Source: Phycisphaerales bacterium
Lineage (GTDB): Bacteria > Planctomycetota > Phycisphaerae > Phycisphaerales > UBA1924
Length of the DNA stretch: 47,539 nucleotides
Direction of reading: 5' to 3'
Assembly (NCBI GenBank): GCA_026647565.1
Contig: JAPKGU010000009.1
Span: forward strand, 1 to 47,539
Shown: positions 1-47,539 of the stretch, piece by piece
Numbering within the stretch: the stretch's first letter is position 1
How the letters are laid out: each line of letters begins with the position of its first letter
Notes under the pieces: generated by a model
The model's input: only the letters and a program-made list of their open reading frames with translations
Database searches by the model: none
What the model was told of the DNA's origin: nothing
Translations under genes and position numbers: made by a program

Positions 1-350
1 CGTTTGGGGTGGCGTTCGGGATTGCGGTCAAGCAGCGGCAACACCAACAAAAAGAACACGAACGCGCCGTTGCCCAACACGCCCAGCCAGCCCGGCACAT
101 ATTTCAAGCTTTGATAAACCGGCAAAAAATACCATTCCGGCTTGATGCCTTCGGGCGTGACCAGCGGATTCGCGGCTTGCCCGAGATGCGGTTTGACGGT
201 GAAGGCAACGATGACGAGCAGCGCAAGCACGCTGTACGCGACGAGCGCTTCTTTTTTGAAATGATCGGGATAATAAGGCCGGGCGCCCGCCGCGCGCAAT
301 TGTTCGTCGTCCGGCTGCGGCTGATCCGTGCGCGTGAGCGGCGCGATGCG
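1..350 (-). CDS. Cytochrome b (b6/subunit IV type) C-terminal domain, partial
   Basis: Read on the minus strand in the frame whose codons start at plus positions divisible by 3, this stretch gives an open, uninterrupted cytochrome b C-terminal domain. It shows a YYPDHFKKEAL entry, a hydrophobic helix (VLALLVIVAF), the Qo-site PEWY motif at about 129-140 followed by FLPVYQSLKYVPG, and a second helix (FVFFLLVLPLL). PEWY is the quinol-oxidation signature of cytochrome bc/b6f complexes. The frame runs off the left edge, so the C-terminus is missing. No start codon or N-terminal heme-binding half lies upstream: by about 350 the opposite strand is already SecA. Codon use (TTT, AAA, TTG) and GC content are clearly lower than in the neighbours. 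I read this as a genuine gene piece joined to foreign sequence, by rearrangement or assembly error. Confidence 0.8.
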
Positions 351-2283
351 GCCGCGCGTGGCGACAGGCCTCGACAAGGTGGCGACGAGACTCTCCGCTC
401 GTCTGAGGAATCGGCGCACGGCGCTGGCATTCCTTCTCGCGGAGGCGGGGCGGGTGGACGCGCTGGCGCCGGAGATCCGGGGTCACTCCGAGGCCGCGCT
501 GGACGAGTCCGTCCGCGAGGTGCGTGAGTCCATGGTGCGCGGCGCGCGCGACGACGCGACCCTTCGGCGGGCCATGGCCCTGATCCGCGAGGTCGCGCGA
601 AGGGAGACCGGGGAGGAGGCGTTCCTCGTCCAGCTGGCGGGCGCCCTCGGGCTTGTGCACGGGCGGATCGTCGAGATGAAGACGGGCGAGGGCAAGACGC
701 TCACGGGGTCGATCGCGGCCCCGATCATCGCGTGGCAGCGCCGGCACCTGCATGTCTTCACGGTCAACGATTATCTGGCCAGGCGCGACGCGCACTCGCG
801 CGAGGGGATCTATCGGCGCTGCGGCGTCTCCGTCGGCGCGATCGTGCAGGAGATGCAGCCCTCGGAGCGAGCGTCGGTGTATGCCCGGGCGGTGGTCTAC
901 GGCACGCCGAAGCAGATCACGGCGGACTGGCTCCGGGATCAGATCCGGACGGGGCCGCTCACGTCCGCGTGGGAGGGGCGGCGTCTGTTCGCGGGATTTG
1001 CAGAAGGCGTGGGGGGGGACGGCGCGGGAGGTCCGCTCGTGCCCGGCCTTCGGGCGGCGCTCGTGGACGAGGCCGACGCGGTGCTGATCGACGAGGGCGT
1101 GGTGCCGTTGATCATCGCGCGCTCGCGCCACGAGGACGAGATGGCGCCGATCTACAAACAGGCCGATGCGCTGGCGTCGAAGCTGGACGAGGGGCCGGAT
1201 TACAAGATCGATTACCTGAGACGCAAGTCGGAGCTGCGTCGGCGCGGCGAGCATCGGCTCGAGGAGATGTTCAAGCAGCTTGATGATCCGATCTGGCGTG
1301 CCACGCGCCGCGCGAAGGAACTGGTCCGCACGGCACTGGTCGCGCGTCACTGCTATCTCCCCGGACAGCAGTACCAGATCGTGGACGGACGCGTCGTGAT
1401 CGTGGACGAGTTCACCGGCAGATTCCTCGCGGATCGCTCCTGGGAGCACGGGCTCCATCAGGCCGTCGAGGCCAAGGAAGGGCTGGAGGTCACGGCCGAT
1501 CGCGAGACGCTGGCGCGAATGTCGTTCCAGCGGTTCTTCCGGAGTTACCCGTTCCTCGCGGGCATGACCGGGACCGCGGCGGACGCGACGGTCGAGATGG
1601 AACAGGTCTACGCACGCCCGGTCACCATCGTTCCGACCAACCGCCCGGTGATCCGCGAGCAGTGGCCGATGCGGGTCTTCCGCTCCGCGGAGCACAAGTG
1701 GGCCGAGATCGCGGCATCGATCGAGCGGGTTCATGCGCAGGGCCGCCCCATCCTTGTCGGCACTCGCTCCATCGCGGCATCGGAGCACATCGCCGAGCGG
1801 CTCGCGGCACGCGGGCTGGAGCATCGCGTGCTCAACGCCAACTTCGACAAGGAAGAGGCGACCTTGATCGCGCAGGCCGGTCGCGCCGGCGCCATCACCG
1901 TCGCGACCAACATGGCGGGCCGCGGCACGGACATCCTGCTCGACGATCGCGCCCGCGAGGCGGGCGGCCTGCACGTGATCCTCACCGAGGTGCACGGCGC
2001 CCGGCGCGTCGACCTCCAGTTCATCGGGCGAGCCGGACGCCAGGGCGACCCCGGATCGGCTCAGGTCTTCTGCTCGCTGGAGGACGAGCTGGTCGCGCAG
2101 CACGCGTCAAAGCTCGCGGCGACGCTGAAGGCAACGGGCACGGGGGACGAGATCGGCCAGAACCCTCTCGTCCGGCGACTGGTGCGGCTCTCGCAGGCGC
2201 GAGCCGAGAAGCGGGCCCGCATCATGCGAGCGGGGGTGCTCAGGCAGGACGACTGGGTGGAGAAGCACTTGCCGGGGATGTGA
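346..2283 (+). CDS. Accessory SecA-like preprotein translocase ATPase
   Basis: SecA-family DEAD-motor ATPase that would drive export through SecYEG. Visible motifs are MKTGEGKT (Walker A, near residue 114), DEAD (near 241), a preprotein cross-linking region, VIVDEFTGR, LAGMTGTA, NMAGRGTDILL and a GRAGRQGDPG arginine-finger motif. The protein is about 645 residues, shorter than housekeeping SecA (roughly 800-1000). It ends soon after the second nucleotide-binding fold and helical region, with no C-terminal zinc-binding Cys motif, so it is probably an accessory copy. The start is uncertain. ATG 346 is used here, but GTG 328 and GTG 358 are in frame, and all lie at the junction with the cytochrome b fragment, so the true N-terminus may have been lost. 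The coding sense from about 385 onward is clear. Confidence 0.85.
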   Translation: MRPRVATGLDKVATRLSARLRNRRTALAFLLAEAGRVDALAPEIRGHSEAALDESVREVRESMVRGARDDATLRRAMALIREVARRETGEEAFLVQLAGALGLVHGRIVEMKTGEGKTLTGSIAAPIIAWQRRHLHVFTVNDYLARRDAHSREGIYRRCGVSVGAIVQEMQPSERASVYARAVVYGTPKQITADWLRDQIRTGPLTSAWEGRRLFAGFAEGVGGDGAGGPLVPGLRAALVDEADAVLIDEGVVPLIIARSRHEDEMAPIYKQADALASKLDEGPDYKIDYLRRKSELRRRGEHRLEEMFKQLDDPIWRATRRAKELVRTALVARHCYLPGQQYQIVDGRVVIVDEFTGRFLADRSWEHGLHQAVEAKEGLEVTADRETLARMSFQRFFRSYPFLAGMTGTAADATVEMEQVYARPVTIVPTNRPVIREQWPMRVFRSAEHKWAEIAASIERVHAQGRPILVGTRSIAASEHIAERLAARGLEHRVLNANFDKEEATLIAQAGRAGAITVATNMAGRGTDILLDDRAREAGGLHVILTEVHGARRVDLQFIGRAGRQGDPGSAQVFCSLEDELVAQHASKLAATLKATGTGDEIGQNPLVRRLVRLSQARAEKRARIMRAGVLRQDDWVEKHLPGM

Positions 2284-2410
2284 GGGGATCGGCGCAAGGC
2301 TCAAGGTCTCCGGAGCGAGAGAGCGGAGTTGCGTTTCGCAGCAAGTCCATGCGAGAATGCGCGCCGGCACGGGGCGGGCTGGTCTTGCTCGATGTGCCGG
2401 GAGGTGCTCC

Positions 2411-3850
2411 ATGGGATCAGGTCTGCGGATTCTCGCACGGGCTCGTGTGTGGGCGGTCGCGATATCGGCTTGTGCGATGCTCGCGCCGGTGCGGAACGGT
2501 GGCGCCTCTGCGCAGGGCCTCAAGGTCTGGTTCGGCAACCTGCACGCCCACACCAGTTACAGCGACGGCTCCGGCACGCCCGCGATGGCCTTCGACCACG
2601 CGCGTCTGCGGGGCCTGGATTTCATGGCCGTCACCGAGCACAACCACAAGGACGCGGAACGCGGCATCGACAACCGGGACCGTCGCAAGGACGGCGTGAT
2701 GATCGCGCGCGAGCCGGCGCTCTACAACGGCGCGCCCTCCAACGGAGAGGCCTCGCTTGTGGATGCGGCTCTCGCGGCGTCGGTGCCGGGGGAGTTCGTG
2801 GCGCTGTACGGGCAGGAGTTCAGCGCGATCAGCCGCGGCAACCACGTGAACGTCTTTGAGGTGGGGAGCGTGATCCCCGCTGCGAACGGGGCCTTCGATG
2901 AGCTTGTCGGCTGGCTCGGCGCAAACCCGGACTCGCGCGGGTCGGCGCCGATCGTTCAGCTCAACCACCCCAGCTCTCAGTTCCGGCGGACGAACGAGTA
3001 TGGCCGCGACGACTTCGGGGGCGATGAGGCGTGGGTGCGGGAGATGGGGCGTCACGCGGCCCTGATCGAGATCATCTGCGGCCCGGGACTGAATCCCGGC
3101 GTGGGCGTCGCGCACGATCGAGCGGCCGAGGTCGATTACGTCCACTATCTGAACATGGGTTTCCGCGTCGCGCCAACGGCGAACCAGGACAACCATTACT
3201 ACAACTGGGGCGACGCGACGAGCGCGCGGACGGGCGTGATCGCGCCGGAGCTTACGCGCGAGTCGATCCTCGACGCGATGCGTGCCAGGCACGTCTACGC
3301 GACGACGGACCCGAACCTGCGTGTGATCGCGAGGGTGAACGGGAAGTTGTGCGGCGATGCGATTCCCGTTCCCCAGAGCGGCTCCGAGCTCGACATCACG
3401 ATCGAGATCTCGGACGACGACGAGCCGAACGCCGAGTACCAGGTCGAGGTCTTCGGCGATCCTTCTCCCGGAGGGGACGTCGCGTCGACCATCGAGTTCA
3501 AGGACCTCGGAACGGGCAACGGCACGCACCGCGTGGAGGGGATCGCCGCGACGGGGGCGCATCAGTACGTCTTCTTCCGAATCTACCAGCGTGTGGGCGA
3601 TGATGACGGCGAGGATGCTCGGGGGGACAGCGTGTGGACCGCACCGGTGTGGATGGATCCGACGGTGACCGATGACGGTGGCGGACCGGGGCCGGCGCCC
3701 GTGAACACGTCGATCGTGGCGTCGAAGAACTCACGGATCTACCACGTTGATGCGTCGTGCAGCGGCGCGCGGGCGATCAAGGAGAGCAACAAGCTGTTCG
3801 GTGATGATGCCACGCGGGGAAGGACGCCGCACGAGGGGTGTCCGAGGTAG
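2411..3850 (+). CDS. Secreted PHP-domain (CehA/McbA-like) metallohydrolase with C-terminal Ada-like Cys domain
   Basis: Predicted exported metallo-phosphoesterase/hydrolase of the PHP superfamily. ATG 2411 is preceded by a good Shine-Dalgarno (GGGAGGTG at about 2399-2406) and opens a signal peptide ending near ASAQG. The metal-binding motifs come in the expected order: NLHAHTSYSDG, VTEHNHKD, GQEFS with GNHVN, QLNHPS, and TANQDNH. A beta-rich region with SELDITIEISDDDEP follows. The last 50 residues contain KNSRIYHVDASCSGARAIK and end EGCPR, resembling the small Cys-containing Ada/ComEC-tail metal-binding domain. Substrate is unknown. The gene stands alone between the SecA-like gene and a lower-GC stretch. 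Fold confidence is high; the exact reaction cannot be stated. Confidence 0.85.
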   Translation: MGSGLRILARARVWAVAISACAMLAPVRNGGASAQGLKVWFGNLHAHTSYSDGSGTPAMAFDHARLRGLDFMAVTEHNHKDAERGIDNRDRRKDGVMIAREPALYNGAPSNGEASLVDAALAASVPGEFVALYGQEFSAISRGNHVNVFEVGSVIPAANGAFDELVGWLGANPDSRGSAPIVQLNHPSSQFRRTNEYGRDDFGGDEAWVREMGRHAALIEIICGPGLNPGVGVAHDRAAEVDYVHYLNMGFRVAPTANQDNHYYNWGDATSARTGVIAPELTRESILDAMRARHVYATTDPNLRVIARVNGKLCGDAIPVPQSGSELDITIEISDDDEPNAEYQVEVFGDPSPGGDVASTIEFKDLGTGNGTHRVEGIAATGAHQYVFFRIYQRVGDDDGEDARGDSVWTAPVWMDPTVTDDGGGPGPAPVNTSIVASKNSRIYHVDASCSGARAIKESNKLFGDDATRGRTPHEGCPR

Positions 3851-4013
3851 GCGGAGAAAAGGAATGGAAAGCGGCGGGCATGTCGGTCGCTTTCGTGTCT
3901 TACCTAACAGCGCAAGTCGCGAGGCGAGCGAGCCGCGAGGTGTGTAAACTGGCAGTTGATCCCTATGCGCGGAAAGAGCGCAAGAGGTCGCCTCATTGCG
4001 AACGGGAGGAATC

Positions 4014-4880
4014 ATGCTGAAACTGTGTCTGACGTTCATAGTTGCGATTTAAGCAAGCGTGGTCTACGCCCAACCGGGTGGTGGAAGCGGCACTCCGAGT
4101 GGTTCGGGAGGGACGCCACAGTATGATCCGCACGCGGATACGCGATTCTACTGCGGGCATCTGGCTGTCGAACATGTCTCGACAGAAGCGTTCGGGTGGT
4201 ACGACATGTCTGCGTCTGTGGATCTTCGGATCACAGAGCCGATCGTTGCCGGTGATGAGAGCGCAACGGGTGTGAACTCGATCGCGCAGTCGTTCAGTAT
4301 CCACTTCACCTCGCTCGTCGCCATCGACCCAGACAATCAGGCGCCAAGGCGCTTGGCATGGGCATGGAGCGGGCTCTTTGAAGGTCCCTTCGGGGACTAT
4401 CCGTGCTATGGCTTGATGGTTCAAGACGAGGACACACTCTGGTGCCTTCCAACTGTCGTCTTTCGGAACGGAGCCACGGCGAACGATCTTTATGAGTTCG
4501 TGAGCGATATGCAGTCGCGAGCCCTGTGTGCTCTCGACGAGATCGCGATGTTCACGAGGGATCAGAATCTGATTGAATACGAAGCGTGCAGCAATGAGGG
4601 CGAGACGTTCTGTGAGGTCGCACTGATAGGCGTCGGTGTGCCTGCCCTAGTTGCCTGCTATGCGGGCGGTCCGCCGGGGTGCCTTGCAGGAGGCGCGGCC
4701 ATACTTGGCATTGGCATCATGCATGAGCTCTGGAAGTACAACATGAAGAACGAGTGGGAACGATCAATGCAGCAGTTGTGTCTTGAGTCACAGTGGCGAA
4801 GGGATCATCCGAGTGGTCCGCCTCCTCCTTCCTCTCAGGGAGAGTTTGAGTGCCAGGAGCCTGTGTCGTTTCCTTGGTAA
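4014..4880 (+). pseudogene. Unrecognised secreted protein with an in-frame stop in its signal peptide
   Basis: ATG 4014 has an excellent Shine-Dalgarno (GGGAGGA just upstream) and encodes a signal-peptide start, MLKLCLTFIVAI. A TAA at 4050-4052 then interrupts the frame, which resumes as ASVVYAQPGGG and stays open to the TAA at 4878-4880. Without the stop the two halves join into a normal signal peptide ending at a VYAQ-type site. A single C-to-T change (CAA to TAA) would explain it. If translated from GTG 4059 the product is 273 residues with no export signal. The mature part has several Cys (FYCGH, YPCYG, LWCLP, EACSNEGETFCE), a Gly-rich hydrophobic stretch near residues 190-220 that could insert in a membrane, and a Pro-rich tail. 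I do not recognise a family. GC content is visibly lower than in flanking genes. Confidence 0.6.
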
Positions 4881-4923
4881 TGACGCTTGCCTAGCAAAGT
4901 GATAACGAACTCGGAGGCGGGAC

Positions 4924-5106
4924 GTGTTTAGAACGATCTGGATCGCAATGATGGGCCTGCTTGTGGTGATGCTCATCGCCAAGGTTGCGCGGAATCGAGC
5001 CGAAGGTGTACCGGTCTTTGAATGCAAGAGCCGATCCGAACGGATCTACGTGATCGTGATGGGCTTATTCGCGACGGTCCTGCTCATCGGGCTCGCGATA
5101 CAATGA
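4924..5106 (+). CDS. Small two-helix membrane protein, unrecognised
   Basis: A 60-residue protein starting at GTG 4924, with GGAGG at 4913-4917 giving a good ribosome site. It has an N-terminal hydrophobic helix (about residues 4-20, IWIAMMGLLVVMLIAKV), a short polar middle (NRAEGVPVFECKSRSERI) and a second helix near residues 41-58 ending LIGLAIQ. It lies 43 bp after the interrupted secreted-protein gene in the same lower-GC stretch and is followed by a terminator-like hairpin, so the two may share a transcript. No family is recognised; a role cannot be inferred beyond membrane insertion. Confidence 0.6.
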   Translation: MFRTIWIAMMGLLVVMLIAKVARNRAEGVPVFECKSRSERIYVIVMGLFATVLLIGLAIQ

Positions 5107-5175
5107 CCTAATTGTGCCTGCACAGAGCGTTATTGGGACCCATCGCCAGGAACGGCAACCAACGGTGCGATACAG

Positions 5176-5210
5176 CGGGCCACCTGTGTTTGAACAGTGG
5201 CCCGTTTCTT
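5176..5210 (+). terminator. Rho-independent-like terminator after the small membrane gene
   Basis: An inverted repeat CGGGCCAC (5176-5183) / GTGGCCCG (5197-5204) is extended by a few inner pairs (TGT/ACA) across one bulged base. It has a short loop and is followed by TTTCTT. It ends the plus-strand unit at 5106 and lies just before the convergent accC stop codon. Confidence 0.65.
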
Positions 5211-5228
5211 GCGCCGACTCTGGGCCGC

Positions 5229-6569
5229 CTACTTCAACAACCGCTCCAGATAGTGGATATCCACGCCGCCCTTGCGGAAGTCGGCGTTCTCCATCAGGCG
5301 CTGGTGGAGCGGGATGGTGGTCTTGATCGGGCCGACGTTGAACTCGCGGAGGGCGCGGGCCATGCGATTCATGCACTGCTCGCGATCGTCGGCGTGGACG
5401 ATCAGCTTGCCGATCATGGAGTCGTAGTTCGGCGGCACCGTGTACCCGGTGACGACGTGCGAGTCGAGGCGCACGCCCGGGCCGCCCGGCGGCTCAAAGG
5501 TCGTGATGCGTCCGGCGCAGGGCATGAAGTTCTTGTCGGGGTCCTCGGCGTTGATGCGGCACTCCATCGCGTGTCCGCGGATCTCGATGTCCTTCTGCTT
5601 GTAAGGCAGCGGCTCGCCGGCCGCGACGAGGATGGACATCTTGACAATGTCGACACCCGTGATCATCTCTGTGACCGGGTGCTCGACCTGCACGCGCGTG
5701 TTCACTTCGAGCATGTAGAAGTTCTGCTTGCCGTCCATCAGGAACTCGACGGTGGCGGCGCCCGAGTACTCCGCGGCCTTGATGAGCCGCGCCGCGGCCT
5801 CGCACGTCGCATCGCGCCTCTTGCGGTCGATCAGTGGGCCGGGGGCCTCTTCGATGAGCTTCTGGTGGCGGCGCTGCGTCGAGCAGTCGCGTTCGAAAAG
5901 GTGGATGGCGTGCCCATGCTTGTCGCCGAGGCACTGGACCTCGACGTGGCGGGCATGCTCCAGGAACTTCTCGATGAAGACCGCGCCGTTGCCGAAGGCG
6001 GCGAGGGCCTCCTGGCTGGCGATGCGGAGGTTGGTTCGCAGGGTCGCCTCGTTGTGGCAGACCTTCATGCCGCGCCCGCCGCCGCCGGCGGAGGCCTTGA
6101 TGATGACCGGATAGCCGATCTCGGAGGCGACCTTGACGGCCTCTTCCTCGTCCTCGATCGCGCCCTCCGAGCCGGGGAAGATCGGAACCTTCGCGGCCTT
6201 GGCCGTCCGCTTGCACTCGACCTTGTCACCGAGCTTGGCCATCGCCTCGGGCGAGGGGCCGATGAACTCGATCTTGCAGTCGCGGCAGATCTGTGCGAAG
6301 TCGGCGCGCTCCGAGAGGAAGCCGTAGCCGGGGTGGATCGCGTCGACGTCGGCGATCTCTGCCGCGGCGATGATCTTGGGGATGTTGATGTACGACTCGC
6401 GGGCCGGGGGCGGGCCGATGCAGATGGCTCGGTCGGCGAGCTTGAGGTAAGGGGCGTCCTTGTCGGCGGTGGAGTACACGCAGACGGCCTCGACGCCGAG
6501 CTCGCGGCAGGCGCGGATGATGCGGAGGGCGATCTCGCCGCGATTTGCTATCAAGATGCGACGGAACAT
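5229..6569 (-). CDS. accC: Acetyl-CoA carboxylase, biotin carboxylase subunit
   Basis: Catalyses ATP-dependent carboxylation of the biotin on AccB, the first half-reaction of malonyl-CoA formation for fatty-acid synthesis in the cytoplasm. The 446-residue length is that of the family. It opens with MFRRILIANRGEIALRI and shows the ATP-grasp glycine loop KASAGGGGRGMK, the HVEVQ segment with GHAIHLFERDCS, the EVNTRVQVEHPVTE active-site signature, and HAMECRINAEDP. ATG 6569 is the conserved family start. accB lies upstream on the same strand, so the pair forms the usual accBC order, but about 165 bp of repeat-derived sequence separates them. This is wider than the normal tight spacing. Confidence 0.97.
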   Translation of the reverse strand: MFRRILIANRGEIALRIIRACRELGVEAVCVYSTADKDAPYLKLADRAICIGPPPARESYINIPKIIAAAEIADVDAIHPGYGFLSERADFAQICRDCKIEFIGPSPEAMAKLGDKVECKRTAKAAKVPIFPGSEGAIEDEEEAVKVASEIGYPVIIKASAGGGGRGMKVCHNEATLRTNLRIASQEALAAFGNGAVFIEKFLEHARHVEVQCLGDKHGHAIHLFERDCSTQRRHQKLIEEAPGPLIDRKRRDATCEAAARLIKAAEYSGAATVEFLMDGKQNFYMLEVNTRVQVEHPVTEMITGVDIVKMSILVAAGEPLPYKQKDIEIRGHAMECRINAEDPDKNFMPCAGRITTFEPPGGPGVRLDSHVVTGYTVPPNYDSMIGKLIVHADDREQCMNRMARALREFNVGPIKTTIPLHQRLMENADFRKGGVDIHYLERLLK

Positions 6570-6598
6570 GGACGCTCCAGGGCAAGAAATGCAAAGGC

Positions 6599-6731
6599 AT
6601 TCACCACAGAGGACACAGAGAGCACAGAGAAGAGAAGAAGGGGAACGGATTGAGGGGGAAGTACCGAACAGAGACTATTGGATGGAAAGATTGTGCCTTT
6701 CTCCGTGTGCTCCGAGCTTTCCGTGGTGAAT
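6599..6731. repeat. Short inverted-repeat element of the CACAGAG family between accB and accC
   Basis: The left arm begins ATTCACCACAGAGGACACAG near 6599 and runs to about 6631. The right arm (about 6698-6731) is its approximate reverse complement, ending CCGTGGTGAAT. Between them lie about 66 bp without a gene. The arms belong to the same CACAGAG/CGCAGAG repeat type seen at 14.4, 15.0, 15.6 and 33.0 kb. It behaves like a non-coding miniature element and would fold into a long hairpin in the accBC transcript. Confidence 0.75.
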
Positions 6732-6735
6732 GTCT

Positions 6736-7200
6736 TCAGGGCTTGACGAGAAAGAGCTTCTGCCCGAACTCGACGGCGTCGCCGTTCTTGACCAGCACGC
6801 GCTCGACGGTTCCGGAGACCTCGGACTTGATCTCGTTGAAGACCTTCATCGCCTCAACGAGGCAGACGACCGAGCCGGGGCCCACCTGCGAGCCGACCTT
6901 CGCGAAGGGGGGGGAGTCCGGGTTCGAGGCGGAATAGAACGTGCCCACCATCGGGGACTCGATCGCGACGAGACCCGCATCAGAGGCAGGAGCTGCCGCG
7001 GCACCCGGTGCGGCGCCGCCGGAGCCGGGAGCGCCCGACGGCATCGCCATCGGCATCATCATCTGGGGTGCCATCATCGGGACACCCGAATGACCCCGCT
7101 TGAGGACCACGGTTTCTTCGCCGTCTCTGAGCTCGAGTTCGGTGAGACCGTTCTCGGTCATCATCTGAACGAGTTCGGTCAACTTCTTCATGTCCATCAT
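6736..7200 (-). CDS. accB: Acetyl-CoA carboxylase biotin carboxyl carrier protein
   Basis: Carries the biotin that AccC carboxylates and that the carboxyltransferase uses to make malonyl-CoA. The N-terminal helix is MDMKKLTELVQMMTENGLTELELRDGEE. It is followed by a Met/Pro/Ala/Gly-rich linker and a C-terminal biotinyl domain with SPMVGTFY and the biotinylation motif VEAMKVFNE, the Lys lying near residue 119. The domain closes with DAVEFGQKLFLVKP. ATG 7200 (154 aa) is preferred to the longer frame from 7311, because residues before it have no family similarity and run into the divergent promoter region. No strong Shine-Dalgarno is visible. It is upstream of accC on the same strand. Confidence 0.93.
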   Translation of the reverse strand: MMDMKKLTELVQMMTENGLTELELRDGEETVVLKRGHSGVPMMAPQMMMPMAMPSGAPGSGGAAPGAAAAPASDAGLVAIESPMVGTFYSASNPDSPPFAKVGSQVGPGSVVCLVEAMKVFNEIKSEVSGTVERVLVKNGDAVEFGQKLFLVKP

Positions 7201-7349
7201 GGGTGGGGGTCCGCGAGAATCGCACGGATACCGAACGGTTACGCCACGCTCGGGCCGGTCGGAAGCGGCGCATGATACGCGAAGGGGGCCGGAGCGGCGA
7301 ACACCGGACAACCCCCCAATCGGAGCCGCCGATCCGTAGACTCACCCCC

Positions 7350-9023
7350 ATGCGCGAGTGTCGTGTCGAGCGCCGGAGCGAGGAGCGTACGGGAGTTCAA
7401 CGCCCAACCGTGTTCGTTCGCGTGGTGAACACAGCAATCTGGGTTTGCGCGGCCGCACTCGTCGGTCCGATCCTGATCGGCTCTTTCGGCGGCATGCTCA
7501 GGCACCCCGGGGCGATGTCAGACCCCGGCGCCCCGGGGGCGGGGATCGCGGTTTCGACGGGTCCGCTCCTCCTAAATACCACGTTGGTCGCCGTTGCGGT
7601 CGGAGTCGTCGCGGCCGCGATCGGAACGATTGTCGCGTGGTCGCTGCCGCGTCGATTGCCGGCGTCTGTGGTTGCGATCGGGGCCCTGCCCCTGGTGATG
7701 CCTCCATACCTGGCGTACGCGGGGTGGGGCGTGCTGCGGTCGCCCGGCTGGGCGATCGGCGACTGGATCAGTGCGCAGCCGGGAGCGCGGGCCGGCGAGC
7801 TCAGCTACGCCTTCGGGGTCGGGCTTGCCGTGCTCGGGCTCGCGCTCTGGGCTTGGCCTCTGGCGGCGCTGATCGTCGGCGCATCGGTCCGGCGCATCGA
7901 CGCGGACCTCCGGACGATGATGGATCACGAGTTGCGTGGGCCTCTCGCGGGGGCGCTGATCCGGGTGCGGCTGGTGGCCCCGGCGATCGGAGCGGCGTTG
8001 CTGGTCGTGGGTCTGCTCGTGTGCGGGACGGCCGTGCCCCTTCACCTTGCCAACGTCCCGACGCTGGCGATCAACGTCTGGCTGATGCTGGATCGCTCGG
8101 CGCCGGAGCAGGCGTGGAGGGCGCACGCCGCGGCGTGGCCCCTCTACACCCTGGCGGTGGTGGCGGGCTGGTGGCTCGGCGGGCGGCTCTCGGCGTGGAG
8201 TCTTGGGGAGCGTGTGAACGCGCCCGAGCGTCGGGCACATGGGCGCGGCGCCGGACTTGCCGTGGTCGCGTGCGTGGTGGGTGCGTCCTTCGTCGCGCCG
8301 GCGGTCCTTATGGTGATGACCATCCGCGAGCGCCGGTCGATCTTTCAGTTCTGGACGATCAGCGGGGAGGCGGTCGCGCACGGGGCGCTGGTGGCGTCCA
8401 TCACGGGTCTCGTCGTTGCGCTCGTGGCGATTGCCGTGTCAGTCTCGCTCGGCGCGCGGAGAGAGGGCATGAAGCCGGTGCCGGCGGGCGCGTGGGCGAC
8501 GCGCCTCTTGCTGATGCTCGGGCTGGCTCCCGGCGTTCTGATCGGGTCTGGGCTGGTCTCGGGGTGGAACCGGATCGATCCATCTGGGGCGATCGCCTCA
8601 TCGATCGTGATCGAGGTGCTCGCACACCTTGCGCGTTTCGGTTGGATCGGTGCGGTGGGCGGCTGTCTCTTGGTTCGTCTGGAGCACCCGTCGTTGCGAG
8701 ATCTGCGTCGATCGGAGGGAGGGGACTCGGCCCTGGGGTACCTTCGGAGCCGGTGTGTGCTCGACGCGCCGGTGCTGGCTGCGGTCGGGCTGTGTGCGGC
8801 GTTCCTCTCCATGACCGAGATCGAGGCCTCGGTCGTCGTGGCTGTTCCGGGGCCGGGCAATCTCGCTCGCCAGATCCTCAACAACCTGCACTTTGCCAGG
8901 AATGAGGAACTCTCGGCATCGGCGGTGTGGATCGTGGCCTCCGGGCTTGGCGTGGTGCTGTCGGTCGCGACGCTGGGACTGGTCAGGGCGCGGACCCAGC
9001 GCGCCGCCCCGAATTCTCCGTAA
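7350..9023 (+). CDS. ABC transporter permease, two-half (FbpB/ThiP-like)
   Basis: Integral membrane permease of about 557 residues with roughly a dozen hydrophobic helices in two similar halves, as in ferric-iron or thiamine-type FbpB/ThiP permeases. The second half carries a motif close to the family's EVPATLLLRPPG element (TEIEASVVVAVPGPGNLARQILN), and the first half has LPLVMPPYLAYAGWG. ATG 7350 is chosen because the sequence before it is Arg-rich and crosses the accB promoter side; no clear Shine-Dalgarno decides it. No ATPase or periplasmic binding protein gene is adjacent. The next gene, an NHL-repeat lipoprotein, starts one base after the stop. Substrate is therefore unknown. Confidence 0.8.
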   Translation: MRECRVERRSEERTGVQRPTVFVRVVNTAIWVCAAALVGPILIGSFGGMLRHPGAMSDPGAPGAGIAVSTGPLLLNTTLVAVAVGVVAAAIGTIVAWSLPRRLPASVVAIGALPLVMPPYLAYAGWGVLRSPGWAIGDWISAQPGARAGELSYAFGVGLAVLGLALWAWPLAALIVGASVRRIDADLRTMMDHELRGPLAGALIRVRLVAPAIGAALLVVGLLVCGTAVPLHLANVPTLAINVWLMLDRSAPEQAWRAHAAAWPLYTLAVVAGWWLGGRLSAWSLGERVNAPERRAHGRGAGLAVVACVVGASFVAPAVLMVMTIRERRSIFQFWTISGEAVAHGALVASITGLVVALVAIAVSVSLGARREGMKPVPAGAWATRLLLMLGLAPGVLIGSGLVSGWNRIDPSGAIASSIVIEVLAHLARFGWIGAVGGCLLVRLEHPSLRDLRRSEGGDSALGYLRSRCVLDAPVLAAVGLCAAFLSMTEIEASVVVAVPGPGNLARQILNNLHFARNEELSASAVWIVASGLGVVLSVATLGLVRARTQRAAPNSP

Positions 9024-9024
9024 G

Positions 9025-10164
9025 ATGCACCCGATGCTGAAGGGACGCCGGTCATTGGTCAGGGAGCGCGCGAACGGGGTCGCCGTCCCGGTGCACCGCC
9101 GTGCGGCGTTGGTGTTGGCCGCGGCGGCGCTGGTCGCTCCGGCATCCTGCGGTCGCCGTAGCGAACGGGCGGGCGGTGCGATGCCTGTCGAGCGCGTCAT
9201 CGGCTCGGTGGGGACGTGGCCGGGCCAGTTCGCGACGCCCCGGGCGATCGACACGGACGGATCGACGCTCTGGGTGATCGACAAGACGGCGCGGATCCAG
9301 CGCATCGATCCGCGCACGGGCGACCAACTCTCCGAGATCAAGACGCCGCGTCACGCGAAGGGGATGCCGGTCGGTCTGACCTGCGCAACGCTCGACGGGA
9401 AGCCGGTCCTGATCGTGCCCGACACGCACGAGCATCGTGTGCTCATCTACGACATCCCGGAGGACCCTGCGCGGCCTCCGTCGATCGTGGCCGAGTTCGG
9501 CACGTACGGCGAGGGGCCGGGACGGTTCATCTATCCCACGGACGTCGAGGTCGTCAGCGACCCGGCCTTCGGCACGCGTCTATACGTCGGGGAGTACGGC
9601 GGCACCGATCGCGTGAGCGTGTACAACGATCGCTTCGAGTTCCAGTTCTCTTTCGGGAAGTTCGGGTCCGGCGCGGACGCGTCCAGCATCGAGTTCAATC
9701 GGCCCCAGTCGATCTCGTTCGATCCGTCGCGCCGCGAGCTGGTCATCGCGGACGCCTGCAACCACCGGATCGGCCGCTTCACGCTCGACGGAGCGCTGGT
9801 CGCATGGATCGGATCTCCCGAACAAGCAGGACAGGAACCGGGTCGGTTCATGTACCCGTACGGCGTGGAGATGCTCGACGACGGCACGGCGCTGGTGGTG
9901 GAGTTCCAGAACGGTCGTGTGCAGCGGATCGACCTGGGATCGGGCAAGGGGCTGGAGGTGTACGGAACTCGGGGTCGGGGTGACGGGCAGATGGTCTCGC
10001 CTTGGGCGGTCTGCCTGATCGATCGGACGGCGTACGTTGTCGACGGCGGGAACAATCGCGTGATCGCGTTCCGGTCTCCGAGGCCGGCGGCTTCGCCAAC
10101 GTCGGGTATTGCCCGCGCGCCGATGCCGGTATCGTCCGCCTCCGGACCCGGGGGTGGGCCATGA
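9025..10164 (+). CDS. NHL-repeat beta-propeller lipoprotein
   Basis: A 379-residue protein with an N-terminal hydrophobic export segment ending APASCGRR, probably a lipoprotein although Pro at the -3 position is unusual. It is followed by repeated NHL-type blades: GTWPGQFATPRAIDTDG, GEGPGRFIYPTDVEV, IEFNRPQSISFDPSRRELVIADACNHRI, EPGRFMYPYGVEM, and GRGDGQMVSPWAV with VVDGGNNRVIAF. The pattern of G..PG.F..P followed by (I/V)AD..NHR is characteristic of extracellular NHL propellers. ATG 9025 (or 9034) follows the permease stop by one base, and its own stop overlaps the next ATG by 4 bp. It therefore links the permease to the VWA/amidotransferase-like gene in one transcript. Function unknown beyond a surface-binding scaffold. 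Confidence 0.85.
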   Translation: MHPMLKGRRSLVRERANGVAVPVHRRAALVLAAAALVAPASCGRRSERAGGAMPVERVIGSVGTWPGQFATPRAIDTDGSTLWVIDKTARIQRIDPRTGDQLSEIKTPRHAKGMPVGLTCATLDGKPVLIVPDTHEHRVLIYDIPEDPARPPSIVAEFGTYGEGPGRFIYPTDVEVVSDPAFGTRLYVGEYGGTDRVSVYNDRFEFQFSFGKFGSGADASSIEFNRPQSISFDPSRRELVIADACNHRIGRFTLDGALVAWIGSPEQAGQEPGRFMYPYGVEMLDDGTALVVEFQNGRVQRIDLGSGKGLEVYGTRGRGDGQMVSPWAVCLIDRTAYVVDGGNNRVIAFRSPRPAASPTSGIARAPMPVSSASGPGGGP

Positions 10165-13100
10165 TGGCGCTCGGATCGATCGCCGTCGGCCCGGTGCAGT
10201 TCGACGCGCCGGTCTTTCTGCTGCTCCTGGCGATCCTGCTGCCCCTGGTGCTCTGGATCGCGCGTCGCAACCTCTCCGGTCTGAGCAGCCCCTCGCGCAA
10301 GGTCGCGATCGCGGTTCGCTTCATTCTGGTCACGCTCATCGTGCTCGTGCTCGCCGAGCCGCACACGCGGAGGACCAGCAAGGATGTCAGCGTCACTGCG
10401 GTGCTCGACGCGAGCCGGTCCATTCCCGGTGAGCTCGTGGCGGAGATCGACGGGTACATCGCGGAGGCGGCGTCGAGCGGCAAGCGTCCGGACGATCGGC
10501 TGGGCGTGGTGACCGTCGCGCGCGAGTCCCGCGTGCAGGACCTTCCCAATCCGCGCGTCGCCGGCGTCGATCGCAAGGACACCGGTCCTCTGGACGGGAC
10601 GAACCTCGCCTCGTCCGTGCGCCTGGCGATGGCGGTGATGCCCAGGGACGCCGCGAACCGGCTCGTGCTCGTCACGGACGGCAACGAGACGGACGGATCG
10701 CTGATCCAGGCGGCGGAGGCTGCGCGGGCCGCAAAGGTCCCGATCGACGTGCTTCCGATCCAGTACGAGCACGAGAGCGAGGTGATCGTCGAGCGGATTG
10801 TGGCGCCGGCGACGGCCCGCATGGGCGAGACCGTGGCGATCAAAGTGGTGCTCACGTCGACGGCGAAGGTGGCGGGGCTGCTGTCGATTCTCCAGAACGG
10901 GAGCAAGATCGATCTCGATCCGCAGTCGTCGGATCTCTCCATGCGCGTGGACCTGGAGCCGGGCGTGAACGTCAATGTGGTGCCCCTGGTCCTTGCCGGC
11001 GCGGGGCCCCAGGAGTTCGAGGCGGTCTTCGAGCCGCTGGCGGGCGACGGGTCCGCCGTGGGCGGGTCGGGCGATGCGATCCAGGAGAACAACCGAGCGC
11101 TCGCCGTGACGTTCGTGTCGGGGAAGGGCAAGGTGCTGGTGGTCTCGCGCAGCGACGCCGAGTCCCGAGCGTTCCTGAACGCGATGGAGACCGGGCGGAT
11201 CGAGACGGTTGCCGTCGGCCCCGAGCAGTTCCCCGGCTCGCTCACGGAGCTCAACGGCTTCGACGCCATCGTGCTCATCAACCAGTCCGCGTACAACTTC
11301 ACGCTCTCGCAGCAGTCCATCATCCGCCAGTACGTGCACGATTCGGGCGGCGGGCTCGTCATGATCGGCGGCGACGAGTCTTTCGGCGCCGGCGGCTGGA
11401 TCGGCTCGCCCGTCGAGGAGGTGCTCCCGGTCCGGCTCGATCCGCCGCAGAAGCGACAGATGCCTCGCGGCGCGCTGGTGCTCGTGATCCACTCCGTCGA
11501 GATGCCCTCGGGCGTCTTCTACGGGAAGCAGGTGTGCAACGCCGCGATCGACGCTCTCTCCCGTCTGGACATGGCGGGGATCGTCGAGTACGGGCACGCG
11601 ACGGGAGTGGACTGGACGCACCCCCTGGCGGAGCTGGGCGACAAGAGCGCGATCAAGCAGGCGATCAACAACCTCGTTTTCGGCGACATGCCGGACTTCG
11701 CGCCCTCGCTCAACGTCGCGCTGGCGGGGCTTCAGCGCGTCAACGCCGGGCAGAAGCACGTCATCATGATCTCCGACGGCGACCCCTCGATGCCCTCGCA
11801 GTCGCTTCTCCAGAAGTACCGAGAGTCCAAGGTCTCCATCAGCTGCGTCAGCGTCTTTCCGCACTCGGGCTGGGACACGGGGCGTATGCGGGACATCGCC
11901 AAGGACACCGGAGGGGAGTACTACGAGGTCAACACCCAGGCCGCGCTCGCCACGCTCCCACAGATATTCATCAAGGAAGCCCAGACCGTGCGCCGGTCCC
12001 TGATCTGGGAGGGCACGCCGTTCGTGCCGCGCGTGGTGGACGTCGCGGCCGAGACGATGCGCGGCGTGACGGGGGTGCCGCCGATCTCGGGCTACGTCGT
12101 GACGGCGGATCGCGAGGGGCTGAGCGTGGTGACGATCCGGGGCCAGGAGAACGACCCGATCGCCGCGATGTGGCAGCACGGTCTGGGCCGGGCGGTGGCC
12201 TTCACCTCGGACGTGTCGACAAAGTGGGCGGCGTCGTGGGTGGCGTGGCCCGGTTTCAACCAGTTCTGGCAGCAGCACGTGCGGTGGGCGATGCGTCCGT
12301 CCGGCTCGGCGAACATCCGCGTGACCACGGAGAACCGCGGCGACCAGACGCTGATCTCGATCGACGCGCTCGACCAGAACGGCGAGCGGCTGAACTTCGC
12401 GCAGTTCCAGGGACGCCTTGCGCGTCCCGACGGGAAAGGTGACGACGTGCAGGTGCAGCAGGTGGGTCCGGGCCGCTACGAGGCGCGTGTTCCGACCGAG
12501 CAGGCGGGAACCTATCTGCTCGGCCTTCGGTACACGGCGCGTGATGTGGCGCCTGACGGCACGGCCGGGCCGATGATCGAGGGGACGGTGCAGGCGGCCG
12601 TGACGCGCCCCTTTGCCGACGAGTTCCGCGCGCTCAAGGACAACGCGCCGCTGCTTCGTCAGATCGCCGAGATGACCGGAGGGCGGGTGCTTCCCGCAGA
12701 TCCGCAGAGCGCAGATCTCTGGAGCCGCGACGGACTGACGATGCCCGTGGCGACGACTCCGGTGTGGATGGCGATGGCGATCGCGTGCCTCGGGCTGTTC
12801 CTCGTGGATGTCGGGATTCGGCGGGTTCGGATCGACCCGGGTGCGATCTGGAGGCGGACGCTGGCGCTCTTCGGTGCCGCGGGCGCGAAGCAGGGCGCGA
12901 GGATCGACACGCTCCAGGCGGCGCGGGCGAAGGCGCGCGAGCGGATGGGCGAAGGGGATCGCGTGATGGGCGGCATGTCGCAAGGCGGGCCGGCCCAGGG
13001 CCAGGCGCAGCGGGACGCGGGCCGCAAGTTCGAGGCAACGCCCGGGTCGACGGTCGCCGGTCCCAGCCCGCTGACGGGCGTGAAGCCGACTGAGCAGCCG

Positions 13101-13244
13101 ATCGCGCGTCCGAAGCCGGAAGCGCAGAAGGCGGGCGCCGAGGCTGGCGAGCAGGGCATGTCGGCGCTGATGAGGGCCAAGAAGCGCGCACAGGACGAGA
13201 TCGAGCGGCAATCGCGCGAGCGACAGGACAAGAACACGGACTGA
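10161..13244 (+). CDS. VWA / class I glutamine-amidotransferase-like membrane protein
   Basis: A 1027-residue inner-membrane protein. It has two N-terminal helices (about 17-35 and 48-66), then a VWA domain with a near-intact metal site (DASRS, 83-87; TNLASSVRLA; VLVTDGNETDG). A GATase1-like fold follows (NGFDAIVLINQSAYNF; GGGLVMIGGDESFGAGGW). A second VWA-like domain has its first motif altered to HSVEM near residue 444, but later VWA features (HVIMISDGDPS) are kept. Ig-like beta regions and a C-terminal helix near 868-888 follow, then a long charged, Gln/Ala/Pro-rich cytoplasmic tail. Planctomycetes often encode such proteins beside MoxR, DUF58 and BatA, as here. No amidotransferase catalytic Cys is evident, so enzymatic activity is doubtful. 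It overlaps the NHL gene by 4 bp. Confidence 0.88.
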   Translation: MMALGSIAVGPVQFDAPVFLLLLAILLPLVLWIARRNLSGLSSPSRKVAIAVRFILVTLIVLVLAEPHTRRTSKDVSVTAVLDASRSIPGELVAEIDGYIAEAASSGKRPDDRLGVVTVARESRVQDLPNPRVAGVDRKDTGPLDGTNLASSVRLAMAVMPRDAANRLVLVTDGNETDGSLIQAAEAARAAKVPIDVLPIQYEHESEVIVERIVAPATARMGETVAIKVVLTSTAKVAGLLSILQNGSKIDLDPQSSDLSMRVDLEPGVNVNVVPLVLAGAGPQEFEAVFEPLAGDGSAVGGSGDAIQENNRALAVTFVSGKGKVLVVSRSDAESRAFLNAMETGRIETVAVGPEQFPGSLTELNGFDAIVLINQSAYNFTLSQQSIIRQYVHDSGGGLVMIGGDESFGAGGWIGSPVEEVLPVRLDPPQKRQMPRGALVLVIHSVEMPSGVFYGKQVCNAAIDALSRLDMAGIVEYGHATGVDWTHPLAELGDKSAIKQAINNLVFGDMPDFAPSLNVALAGLQRVNAGQKHVIMISDGDPSMPSQSLLQKYRESKVSISCVSVFPHSGWDTGRMRDIAKDTGGEYYEVNTQAALATLPQIFIKEAQTVRRSLIWEGTPFVPRVVDVAAETMRGVTGVPPISGYVVTADREGLSVVTIRGQENDPIAAMWQHGLGRAVAFTSDVSTKWAASWVAWPGFNQFWQQHVRWAMRPSGSANIRVTTENRGDQTLISIDALDQNGERLNFAQFQGRLARPDGKGDDVQVQQVGPGRYEARVPTEQAGTYLLGLRYTARDVAPDGTAGPMIEGTVQAAVTRPFADEFRALKDNAPLLRQIAEMTGGRVLPADPQSADLWSRDGLTMPVATTPVWMAMAIACLGLFLVDVGIRRVRIDPGAIWRRTLALFGAAGAKQGARIDTLQAARAKARERMGEGDRVMGGMSQGGPAQGQAQRDAGRKFEATPGSTVAGPSPLTGVKPTEQPIARPKPEAQKAGAEAGEQGMSALMRAKKRAQDEIERQSRERQDKNTD

Positions 13245-13293
13245 CCGGAAGCCACAGTGTCGGGTGTCTCCCGACAGACTACGGAGTGCGAAC

Positions 13294-14349
<1,056 letters not shown>

Positions 14350-14363
14350 GCGATCAGGAACAG

Positions 14364-14427
14364 GCAGCCCGAGCGCGAGCGAGGGCGTGGCACAAGCATG
14401 CAGCCCGACCGTGAGGGAGGGCGTGAG
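14364..14427. repeat. Pair of REP-like 28-bp units
   Basis: Two related units lie 36 bp apart at 14364-14391 and 14400-14427, sharing about 23 of 28 bases. Both have the core GCAGCCCGA...GAGGGCGTG, and within each GCCC and GGGC can pair as a small hairpin. They sit just after moxR, directly before a degenerate CGCAGAAG-type repeat (about 14430-14475) that runs up to the Shine-Dalgarno of the next gene. Confidence 0.6.
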
Positions 14428-14485
14428 CGAAAAGAGAACGCATCGGCCGCAGAAGACCCACAGGGGCGCAAAGAAGGAGCGAATC

Positions 14486-15022
14486 ATGAACCGGACAATC
14501 ATCGCGCCCGCCATCATCGGGCTCGCCATCCTCGCCGGCGGCTGCCAGTCCGGCGCAAGCCCCGTCTTCGCCAAGTCCGAGCGCGTCAGCGCCTCGGCCA
14601 TCGCCGGCACGTGGGTCGGCACCGACGGACGTGAGTTCTCGATCCGCGAAACCCCCGGCGGCGGCCTCCGCATCAAGGCCACCGAGGGCGATGAGCACAC
14701 CGGCGTGCTCGTGGATATCGGCGGCAGATCCATCGTCGAGATCCCGATGAGCGATCCCGCCCGCATGTCCGACGACGCATCCCCCGTGTACCACTACGGG
14801 CTCATCAAGGTCAGCGGCGACACCATGGAGCACCAGTCGCTCAACCCCGCGTGGCTCACCAGCCAGCAGCAGCAGAGCAGCGCGATCGTCGCCGCCCCCC
14901 TCGCCAGCGGCGCCGGAACCGTAACGGCGACCGATCCCGAAACCATGCGCGGGCTGCTGAAGAAAGCCGTCGCGGATCCGAACGCGTGGGGGGCGAAGGA
15001 AATCCTGACTCGCAGGCCATAG
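14486..15022 (+). CDS. Lipoprotein, unrecognised
   Basis: A 178-residue protein starting at ATG 14486 with AAGGAG at 14474-14479. It has a short lipoprotein signal (MNRTIIAPAIIGLAILAGGC), followed by IAGTWVGTDGREFSIRETPGGGLRI, which looks like a small beta-barrel or META-like sheet. The C-terminal part is Gln/Ala-rich, then TDPETMRGLLKKAVADPNAWG. It is expected to be anchored to a membrane on the outside. It sits in the MoxR gene block but is flanked by repeats on both sides. No family recognised. Confidence 0.75.
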   Translation: MNRTIIAPAIIGLAILAGGCQSGASPVFAKSERVSASAIAGTWVGTDGREFSIRETPGGGLRIKATEGDEHTGVLVDIGGRSIVEIPMSDPARMSDDASPVYHYGLIKVSGDTMEHQSLNPAWLTSQQQQSSAIVAAPLASGAGTVTATDPETMRGLLKKAVADPNAWGAKEILTRRP

Positions 15023-15046
15023 TCCAGCATGGTGTGTGAGCGAGAC

Positions 15047-15103
15047 AAAGAGAACGCAGAGGGCGCAGAGGAATCGGAGTGACGCAGAGGAGGCAGAGTG
15101 GAA
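15047..15103. repeat. Left inverted repeat of the GxxExxY cassette
   Basis: CGCAGAG-type repeat starting AAAGAGAACGCAGAGGGCGC at 15047 and continuing through CGGAGTGACGCAGAGGAGGCAGAGTGG. A 19-bp core (AAGAGAACGCAGAGGGCGC) is matched exactly, in inverse orientation, by the right copy at about 15592-15611. It supplies GAGGAGG (about 15086-15092) as the ribosome site and the GTG start of the enclosed gene. Confidence 0.85.
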
Positions 15104-15613
15104 AGGGATGGGTCAATCCCGAAGCAAGTATCTCGCGAATCGAGGGAATGTCCGCCAGAGTGGAACGCGCTCACTGGCTCGGTCATTGCCGCCGCGATGG
15201 AGGTCCACTCCGCTCTCGGTGCCGGATTGCTCGAGCGTTTGTACGAGCAGGCGTTGTGCCATGAGTTGGATCTGCGCAGGATCAGGTACTCGCGCCAGGT
15301 ACCGGTCCGCGTGAGTTACAAGGGTCTGGAACTTGGTGAGCAGGTCGTAGACATGGTTGTTGGAGATACTGTGGTCTTAGAGCTGAAGTCGGTCGAGCGA
15401 GTCCATGACGCGCATCTTGCCCAGATGCTCAGCTACATGCGATCGATGCGATTGCCTCTCGGATTGCTGATCAACTTCAACGTTGCGCGTTTGAAGGAGG
15501 GTATCTACAGGCGTGTCCTCGCCACGACGACACCTGTCCCGCCCGCCTTTCTTGACGAAGTGCCTTCAACTCCGCGTCCCTCTGATTTCTCCGCGCCCTC
15601 TGCGTTCTCTTAA
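15098..15613 (+). CDS. GxxExxY protein (PD-(D/E)XK-like family)
   Basis: A 171-residue member of the GxxExxY family, named for its motif, seen here as GLLERLY (43-49) in the context AMEVHSALGAGLLERLYEQAL. The nuclease-like core is D85...E95-x-K97 (QVVDMVVGDTVVLELKS), then HLAQMLSYMR and LGLLINFNVARLKEGIYR. The biochemical role of the family is not established; the fold suggests nucleic acid processing. The gene is bounded by inverted CGCAGAG-type repeats. The left repeat supplies the ribosome site and GTG start. The last residues (RPSDFSAPSAFS) and the stop are read out of the right repeat. Base composition is visibly lower in GC than in neighbouring genes, consistent with insertion into the MoxR block. 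Confidence 0.9.
   Translation: MERDGSIPKQVSRESRECPPEWNALTGSVIAAAMEVHSALGAGLLERLYEQALCHELDLRRIRYSRQVPVRVSYKGLELGEQVVDMVVGDTVVLELKSVERVHDAHLAQMLSYMRSMRLPLGLLINFNVARLKEGIYRRVLATTTPVPPAFLDEVPSTPRPSDFSAPSAFS
15568..15612. repeat. Right inverted repeat of the GxxExxY cassette
   Basis: Reverse-complement partner of the repeat at 15047-15103. It contains TCCGCGTCCCTCTGATTTCT followed by CCGCGCCCTCTGCGTTCTCT. It encodes the C-terminal residues and stop region of the GxxExxY protein and ends 7 bp before the DUF58 start. Confidence 0.85.
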
Positions 15614-15618
15614 TTCTC

Positions 15619-16551
15619 ATGCTTAGAACTCAAACCATCTCCCGTCCCACCTCCATCGACGACCTGCTCGACGGCCGCCTCGCCGCGCGGATCGCGCAGC
15701 TCGACCTCGCCTCCAAGAAGATCTTCGCCGGCAAGATGAAGGGCGAGCGCCGCTCCAAGAAACGCGGCGAGTCCGTCGAGTTCGCCGACCACCGGCCATA
15801 TGTGTCCGGCGACGACCTCCGCCACATCGACTGGAACATCTTCGGGCGCCTCGACCGCCTCTTCCTGAAGCTCTTCCTTGAGGAGGAGGACCTCTCGCTC
15901 CACGTCGTGATCGATGCCTCGGCCTCCAGCGACTGCGGCGAGCCCAACAAGTTCATCTTCATGCAGAAGGCCGCGATGGCCCTCTCGTACTTGGGGCTTG
16001 TGAACTACAACCGTGTCGCCGCGACGGCGATCGGAGGCGGGGCGCGTGCCGAGGGCGGCATCTCGGGCTCCATCCGCGACCTGCGGGGCAAACGCCGCAC
16101 GCTGGAGATGGGCTCGTTCCTCTGCGGCCTGACCCCGGAGGGTTCGACGAGCTTCGGCGAGGCCGCGAAACGCATCTCCCTCACCCGCCGCGGCAGGGGC
16201 GTCATGGTCGTCCTCTCCGACTTCTTCATGAAAGAGGGATACGAGACCGGCCTTCGCCTCCTCGTCGGTCGTGGCTACGACGTCTTCGCCATCCAGGTCC
16301 TCAGCCCGCAGGAGGTCGATCCCACCATCGCCGGTGATCTTCGCCTGAAGGACGTCGAGGACGGCGACATGGCCGAGGTCACGATCTCCGCCCCGCTCAT
16401 CAAGAAGTACAAGCAGAATCTCGCGGCGTACTGCGACCAGTTCCGCCTCTTCTGCGCCCGGCGAGAGATCACCGCGATCACCGTGCAGAGCGACCTCTCC
16501 GTCGAGGCCCTGATCCTCGACTACCTCCAGACGAGGGGGCTGCTGCGATGA
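15619..16551 (+). CDS. DUF58 domain protein
   Basis: A 310-residue cytoplasmic protein. It carries the DUF58 signature FADHRPYVSGDDLRHIDWNIFGR (split here as FADHRPY, GDDLRHIDW, about residues 55-77) and a VWA-like core with DASAS at 99-103, SFGEAAKRI and GVMVVLSDFF. DUF58 proteins accompany MoxR ATPases and BatA-type VWA proteins in many bacteria. The stop overlaps the start of the next gene by 4 bp, implying translational coupling. ATG 15619 lies only 5 bp after the GxxExxY stop, so the native upstream leader of this gene was probably displaced by the repeat cassette. Confidence 0.93.
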   Translation: MLRTQTISRPTSIDDLLDGRLAARIAQLDLASKKIFAGKMKGERRSKKRGESVEFADHRPYVSGDDLRHIDWNIFGRLDRLFLKLFLEEEDLSLHVVIDASASSDCGEPNKFIFMQKAAMALSYLGLVNYNRVAATAIGGGARAEGGISGSIRDLRGKRRTLEMGSFLCGLTPEGSTSFGEAAKRISLTRRGRGVMVVLSDFFMKEGYETGLRLLVGRGYDVFAIQVLSPQEVDPTIAGDLRLKDVEDGDMAEVTISAPLIKKYKQNLAAYCDQFRLFCARREITAITVQSDLSVEALILDYLQTRGLLR

Positions 16552-18647
16552 CCTGGCTCACCCCATGGGTCGGCGCGATCGCCGCGGCTGTCGCGGTCCC
16601 CACCCTCCTCATCCTCTACTTCCTCAAGCTCCGGCGGCGTGACGTCGAGGTCTCCACCACGCTCCTCTGGAAGAAGGCGATCCAGGACCTCCAGGCCAAC
16701 GCCCCCTTCCAGCGCCTCCGTAAGAACCTGCTCCTTCTGCTCCAGCTTATCGTTCTCGGCGCGGCACTCTTCGCCCTCGCCCAGCCGCAGTTCAAGGGCA
16801 TGGCGACGACCGGCCAGCGTCACATCATCCTGATCGATCGCTCCGCGTCGATGCAGTCGCTGGATGAGACGGCCTCCGGTGGGCCGCGGGCCGTGCAGCG
16901 GCTCGATGCGGCGAAGCAGCAGGCGATCGAGCTGGTGGAGTCGCTGCGTGAGTCGAACGCGTTCCAGCGCGACAAGGCGGACGAGGCGATGGTCATCGCC
17001 TTCGATTCCACCGCCGAGGTCGTCGCCAACTTCACCTCCGACAAGGGCGCGCTCACCCGCGCGATCGAGGGGATCGAGGCCCGCGACTCGATCTCGTTCA
17101 TGGAAGAGGCGATGCGTCTTGCCCAGGCGCACGCCCCGCGCCGCGTCGTCGAGGGGCAGGCGATCGAGGGGCTTTCGCTCGCCGAGCCGGCAACGATCCA
17201 TCTCTGGACGGACGGGGCGATCGAGGACGCCGACCGAGTCCTTCCGACGATCGAGAAAGACGTGAAGTACCACGCCGTCGGGCTGGAGGGCGCGATCAAC
17301 CTCGGCATCACCAGCATCCGCGCCGAGCGCGACTTTGAGAATCCGAATCGGCTGAGCGTCTACGTGTCGATCTCGTCGACCGATCCATCGGCACGGACGC
17401 TCGACGTCGAGCTCGCGATCGACGGCGTTGTCGCCGGGGTGAAGTCCGTGACTGTTCCCGGCGTGGCCGTTCTGCCCGCGCCCGCGCCGACCGAGGACGG
17501 CGAGGCCGCGCCGCCACCCGAGCGATCGTCCGCATCGACCTCTGGCGTCGTGTTTGCGCTTAACCAGCCCGAGGGCGGCGTGATCACGACGCGCCTGCGA
17601 ACCGGCGGCGATGATGATCCTCGCGTCGACGCGCTCCGCGTCGACGACCGCGCATCCATCATCGTGCCTCCGGCCAAGCGCCTCGCCGTGGCGCTCGTGA
17701 CGCGGGGAAGTCTCTTCATCGAGGCCGCCCTTCAGGGACTTCCGCTGGCCCGGCTGGTCACGTACACGCCCGAGCAGTTCCAGACCGAGATGGACCAGGG
17801 TCGAGCCACGCAGTTCGACGTGGTGATTCTTGATTCCTGGCTCCCGCGCACGAGCGCCGGCGAGACTCTCCCGCCGGGTCGCTGGCTGGTCTTCAACGCG
17901 GTGCCGGGAGGCACGCTCGGACTCGCCGACGGGGGCGAGGGCGAGTCGGCGCTCTTCGTCGACTGGGCGCGAGACCATCCGGTCATGCGCGGGCTTGTTC
18001 TCGATAACGCCGTGATCGCCAGATCGAGGCGTGTCACGATCCCTGACGGCAACCCGATCGCCGTGCTCGCCATGACCTCCGTCGGCCCCGGCATCGCCGA
18101 GCTCATCACGCCCGAGGCCCGGGCGATCGTCGTTCCCTTCAACATCGCCGAGTCCACATGGCCCTTCGACGTCTCCTTTGTCGTCTTCACCGCGTCCGCA
18201 GTCACGTATCTCGGAGCCGACATCTCCGATCCGTCCGTGCGGCGCATGCTCCGGCCCGGCGGCATCCTCGCCGATCAGTTGCCCCCGGGAGCGACGGAGC
18301 CGGTGCTCGTGGAGCCGGATCAGCGCGAGACTTCGCTCGTGCTCGCTCCGGATCGACGCGTGACGTTCGGGCCAATCCGGCGCGTGGGGCTGTACCAGAT
18401 CCGCTGGTCCGGCGCTGGCACGGATCCGGGCGCGATCCGACCGCTCCGAACCTACTCCGCGAACCTGACCGATGCTTCGGAGAGCGACATCCGTGCGCAC
18501 CCGAGACTCGTGCTCGCCTCACGGACGGTCGCCGCGGAGAACGAGGGACGCGTCAAGGACCGCCGGCTCTGGCCGTGGCTCCTGCTTGTTGCTCTGCTCG
18601 TGCTGATGTTCGAGTGGTACGTCTACAACCGCAAGGTGTACTACTAG
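16548..18647 (+). CDS. BatA/VWA-domain membrane protein
   Basis: A 699-residue inner-membrane protein. It has an N-terminal BatA-type segment with helices at about 8-28 and 60-80 and the typical LRRRDVEVSTTLLWKKAI and LRKNLLLLLQLIVL. A VWA domain follows with an intact MIDAS start DRSAS (97-101), DSISFMEEAMRLA and HLWTDGAIEDAD. Long beta-rich regions come next, then a C-terminal helix near 670-688 followed by EWYVYNRKVYY. BatA-type proteins work with MoxR and DUF58 partners. It overlaps the DUF58 gene by 4 bp and ends the plus-strand block. Confidence 0.92.
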   Translation: MTWLTPWVGAIAAAVAVPTLLILYFLKLRRRDVEVSTTLLWKKAIQDLQANAPFQRLRKNLLLLLQLIVLGAALFALAQPQFKGMATTGQRHIILIDRSASMQSLDETASGGPRAVQRLDAAKQQAIELVESLRESNAFQRDKADEAMVIAFDSTAEVVANFTSDKGALTRAIEGIEARDSISFMEEAMRLAQAHAPRRVVEGQAIEGLSLAEPATIHLWTDGAIEDADRVLPTIEKDVKYHAVGLEGAINLGITSIRAERDFENPNRLSVYVSISSTDPSARTLDVELAIDGVVAGVKSVTVPGVAVLPAPAPTEDGEAAPPPERSSASTSGVVFALNQPEGGVITTRLRTGGDDDPRVDALRVDDRASIIVPPAKRLAVALVTRGSLFIEAALQGLPLARLVTYTPEQFQTEMDQGRATQFDVVILDSWLPRTSAGETLPPGRWLVFNAVPGGTLGLADGGEGESALFVDWARDHPVMRGLVLDNAVIARSRRVTIPDGNPIAVLAMTSVGPGIAELITPEARAIVVPFNIAESTWPFDVSFVVFTASAVTYLGADISDPSVRRMLRPGGILADQLPPGATEPVLVEPDQRETSLVLAPDRRVTFGPIRRVGLYQIRWSGAGTDPGAIRPLRTYSANLTDASESDIRAHPRLVLASRTVAAENEGRVKDRRLWPWLLLVALLVLMFEWYVYNRKVYY

Positions 18648-18660
18648 GCAAGTCACGAGG

Positions 18661-19317
18661 TCAGGCCCTCACGACCAGGATCTCGTCGAGCGGCTTGCGC
18701 TTGATGTCCGGCACCACGCAGTCCGCGGCCGGATAGCCCACCGGGATCAGGAGGTACGGCCGCTCATGGTCGGGCCGTCCCAGGATCTCGCCCAGGAACT
18801 TCATCGGGCTGGGGGTGTGCGTCAGCGTCGCCAGCCCCGCGTGATGCGCCGCCGCGAGCAGCAACCCGACCGCGATGCCCACGCTCTCGTTCGCGTAGTA
18901 GACCTGTCCGCCCTCATCCGTCTTCATCATCTTGAAGACCACGATCAGCCACGGCGCGATCTCCAGGAAATCCTTTTTCTCGTCCGTGCCGAAGGGGATC
19001 AGGTCCGTCAGCCACTCGTCCCCCGCCTTTCGCCCGTAGAACTCCCGCTCTTCGTGCTCTGCGCCCTCGCGGATCTGCCTCTTGAGCGCCGGATTCGACA
19101 CCGCCACGAACCGCCACGGCTGCTTGTTCGCGCCGGAAGGGGCGGTGCCCGCCGCGGCACAGATCCAACGGATCGTCTCCTCGCTCACCGGACGGTCGCT
19201 GAACATCCGGACCGACCTCCGAGCGTTCATCGTCCTGTAGAACCGCTCCGAAGCGACAGTCGCGTCGAGACCCGGTCTGAAGGGGCGATACGGGATCGGA
19301 TTGGGGGGGAGCGCCAC
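18661..19317 (-). CDS. Nitroreductase-family flavoprotein
   Basis: FMN-dependent NAD(P)H oxidoreductase of the nitroreductase fold, 218 residues as usual for the family. Key motifs are RRSVRMFSDRPVSEETI, AAGTAPSGANKQPWRFVAV (FMN-binding), then VGIAVGLLLAAAHHAGLATL and LIPVGYPA. GTG 19317 is chosen because GGAGG lies 8 bp upstream; the longer open frame before it is Arg/Pro-rich and unconserved. It is convergent with the BatA gene (13 bp between stops) and divergent from the following secreted protein. Substrate not predictable. Confidence 0.92.
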   Translation of the reverse strand: MALPPNPIPYRPFRPGLDATVASERFYRTMNARRSVRMFSDRPVSEETIRWICAAAGTAPSGANKQPWRFVAVSNPALKRQIREGAEHEEREFYGRKAGDEWLTDLIPFGTDEKKDFLEIAPWLIVVFKMMKTDEGGQVYYANESVGIAVGLLLAAAHHAGLATLTHTPSPMKFLGEILGRPDHERPYLLIPVGYPAADCVVPDIKRKPLDEILVVRA

Positions 19318-19433
19318 GGTCGAGACCTCCGGTTCGGCTCGCAGGCGTGCAGCATACCCGCGCCCGATGCCAGCCGATCCTGTGGGCTGCGGCTGCATCC
19401 CTGCCCCCCTCTCTGGCCGATAACCCCCGTCTG

Positions 19434-22253
19434 ATGCGCGCCTCTCTGTCCATGTTGCTCTTGCTGATTGCGGCCGATGGCTCGGCGCAGGCCTCCCCGA
19501 ACGCCGGCGTGCAACGTCCTTCCCTGGCGGGGCGCGTCGTCCGGGCCTTCGACTTCGAGGAGCGTGAGACCAACCCATTGCCGGTTCCCCAGCACTGGTT
19601 CCGCGCGCAGTCCACCCCGGAGGAGGCGGGAGAGGGAACCGGCTCGGCACGCCCCGGCTTCCCGCCGTGGAACGCCGCCGAACTCGACTACACCGTGGCC
19701 CACACCGGCGTGGGGAGCGTTCGGCTTCCCGCGCTCGGCGGGTCGGCGTGCCTCCGGCTCGAGCCCGGCGTGGTCCCGGTGCTGCCCGGCGCGGACTACT
19801 CGATCACGGTCGCGATCCGTACGGACGGAGGTCACCATGCGCGGGCGCGTCTGACGGCCAGACTCCTGGACGCGAAGGGAGCGCCGATTCCGGATTCGTC
19901 CCGATCGACCGCTCCCATCGACACGCTGGGTGGCTGGGAGGTCGTTTCGCTGTCGGTGCGGGGCGACGCGTCGGATGCTGCATTTCTTCAGCTCGATCTG
20001 GAGATGCTCCAGCCAAGAGAGTGGGAACGGGCCACCCTGCCGGACTTCAAGGTCTGGCCCGAGGACTTCCGTGCCGGTGCGTGGTTCGACGACATTCGCA
20101 TCTCCCAGCTCCCCCGCGTCGAACTGCGCGTCGATGGAAGTTCTTCGGTCGTTCGGTCCGAGCAGCCACCGACGCTCCGGGCCTCACTCCGCGACCTGAC
20201 CGGTCAGCGGCTGGTGGCCCGGATGTCCGTGCGAGACCTCGACGGCACGTTGGTGGACGCGGCGGTGGTCGGCGCGGACCGCGGGCCGGGTGGACTGGAG
20301 TGGCAGCCGCAACTCGACCAGTTCGGGTGGTTCCGGGCGCGTCTGGAGCTGTTCGCCGATGGTGAACTGGTCGGCGTCTCGGACGCGCCTTTCGGCTGGC
20401 TCCCACCGGATGCCGCCGATCGGGCGCCGGCGCGTCGATTCGTGCTCATCGCGGACAGGATGACGCCTCGGCTCATGCCGGCGCTCCCGCCGCTCGTAGC
20501 GGATGTAGGTGCCGGGGCGGTTGTCATACCGGCCTGGCACTCGGGATTCGAGGCGGCGTCGATCGCGTCGCAGATGGTGCCGATCGAGCGAGCGATCGAC
20601 GCGATGCTCGACGCTCGCGTCCAGGTCGGGCTGTCGCTCCCGGTGGTTCCGGATGAGCTTGCGACCCGGGCTTCCGTCGATCCGCGCGATCCGCTCCGCC
20701 TGTTCGCGGGTGATCCCGCGCTGATCGAGCCATACTTGGCGCGCCTCGTGGACCGATACGGCCAGGTGGTGCAGCGCTGGCTCATCGGCAGCCCCGCCAT
20801 CGGCACCGTCGCGCAGGATGCGGTACTGACGGAGCAGCTCACGCGGGCCGACAGCGCGCTGGGCCGACTCGTTCCCGGTCCGATCGTTGCCGTGCCGTGG
20901 GACGGCGCCAGCACGCTTCCCACTGAGGTCACGGCGCTGCCGCCCGATGCGATGGTGATGACCGAACCGCAGGGCGTGGGGCCGGGCGGCATCGTGGACT
21001 GGCTGGGCGCGGTCCTGCAGTCCCTCGGCACCGGGCCCCGGCGTTCGAACGATCCGATCGAGATCACGCTCGTCGCTCGGGTGCCGGACGCGTCGTCGTT
21101 CGGGGGAAGTGCCGCGATCGCGCAGTTCGCGCGCCAGGTCGTGCAGGCGTGGACCATGGCAGGACCAGCGGAGCAAGCCGGGGTCACGCTGAGAATGGGA
21201 CTGGTCGATCCGTGGGACGCCGCCGGCGGGGCCGATCCGCTGCTCCAGGCGACGCCGGAGCTGGTGGCGTTCGCAGGGCTGGCCTCTCAACTGACGGCGC
21301 GGCGCGTGGTCCTCCGACTCCCCACGGCGCCGGGTGTGCACGCCTATCTGCTCGAGCCGGCGCCGAACGCGCCGCGAGGCCGAGAGGCGGCGATCGTGGC
21401 GTGGTGCGACGGTCCGGCCGGAGAGGAATCGCTTGAGCTCTATCTCGGTCCGGACGCAATCTCGGCTGCCGACCCTTTCATGAACCGGAGTGTGCCCACA
21501 ATCCGAGCCGGCTCCTCGCGGTCCCAGGTCCATCTGCACGTGGTCCCGCTCTCACCGATGCCGGTGTTCATCGAGGGCGTGGACGCAGGGATTGTCGCGC
21601 TCGGCGCCTCTTTCCGTGTTGAGCCGCCCTTCATCCCGGCCACGAACGAGGCGCACGAGCGAACGCTCGTGATCCGCAATCCGTTCCGAACGACCATCGA
21701 TCTGCGGTACTTCATCTCCAAGCCCGGAACGGACGAGAGCGGGAGGCCGGATCGATCGTGGAACGTCAGCCCGAGGTCGGGGAGCATTCTCGTTCCGCCC
21801 GGTGAGGAGGGGCGGATCCCGATCACGGTCGTGCCGTCCTCGGTCGAGGAGGCCGGGCCCAAGCAGTTCGTTCTCGATGCCCAGGTCAGCGCAGACCGCG
21901 CGTACGGGTGGATCCAGCTCGTCTCGTCCGCCGAGCTCGGGCTGCCCGGACTGCGCGTGGACATCGGCGTGACCGCCACCGGCGACGACCAGCGGGCCGA
22001 CGTGGTGCTCGACGCACACATCGCCAACACGGGTACCGACCCGATGACGCTCGATGTCGCGGCGTTCGCTCCGGGTTTCCCGCGCCAACGCTCATCGGTC
22101 AGCGAACTGGCGCCGGGAACCTCCGTGGTCAGACGCTTCGTCTTTCCGGCTTCGAGGCAGATACTCGAAGGCGAGCGGCTGATCGTGAGCGTGGTCGACA
22201 CCGGCACCGGGGGACGGCTCAACACCGGCGCGACGCTGGCCCCGGGTCGCTAG
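19434..22253 (+). CDS. Large secreted beta-rich protein, unrecognised
   Basis: A 939-residue protein starting at ATG 19434, with an N-terminal signal peptide (MRASLSMLLLLIAADGSAQA). Residues about 45-210 look like a carbohydrate-binding-type sandwich (FDFEERETNPLP; GSVRLPALGGSACLRL; WFDDIRISQLP). A middle region of about 350 residues with alternating helix and strand (PALPPLVADVGAGAVVIPAW; YLARLVDRYGQVVQRWLIGSP) resembles a TIM-barrel glycoside-hydrolase-like scaffold, but I cannot identify catalytic acids. The C-terminal 200 residues look Ig-like (LVIRNPFRTTIDLRYFIS; VPPGEEGRIPITVVPSS). No anchor is seen. Function not assigned. Confidence 0.8.
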   Translation: MRASLSMLLLLIAADGSAQASPNAGVQRPSLAGRVVRAFDFEERETNPLPVPQHWFRAQSTPEEAGEGTGSARPGFPPWNAAELDYTVAHTGVGSVRLPALGGSACLRLEPGVVPVLPGADYSITVAIRTDGGHHARARLTARLLDAKGAPIPDSSRSTAPIDTLGGWEVVSLSVRGDASDAAFLQLDLEMLQPREWERATLPDFKVWPEDFRAGAWFDDIRISQLPRVELRVDGSSSVVRSEQPPTLRASLRDLTGQRLVARMSVRDLDGTLVDAAVVGADRGPGGLEWQPQLDQFGWFRARLELFADGELVGVSDAPFGWLPPDAADRAPARRFVLIADRMTPRLMPALPPLVADVGAGAVVIPAWHSGFEAASIASQMVPIERAIDAMLDARVQVGLSLPVVPDELATRASVDPRDPLRLFAGDPALIEPYLARLVDRYGQVVQRWLIGSPAIGTVAQDAVLTEQLTRADSALGRLVPGPIVAVPWDGASTLPTEVTALPPDAMVMTEPQGVGPGGIVDWLGAVLQSLGTGPRRSNDPIEITLVARVPDASSFGGSAAIAQFARQVVQAWTMAGPAEQAGVTLRMGLVDPWDAAGGADPLLQATPELVAFAGLASQLTARRVVLRLPTAPGVHAYLLEPAPNAPRGREAAIVAWCDGPAGEESLELYLGPDAISAADPFMNRSVPTIRAGSSRSQVHLHVVPLSPMPVFIEGVDAGIVALGASFRVEPPFIPATNEAHERTLVIRNPFRTTIDLRYFISKPGTDESGRPDRSWNVSPRSGSILVPPGEEGRIPITVVPSSVEEAGPKQFVLDAQVSADRAYGWIQLVSSAELGLPGLRVDIGVTATGDDQRADVVLDAHIANTGTDPMTLDVAAFAPGFPRQRSSVSELAPGTSVVRRFVFPASRQILEGERLIVSVVDTGTGGRLNTGATLAPGR

Positions 22254-22842
22254 CCATTCTCGAATCTGTCGCAGCAGACTCCATCCCAAGGACACCCGGC
22301 ATGGACCGACGTGGACGCCGGCAAAGTCCCCAGGTATCGACTCGGGCCGATAATGTCGGCCCAAACTGGGCGCAAACAGCGATTCCCGCGACTCCCGGTA
22401 AATATCCGAACTTTCCTCTCATTGGCACTTGACAGCGTCCGAATCGTATGGATAATACTTGGATATCATCGACCAAACCGTGGCGTGCAAAAGATCGTGA
22501 TGTTCGCTCCGTTCGGTCGATGGTGTGAGGGTGCGGTTGTCGGTCACACGCATCGGAACGCACGCATGTTTGCTCGGACTGCACATCATCTCGGGCCACA
22601 GCAACTCGAGCGAGAGGGCTTCCCCCGCTCGCACGAGCCACGGTGCCAGATCCGGTTGAGGCAGACCGATGACCTCGAATCGTCGCGGTGGAACCGCTGC
22701 TCCGTTCGCATCGTTCGCTCCAGCCCGTTGTCGGCATCGTCAATGTGCCGGCGGAGCATCCGGGCTGGCGCGGCGTCTGGGAGTTCGACCGGGCATCTGA
22801 CCCGGACCGGTCTCCGAGCCGAGCACGCACAGGGATCGTGCC
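22254..22842 (+). other. Region without a clear gene, upstream of lexA
   Basis: About 590 bp between the large secreted-protein gene and the next ORF. The part from about 22340 to 22620 is visibly lower in GC than the rest. It contains a near-consensus promoter (separate entry). Downstream, an open frame from ATG 22500 and another from GTG 22688 (VEPLLRSHRSLQP...VGIVNVPAEHPGWRG) look partly protein-like, but neither closes sensibly before lexA. No tRNA, RNase P, tmRNA or SRP signature was seen. It may hold a long leader, a small RNA or a decayed gene. Confidence 0.5.
22429..22456 (+). promoter_or_regulatory. Near-consensus sigma70 promoter
   Basis: TTGACA at 22429-22434, a 16-bp spacer and GATAAT at 22451-22456 (one mismatch to TATAAT), followed by an A/T-rich start region. 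This is the best promoter match noticed in the window. It faces the ORF at 22843 and lexA, whose start is about 800 bp downstream, so a long leader or an unrecognised gene or RNA is implied. Confidence 0.65.
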
Positions 22843-23469
22843 ATGTTTCACGCCGCCGTCGAGTCCACCGATCAATCGTCGAACACATCGCCCATCCGAG
22901 CCACGCCGGTCGCCACGAACGACGCGGAGCAGCCGCTGCTCCGTCTGGGGCCGGGCGGCATGTTTGTGTCGGAGTACCGGAGCGCCTCCCGTGGGGGGCG
23001 ATTCGGGGACCGCTTCGGCGCTCTCCAGCGGTCGGACGCCGATTTCGGTTGCGAGGAGTCGCGCCAGGCGCGGCTGGGCATGGCCCTGGTGCGTCGCGCG
23101 ACGGACCGGGCGCTTGTGCTCGGGCGTGTCGCGATCTGCGAGAGTCTCTTGTCGTCACAGGCGCGGGCGCAGCACCGCGTTCTCATGAGCATCCGTGGTC
23201 TTCGGGCGGCGATCGGGGAGCATCGCCCGCTCGGGTCCCATCGAACCGTGTTGGAGGGCCTTGCCGATGAACCTGACACCCAAGCAACTTCGCATCCTGC
23301 AGCTCATCCGCGACTGGCGGGTGCGCAAGGGCTATTCCCCGACCATGCAGGAACTCGCGGACGAGATCGGCGTCAGCAAGGTCACGGTCTTCGAGCACGT
23401 CGAGGCGCTCATCCGCAAGGGCGCGCTGGTGCGCGAGCCGAACAAGGCACGCTCTTTGTCGATCGCTGA
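22843..23469 (+). CDS. Possible protein overlapping lexA, uncertain
   Basis: From ATG 22843 an open frame with strongly GC-biased third positions reads up to about 23266 (GPGGMFVSEYRSASRGGRFG; RQARLGMALVRRATDRALVLG; RVAICESLLSSQARAQHRVL). There lexA begins in another frame. The frame stays open about 200 bp into lexA, ending at 23469, where the residues turn into Arg/Gly-rich shadow sequence. Either the gene truly overlaps lexA, or a frameshift hides its stop near 23260, or it is not a gene. The codon bias before lexA favours real coding. No family is recognised; the start has only a weak AGGGAT ribosome site. Confidence 0.4.
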   Translation: MFHAAVESTDQSSNTSPIRATPVATNDAEQPLLRLGPGGMFVSEYRSASRGGRFGDRFGALQRSDADFGCEESRQARLGMALVRRATDRALVLGRVAICESLLSSQARAQHRVLMSIRGLRAAIGEHRPLGSHRTVLEGLADEPDTQATSHPAAHPRLAGAQGLFPDHAGTRGRDRRQQGHGLRARRGAHPQGRAGARAEQGTLFVDR

Positions 23470-23884
23470 GGGGATCCCGGTTCCGGATGAGTCCCGTCCG
23501 CTCCGGTTCCCGCTCGTCGGGAAGATCGCCGCCGGCTATCCGATCGAGAAGCTCCCCGACGCCGACGAGATCGACCTCACGGAGTACCTTTTCCCAACCG
23601 CCCGGGGAGAGTCCACGTTCGCGCTCAAGGTCGATGGTGACTCCATGCGCGATGAGGGGATCTTCAACGGCGACATCGTCCTTGTCGAGCGCACGCAGGT
23701 CGCGCAGAACGGGGATCGCGTCGTCGCCCTCCTCCCCGACGGCTCAACCACGCTGAAGACCTTCTTCAAGGAAGACGATCACATCCGTCTCCAGCCGGCG
23801 AACCCGGACTTCGAGCCGATCCGTGTGCGCTTCTGCCAGATCCAGGGGATCGTCAAGGGTGTCGTCCGCCGCTACGGGCGCTGA
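23267..23884 (+). CDS. lexA: LexA SOS repressor
   Basis: Transcriptional repressor that self-cleaves on RecA activation to induce DNA-damage genes. The 205 residues comprise an N-terminal winged helix (MNLTPKQLRILQLIRDW; YSPTMQELADEIGVSKVTVFEHVEALIRKGAL) and a peptidase S24 domain. The cleavage site A89-G90 is in GKIAAGYP, Ser126 in GDSMRD, and Lys164 in TTLKTF. ATG 23267 follows GGAGGG at about 23253-23258. The recognition helix (SKVTVFEHV) differs from the E. coli type, so the operator is expected to be lineage-specific; I could not identify a convincing SOS box upstream. The stop codon overlaps a tandem repeat. Confidence 0.96.
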   Translation: MNLTPKQLRILQLIRDWRVRKGYSPTMQELADEIGVSKVTVFEHVEALIRKGALVREPNKARSLSIAEGIPVPDESRPLRFPLVGKIAAGYPIEKLPDADEIDLTEYLFPTARGESTFALKVDGDSMRDEGIFNGDIVLVERTQVAQNGDRVVALLPDGSTTLKTFFKEDDHIRLQPANPDFEPIRVRFCQIQGIVKGVVRRYGR

Positions 23885-23913
23885 CTTCGTGACTTTCTGA
23901 CTTCGTGACTTCT
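23882..23913. repeat. Tandem 16-bp repeat at the lexA stop
   Basis: Two tandem copies of TGACTTCGTGACTTTC (23882-23897) and TGACTTCGTGACTTCT (23898-23913). The first TGA is the lexA stop codon, and the second copy ends 3 bp before the convergent ispD stop. Each unit is itself an imperfect repeat of TGACTTCG/TGACTT. Confidence 0.7.
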
Positions 23914-23915
23914 TC

Positions 23916-24746
23916 TCAGAACCTCTTGTGCGTCGCGCGACCCTCGGGCTCGCGTAGGCCCAGGATGTTCCGGCAGAGGGCCAGGTCGCTCGGCCTCGTG
24001 ATCTTGATGTTCCGCGCCTCGCCGGGCACGGTGATCACCCGTTCACCCAGTCGCTCCACCAGGCCCGCATCGTCAGTGCTTGAGAGGTCCTTCTGCGCGT
24101 ACGCGCGCACGATCAGGTCCCGCTCGAAGACCTGGGGCGTTTGCACCAGGACCAGGCGTGTCCGATCGATCGTCTGCTCGACCGCGTAGTACGGCGTCCC
24201 TTTGGACTCGTCCGCGCCCGCTCCGACTCCAAGGATCGCCGCGAACGGGTCCGGCTTCGGGTCGGGCACGCGCTCCGATCCGATCCGCTTGATCGTGTCA
24301 CCCACCTCGATCACCGGGAGCACGGCCGGGAACTTCAACGCCGCGTCGAACACGCGGTCCAGGAGCTCGCGCGTCGCGCACGGCCTCGCGCCGTCGTGCA
24401 CCGCCACGTGCGTTGCATCGGCTGGAACGTGCGAGAGAGCCGCCTTGACCGTCTCCCATCTGTGCGTCACGCCGCCCGGCACCACCCGCGCCCCGAGCAG
24501 CCCGAGCTTGTCCCCGTGGCGAGCCCGAAACTGCTCCATCTGCTTGTCATCATGAGGGCCCGCAACGATGATCGACCCGATCGTGACCTCCTCGTGCTCG
24601 TAGTTCACGAAGGTCTCGACGGTCCGCTGGAGCACGGGCCTCCCACCCAGATCCTCGTCCAGCTTGGAGCGAGGGACCTCCATTCCTGCGATGTACCGCC
24701 CGCTGAATCCCGCGGCTGGAATGATCACGGCAACGCGAATGCTCAT
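23916..24746 (-). CDS. ispD: 2-C-methyl-D-erythritol 4-phosphate cytidylyltransferase
   Basis: Transfers CMP from CTP to methylerythritol phosphate in the non-mevalonate isoprenoid pathway. Nucleotidyltransferase motifs include VAVIIPAAGFSGRY, VPRSKLDEDLGGRPVLQRT, the conserved VAVHDGARPC, GDTIKR, LVQTPQVF, STDDAGLVE and NIKITRPSDLALC. At 276 residues it is longer than the usual 230 or so. The extra length is a loop of about 30 residues after GDTIKR (RVPDPKPDPFAAILGVGAGA), so a divergent subgroup is possible. It lies 65 bp downstream of the sigma-factor operon on the same strand and may be read with it. Confidence 0.92.
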   Translation of the reverse strand: MSIRVAVIIPAAGFSGRYIAGMEVPRSKLDEDLGGRPVLQRTVETFVNYEHEEVTIGSIIVAGPHDDKQMEQFRARHGDKLGLLGARVVPGGVTHRWETVKAALSHVPADATHVAVHDGARPCATRELLDRVFDAALKFPAVLPVIEVGDTIKRIGSERVPDPKPDPFAAILGVGAGADESKGTPYYAVEQTIDRTRLVLVQTPQVFERDLIVRAYAQKDLSSTDDAGLVERLGERVITVPGEARNIKITRPSDLALCRNILGLREPEGRATHKRF

Positions 24747-24811
24747 GCGTCACAATAGGAGCCGACCCGCCCAGCATGGCGCGCGCCCGACACAGGGGCT
24801 CGCCTCGCGGC

Positions 24812-25162
24812 TCACTGCAGCAGCGAGATGGCCATCGGGTCTGTCGGCCGGATCCCCGCCCGAATCGGCAGAACCGGGCCGCCCGTCTTCACATCCGACA
24901 TGGGAGGCCAACGCACCTCGGCGTACGTCCATGTCGGCTGGCTCGGGGTTGATGTCGGCAGGATCCGGAGGCCGATCGACGTCGCCAGAACCACCACAAC
25001 CACGGCGCCCGTGGCCCGCGTCGCACGCCGAATCAACCGACGCCGGCGCACGCGTCCCATGAACGCCCGGGGCGGCTCACCGGGCTTGCCGCCGCTCCCA
25101 AGCGCATCGAGCAATGGAGCCATCTCGTGTTCGATCGCCTCGATGGGATCGTGGTCGTTCAT
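24812..25162 (-). CDS. Small single-helix membrane protein, possible anti-sigma partner
   Basis: A 116-residue protein with an acidic N-terminus (MNDHDPIEAIEHEMAPLLDAL), a basic stretch (RVRRRRLIRR), one hydrophobic helix near residues 51-68 (TGAVVVVVLATSIGLRIL) and a short outside tail. Its start overlaps the stop of the ECF sigma gene by 4 bp. That coupling and topology are typical of a membrane anti-sigma factor, but there is no recognisable zinc anti-sigma (HxxxCxxC) motif. The role is inferred from position. Confidence 0.7.
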   Translation of the reverse strand: MNDHDPIEAIEHEMAPLLDALGSGGKPGEPPRAFMGRVRRRRLIRRATRATGAVVVVVLATSIGLRILPTSTPSQPTWTYAEVRWPPMSDVKTGGPVLPIRAGIRPTDPMAISLLQ

Positions 25163-25746
25163 CGTGTCGCTCCCGTGACGGCGCGATCGGCAGAGTTTCC
25201 GTTCGCGGCGCTCAGGACCCGCGAGAGTTCATCGATCGCGCGCCTGTACCTTCCGGCGATTGTGCTCCGATTCTCGTTGAGCGCCTGCGCGAGCTGGTCG
25301 AACGTCAGTCCCCCGACGTGTTTCAGGAGAATGACCTCTCCCAACTCGTCCGGGAGCGATGCGACCGCGTCCCTGAGACGTTCTTCTCTGTGATCGCTGC
25401 TCGCGTGGGCTTCTCCGGCAGAAGCCCTGCCCGGCGTGATCGCCGCGTCGCGCTCCCGCAGCCTGCGACGCGACTCACCTCGTTCCTGGTTCAGCGCCAG
25501 CCGCCGCACCATGCACGCAAGGAACGCGCCGACGTCGCGGATCTCCCTGACCTGACGCTCCTTCAGCTCAAGCAGGCGGCCCATCGCCTGCTGCACCGCG
25601 TCCTCTGCCCGTTGCTCGTTCCGGGTCGCCGCCCGCGCCACCGCGAGCAGCGACGGGCCGGCCCGAGCCCAGAGCTCGCGTGCGGCCCGCTCGTCGCCCC
25701 TGCGAATCAGGCGAACAAGCTCGATATCGCTGCCGGCGTTCGTCAC
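25159..25746 (-). CDS. ECF-type sigma-70 family RNA polymerase sigma factor
   Basis: A 195-residue sigma factor. Region 2 is at about 10-85 (IELVRLIRRGDERAARELWARAG; EDAVQQAMGRLLELKERQVREIRDVGAFLACMVRRLALNQER), followed by a charged linker. Region 4 is at about 130-180 (LRDAVASLPDELGEVILLKHVGGLTFDQLAQALNENRSTIAGRYRRAIDELSR), a helix-turn-helix that binds the -35 element. Planctomycetes carry many such factors. It lies 10 bp after a secreted-protein gene and is coupled to the small membrane protein, forming a three-gene unit that probably responds to envelope conditions. Confidence 0.9.
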   Translation of the reverse strand: MTNAGSDIELVRLIRRGDERAARELWARAGPSLLAVARAATRNEQRAEDAVQQAMGRLLELKERQVREIRDVGAFLACMVRRLALNQERGESRRRLRERDAAITPGRASAGEAHASSDHREERLRDAVASLPDELGEVILLKHVGGLTFDQLAQALNENRSTIAGRYRRAIDELSRVLSAANGNSADRAVTGATR

Positions 25747-25756
25747 GGGGGGTTGC

Positions 25757-26827
25757 TCACTTCACCTGCTGGAGGCGCTTCGACAGGGCATCGAGCATGG
25801 CGTTGGACTCAGTGGTCTGCGCGCGGCTCCGCGAGAAGTTGGGCACGAACGCCCGGGCCAGGGTTCCATACTCGCCATTCAGGACCTTGGCGTACACGTC
25901 CTCAAGCGCCGCATCATTCCCCGTCGCGTTCCATGCCTTGATCAGGTCGGCGTACGCACGCTCAATCCCGTCGAACTGGGGCTGGAGACCCGCCTCGTCG
26001 AGGAGCTCCAGGCCCTTGAGCGCGTTCGCTCCGTCCTCGACCATCCAGCCGATCCCTTCCACGAGCAGCGCACCCGCCCGAGGGCCCGTGTACGCGGCAC
26101 GCATCCACTGCGAGGCCATCCATCCCTCCGTGGTCAGTGCCTCGACCATCCGGAAGTCTCTGGCGTCCCTCAGACGCTTCACCGAAGAGAGCACCAGTTC
26201 GGCGCCCGTCCGATCGAGCTGGCCCGCGTCCAGCATCTCGTTGACGCGGTTCGCGCCGACCCTTGACATCGAAGCGCCCACGAGCGACGAGATCATGATC
26301 CGGTCCTGCGTCATGTGCTCGGCCATGCGGAAGATCGCCGCGGCATGTTCGGCCGCCCCCTGGCGATCTCCCCGTGCCGCAAGGGCCCTGGTCTGTGCAT
26401 CCATCATGTGCGTGAGGTTCCGCATCGGTCCGGCGTGATCGAGCAGGGCCATCGGCCCCTTTGAATACTGCACGCCCCAGTCGCATCGCTCGAGCCGCGA
26501 TGCGTCGACCACGGCACGCAGCGATCCCTCGGTGTTCTCCAGGATCTCCGCGACGCGCTCCGCGCTCGGCGCATCCTCCGCACCTGACTGCGCATCCCTG
26601 ATCTGCCTGAAGTCCTCGGGCGCAATCATGCGCAGCGCACGCGCGTACAACAGTGCCGCGTTGGTCGGATCGGACATCCCCGCGGGCAGTGGCGGGACCA
26701 GGGCGGGAACAACGTCGGTCTGCGCCGCCGCGACGCCCGGCATGAGGGTCCCGAGCGCAAGGCCGGAGCCGACGAAGATGGTGGCGAGCGGCCGTCGCAA
26801 GAGGTTGGATCGAGAGAGCACTGGCAT
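25757..26827 (-). CDS. Secreted helical protein, unrecognised
   Basis: A 356-residue protein from ATG 26827 (GGAG upstream). The signal peptide is LLRRPLATIFVGSGLALGTLMPGVAAAQ, then a largely helical body: DPTNAALLYARALRMIAPEDFRQIRDAQSGAED, LEILENTEG-like segments, ALAARGDRQGAAEHAAAIFRMAEHM and ALEDVYAKVLNGEYGTLARAF. The alternating short helices look like a solenoid. It is first in a likely operon with the ECF sigma factor (10-bp gap) and its membrane partner, so it may be sensed by or act in that regulatory system. No family recognised. Confidence 0.78.
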   Translation of the reverse strand: MPVLSRSNLLRRPLATIFVGSGLALGTLMPGVAAAQTDVVPALVPPLPAGMSDPTNAALLYARALRMIAPEDFRQIRDAQSGAEDAPSAERVAEILENTEGSLRAVVDASRLERCDWGVQYSKGPMALLDHAGPMRNLTHMMDAQTRALAARGDRQGAAEHAAAIFRMAEHMTQDRIMISSLVGASMSRVGANRVNEMLDAGQLDRTGAELVLSSVKRLRDARDFRMVEALTTEGWMASQWMRAAYTGPRAGALLVEGIGWMVEDGANALKGLELLDEAGLQPQFDGIERAYADLIKAWNATGNDAALEDVYAKVLNGEYGTLARAFVPNFSRSRAQTTESNAMLDALSKRLQQVK

Positions 26828-26964
26828 GATGGGACTCCGTTGGATGTGGCCGCATCGCCGGAATGCTGAGCCTTTCAAGTATGACACCGCCGGCGTGCTC
26901 TCGTGCGCGCGATTCGCGGCTTCGACCCCTCGATCACACCCTTCCGTTTCCCTAGTCTTCCGCG

Positions 26965-27819
26965 ATGCCCGCCCGAACCACCGCTCCCGATTCCGCTCAG
27001 CAACCCTCCGACCGCGTCGAGCACCTCTACGGCAAGCCCGAGGTCTACGACATCCTTCACGCGCCCGACACACCTTGGGAAGTCGGTGGCCTCTTCAGGA
27101 TCGCCCGGCGATTCCTCGGTCCGCGTGAGCCGTCTTCGATGCGATGGCTCGAGCCCGCGTGCGGGAGCGGCCGCTACCTCCGCCTGGCCGCGAAGAAGGG
27201 CGTCCGCGTCGTCGGCTTCGATCGCGAACCGGAGATGATCGCGTACGCGTCGGGCAAGCTCCGCGAATCGGGCGTCTCCGTCGGTCGTGGCCGCGCCGCG
27301 GACCTGTTCGTCGGTGACATGGTCGGGTTCGAGTCGCGGGTGCGAGCGCGTTCCATCGACATGGCCTTCAACCTCATCAACACCATTCGGCACCTCCCCA
27401 GCGACCGCGCGATGCTCGAGCACTTGCGTGGCATCGCGGCCGTCCTCAGACCCGGCGGCGTGTACGTTGTCGGCATCTCGCTCTCGTCGTACGGCAACGA
27501 GGAGCCTGACGAGGATGTCTGGCGGGGCAGGCGAGGCAAGACCGAGGTGACGCAGATTGTCTCGTACACACCCGCACCCGGTGGGCGCGCCGCCGCCGCG
27601 AGATCCGAACGAGTCCACAGCCACTTGATGGCGAAATCTCGGGGTGTCGTCGCCCACCACGACGACACCTACAACCTCCGCGCGTACGACACGAAACAGT
27701 GGCGATCGATCATCCGGCGCTCCGGCTTCCGTCTGACGGCGACGATCGACGAGCAGGGCGAAGACCACACGCCCCGCGAGCCGGGATACTGCCTGTACGT
27801 CCTCGCGCCCCTCGGATGA
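26965..27819 (+). CDS. Class I SAM-dependent methyltransferase
   Basis: A 284-residue methyltransferase with motif I LEPACGSGRYLRLA, the SAM-ribose acidic residue in VVGFDREPEMIAYA, RSIDMAFNLINTIRHLPSDRAML (motif IV region) and LRPGGVYVVGISL (motif VI). A beta insertion with VSYTPAPGGRA and a C-terminal YNLRAYDTKQWRSIIRRSGF substrate-side segment follow. The target cannot be predicted. It is divergent from the secreted-protein gene upstream and convergent with dprA (11 bp between stops). Confidence 0.9.
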   Translation: MPARTTAPDSAQQPSDRVEHLYGKPEVYDILHAPDTPWEVGGLFRIARRFLGPREPSSMRWLEPACGSGRYLRLAAKKGVRVVGFDREPEMIAYASGKLRESGVSVGRGRAADLFVGDMVGFESRVRARSIDMAFNLINTIRHLPSDRAMLEHLRGIAAVLRPGGVYVVGISLSSYGNEEPDEDVWRGRRGKTEVTQIVSYTPAPGGRAAAARSERVHSHLMAKSRGVVAHHDDTYNLRAYDTKQWRSIIRRSGFRLTATIDEQGEDHTPREPGYCLYVLAPLG

Positions 27820-27830
27820 ACCGCGCGCCG

Positions 27831-29090
27831 TCAGCGCACGCGCTCAAGGTGCGTCCCGATCCGCTTCACGCGGCGCTGGATCTCCAGCATCGTCAGGCGG
27901 CCGCGCAGCTCGTGCATCGGCATCTCGACGCGAGCGCCCAGCTGGTCCGGCGACATGGGCTCGTCGAGCGCCGCGAGGATCCTCGCGTCGATGGGGTCTG
28001 TCGCGAGCACGGACGAGCCCTCGTCCACGCCGTCGCGAGGGCCGATCGGCCCGAGCGGCCGCATCCCCGGTGCCGCGCGCCGCTCCGGCATGAACAGGCC
28101 GTCTTCGCGATCGGCCTCGACGGACACGCCCGTGCCTGTGCGATCGCGAGCGAGCGCCGCGGGCTCGCGCACGCCGAAGGTCGGTGCGTCGCGCAGCACA
28201 TCGAGGATGTCGGCCGGCTCGGTCGCCATCGTCGCGCCGCCCGACTTGATGAGATCGAGCGAGCCCGCAGAGCACGCCGAGTCCACGCGCCCCGGGATCG
28301 CAAAGACCTCGCGTCCGTGGTCCTCCGCCGCAAGACGCGCGGTGATGAGCGATCCGGACTTGTGTCCTGCTTCGATGACGAGGGTTCCGTGGGAAAGCCC
28401 CGAGATGATTCGGTTCCGGGCCGGGAAGTTCTCGGCCGTCGGCGGCGTGTGGAACGGCAGCTCGGAGATGAGGCACCCGCGTTCGGCGATCCTCGCGAAG
28501 AGCTCCTCGTTCTCCGGCGGGTATGCGCGGGAAAGCCCGCATCCCATCACCGCGATCGTGCGTCCGCCCGCGTCGAGGGCGCCCTTGTGCGCCGCGGTGT
28601 CGATCCCACGCGCTCCGCCCGAGACGATCGACACGCCCGCCTGCGCCAGCGCCGACGCGAATCGCCTGGACTGCTCCAGCCCGTAATGCGAGCACTTCCG
28701 CGATCCCACGATCGCAAGCGTCGCTCGATCCACGTCCCGCCAGTCCAAGGCCCCGCGGACATACAGGACCGGCGGCGGGTCGTCGATATGTGACAACAGC
28801 GGGGGATACTCATCGTCCCCAAGCCCGACCAGACGCACGCCCGCAGCGGCGATGGCGCGGACCTCCTCGGACGCGAGCCGATCCAGATCCGCCCGCGCGT
28901 CCTCGATCAGCCTCGCCTTTGCGTCCCCGATCCCTCTGACCGACCGCAGCCCGCTCGGAGTCGCGCGCAGCACCTCTTCTGACGAGCCGAGCGCTCGCAC
29001 CAGTCGCGCGATCAGCACCGGCCCAAGCCCCGGCACCATCGTCAGCCGCAGCAAACCCCACGTGTTCGGAGAAAGGTCGGTCACGCACAC
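27831..29090 (-). CDS. dprA: DNA-processing protein DprA
   Basis: Cytoplasmic protein that loads RecA on incoming single-stranded DNA during transformation. The 419 residues comprise an N-terminal helix-hairpin-helix region (LTMVPGLGPVLIARLVRALGS; SVRGIGDAKARLIED), then the Rossmann-like DprA core (ATLAIVGSRKCSHYGLEQSRRFA; VSGGARGIDTAAHKGALDAGGRTIAVMGCGL; FPARNRIISGLSHGTLVIEAGHKSGSLITARLAAEDHGREVFAIPG). A C-terminal winged-helix domain (DPIDARILAALDEPMSPDQLGARVEMPMHELRGRLTMLE) follows an unconserved linker. It suggests capacity for DNA uptake or recombination of foreign DNA. Confidence 0.96.
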   Translation of the reverse strand: MCVTDLSPNTWGLLRLTMVPGLGPVLIARLVRALGSSEEVLRATPSGLRSVRGIGDAKARLIEDARADLDRLASEEVRAIAAAGVRLVGLGDDEYPPLLSHIDDPPPVLYVRGALDWRDVDRATLAIVGSRKCSHYGLEQSRRFASALAQAGVSIVSGGARGIDTAAHKGALDAGGRTIAVMGCGLSRAYPPENEELFARIAERGCLISELPFHTPPTAENFPARNRIISGLSHGTLVIEAGHKSGSLITARLAAEDHGREVFAIPGRVDSACSAGSLDLIKSGGATMATEPADILDVLRDAPTFGVREPAALARDRTGTGVSVEADREDGLFMPERRAAPGMRPLGPIGPRDGVDEGSSVLATDPIDARILAALDEPMSPDQLGARVEMPMHELRGRLTMLEIQRRVKRIGTHLERVR

Positions 29091-29130
29091 AGCATAGCGA
29101 CGGCCTGGGCCTGTCGAAAGTCCATGCGGT

Positions 29131-29607
29131 TCACGGCTTGGCGTCGGTGGGTGGCTGGCCCCCGGTCATCGGCCCGAATCGCCCCACGAGGGGATAGATC
29201 GGCGACTTGTTCTTGGAGACGAACGGGGCAACCCGGGCGTGAACGACAATGGGTGTTGCGGTTTCGACCGTGGTGAGAACGTCTTGTGTGACAATGACTT
29301 GGGCGTGCATGTACGACGGATCTGGCTCACGGGCCGTGACCAGAAGGGTGGCGTTGTCCAGCGACGGGCGGACCTCGTCGAGCGTGACCTGCCAGCCGGC
29401 GCTCGGGGCCTGGAACCGGATCATGTAGAACTTGCCCCGCTCGGTCACGGTGAGGTCCGGACCTTTGTACGCATCCTGCGAGAGAACCGGGCCGGACGAT
29501 CCGCACCCGCCAAGCCCGAGCACCCCGATCACGCCGAGCGCGATCGCCGCGGCGGCCAGAAACCGCTGGAGCCAGTCCCGATTCATCGTGGATCGTGCTG
29601 CGATCAT
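29131..29607 (-). CDS. Lipoprotein, unrecognised
   Basis: A 158-residue protein with a lipoprotein signal: MIAARSTMNRDWLQRF, a hydrophobic stretch, and the lipobox LGGC. ATG 29607 has GGAG 8 bp upstream. The mature part is a small beta-rich domain (DLTVTERGKFYMIRFQAPSAGW; VTLDEVRPSLDNATLLVTAREPDPSY; ATPIVVHARVAPFV). It is divergent from the SpoIID-domain gene, with 92 bp between starts that must hold both promoters. Confidence 0.75.
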   Translation of the reverse strand: MIAARSTMNRDWLQRFLAAAAIALGVIGVLGLGGCGSSGPVLSQDAYKGPDLTVTERGKFYMIRFQAPSAGWQVTLDEVRPSLDNATLLVTAREPDPSYMHAQVIVTQDVLTTVETATPIVVHARVAPFVSKNKSPIYPLVGRFGPMTGGQPPTDAKP

Positions 29608-29699
29608 TGCGCGTTCTCCATGGGTGTGGGCCGATGATACTGTCGCGCCTCGGGCGTGCGTCGGTCCGCGCGCGCCCAACTCGACTGACCGGAGCAACC

Positions 29700-31085
29700 A
29701 TGCCGCCTGCAGTTCACGCCGAAAGACCGAACCGTACCGTCGCTCCGACCTCCGGATCGTCTGCCTTCCGACGCCTGTCTTCCACCATGCGCGGGCTTGC
29801 GCCGCTCCTGGTGCTGTTCGCCGCGATCGGGATGACCGGCTGCGAGTCCGGAACCAAGGAATCCGGCGTCGCCGACATCAAACCCTTCGGTGTCGAGCCG
29901 GACATTCGCGTGCGCATCCGAGACGGGATCGAGCTGGCGGACCTCGGGGCGGCGAACGCGTCGTCGCGCCTCGTCGCTCGCGGACTCGCCGGCAGGTCCG
30001 AGACCCTCAACGCGCCGGTGAAGGCACGCGCCGGGATCGGCGGCATCGAACTCACGGACCTCTACGGCCGGCGCATCGTCTTCGGCGACGGCGCCGATGT
30101 ACAGATCACCATGCCCGAAGGCCAGGGCGGCCTCGTCCGTGTTGACGGCACGCCCTACGCCTCCGGCGTCGTCCTCAAGCAGCGATCCGAACTCGGTGGC
30201 GGCTCCGGCGGCCGAGGCAAGCTCGACGTCATCGCCACCCTCCCCATGGAGCAGTACATCGAGGGCGTGATCTCCAAGGAACTCATCGCCTCCTGGCCCC
30301 TCGGCGCGTACGAGGCCCAGGCGGTCTGCGCCCGCTCATACGCGATGCACGAGCGCGCCCGCGCCAGGGCGGAGGGCAAGGCCTTCGACGTGGAATCCAC
30401 CACCGCCGACCAGGTCTTCGGCGGAAGCACCACACTCGAGGTCGCCAAGGCCGCCACACGCAACACCCGAGGCCTCGTCCTTGTTGAGGGCGGACGCACC
30501 CTCCGTTCCTACTACTCCAGCACCTGTGGCGGCAAACCCAACGCCGCGACGGACGTGTGGCCCTTCGGCCCCGGCTATGAGTACAACCGCTCGCCCTCCC
30601 TCCAGGCCCGCAGCCGCGCGTTCGCGTGCCAGGGCTCGCCCCTCTTCCGCTGGCGCGTCGAGCGCGACCTCGGCCAGCTCAGCCAGCGCATCCGCGAGTG
30701 GGGGAAGATCAACGGCGGGGGTGTGAACAGCATCGGCACCATCCGCTCCATCGAGTCGATCGAGCAGAACGTCGCCGGTCGCCCCACCAAGTACCGCATC
30801 ACCGACGACAAGGGCAAGGTCTACACGCTCAGCGCCGAGCAGCTCCGCTTCGCCTGCAACCAGAAGGTGGCGGGCCTGCCGGACATCACGCGCGAGACGC
30901 GCATGCACAGCGGCAACTTCCAGGTCCTCTTCGCCGGCAATCGGGCGGTGTTCGAGGGAGGTGGGTTCGGCCACGGCGTCGGCATGTGCCAGTACTGCTG
31001 CAAGGGCTGGGCCGACCAGGGTCTCTCGTACCGCGAGATGCTCGCCCGCTTCTACCCCGGCGCGACCGTGCAGAGGCAGTTCTGA
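29700..31085 (+). CDS. SpoIID/LytB-domain lipoprotein
   Basis: A 461-residue exported protein. ATG 29700 follows GGAG; the signal segment MRGLAPLLVLFAAIGMTGC ends in a lipobox-like Cys. The SpoIID domain is clear: LPMEQYIEGVISKELIASWPLGAYEAQAVCARSYAMHERARA, then RGLVLVEGGRTLRSYYSSTCGGKPNAA, and the C-terminal GGFGHGVGMCQYCCKGWADQGLSYREMLARFYPGA. In sporulating Firmicutes SpoIID is a lytic transglycosylase acting on denuded glycan. In other bacteria the domain is linked to septal or cell-wall remodelling, which is what I infer here. The usual MsQYGA motif is MCQYCC, with extra cysteines. Confidence 0.92.
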   Translation: MPPAVHAERPNRTVAPTSGSSAFRRLSSTMRGLAPLLVLFAAIGMTGCESGTKESGVADIKPFGVEPDIRVRIRDGIELADLGAANASSRLVARGLAGRSETLNAPVKARAGIGGIELTDLYGRRIVFGDGADVQITMPEGQGGLVRVDGTPYASGVVLKQRSELGGGSGGRGKLDVIATLPMEQYIEGVISKELIASWPLGAYEAQAVCARSYAMHERARARAEGKAFDVESTTADQVFGGSTTLEVAKAATRNTRGLVLVEGGRTLRSYYSSTCGGKPNAATDVWPFGPGYEYNRSPSLQARSRAFACQGSPLFRWRVERDLGQLSQRIREWGKINGGGVNSIGTIRSIESIEQNVAGRPTKYRITDDKGKVYTLSAEQLRFACNQKVAGLPDITRETRMHSGNFQVLFAGNRAVFEGGGFGHGVGMCQYCCKGWADQGLSYREMLARFYPGATVQRQF

Positions 31086-31109
31086 CTTGGTTGCATTCTC
31101 GGGTGGCAT

Positions 31110-31139
31110 CAGTTCCCGTCGTGTTTCACGACGGAACTG
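31110..31139 (+). terminator. Strong stem-loop after the SpoIID gene
   Basis: CAGTTCCCGTCGTG (31110-31123), loop TTT, CACGACGGAACTG (31127-31139): 13 paired bases with one bulged C. It lies 25 bp after the SpoIID stop. It is followed by GTGCTCTCTCTCTCTC rather than a pure T run, so it may be an imperfect terminator or an RNA-stabilising hairpin. On the minus strand it also closes the opposite gene ending at 31193. Confidence 0.65.
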
Positions 31140-31192
31140 GTGCTCTCTCTCTCTCGTGGCGTCGCTCTCGCGGAGGTGCTCTGACTCGTCGC

Positions 31193-31507
31193 TTACGCGT
31201 ACAGATCCATGAAGCGCGCCACCAACTCCGGCCGTGAGCGGTTGAGCACGATTGCCTGCTTCTGCGCCGCGCCCTCCGCATGCCGACGCGTCGGTTCATT
31301 CTCCACGCGCGCCGGCCCCGACACCGAAGGCCCGTTCGTTGGATTCTGGCCTCGCTCAGGCATGGATGCACTCGCGCCTTCCGCCGGCGCGTGCTGATCG
31401 GTCATCCGGGGCTTCTCCAACTCCAGCCGCCGATTCTCCCGGTAGAGGAACTCCGCGAAGGGCACGGTGCCGCGCTCGAATGTGTCGCACGCCGCCGCCG
31501 AAGTCAC
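31193..31507 (-). CDS. Small protein, unrecognised
   Basis: An open frame with GC-biased third positions encoding about 104 residues from GTG 31507. An in-frame ATG at 31666 would give 157. Readable segments are ACDTFERGTVPFAEFLYRENRRLELEKPRM, a polar disordered middle (APAEGASASMPERGQNPTNG) and a C-terminus QKQAIVLNRSRPELVARFMDLYA. The start is undecided: the extra N-terminal residues in the longer version include HCPARKDAACGG, two closely spaced Cys that could matter. It is divergent from queA and convergent with the SpoIID gene. No family recognised. Confidence 0.55.
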   Translation of the reverse strand: MTSAAACDTFERGTVPFAEFLYRENRRLELEKPRMTDQHAPAEGASASMPERGQNPTNGPSVSGPARVENEPTRRHAEGAAQKQAIVLNRSRPELVARFMDLYA

Positions 31508-31786
31508 CCCCCCGCACGCCGCATCCTTCCGCGCCGGGCAGTGGGGGAGACTGTGGGATGTGTACGCGGGACGTCCGTGGCCCCCATAGGTGCCTTCAAG
31601 ACCGAGCGAGAATGTGCCGCGGACGTCGGCCACGGAGAACCGGGTGCGAGTGCCGTGCCGCAGCATCCGCCCCCATCTCCCGGCCCATAATCTCCTGCCC
31701 TCGGCCCCGATCCCGCTCGCGTCGCGGCTTCTGGGACCGTGCGTCGGCGGCGGCCTCGGAGGCCGTCGTCCTCAGGCGTCATAGGA

Positions 31787-31804
31787 CGTTGCGTCCACGC
31801 AACG
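31787..31804. promoter_or_regulatory. Perfect inverted repeat upstream of queA
   Basis: CGTTGCGT (31787-31794), two bases, ACGCAACG (31797-31804): an 8-bp perfect dyad ending 32 bp before the queA GTG. Suited by size and position to a dimeric repressor operator or a short RNA hairpin near the ribosome site. Another palindrome, CGGCCTCGGAGGCCG, lies at about 31751-31765. Confidence 0.45.
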
Positions 31805-31836
31805 CGCCCACTCGGCATGCCACCATCGGAGCGATC

Positions 31837-32982
31837 GTGCGGACCAGCGAACTGGATTACGACCTGCCCGAGGGTGTGATCGCGACGCGTGCCGCGGAAC
31901 CCCGCGACAGTGCCCGCATGCTCGTCCTCAGCCGCTCCGATCCGGCGTTCCTCGCTCACGCGACCGTCCGCGAGCTGCCTTCTTACCTCACTGCCGCCGA
32001 CACGCTCGTTTTCAACCGCACCCGCGTCCTCGCCGCTCGCCTCATCGCCACCAACTCCACCACCGGCGGCAAGGTTGAGGGCCTCTTCCTCCATGAGTCT
32101 CCCGACCACCCCGGCCACTGGCGCGTCCTCATCAAGGCCCGCCGCGCCCGTCCCGGCTCGGTCCTCACTCTGCTCGACACCTCCGACCACCCCTCGGACG
32201 TGGTGCTCACGCTCGTTGAGCGCGTCGAAGACGAAGAGGGCGGCTGGCTCGCCTCGGTCACCTCAGGTGCCACGCCCGTCGAATCCGGCTCCTCCCCCGC
32301 GATCCTCGCCCGCGTCGGGCGCACGCCCCTTCCCCCCTACATCCTCGCGGCACGCCGCGCCCACGGCGAGGGTGTCCCCGATCAGGCCGACCGCGAGCGC
32401 TACCAGACGGTCTACGCCTCGGAACAGTCAGGATCTGTCGCCGCGCCGACCGCGGGGCTTCACTTCACACCCGTGCTTCTGGACACGCTCGAACGCGCCG
32501 GCGTCAGATCGGAGGAGGTCGTCCTCCACGTCGGCACCGGCACCTTCCGCCCGGTGGAGACCGAATCCCTCCTCGACCATCCGATGCACCGGGAGTGGTG
32601 CTCGATGTCTCCCGAAACATGCGCCCGCATCGCCGCCACCCGACTTGCGGGCGCCCCCTCCCGCGTGATCGCCGTCGGCACCACGACCGTTCGAACCCTC
32701 GAGTCCTACGCGACACACCCGGAAGCCGGGTCCGGTCTCTGGCCCCCCTCCATCGACACCCGCCTTCTCATCACCCCCGGCCACCGGTTCCGTTGGGTCG
32801 ATGGCATGCTGACGAACTTCCATCTCCCCCGCTCAACGCTCCTGGCCCTGGTCGCCGCGGCACTCGAACTCCCCGCATATCCCGGCTCCGGCATCCGACG
32901 CGTCAAGGAGGCGTACGCCATCGCCATCCGCGAGGGGTACCGCTTCTACTCCTACGGCGACGCGATGCTCATCCTCCCCTGA
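31837..32982 (+). CDS. queA: S-adenosylmethionine:tRNA ribosyltransferase-isomerase
   Basis: Adds the cyclopentene-diol precursor to 7-aminomethyl-deazaguanine in tRNA, forming epoxyqueuosine. Typical segments are ELDYDLPEGVIATRAAEPRDSARMLVLSR, TLVFNRTRVLAARL, the GRTPLPPYI motif, DRERYQTVYASEQSGSVAAPTAGLHFT, VVLHVGTGTFRPV and FHLPRSTLLALVAAAL, then YRFYSYGDAMLI. The family's start is matched by GTG 31837, with GGAG at 31828-31831. At 381 residues it is slightly longer than usual because of a loop near residues 145-160 (VEDEEGGWLASVTSGATPVESG). No other queuosine genes are in the window. Confidence 0.96.
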   Translation: MRTSELDYDLPEGVIATRAAEPRDSARMLVLSRSDPAFLAHATVRELPSYLTAADTLVFNRTRVLAARLIATNSTTGGKVEGLFLHESPDHPGHWRVLIKARRARPGSVLTLLDTSDHPSDVVLTLVERVEDEEGGWLASVTSGATPVESGSSPAILARVGRTPLPPYILAARRAHGEGVPDQADRERYQTVYASEQSGSVAAPTAGLHFTPVLLDTLERAGVRSEEVVLHVGTGTFRPVETESLLDHPMHREWCSMSPETCARIAATRLAGAPSRVIAVGTTTVRTLESYATHPEAGSGLWPPSIDTRLLITPGHRFRWVDGMLTNFHLPRSTLLALVAAALELPAYPGSGIRRVKEAYAIAIREGYRFYSYGDAMLILP

Positions 32983-33006
32983 CGTGCCCGTGCTTATCCC
33001 CACGCT

Positions 33007-33042
33007 CCTCTCCGTGATCCTCCGTGGCCCTCCGTGGTGAGT
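33007..33042. repeat. Single CTCCGTGG-type repeat copy before murE
   Basis: CTCTCCGTGATCCTCCGTGG followed by CCCTCCGTGGTGAGTG, related to the right arm of the element at 6698-6731. No inverted partner is visible nearby, so this is a half-element in the queA-murE intergenic space. Confidence 0.55.
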
Positions 33043-33181
33043 GCTTTCTCCTCCCCAAGACTCCCGCACCCGGTGTGCAGACAATGTGGGGAACCCGATC
33101 GCCGTGGATTGAGCGCGGGCGACCGGCTCGGGCCGATGATTGAGCGGGTTTGCGCGGCCGATGGGCGGCACGGAGGGCGCG

Positions 33182-34792
33182 ATGAATCTTTCCGAACTCA
33201 TCGCCGGGACAGGAGCGAGCGTCGTCCGGGGAGATCCCTCGGTCGTGCGCATCTGCGACGTCACAGAGGACAGCCGCACCGTCATGCCCGGCTCCCTCTT
33301 CATTGCGAGACGGGGGACGAGGGCGGACGGTCGGGCGCACGTCGGCGAAGCGTGCGAGCAGGGTGCGGTGGCGATCGTCTCCGACGACGCCGAGGTCTGT
33401 TCCGGGGGTGTGTGCGAGCGGGGTGCGCACCATCGCGCCATCGACCAGGGCGTCGCTCTGGTCATCACGCCCGACGTCCCGCGCGTCTCGGCCATCATGG
33501 CGGAACGCTTCTATGGAAACCCCTCGTCGCGTCTGCGAATGGTCGGCGTCACCGGCACCAACGGCAAGACCACGATCGTCCACCTCGTCCACCAGGCGCT
33601 GAACGCGTGCGCCGTTCGGACTGGCATGATCGGGACCGTTCAGATCGACGACGGGCGTGAGACCGCGGCGGCCAGCATGACCACGCCCCCCGCCGTGGAG
33701 GTCAGCCGCACGCTCGCCAGCATGGTTGAGTTCGGCTGCGTCGCGTGCGCGATGGAGACGTCCAGCCACGCGCTGGATCAGGGTCGAGTCGCCGCCGTCC
33801 GATTCGGAGTCGGCGTCTTCACGAACCTGACCGGCGACCACCTCGACTACCACAAGACGATGGAGGCGTACGCCGACGCCAAGGCGCGTCTCTTCGCATC
33901 GCTCCCGGAGAGCGGCGTCGCGATCGTCAACGCCGAGGACCCGGCCCATGAGCGGATGCTCCGCGACTGCCGGGCCAACGTCTTTCGCTGCGTCACCCGG
34001 CCCCTCACGCCCTCGGAGCGATCGAGCGGCTGGTGCTCGATTGTCGTGAGGGAACGGTCGGTTCGGGGCACGACTGCCGACATCGTCGGGCCCTGGTCGG
34101 TGAGCGGAGAGCCGCTGACAGTCACGTACCACCTCATCGGCGATCACAACGCGATGAACGTGCTCCAGGCCTTCGCCGCCGCGTGGATCATCGGGCGCGA
34201 GTTCCGCCTGACGCACACGCGGCTGGCCGAGTCGTTGTCGGGCGTCACGGCGCCGTGTGGACGACTGGAGCGTGTCGGTCCCGAGCGTGCGGGCGAGCCG
34301 ATCGTGCTGGTGGACTATGCGCACACGGACGACGGGCTTCGAAAGGCGCTCGAGGCCGTGCGCAGCGTGATGGGCGCGGGGACCGTTGCGGGCGGGCGCT
34401 TATGGGTCGTGTTCGGCGCGGGTGGCGACAAGGACAAGGCCAAGCGCCCGCGCATGGGCCGCGCCGCGTGGGACCTGGCCGACAGGATCGTTGTGACAAG
34501 CGACAATCCGAGGCGGGAAAGCCCGTCCGAGATCATCGATCAGATCCTCTCGGGCATGGAGCGGACCGGCAGGGAGGATCGCGTCACGGTGCAGGCCGAT
34601 CGGCGCGAAGCGATCTACCACGCGGTCGCGAACGCGGGCCCCGGCGACGTTGTCCTCATCGCTGGCAAGGGGCACGAGACCGAGCAGGTGCTGTCGGACG
34701 GGCGGGGCGGCACACGGACGACCCGCTTTGTCGATCAGGAGGTCGCGTCGGAGGCCCTCGCCGCTCGTGCTCGTTCGGAGGAAGAGAAGTGA
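33182..34792 (+). CDS. murE: UDP-N-acetylmuramoyl-tripeptide synthetase MurE (meso-DAP type)
   Basis: Cytoplasmic Mur ligase adding the third amino acid to the peptidoglycan precursor. It has the N-terminal UDP-binding domain (DVTEDSRTVMPGSLFIARRG), the ATP loop GVTGTNGKTT, METSSHALDQGRV, NLTGDHLDYHKTMEAYADAKARLF, and VLVDYAHTDDGLRKAL. It carries the DNPR motif (TSDNPRRESP), which in this family marks meso-diaminopimelate as substrate. The 536 residues are typical plus a short loop. ATG 33182 is preceded by GGAGG. It is first of murE-murF-mraY. A DAP-type MurE agrees with the peptidoglycan now known in planctomycetes. Confidence 0.97.
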   Translation: MNLSELIAGTGASVVRGDPSVVRICDVTEDSRTVMPGSLFIARRGTRADGRAHVGEACEQGAVAIVSDDAEVCSGGVCERGAHHRAIDQGVALVITPDVPRVSAIMAERFYGNPSSRLRMVGVTGTNGKTTIVHLVHQALNACAVRTGMIGTVQIDDGRETAAASMTTPPAVEVSRTLASMVEFGCVACAMETSSHALDQGRVAAVRFGVGVFTNLTGDHLDYHKTMEAYADAKARLFASLPESGVAIVNAEDPAHERMLRDCRANVFRCVTRPLTPSERSSGWCSIVVRERSVRGTTADIVGPWSVSGEPLTVTYHLIGDHNAMNVLQAFAAAWIIGREFRLTHTRLAESLSGVTAPCGRLERVGPERAGEPIVLVDYAHTDDGLRKALEAVRSVMGAGTVAGGRLWVVFGAGGDKDKAKRPRMGRAAWDLADRIVVTSDNPRRESPSEIIDQILSGMERTGREDRVTVQADRREAIYHAVANAGPGDVVLIAGKGHETEQVLSDGRGGTRTTRFVDQEVASEALAARARSEEEK

Positions 34793-34829
34793 TGCGTTCG
34801 ATGAAGCGTTCGCTCGATCGGAGGATGCG

Positions 34830-36278
34830 TTGACTCCACAGGATTCGTTCTGGACGCCCGACGGGATCAGGATCGCCGCCGGGGGCACGTGGCTCGCCCG
34901 TCCCGCGGACGGCGGCTCGGTGGTCTCCGGCGTCTCGATCGACAGCCGCGCCGTTGTGCCGGGTCAGGCGTTCATCGCGATCAGGGGCGATCGCACCGAC
35001 GGACACCTGTATCTCGCAGAGGCCTGCTCGCGCGGGGCGACGCTCCTGATCGTCTCCGACGGGCCGATCGCTCCCATGCCGCCGGGCGTCGGGGTCCTGC
35101 GCGTCGCCGACACGCGAGCGGCGCTGCTCCGGCTCGGCGCCGCGTGGCGGAGACTCCTCGATGGCACGCGAGTCGTCGCCGTGGTCGGCTCGAACGGGAA
35201 GACCACGACAGTCCGTCTCATCGACGCGGCACTCGGCGCCGCCCTGCGGGGCACGGCGTCGATCAAGAGCTTCAACAACTCGGTCGGTGTCCCGCTCACG
35301 ATCCTCGGCGCCAAACGCACCGACCAGTATCTCGTCTGCGAGGTCGGCACCAGCGCCCCGGGCGAGATCGCCTCTCTGTCGCAGATCGTCCAGCCCGACG
35401 TGGCCGTGATCACAAGCATCGGACGCGAGCACCTGGAGTTCCTCGGCTCACTCCGGGGCGTCGCCTCGGAGGAATCCAGCGTGCTCGATCACATCCGGCC
35501 GGGCGGCATCGGCGTCGTGACCTCCGACTCAACCGAGCTCGACGAGGTCATCCGCGCCCGTGCCGCCCGACGCGCGGACGGCGGACCGACCATCCTCCGC
35601 TTCGGTTCGGGCCCGAGCGCGGATGTGCGGGTCTGTCGGACGGAGCAGACCGAGCGCGGCACCGACTTTGAGCTCAACGACCGGGCCGCGTTCACGATCC
35701 CCCTGCTCGGTGCGCACAACGCGTGGAACGCGGCTGCCGCCGTCGCGGTCGCGCGACGCTTCCGTATCGCCGATGAGGACATCCGGCGCGGGCTTGCCTC
35801 CGCAACCGGCGCCGCGATGCGACTGGAGCGCAAACGCATCGGGCGCATCGAGGTCGTGAACGACGCGTACAACGCCAACCCCGACTCAGTCCTCGCCGCG
35901 ATCGGCACGCTCTCCGGACTCCGGCCCGCCGCGGGCGGCGGTCGCGTGCTCGTGCTCGGCGACATGCTCGAGCTGGGCCCCGAAGGGCCGTTGCTGCACG
36001 ACGAGGTTGTTCGGGCCGCGGCGGGTGACGCCTCCATCGAGCGAATCGCCCTCGTCGGCCCCTTGATGTCGGCTCGCGCCGCGATCATCCGCGCCGCGCG
36101 TGGAGACTCCGGCGTGGTGGCCGTGCACGACGCCTCGGCACCGAACGCCGCACGCGTCGCGGACATGGTCCTGCCCGGTGACGTTGTCCTCCTGAAGGGC
36201 TCTCGCGGCATGCGTCTGGAACGAATCGCCGAGGCGATCGAGACCGCCCACGCACGGGCCGGCAACGGAACCTCCTGA
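34830..36278 (+). CDS. murF: UDP-N-acetylmuramoyl-tripeptide:D-alanyl-D-alanine ligase
   Basis: Adds D-Ala-D-Ala to the muropeptide precursor. Motifs: VSGVSIDSRAVVPGQAFIAIRGDRTDG, VVGSNGKTTTVRLI, KSFNNSVGVPLTILG, EVGTSAPGEIASLSQIVQPDVAVITSIGREHLEFLG, NDAYNANPDSVLAAIGTL and LVLGDMLELGPEGPLLHDEV. The start is a TTG at 34830, with GGAGG at 34820-34824 giving 5-bp spacing; no ATG or GTG nearby fits the family better, and the longer open frame upstream overlaps murE without similarity. 482 residues. The stop overlaps the mraY ATG by one base (TGATG). Confidence 0.95.
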   Translation: MTPQDSFWTPDGIRIAAGGTWLARPADGGSVVSGVSIDSRAVVPGQAFIAIRGDRTDGHLYLAEACSRGATLLIVSDGPIAPMPPGVGVLRVADTRAALLRLGAAWRRLLDGTRVVAVVGSNGKTTTVRLIDAALGAALRGTASIKSFNNSVGVPLTILGAKRTDQYLVCEVGTSAPGEIASLSQIVQPDVAVITSIGREHLEFLGSLRGVASEESSVLDHIRPGGIGVVTSDSTELDEVIRARAARRADGGPTILRFGSGPSADVRVCRTEQTERGTDFELNDRAAFTIPLLGAHNAWNAAAAVAVARRFRIADEDIRRGLASATGAAMRLERKRIGRIEVVNDAYNANPDSVLAAIGTLSGLRPAAGGGRVLVLGDMLELGPEGPLLHDEVVRAAAGDASIERIALVGPLMSARAAIIRAARGDSGVVAVHDASAPNAARVADMVLPGDVVLLKGSRGMRLERIAEAIETAHARAGNGTS

Positions 36279-37462
36279 TGCTCTACCTGCTCATCTCCCG
36301 GCTGCGCGACTGGCTCGACGACAACCACATGACGTGGGCCACCGGCCTCATGGACCAGTTGCAGTTCCGCGCCCTGGCGGCCCTCCTCATCGCGTTCTTC
36401 CTCGTCCTCGCGCTCGGCAGGAGGACGATCCGGCTGCTCGTTCGCATGAAGATCGGGGACACCGGGGCGACCGATGCCGAAGCCCTCCGCGCCCATTCAC
36501 AGGGCAAGGCCAACACGCCGACGATGGGCGGTGCGCTGATCGTCGGGGCGATCGCTGTCGCGACCCTCATGCTCGCAGACGTCTCTCGCTTCTACGTCCA
36601 GCTCGCGCTCATCGTCATGCTCTGGACCGCGGCGCTCGGGGGGGTTGACGACTACCTCAAGCTCACGGCGGCGCGGCGCGGGGGCAGCCGTCAGGGCCTC
36701 TACGCATGGGAGAAGCTCGCGTTCCAGCTCGGCCTGGGGCTGCTCGTCGGGTACTTCGCGTTCAACCACGGCGATACCGACGCGGCGCACGACCTTGCCC
36801 ACGTGCTCAACCTGCCGTTCCAGAAGACCTTCGAGTCGAGCCAGGGAGACATCGCGCAAGGGCTTGTCTTCCTTGGGCGGGGCGCGTTCATCGTCATCGC
36901 CATGCTCATGCTCACGGGCATGAGCAACGCCGTGAACATCACCGACGGCATGGACGGGCTTGCCAGCGGCGTCTCCGCCGCGGTCTCGGTCGGCCTGCTC
37001 GTCATCGCCCTGATCGCCGGCAGCCAGGCCGCATCGACGTACCTGCTGGTGCCGCACATTCCGTTCGCCGACGAGCTGGCGGTGGTGGCGGGCGCGATGG
37101 TCGGGGCCACGCTCGGGTTCCTGTGGTGGAACTGCTCACCGGCGCAGGTGTTCATGGGCGACACCGGCTCTCTGGCGCTCGGAGCACTGATCGGCTACAT
37201 CGCGATCGTCACGCGCCAGGAGATCATCGTGCTCCTCATGTCCGGCGTCTTTCTGCTGGAGATCGCCTCGGTCACGATCCAGGTGGGCGTCTTCAAGGCG
37301 ACCCGCATCGCGACGGGCACCGGTCGGCGCGTCTTCAAGATCGCACCGTACCACCACGCCCTGCATCTCTCCGGTTGGAAGGAGCAGCAGATCGTTGCCC
37401 GTGCGTGGATCGTGGCGGTCCTGCTCGTCGCGGTCGCCATCTGGACGATCAAGGTCCGCTGA
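36278..37462 (+). CDS. mraY: Phospho-N-acetylmuramoyl-pentapeptide transferase
   Basis: Integral membrane enzyme that makes lipid I by moving phospho-MurNAc-pentapeptide onto undecaprenyl phosphate. About ten hydrophobic helices across 394 residues. Family motifs: KANTPTMGGALIV, AALGGVDDYLKL (catalytic Asp pair), MSNAVNITDGMDGLASGVSA, NCSPAQVFMGDTGSLALGALIG and IAPYHHALHLSGWKEQQIVAR (the C-terminal HHH-type motif as HHALH). Translationally coupled to murF. The usual next gene murD is not here; a convergent gene follows 12 bp after the stop, so the cluster ends at mraY. Confidence 0.97.
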   Translation: MLYLLISRLRDWLDDNHMTWATGLMDQLQFRALAALLIAFFLVLALGRRTIRLLVRMKIGDTGATDAEALRAHSQGKANTPTMGGALIVGAIAVATLMLADVSRFYVQLALIVMLWTAALGGVDDYLKLTAARRGGSRQGLYAWEKLAFQLGLGLLVGYFAFNHGDTDAAHDLAHVLNLPFQKTFESSQGDIAQGLVFLGRGAFIVIAMLMLTGMSNAVNITDGMDGLASGVSAAVSVGLLVIALIAGSQAASTYLLVPHIPFADELAVVAGAMVGATLGFLWWNCSPAQVFMGDTGSLALGALIGYIAIVTRQEIIVLLMSGVFLLEIASVTIQVGVFKATRIATGTGRRVFKIAPYHHALHLSGWKEQQIVARAWIVAVLLVAVAIWTIKVR

Positions 37463-37474
37463 GTCCCGATCGGC

Positions 37475-38692
37475 TCAGCGAGCGGAGACCCGGATCATCG
37501 CGAACGCGAGCGTCGGCCGGTCCTGCACCGGACCACGCTCCCCCGGCTCCACCCGCACGACGAGCGTCGCGCTTCCCGCCGGAAGGTCTGCCGAGACGGT
37601 CGCGACCGGTCGCTCCGCATTCACACGCCCGCGCCACACGTCCGTCGGCGCCGTGCCGTCCGCCCGGCTCGATGCGCCGATCACCACCTCGCAATCGCCC
37701 CAGTCCCTGAACGCCTCGGGCAGCACCACCTCGCACGAAACCCCGTCCGCGTTCGGCGGGAGCTTCCACGTCGCCACGCACGGCCCCGGCATGCGGATCT
37801 CCGCGGCACTCAGCGGCGCCTCGTCGCCGGCGCCGATCACAGGGGCGTCGGTCCACGGGCGAGGCGCCAGCGGCGACACGCCCACGAACTCGAGTCGCGA
37901 GAGCGGCACGAGCCGCCCCGCGTCGGGCATCCAGCCGATCACATTGTCGAGGATCGTCGTCGGCACGCCCGGCGAGGGCTCGGACTCCGAGGCGGAATGG
38001 ACGCGGGTGAGTGCGGGATCGAGCGCGACAAGGCCGGCCTCGCTCGCGGTGCCCGGCATCGACACGCGGACCACGCACCCGTCGGCGAGCCAGACCGTCG
38101 GTCCGGACGCGCGCTGGATCGGGTTCTGGAGGCGCACGGACGCGACCGCGTCGAGCGGAATGAGGCGCTCGCCCCCCGACTCGCCCTCTATCGCGATCTG
38201 CGCGCCCACGCGCGTCACAAGGCCTCGCACGGCATCGCCGTTTGAGAGCAGCACAAGGTCGCCACCCGAAGCGCGGCCCGGTGCCGGCATGCCGGGCATG
38301 ACCAGAGTGGAGACAGCATCCAGCGGGACGCGCACCACGCCGAGGGAAGGGTGCTCAACCATCACGTCATCCCCGGTGCTCACCGTCAAGCCGTCCGCCG
38401 ACTTTGCCAGCGAGCCGACGATCCGCTGGCCGTCCGTGAGCGAAAGGACCGGCGTTCCGGGGACCGTCGTCACGCGCGCCGGCCGGTAGAGCGCCAACAG
38501 GTCGGTGTGCGGAATGATCCTGCGCGATCCCTTCGCGTCTCGCGTATGAACGCCCGAGGAATCGAGGGCGTCGACGACGATCTCCGTTCGCGACAGGTCC
38601 CGCCCGATCATCACTCGCCTCGGAGCATCCGGCTCGATCCCGAGCAGTGCGGACGCGAGCATCACGACCGGGATGGAGTGGAGAGCGATCAT
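37475..38692 (-). CDS. Secreted beta-rich protein, unrecognised
   Basis: A 405-residue protein with an N-terminal signal peptide (MIALHSIPVVMLASALLG). It has repeated short beta units that each contrast a value with a site description (SLTDGQRIVGSLAKSADGLTVSTGDDV; LLSNGDAVRGLVTRVGAQIAIEGESGGERLIPLDAVASVRL), typical of planctomycete exported proteins with LPLD.V..I-type repeats. The C-terminal half has a jelly-roll-like domain (ATWKLPPNADGVSCEVVLPEAFRDWGDCEVVIG; GSATLVVRVEPGERG) resembling NPCBM-type sugar-binding modules. Its start overlaps the toroid-protein stop by 4 bp, so it is last in the coupled cluster. Function unknown. Confidence 0.8.
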   Translation of the reverse strand: MIALHSIPVVMLASALLGIEPDAPRRVMIGRDLSRTEIVVDALDSSGVHTRDAKGSRRIIPHTDLLALYRPARVTTVPGTPVLSLTDGQRIVGSLAKSADGLTVSTGDDVMVEHPSLGVVRVPLDAVSTLVMPGMPAPGRASGGDLVLLSNGDAVRGLVTRVGAQIAIEGESGGERLIPLDAVASVRLQNPIQRASGPTVWLADGCVVRVSMPGTASEAGLVALDPALTRVHSASESEPSPGVPTTILDNVIGWMPDAGRLVPLSRLEFVGVSPLAPRPWTDAPVIGAGDEAPLSAAEIRMPGPCVATWKLPPNADGVSCEVVLPEAFRDWGDCEVVIGASSRADGTAPTDVWRGRVNAERPVATVSADLPAGSATLVVRVEPGERGPVQDRPTLAFAMIRVSAR

Positions 38693-39843
38693 TTCTGGAA
38701 GATCGGCAGATAACGCTTGGGGATCTGAAGGACAAGCAGCGCCATCGACGTGGAATAGGTCGGACCGACCGAACGATCGTCCCAGGCCCCCGAGTCGAGC
38801 TGCTGCGCGAGCAGTTCCTCCCGCGCCGCGGGCCACCACCGGGCCCACGACTCGCCCCCCGCAAGGTACATGGCCTGGATCGCGTAGTAGTGCCCGTAGT
38901 AGTAGTGCGTGCGCGGGGCCCGCCCGGTGCCGGGCATGGCGACCGCGTTCAGATACTCGAGCCCGCGATCGATCGAATCGTCGTTGTAGATACCGGCGTA
39001 GAAGAGCGTCGCCACGCCCGCCGCGGAGCGGGGCCACGCCGAGGCCCCGACATCCAGCTGGTACTTGAACCCGCCGTCGGGATTCTGGCACTGGCGCACA
39101 TACGCGACGGCGCGATCGATGGTGTCGCGTGAGACCTCGATGCCGGCGTTGCGCGCCGACCGAAGCCCCATGACCTGGCAGATCGTCACGGACGAATCGG
39201 CGTCGTAGGGCACGGGGTTGTACCGCCATCCGCCCTGGTCATTCTGCGTCGACTCGATCAGGCGAACCGCCTTGACCAGTGCCTCGTGGGTCCGCTGCGC
39301 CATCCGCGTGTCGCCGCCACCGGCCGTCATGCCGTAGACCTCGCCCAGGAAGAGCGTCGCGAATCCGTGGCCGTACATCGGTCCGTTGGTGGCGTCCGAG
39401 GCGACCAGCCCGTTCTCCGCGACATTGGCGAGCACAAACTCCAGGCCCCGCGTCACGTGCTCCGCGTACGGGCCCCGACCCGGCACGCTCCCGTCGGACA
39501 TGAACGCAAGACACGCCAGCGACGTGATCGCGATGTTCCGCTCGTAGCGAAGATCGCCGAAGGAGCCGTCCTGATTCTGCTGGAGCGCGAGGTACGCCAG
39601 ACCCTTGGCGATCGCGGCGTCGAGTTCGGGCGTGATTTCGTTCTCCAGGACGACGTTCTGTGCGCTCCGATGCCCCTCGGGCGCGATGTCGCTCAGCGGA
39701 TCCGACGCCGGCGGGCCGGACGTCACGGGTTCCGGCTCCGGCGGAGCGGGCGGCGGCTCGACGGCCTGGCCTCGCGCGCAGGCGCACGCGAAGACGCTCA
39801 GCACGCATGCGCCGGCCAGACGTCGTTGGCCCGCGGCCCTCAT
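38689..39843 (-). CDS. Secreted alpha/alpha-toroid protein (prenyltransferase/squalene-cyclase-like repeats)
   Basis: A 384-residue exported protein. After a signal peptide (RRLAGACVLSVFACACARGQA) and Pro-rich linker come repeated QW-type units: LAYLALQQNQDGSFGD, IESTQNDQGGWRYNP, VRQCQNPDGGFKYQLD, and LLAQQLDSGAWDDRSVGPTYSTSMALLVLQIPKRYLPI. The pattern of Q..DG.(F/W) is the repeat of squalene-hopene cyclases and prenyltransferases, but the catalytic DxDD of cyclases is not seen. The export signal also argues against terpenoid cyclisation. Such proteins are common in planctomycetes next to MoxR/VWA/DUF4175 genes. Overlaps both neighbours by 4 bp. Confidence 0.88.
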   Translation of the reverse strand: MRAAGQRRLAGACVLSVFACACARGQAVEPPPAPPEPEPVTSGPPASDPLSDIAPEGHRSAQNVVLENEITPELDAAIAKGLAYLALQQNQDGSFGDLRYERNIAITSLACLAFMSDGSVPGRGPYAEHVTRGLEFVLANVAENGLVASDATNGPMYGHGFATLFLGEVYGMTAGGGDTRMAQRTHEALVKAVRLIESTQNDQGGWRYNPVPYDADSSVTICQVMGLRSARNAGIEVSRDTIDRAVAYVRQCQNPDGGFKYQLDVGASAWPRSAAGVATLFYAGIYNDDSIDRGLEYLNAVAMPGTGRAPRTHYYYGHYYAIQAMYLAGGESWARWWPAAREELLAQQLDSGAWDDRSVGPTYSTSMALLVLQIPKRYLPIFQK

Positions 39844-40514
39844 GGTCGTTTCTCCTCGGCCAGACGCCGGTAGTACTGCTCCGTCATGGTCTGATAGATC
39901 GAGCTGAACTTGTCGCTCGATCCCTGCACCAGCGCCTCGCGCAAGCGCTCGGGGAGCGCGCCCCACGCCGCGGCGTTCAGCTGAGCGTTGTTCAGCGCGC
40001 CGTCCCGGCGTCCGGGCGGCTGCCCGTCCTGCGGATCGCCCTCCTGTTGGTCGCGCCGCGCGTCCTGCTGCTGCTGCTGCTGTTGCTGGCTCTGGTTCGG
40101 CTGGTTCTGCTGCTCCTGCTCGGACGCCGAGGACGATGACGATGAGGAACTCTGGTTCTGCGTCGACGCCGCGATCACCGCGTCGAGCTTGCGCACCACA
40201 TCTTCCTGAAGGCGCTGCGTGACGAGTCCGGGATCGCGTCCGTCCGCGAGCCGACCGGCTGTCTGTTCCATCAACTGCACAGCCTGCTGGAACGCCTCCG
40301 CCGCGTCCTCGGCCGACAGCTTCCTGTCGAGTGCGGCTCGGTCCGCATCGGGCAGCTCAACAACCGGCGCATCGGTGCTTCCCGGTGGCGCGAGACCAAG
40401 AAGTTCATCGAGCGAGGGCAAGCGCCTGACGGGCCCGGATGCAGTCGCCGGCTGGGCCGCGCACAGCGTGCCGGTCGCCAGCGCGAGCGTCGAGATGATC
40501 GCGGCGCGCCTCAC
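39840..40514 (-). CDS. Secreted Ser/Gln-rich protein
   Basis: A 224-residue protein from GTG 40514. It has a signal peptide (RRAAIISTLALATGTLCAAQPATA), then SLDELLGLAPPG and a helical segment (AEDAAEAFQQAVQLMEQTAGRLADGRDPGLVTQRLQEDVVRKLDAVI). A low-complexity stretch of eight Ser and then many Gln/Asn follows (coded partly by a CTG/CAG triplet run at about 40065-40088), and a C-terminal helical part (AWGALPERLREALVQG; FSSIYQTMTEQYYRRLAEE). The C-terminal LPERLREAL...YRRLAE element is seen in planctomycete proteins encoded beside DUF4175 genes. It overlaps both neighbours by 4 bp. Confidence 0.8.
   Translation of the reverse strand: MRRAAIISTLALATGTLCAAQPATASGPVRRLPSLDELLGLAPPGSTDAPVVELPDADRAALDRKLSAEDAAEAFQQAVQLMEQTAGRLADGRDPGLVTQRLQEDVVRKLDAVIAASTQNQSSSSSSSSASEQEQQNQPNQSQQQQQQQQDARRDQQEGDPQDGQPPGRRDGALNNAQLNAAAWGALPERLREALVQGSSDKFSSIYQTMTEQYYRRLAEEKRP
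40065..40088. repeat. CTG/CAG triplet run
   Basis: Six CTG units (40065-40082), one TTG and one CTG on the plus strand, coding a run of eight Gln in the minus-strand protein. A Ser run coded by mixed TCC/TCG/TCA-type codons lies just upstream in the protein. Triplet runs of this kind can change length by slippage without shifting the frame. Confidence 0.7.
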
Positions 40515-43500
40515 GGTTCCACCTCCCGGCTCGACTCCCCGTCCTGTCCACTGCCCCGGCCCTCCGGCAACGCCTGCTCCGCCTGCGTCATCTGCTCGAC
40601 GAGCGCCCTGCCCTGCTCGGCCAGTTGCTTCTGGAGCGTCGCGAGCGATTCAAGATCTGCGGGGGTGAAGCTCGCGGGGTCGTCCGCAGCGGAGCGCGTC
40701 GAGTCAAGCACGAGCTGCTGCATCTCGCGGAGCAGTCGGACCTTCGCCATGTCCGGGATCAGCCGCTCGCCACCCTGCCCCTGTCCCTGCCCGCCCCCAC
40801 CCTGCGAGCCCCCCGCCTGATCCTGGAAGTCGCGTTCGTCCTTCGGGTCCTGCAGCGAGGCCAGGAGCGACTGGAGCAGGCGGGACGCGCTCTCCTGGTT
40901 CCTCACCACGGCGCGATCGATCGTCGCCTCGCGCAGCGCCGCGGCCGCGGCTCTCATCGCGTCATCGATCCGATCGTGCGCGAATCCGAAGACCTGGGCT
41001 TCAGACAACTCCTCCGTTTTCGCCCGCAGCTCGCTCATCGAGGTCCGGAGCGACTCCTGCTGCTCGCCCGCCTGCCTGACGCCGGCCCTCGCGCGCCGGT
41101 CCAGTTCGACACCCACGAGTGGAGCGCTACGGCCGATCAGATCGCGCTGCTGCTCCAGCGCCTCGCGATACGCGGCCCGCAGCTCCTTGCGCTTCCGACC
41201 GGCGTCGCGCTCGGCCGCCTCCTTGTCCAGTCGCTCGGCCTCGGCCTTCGCGTCGCGCAGGCGCGCCCCGCTGAGCCGCTCGGCCGTGTCGGCACCTTCG
41301 AGGTCGACCGGCTCGCGCAAGGCCGCGATCGCGTTCGCCTGCGCCGTCGCCGCGGCCATCACGAGGTTCGCAACAACTTCCATCTGGTTGCCGCCTGCGA
41401 TGATCTGGTCGACCACGCCAAGCGTGTTCTGGCTCAGCCGGATCATCCCCTGCTCAAGCCCCTGGCTCGATGCCCCGCCCCGCGCTCGCGTGAGCAGGGC
41501 GATCTGCGAGTCCTGCTGGGCGATGAGCGACTCGAGCGACTCGATCACGCTCGACAGCTGGCGGCGCAGGGACTCGTCGCGGCGCCGCTCGGCGCTGTCG
41601 AGGTCCTCCAGCATCTCCTCGAGCGTCTGGATCGCCTCGCGCTGGCGCTCCGCGGCCGCGTTCGCCTGGTTCTGCGAGATCTGCCTCGCCGCCTCGTCAA
41701 GTTTCGGCGCGACGTTGCTCGTGCGACCCCGCTGCGTTGCCAGCGCCATCGCCTGGGCCTGGGCCGCGTCGGCGTCCTTCAGGTCGCGGCTCCGCTCGGA
41801 CAACTCGTCGAGCGCGCCCTCGGCCTGGCGTGCCGCCTCCGACTGGCGCTCGGCGATGCGCTCCAACTCCGATCGCTCGTCGCGGGACAGCTGGTCGACC
41901 GTCCGTCCGGTCGTGCGTCCCGACATCGCCATCGTCTCTTCGAGCAGACGACGCTGATCAGACAGCAGCCGCTCGACAGACCGGCGAGCGACCCATGCGT
42001 CCTGTCCGTTGTCCAGCAGGCGGACCAGCTGGCCCAGCTCGTCGCGAACCTCGTCCTGCGACGCCTCGATCTCGCGGCGGTCCTCCTCGTTGATACTCGC
42101 CGGCGCTTCCTCGTCGGGGCGCGGCTCGGCGGCTGCACGCTGGATCCGCTGCGTCGCCTCCTGCGACGCGCGGGCGGCGCCGTCGACGAAGGACGCGGCG
42201 TCATCGAGCAGCCCCGCCAGCGACTCGTCCGACAGGTTGTTCCGCTGGGCCCTCGACACCAGGCGCTGCAGCGTCTCGCGCTGCGACGCGATCCGCTCGC
42301 CGAGGGCCGCCTGACGCTCCGATAGGTCCCTGGGGGGTGGCTCGCTCTTGACGGCGCGCGAGAGCTCCGCCTGCTCCGCATCAAGGCGGATCGCCGCCTG
42401 ACGGATCGACTGCAACTCCGCCCGGACCTGGTCGATGAGTTCCGGCTCCGTGATGATCCTGAGCCGGCGCGGCGCCGATCGTGCGGGCTCGTGCGCCCCG
42501 CTCCCGAGCGTGAAGCCGTCGGTCGCCACCGCCGTGACCCACACCTCGTCCCCGCCCTTCACACCGAGCGTCGACAGGTCGAGTGTGTGCTGCGTGCGCC
42601 CGATGCGTGAGATGGAAGCGGGGGCCTCCGGTCCCACCACGAGCGCGGGACCCGCGTCGGGGGCAGCCTCGGCGCCGACGCCGCTGCTCGGCGCCGGCGG
42701 ACGCGCGATCACGAACTCCAGGGACGTGTCGCGGACCTCCACGTCGTCCCGTCCCTCGCCGATGATGCCGATCGATGCCGTCGCCAGCACCGCCTCGTCC
42801 TGGGACGGCTGCACGACGGACGCGACGGGCGGAGCATCCGCGACGGCGTCGATGGAGATGACCGCCTCATCGGTCGACGCCACGCCGTGCTCATCGATCA
42901 CTCCGACTCGAAGGGTCGTCGGCGCGCCCAGCGTCCACGACAGCGTCCAACGCGAGCCGGAGAGATCCGCGATCAGGCCGTCGGGCAGCGCCTCGACGCC
43001 CAGGGTCCGCCGAAGGAACCCGGAGTACCCGAGATCGCCGGGAGCTGGCGAGGGCAGCGGCTTCGAGTGCTCGATCACCATCGAGACCTCGCTCCCGATG
43101 AGCGGAGCCGGCATCGGCTTGGACGGCGCCGGAAGCAGCACATGCTCGGCCTCGCCCCGCTCGGGCTCGAGAGCCGCGAACGCGAGCGCCGCATACGCCG
43201 GGGGCCGCACTCGCGCGATCGCGCCGAGCACAACCGGGGGACGGACGATCAGCACGCGGGTCGGATCCGTCTGGCTGTCCTCAGTCCTCAGCCAGTACTC
43301 CAGCGTGGCCTCATCGGCCGACGCGGCTCCGAGGATCGCGCCCGGTTCCAGCAGACGCTCGAAGAGCTCGCCGCTGACCGTCGTCTCACCCGCCGACGCC
43401 TCCGTCGTGCGCGCCTGCGAAGTCAGGACGACCGTCTGAAGAGGTCCCGCCTCCTCGCGCCCCGAGCGCTGGGTTGTGATCACCCGATACTGGGCAAGGA

Positions 43501-44203
43501 CCCGGGTCTGCCCCTCTCTCTTGTTCGTGCGGGCGAGAACACCCCGGATCGAGAGCGACCGATCCGCCGGATGCACGGTCGTTTCGGTCACATCAACGAT
43601 GAGCGTTCGCGTGGGCCAGCGAGCGTCCGTCCAGGGCGTGAGCACCCGCATCGCCGCCGTGCGCACCAGGCCCGGCCAGACGAAAGCCGGTGCAACCGCG
43701 ACGATCAGCGAGAGCACCAGCACGCCCGCAGCCCGCAGCGTTACTCTCGGAGACAGGATCGCGCCGGTCAGGCCGGGCGACCAAAGCCCCGCGGCGGCCT
43801 TCGAGACCTCCGATGCCAGCCCTTGCTCGATCGGCGATCGATGCTCCTCCGCGTCCAGTTCCAGACCCGACGCCAGCACCCCGGACAGCCCCGCGCTGCG
43901 CCCCGCCTCGCTCGCTTCGATACGCAGGGCAACCTCGCGCAGCGCCGGGCGGAACCTCGAGGCCGGCAGGACAAACCTGACCACACCGGCCAGCAACGCA
44001 CCGGCCAGAGCGATCAGAAACGCGATTCGCAGCGCCGCCGGGAAGCGGAGCACGTAATCGAGCATGCCGATCAGCACCATCGCGAGCACGATCGCCGCGA
44101 TGACAAGGCATGCCGCACGGGCCATGAGCAGGCCCCGAGCCCTGGCACGCACCCGCGCCAGCCCGCGTTGGATCTGCCCCGTCTGTCGGCTCTCCGTCGC
44201 CAT
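40511..44203 (-). CDS. DUF4175-like large membrane and coiled-coil protein
   Basis: A 1230-residue protein. Two N-terminal helices (CLVIAAIVLAMVLIGMLDYVL and AALRIAFLIALAGALLAGVV) and a third near LVLSLIVAVAPAFVWPGLV anchor it. Outside beta-rich domains follow (DARWPTRTLIVDVTETTVHPADRSLSIRGVLART; YWLRTEDSQTDPTRVLIVRPP). From about residue 600 to 1150 there is a very long Gln/Glu/Arg/Ala-rich coiled coil (QAELSRAVKSEPPPRDLSERQAALGERIASQR; ERIAERQSEAARQAEGALDELSERS), ending in GGGQGQGQGG and a Gln-rich tail. ATG 44203 is preferred to 44272 because the export-side basic segment starts there. First gene of the 4-bp-overlapping cluster; a structural envelope role is likely. Confidence 0.85.
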   Translation of the reverse strand: MATESRQTGQIQRGLARVRARARGLLMARAACLVIAAIVLAMVLIGMLDYVLRFPAALRIAFLIALAGALLAGVVRFVLPASRFRPALREVALRIEASEAGRSAGLSGVLASGLELDAEEHRSPIEQGLASEVSKAAAGLWSPGLTGAILSPRVTLRAAGVLVLSLIVAVAPAFVWPGLVRTAAMRVLTPWTDARWPTRTLIVDVTETTVHPADRSLSIRGVLARTNKREGQTRVLAQYRVITTQRSGREEAGPLQTVVLTSQARTTEASAGETTVSGELFERLLEPGAILGAASADEATLEYWLRTEDSQTDPTRVLIVRPPVVLGAIARVRPPAYAALAFAALEPERGEAEHVLLPAPSKPMPAPLIGSEVSMVIEHSKPLPSPAPGDLGYSGFLRRTLGVEALPDGLIADLSGSRWTLSWTLGAPTTLRVGVIDEHGVASTDEAVISIDAVADAPPVASVVQPSQDEAVLATASIGIIGEGRDDVEVRDTSLEFVIARPPAPSSGVGAEAAPDAGPALVVGPEAPASISRIGRTQHTLDLSTLGVKGGDEVWVTAVATDGFTLGSGAHEPARSAPRRLRIITEPELIDQVRAELQSIRQAAIRLDAEQAELSRAVKSEPPPRDLSERQAALGERIASQRETLQRLVSRAQRNNLSDESLAGLLDDAASFVDGAARASQEATQRIQRAAAEPRPDEEAPASINEEDRREIEASQDEVRDELGQLVRLLDNGQDAWVARRSVERLLSDQRRLLEETMAMSGRTTGRTVDQLSRDERSELERIAERQSEAARQAEGALDELSERSRDLKDADAAQAQAMALATQRGRTSNVAPKLDEAARQISQNQANAAAERQREAIQTLEEMLEDLDSAERRRDESLRRQLSSVIESLESLIAQQDSQIALLTRARGGASSQGLEQGMIRLSQNTLGVVDQIIAGGNQMEVVANLVMAAATAQANAIAALREPVDLEGADTAERLSGARLRDAKAEAERLDKEAAERDAGRKRKELRAAYREALEQQRDLIGRSAPLVGVELDRRARAGVRQAGEQQESLRTSMSELRAKTEELSEAQVFGFAHDRIDDAMRAAAAALREATIDRAVVRNQESASRLLQSLLASLQDPKDERDFQDQAGGSQGGGGQGQGQGGERLIPDMAKVRLLREMQQLVLDSTRSAADDPASFTPADLESLATLQKQLAEQGRALVEQMTQAEQALPEGRGSGQDGESSREVEP

Positions 44204-44276
44204 GAGGCCCTCTCTGGCACTGTCCCATCCGGGCTTGAGCGGCAGCGAGTCACGCTCGGCCGCCCCTATCAAACAT

Positions 44277-44349
44277 TCGACGCTCCCGAAGGTTGAGATC
44301 GGACAACCCCGATCCGGACGATTTCCGTACCGAAGCGTCGAACCTTCGG
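44277..44349. promoter_or_regulatory. Cluster of small dyads upstream of the DUF4175-like gene
   Basis: The ftsK-to-DUF4175 gap (44204-44477) holds GATCGG (44297-44302)/CCGATC (44309-44314), CCGAAG (44330-44335)/CTTCGG (44344-44349), and CGAAGGTT (44288-44295) paired with AACCTTCG (44340-44347). CGACGCT near 44278 is also repeated inversely as AGCGTCG near 44334-44340. They may be operators or a leader structure for the four-gene cluster. A TACGAT (minus strand) nearby could be a -10 element, but no good -35 was found. Confidence 0.4.
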
Positions 44350-44477
44350 TTCACCTCTCCGCGCAGATCGTAACAGAAACCCTCGATCCGCCGGCGGCCA
44401 TTCGGCAACCGGCGCGTCACGCCTCCGTCGCGGCGCGGGCCGAGGCGCGATCCGACTCAACGTCCGCTCCGAACGCC

Positions 44478-47400
44478 TCAGGCCGCGCCCTGGTTCCGCC
44501 GGTTGTCCGGGCGAATGACGCGATTGCCCCGGGGGTCTTCCTCGTCCGCGTCATCTTCCTCTTGCGCGACCTCCGAGTCATCGAGAGCCGTGTGCTCATC
44601 GTCCGACTCGTCGTACACAAGCTCCGGCACGGCCGATTCACCGCCGTCCGGGTCATCATCCTCCGGCCCCTCGTCCGACAACTCGGCCTCGGGTGCGTCG
44701 GCCTCGTCGGACGCATCGTCGTCCCACGGTGCCTCCTGCGATCGGGCGTCGAGGCCGCCCTTCGGCTCGACGTCGGCGCTCGGTCGATCGCCTTGAAAGA
44801 GGGTTCCGGCGCTCTCCTGGCGCTGCTGATCTTCTGCCGCCAGGCGCTTCATCGCCTCCCACTGTTCGATCGTGATCAGGACGTCGCGCGCCACCGATCC
44901 CTTGTGGTCGGAGATGATGCCGGCGATGCCCATCAGGTCGATCAGGCGGCTCGAACGGGTGTACCCGATCGCCAGGCGACGCTGGAGCAGCGAAACCGAC
45001 CCGCGACCGGACTCGAGAACGATCTCGACGGCGCGGTCGAACATCGGGTCTTCCTGCGCCGCCGCGAGCGAAGCGGACGAGTTGTTCTCGCTCTCGATGA
45101 GCCGCTCCTCGTCGCTGCCTCCGGAGCGGATCTGCATGAGCTGGCGCTCGAAGGTCGGGCCCGCGATCTCGCGCATGAACCGGACCACCCGTCGAATCTC
45201 CTTGTCGTCGACCAGCGTGCCCTGCGAACGGACGAGCTTGCTCGTGCGTGGCGACAGATACAGCATGTCGCCCTGACCGAGCAGAAGCTCGCCGCCCTTC
45301 TGATCGAGCACGATGCGCGAGTCCATGCCGCTGGCCACCTTGAACGAGATGCGGCACGGCATGTTGGACTTGATCAGGCCCGTCACGACGTTCGCCTGGG
45401 GCCGCTGCGTCGCAAGGATCAGGTGGATGCCGACCGCACGGGCCTTCTGCGCGATGCGGATGATTGACCCCTCGACCTCCTTGTTCGTCATCATCAGGTC
45501 GGCCAGCTCGTCGATGATGAACACCATGTAGGGCAGGCGACGCGGGATGCGGGCCTCCTCCTCCGGTGACGCAGGGTTCAACGCCGCCTTCAGATCCTCC
45601 CACGGCAGCTCGTTGTACGACGCGATGTCGCGGCAGCCCGCCTCCGCCAGCAGCTCGTACCGCTCGTCCATCTTCTTGCACGCCCACTCGAGGATCGCCG
45701 CCGCCTTGGCCATCTCCGTCACCACAGGGCACATCAGGTGCGGGATGTCCTTGAACTGGCTCATCTCCACCATCTTCGGGTCGACCAGCACCAGCTTCAG
45801 CTCGTTGGGCTTCTTCGTGTAGAGGAAGCTCATGATGATCGTGTTCATGCACACCGACTTGCCGGAACCCGTGGTTCCCGCGATCAGCATGTGCGGCATC
45901 TGCGTCAGGTCCGCGATCAGCGGATCTCCCGCCGCGTCCTTCCCCAGGAACATCGGCAGCTTCATCTTGGCGAACGCCTCGGAGTTGCTCATCAGCTCCT
46001 TCAGCCGCACGCGCTCCTTCGTCGGGTTGGGCACCTCGATGCCGACCGTGTCACGCCCCGCCTGGTTCGGGACGATGCGGATGTTCACGGCCTTCAGCGA
46101 CCTCGCGATGTCCGAGTCGATGGCGTTCAGCTGCGCGACTTTCGTTCCCGGCGCGAGCCGCACGTCGTAGAGCGTGATCACCGGGCCGGACTCGATCCCC
46201 ACCACCTCGCCGTCGATCTTGTACTGGCGGAGCGCACCCTCCAGCGCCTGGGCCTGCTCCCGCACCATCTCCTCGAGGACCTGCGAGAAGTTCTCTTCCG
46301 GGGCCTCGAGCAGGTCAAGACTGGGGAACTGGTATCCCTCCATCTCAGAGACGCCCTGCAGGTCACGCAGGTCGTCCTCCGTTGCGACCTTGCGCGTGTC
46401 ACGTCCGAATCGCACGGGGAGCTTTGAGATCTTCTCGCGCAGCTCGTCCTCGGAATAGACCTGCGGCGCACCGGGGGCGTCGGCGCCATCCTCCTCCGAT
46501 TCGTCCGCTTCCTCGACGGGAATGAGCTTGCTCGACGCCAGCGTCGGGCGGGCCGACGGCACGTCGTCCTCCTCCCGGCGGGACCGGGGCCTCGTGCCCC
46601 TTTGATCCGGGCGGACCGGCTCGATGGGCTGCGTCGCCCCGAGGCCGCCCGCCTCCTCGTCGATCGCCTCCACCTGGCCGCCCGCGATGATCGCCCTCGC
46701 GCCCTTCGCGCTCCGTCCGGTCCGATCCGGACCGCTCCTGGCACTCCGATCCACTTCGGGCGTCTCGTCCAGATCGTGCTCACGCACCCGGATCGGACGC
46801 GCGTTCCTGAACATCCGCGCCAACGCCCCGAAGAGTCCGCCCCCGGCACGAACGGATGCCTTCATCGTCGCGCCCGCGGCGTTCACGCCCGCGCTCCCCG
46901 CGACCTCCGCCGTCCGCTTTGCGGCCGGTCGCAACGCCTCGATCGCCAGCGCGGGGATCGCCAGCACCCAGCGATCGAACACCACGATCAGCCCGATCAC
47001 CATGAACAGCAGGAGCCACAGCATGGACCCCGCCTGCTTGAAACGCAGCGCCAGTTCCTCGGCAAGGAACGCGCCGATCGTCCCGCCCGAGAGCCCCTCG
47101 ATCGCGCCCAGCGACGGCGCGACGAGAGCGAAGATCCCGGCGAGTGAGAGCGCGATGATCGCAACACCGAGCGCTCGCACGAACATGTGCGTCACCGCGC
47201 GCCCGAGCATCGGGAGCAGCATCGCAAGCCCGCCGAAACCCAGCAGGATCCACGTGCCGATGCCGAAGAGCTTGAACGTGTGGTACGACAGCACCGCCCC
47301 GACCGGGCCGCAGAGATTCCGCACCGGATCGTTCTGGGGATAGACCATGTGCGAAGGGGGATCGCCCGCGTCGAACGACACGATGCTGAGCGCCAGGAAC

Positions 47401-47537
47401 GCCCAGGCCGTCACCCCGATCAGCCACGCGACGCGCCGCCCGACCTGCGACTCGCCGCCTCCGACACCCCCCTTCCCGGCTGATGCGGAACGAGCGCGCG
47501 GAGTCTTCCCGACCTTCTTCTTGGTGTGTCCAGACAT
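44478..47537 (-). CDS. ftsK: DNA translocase FtsK
   Basis: Septum-linked motor that pumps chromosome DNA at division and activates dimer resolution. The 1019 residues include several N-terminal membrane helices (about 33-195: VAWLIGVTAWAFLALSIV; IGTWILLGFGGLAMLLPML; GSMLWLLLFMVIGLIVVF), then a linker of about 180 residues rich in Arg, Glu and Asp. The alpha/beta motor has Walker A GTTGSGKS near 555 and Walker B MVFIIDELADLMM near 670, with LILATQRPQANVVTGLIKSNMPCRI. The gamma winged helix (DPMFDRAVEIVLESGRGSVSLLQRRLAIGYTRSSRLIDLM, about 830-895) binds KOPS-type sites. After gamma comes an extra acidic tail of about 110 residues. ATG 47537 is 2 bp from the window edge. Confidence 0.96.
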   Translation of the reverse strand: MSGHTKKKVGKTPRARSASAGKGGVGGGESQVGRRVAWLIGVTAWAFLALSIVSFDAGDPPSHMVYPQNDPVRNLCGPVGAVLSYHTFKLFGIGTWILLGFGGLAMLLPMLGRAVTHMFVRALGVAIIALSLAGIFALVAPSLGAIEGLSGGTIGAFLAEELALRFKQAGSMLWLLLFMVIGLIVVFDRWVLAIPALAIEALRPAAKRTAEVAGSAGVNAAGATMKASVRAGGGLFGALARMFRNARPIRVREHDLDETPEVDRSARSGPDRTGRSAKGARAIIAGGQVEAIDEEAGGLGATQPIEPVRPDQRGTRPRSRREEDDVPSARPTLASSKLIPVEEADESEEDGADAPGAPQVYSEDELREKISKLPVRFGRDTRKVATEDDLRDLQGVSEMEGYQFPSLDLLEAPEENFSQVLEEMVREQAQALEGALRQYKIDGEVVGIESGPVITLYDVRLAPGTKVAQLNAIDSDIARSLKAVNIRIVPNQAGRDTVGIEVPNPTKERVRLKELMSNSEAFAKMKLPMFLGKDAAGDPLIADLTQMPHMLIAGTTGSGKSVCMNTIIMSFLYTKKPNELKLVLVDPKMVEMSQFKDIPHLMCPVVTEMAKAAAILEWACKKMDERYELLAEAGCRDIASYNELPWEDLKAALNPASPEEEARIPRRLPYMVFIIDELADLMMTNKEVEGSIIRIAQKARAVGIHLILATQRPQANVVTGLIKSNMPCRISFKVASGMDSRIVLDQKGGELLLGQGDMLYLSPRTSKLVRSQGTLVDDKEIRRVVRFMREIAGPTFERQLMQIRSGGSDEERLIESENNSSASLAAAQEDPMFDRAVEIVLESGRGSVSLLQRRLAIGYTRSSRLIDLMGIAGIISDHKGSVARDVLITIEQWEAMKRLAAEDQQRQESAGTLFQGDRPSADVEPKGGLDARSQEAPWDDDASDEADAPEAELSDEGPEDDDPDGGESAVPELVYDESDDEHTALDDSEVAQEEDDADEEDPRGNRVIRPDNRRNQGAA

Positions 47538-47539
47538 AC

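Follow-up and report, generated by a model that had tools for sequence, protein, structure and literature searches.

A conserved four-gene envelope set in Planctomycetota as a candidate extracytoplasmic arm of a MoxR-DUF58-vWA system

Introduction

MoxR-DUF58-vWA systems are widespread, and to our knowledge their extracytoplasmic targets are mostly unknown. In other systems MoxR-vWA pairs act as chaperone and co-chaperone (PMC7159879), and Bat deletions in Leptospira biflexa gave no clear phenotype (PMC3557215). Overlapping gene pairs can be translated by termination-reinitiation (PMC6728339, PMC10666635) and are enriched for subunits of complexes, although such subunits make up only 30-45% of overlapping or near-touching pairs in E. 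coli and H. volcanii (PMC10666635), so that an overlap by itself is no proof of a complex. Here we describe four overlapping envelope genes of a Phycisphaerales bacterium, their conservation among relatives, and their connection to MoxR, DUF58 and vWA genes. A literature search found no paper describing this gene set or a function for the quartet, and published work on DUF4159, DUF4175 or MoxR in Planctomycetes yielded nothing direct; within the reach of these searches, the quartet is a genuine and conserved set that had not been described before.

Results

Layout of the quartet

The window, that is, the whole 47,539-nt stretch of DNA that was analysed, carries four genes, here called A, B, C and D, that follow one another in that order on the minus strand from 44203 to 37475. 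As the preliminary description had indicated, they are joined by ATGA or GTGA overlaps; four genes give three stop/start overlaps, each exactly 4 bp as read from the junctions in the window sequence.

44203-40511, minus strand: gene A, ATG start at 44203, 1230 aa
42449..43606, minus strand: Ig-like beta-domain region of A, residues ~200-585, tandem domains
40514-40511, minus strand: A/B overlap, GTGA, with a Shine-Dalgarno-like (SD-like) GGGAGG just upstream, within A
40514-39840, minus strand: gene B, GTG start, 224 aa
39843-39840, minus strand: B/C overlap, ATGA, with an SD-like GAGGAG within B
39843-38689, minus strand: gene C, 384 aa
38692-38689, minus strand: C/D overlap, ATGA, without an SD-like motif
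38692-37475, minus strand: gene D, 405 aa, stop at 37475
37484..37915, minus strand: NPCBM/CBM51-like domain of D, residues ~260-403, mapped from homologues

A gap of 274 nt separates the ftsK stop (44478) from the start of A, the gene facing D is mraY (36278-37462, plus strand), and a promoter scan of the quartet region returned no sigma-70 consensus.

The four proteins

Export or membrane signals had been assigned to all four products, and hydropathy, on which the following figures are based, bears this out: a hydrophobic N-terminus is present in 94% of the members of both B and D and in 88% of those of C, and the N-terminal membrane region of A is made up of as many as three hydrophobic segments, near residues 22, 50 and 149. 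The AlphaFold2 model of A residues 1-620 has a mean pLDDT of 90.7 and a pTM of 0.64, and Foldseek matched it to tandem Ig folds at low TM-scores, which makes the matches generic; Big_7 Pfam matches occur in 6/27 A members. The Ig-like part is followed by a long coiled-coil and a Gln/Gly-rich tail, and a search of solved structures with A returned coiled-coil noise only. The label DUF4175-like that A had been given holds in a remote sense. The window protein has no match to PF13779, for which reason A as a canonical DUF4175 protein was rejected, and one of the 27 close relatives has a match (E=0.0066), while a distant homologue in locus L173 scores 47.5 bits against a cut-off of 27.3. By these profile scores A is a remote DUF4175 relative.

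Gene B encodes a signal peptide, an LDELLGL motif, a Ser/Gln-rich middle and a conserved C-terminal block, WGxLPxR...YYRRLAEE. At seven loci (L067, L094, L095, L100, L104, L167, L170) A and B lie in one open reading frame, A then B, and L192 is a further fusion locus; some of these fusions may be independent events. The fused B begins at profile position 19-31, past its signal peptide, and a fusion of this kind places B beside the tail of A outside the cytoplasm and points to 1:1 amounts in those species. The pairing of A with B is therefore well supported.

Gene C encodes a signal peptide and an alpha/alpha toroid with a DADxS motif and a conserved C-terminal LPIFQK. Its QW-type motifs (residues 89-95, 200-206, 253-259 and 348-354) are present in 30/30 members, it matches Pfam PF13243 at 40.4 bits (cut-off 26.1), and its PDB profile match is to squalene-hopene cyclase (2.3e-12, a partial match). 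The DXDD and DCTA motifs are found in 0/30 members, in agreement with the earlier statement that an exported toroid is not a normal terpene cyclase, and on this ground a terpene cyclase role was rejected. The thioester motif C-x-E-Q of the alpha-macroglobulin/TED toroid is likewise found in 0/30; a macroglobulin-like pair of the A Ig domains with C as TED toroid was rejected on that count and for the low Foldseek TM-scores of A. C is the most conserved member of the quartet, with 56-83% identity to the window protein, and across the alignment (n=30) H159, R228, R231, D216, S218, R272, Y316, Y319 and Y320 form an invariant polar and aromatic set.

Gene D encodes a signal peptide, repeated small beta-domains and the C-terminal NPCBM/CBM51-like domain. 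Pfam gives no match for the window's own D; PF08305 is matched in 8/28 relatives and also, with an E-value of 9.2e-29, by the distant homologue at L172. The best Foldseek hits of its AlphaFold2 model (pLDDT 89.6) are CBM51 of Clostridium perfringens and Sp3GH98, with probability 1.00 to CBM51. On these profile and fold matches the C-terminal domain of D is a putative carbohydrate-binding domain.

Conservation of order and overlaps

The gene A protein was detected in 37 of the 41 searched genomes, the window's own genome counted, and the best C matches that carry names are all Phycisphaerales or related planctomycete MAGs, a few of the labels being evidently wrong. Contiguous A-B-C-D order holds in 84 of the 86 distinct Phycisphaerales loci in which all four genes are separate, which upholds the earlier idea of a co-conserved extracytoplasmic set. 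The overlaps are less constant than the "strict coupling" of the preliminary description: at least two are retained in 73/86 loci and all three in only 32/86. Counted per junction over 103 distinct loci, 4-bp overlaps occur at 68/88 (A>B), 78/98 (B>C) and 65/100 (C>D); since an overlap was scored wherever an in-frame start codon stands at -4, the overlap counts are upper bounds. At other conserved same-strand junctions of the same loci the figure is 14/57 (~25%), BatA>vWA2 excepted (19/23 in this comparison set), and murE-murF-type junctions have such an overlap in 6/11. Overlaps of 4 bp are thus common generally, yet they are enriched at the quartet junctions and not by chance, and they are conserved ATGA/GTGA overlaps of the sort expected of translationally coupled overlapping genes. 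An SD-like motif is present at 31/32 B starts and 31/33 C starts, and is lacking at 28/31 D starts, likely because the bases there encode the conserved LPIFQK tail of C. Without this motif, D seems to be the gene that relies most on reinitiation.

Profile searches of 244 Planctomycetota genomes matched A in 207, C in 215, vWA2 (the second vWA membrane protein described below) in 179 (E<=1e-60) and D in 107 (E<=1e-5). D, the fastest-evolving of the genes, was thus missed in over half. A, C, D and vWA2 are jointly absent from six same-class genomes (families f7-f9). The preliminary description had named variable gene order in relatives as evidence against its proposal, and at this scale gene order does vary in part. 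Other families have C before A, A split into two genes, or a second toroid after B (L173, L179, L188, L190), and in family f30 vWA2-A-B and C-D are not neighbours; where the genome is a single contig, the distance between them ranges from hundreds of kb to >1 Mb (L181/L182, L183/L184, L197/L198). C-D stays paired when apart from A-B (L181, L183, L197, L200). From this pattern of separation and rearrangement, A-B and C-D behave as modules.

Linkage to MoxR, DUF58 and vWA genes

Outside the window's genus, most relatives among the Phycisphaerales loci with enough flank have genes for DUF58, a BatA-like vWA membrane protein and vWA2 directly upstream of A, the BatA and vWA_2 domains being confirmed by Pfam matches; MoxR precedes DUF58-BatA-vWA2 in part of the loci. 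The preliminary description had overlooked this main context. The order of eight genes recurs in distant families (L172, L178, and L185 from BatA-like on). In a wider junction count BatA>vWA2 has a 4-bp overlap in 47/53, but vWA2>A in only 3/55, so that the operon consists of two coupled blocks. It is between these blocks that the operon is broken in the window's genus.

Linkage of MoxR, DUF58 and BatA-type vWA to the envelope genes is thus found in relatives; in the window itself ftsK precedes A instead. In the window's genome DUF58-BatA-vWA2 lies on a separate contig, C204, where no MoxR was seen beside DUF58. In the single-contig relative G003 the DUF58-BatA-vWA2 set is at C1:67963-72668 and A at C1:3623748 of 3.80 Mb, so the MoxR half and A are ~244 kb apart if the molecule is circular. 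The window has a MoxR cluster of its own (10002-18647, plus strand), which was rejected as partner because the orthologous DUF58-BatA-vWA2 set is the one on C204. The ftsK gene adjoins A in the four genus members, an adjacency seen in this genus only, and mraY-type genes are convergent with the quartet in 13 loci. A coupling of the quartet to FtsK and the dcw cluster was rejected, ftsK adjacency being limited to the genus.

Discussion

On balance we favour the reading that the quartet serves as the extracytoplasmic arm of an AAA+ remodelling system of the MoxR-DUF58-vWA (Bat-like) kind, typical of Planctomycetota, and that this arm is built of A-B and C-D modules. Its ancestral form was probably one operon of MoxR, DUF58, BatA-like vWA, second vWA, A, B, C and D, which is also the fullest form known. 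A MoxR ring in the cytoplasm, together with DUF58 and the vWA proteins as partners, would remodel or assemble A, a scaffold anchored in the membrane. The Ig-like and coiled-coil part of A would lie outside the cytoplasmic membrane, and B would bind the tail of A, while the secreted toroid C and the putatively carbohydrate-binding D would form a second module touching the envelope or extracellular glycan. The 4-bp overlaps would couple translation through termination-reinitiation, most strictly for D. Taken with what is known of MoxR-vWA chaperones, the order of the genes suggests an action of the MoxR half on scaffold A at the membrane. The genes, their overlaps, the conserved neighbourhood, the A-B fusions and the domain folds are what we observe; that C-D touches A-B, that there is contact with the MoxR half, that the target is a glycan and that the activity is remodelling are what we infer. 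In favour of this reading are the DUF58, BatA-like and vWA2 genes upstream of A in most Phycisphaerales loci with enough flank, the recurrence of the eight-gene order in other families, the joint absence of A, C, D and vWA2 from the six f7-f9 genomes, the A-B fusions that lack the signal peptide of B, the NPCBM/CBM51-like domain of D, the continued pairing of C with D apart from A-B, and the persistence of DUF58-BatA-vWA2 on C204. Several observations weigh against it: the MoxR half is unlinked in the window's genus, so that co-function there rests on relatives; no MoxR was seen beside DUF58 on C204; vWA2 is rarely coupled to A; D was missed in over half of the phylum sample, though it evolves fastest; and Bat deletions in L. 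biflexa gave no clear phenotype (PMC3557215). A wider proposal, possible but doubtful, is that of phylum-wide ATP-driven envelope building or remodelling, in which a MoxR ring, via the membrane vWA, would control the assembly of Ig scaffold, toroid and glycan reader, with the cyclase fold as a binding or structural part.

The preliminary description had instead proposed a fixed four-protein stoichiometric envelope complex, in which translational coupling would make the four proteins equally abundant and they would assemble together. The three overlaps, the order conserved in 84/86 loci, the A-B fusions and the enrichment of complex subunits among overlapping pairs (PMC10666635) all speak for it, but C-D is sometimes >1 Mb from A-B (L181/L182, L183/L184), other families place C before A or split A in two genes, the C>D overlap is found in only 65/100, and the SD motifs at B and C permit initiation above 1:1. 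A complex of this kind is therefore unlikely. What stands is the A-B pair, for which recurrent fusions imply equal amounts in the same compartment, and the proposal is better confined to two pairs, A-B and C-D, inside a MoxR-linked system. Conversely, the overlaps could reflect compact operon packing only, with four co-expressed envelope proteins that share no complex; overlaps of 4 bp also occur at the murE-murF-type (6/11) and BatA>vWA2 (19/23) junctions, and the majority of E. coli overlapping pairs are not complex subunits (PMC10666635). That A-B and C-D remain paired across the phylum despite rearrangement, and that A-B fusions recur, makes packing as the whole explanation quite improbable.

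C might also be an active extracytoplasmic enzyme, with a cyclase, lyase or transferase fold, that A, B and D merely deliver to a glycan or lipid substrate. Its standing as the most conserved member with an invariant polar and aromatic set, and the CBM-like nature of D, are consistent with catalysis; with DXDD, DCTA and thioester motifs at 0/30 and a profile match to cyclases that is only partial, we regard an enzymatic C as conceivable and hold it with some doubt. The neighbouring ftsK and mraY-murF-murE genes bring to mind yet another role for A, in cell division and in connection with FtsK and the dcw cluster, and AdvA of Acinetobacter, a protein annotated with DUF4175, acts in division (PMC7481262), a likeness by annotation. 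However, although ftsK adjoins A in four genus members and convergent mraY-type genes occur in 13 loci, the ftsK adjacency is genus-only, MoxR-DUF58-vWA genes stand upstream elsewhere and the DUF4175 relation of A is remote, all of which makes a division role very improbable.

With the extracytoplasmic arm as the favoured reading, candidate extracytoplasmic targets of MoxR-DUF58-vWA systems can now be named, their genes staying together through much of a phylum whose envelopes are unusual, and the gene fusions and the putative carbohydrate-binding domain make direct tests possible.

Comparison with known systems

The closest described arrangement is that of the Bat and MoxR-DUF58-BatA operons, in which a MoxR AAA+ protein, DUF58 and a BatA-type vWA membrane protein are likewise followed by envelope proteins; the planctomycete set differs in that vWA2, the DUF4175-like Ig scaffold A, B, the exported toroid C and the NPCBM protein D stand there instead, no BatB, TPR or BatD having been noted, and in that the window's genus carries it as two separate loci. 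The MoxR-vWA ternary conflict systems (VMAP, iSTAND; PMC7159879) share the MoxR and vWA core, but here no VMAP, STAND or effector genes were seen and envelope proteins take their place. With DUF4175 (PF13779) the likeness lies in the distant A homologue of L173 that passes the Pfam cut-off, whereas the window protein has no match and A has a long coiled-coil, Ig-like domains and a fusion to B. C resembles the squalene-hopene and oxidosqualene cyclases in its alpha/alpha toroid and QW motifs, and departs from them as an exported, single short toroid that lacks DXDD and DCTA and ends in the LPIFQK tail. The C-terminal domain of D has the fold of NPCBM/NEW2 and CBM51 modules, with direct Pfam matches in relatives, but it is not joined to a glycoside hydrolase and is preceded by repeated small beta-domains.

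Genes flanking the envelope genes

The four overlapping envelope genes (A to D) are bordered in the window by genes on both sides:

44478-47537, minus strand: ftsK, adjoining A on its upstream side
33140-37462, plus strand: murE-murF-mraY, convergent with D

Placement of ftsK immediately 5′ of A is found only in the four members of the genus, and the convergence of murE-murF-mraY with D is shared by about 13 loci within the family.

Rearranged and variant loci

In one relative (G036, locus L064) A-B-C are still together and D is displaced by about 6 kb and onto the opposite strand (G036:C57:22550-23713). A is split into two genes in G040, and in G196 a single ORF of 1974 aa (L193 5664-11589) comprises A, a large insertion and a patch resembling the Ser/Gln-rich protein B. 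In G040 and G028, of the same order, a gene resembling the exported toroid C lies immediately 5′ of MoxR or overlaps it (L188 491-2909; L189 13603-15975).

A further MoxR cluster

The window carries a further, paralogous MoxR cluster (10002-18647, plus strand), which was rejected as the partner of A-D:

10002-13244, plus strand: vWA/GATase-like membrane protein
13264-14349, plus strand: MoxR
15619-16551, plus strand: DUF58
16548-18647, plus strand: BatA-like vWA protein

Its DUF58 and BatA-like vWA genes overlap each other by 4 bp.
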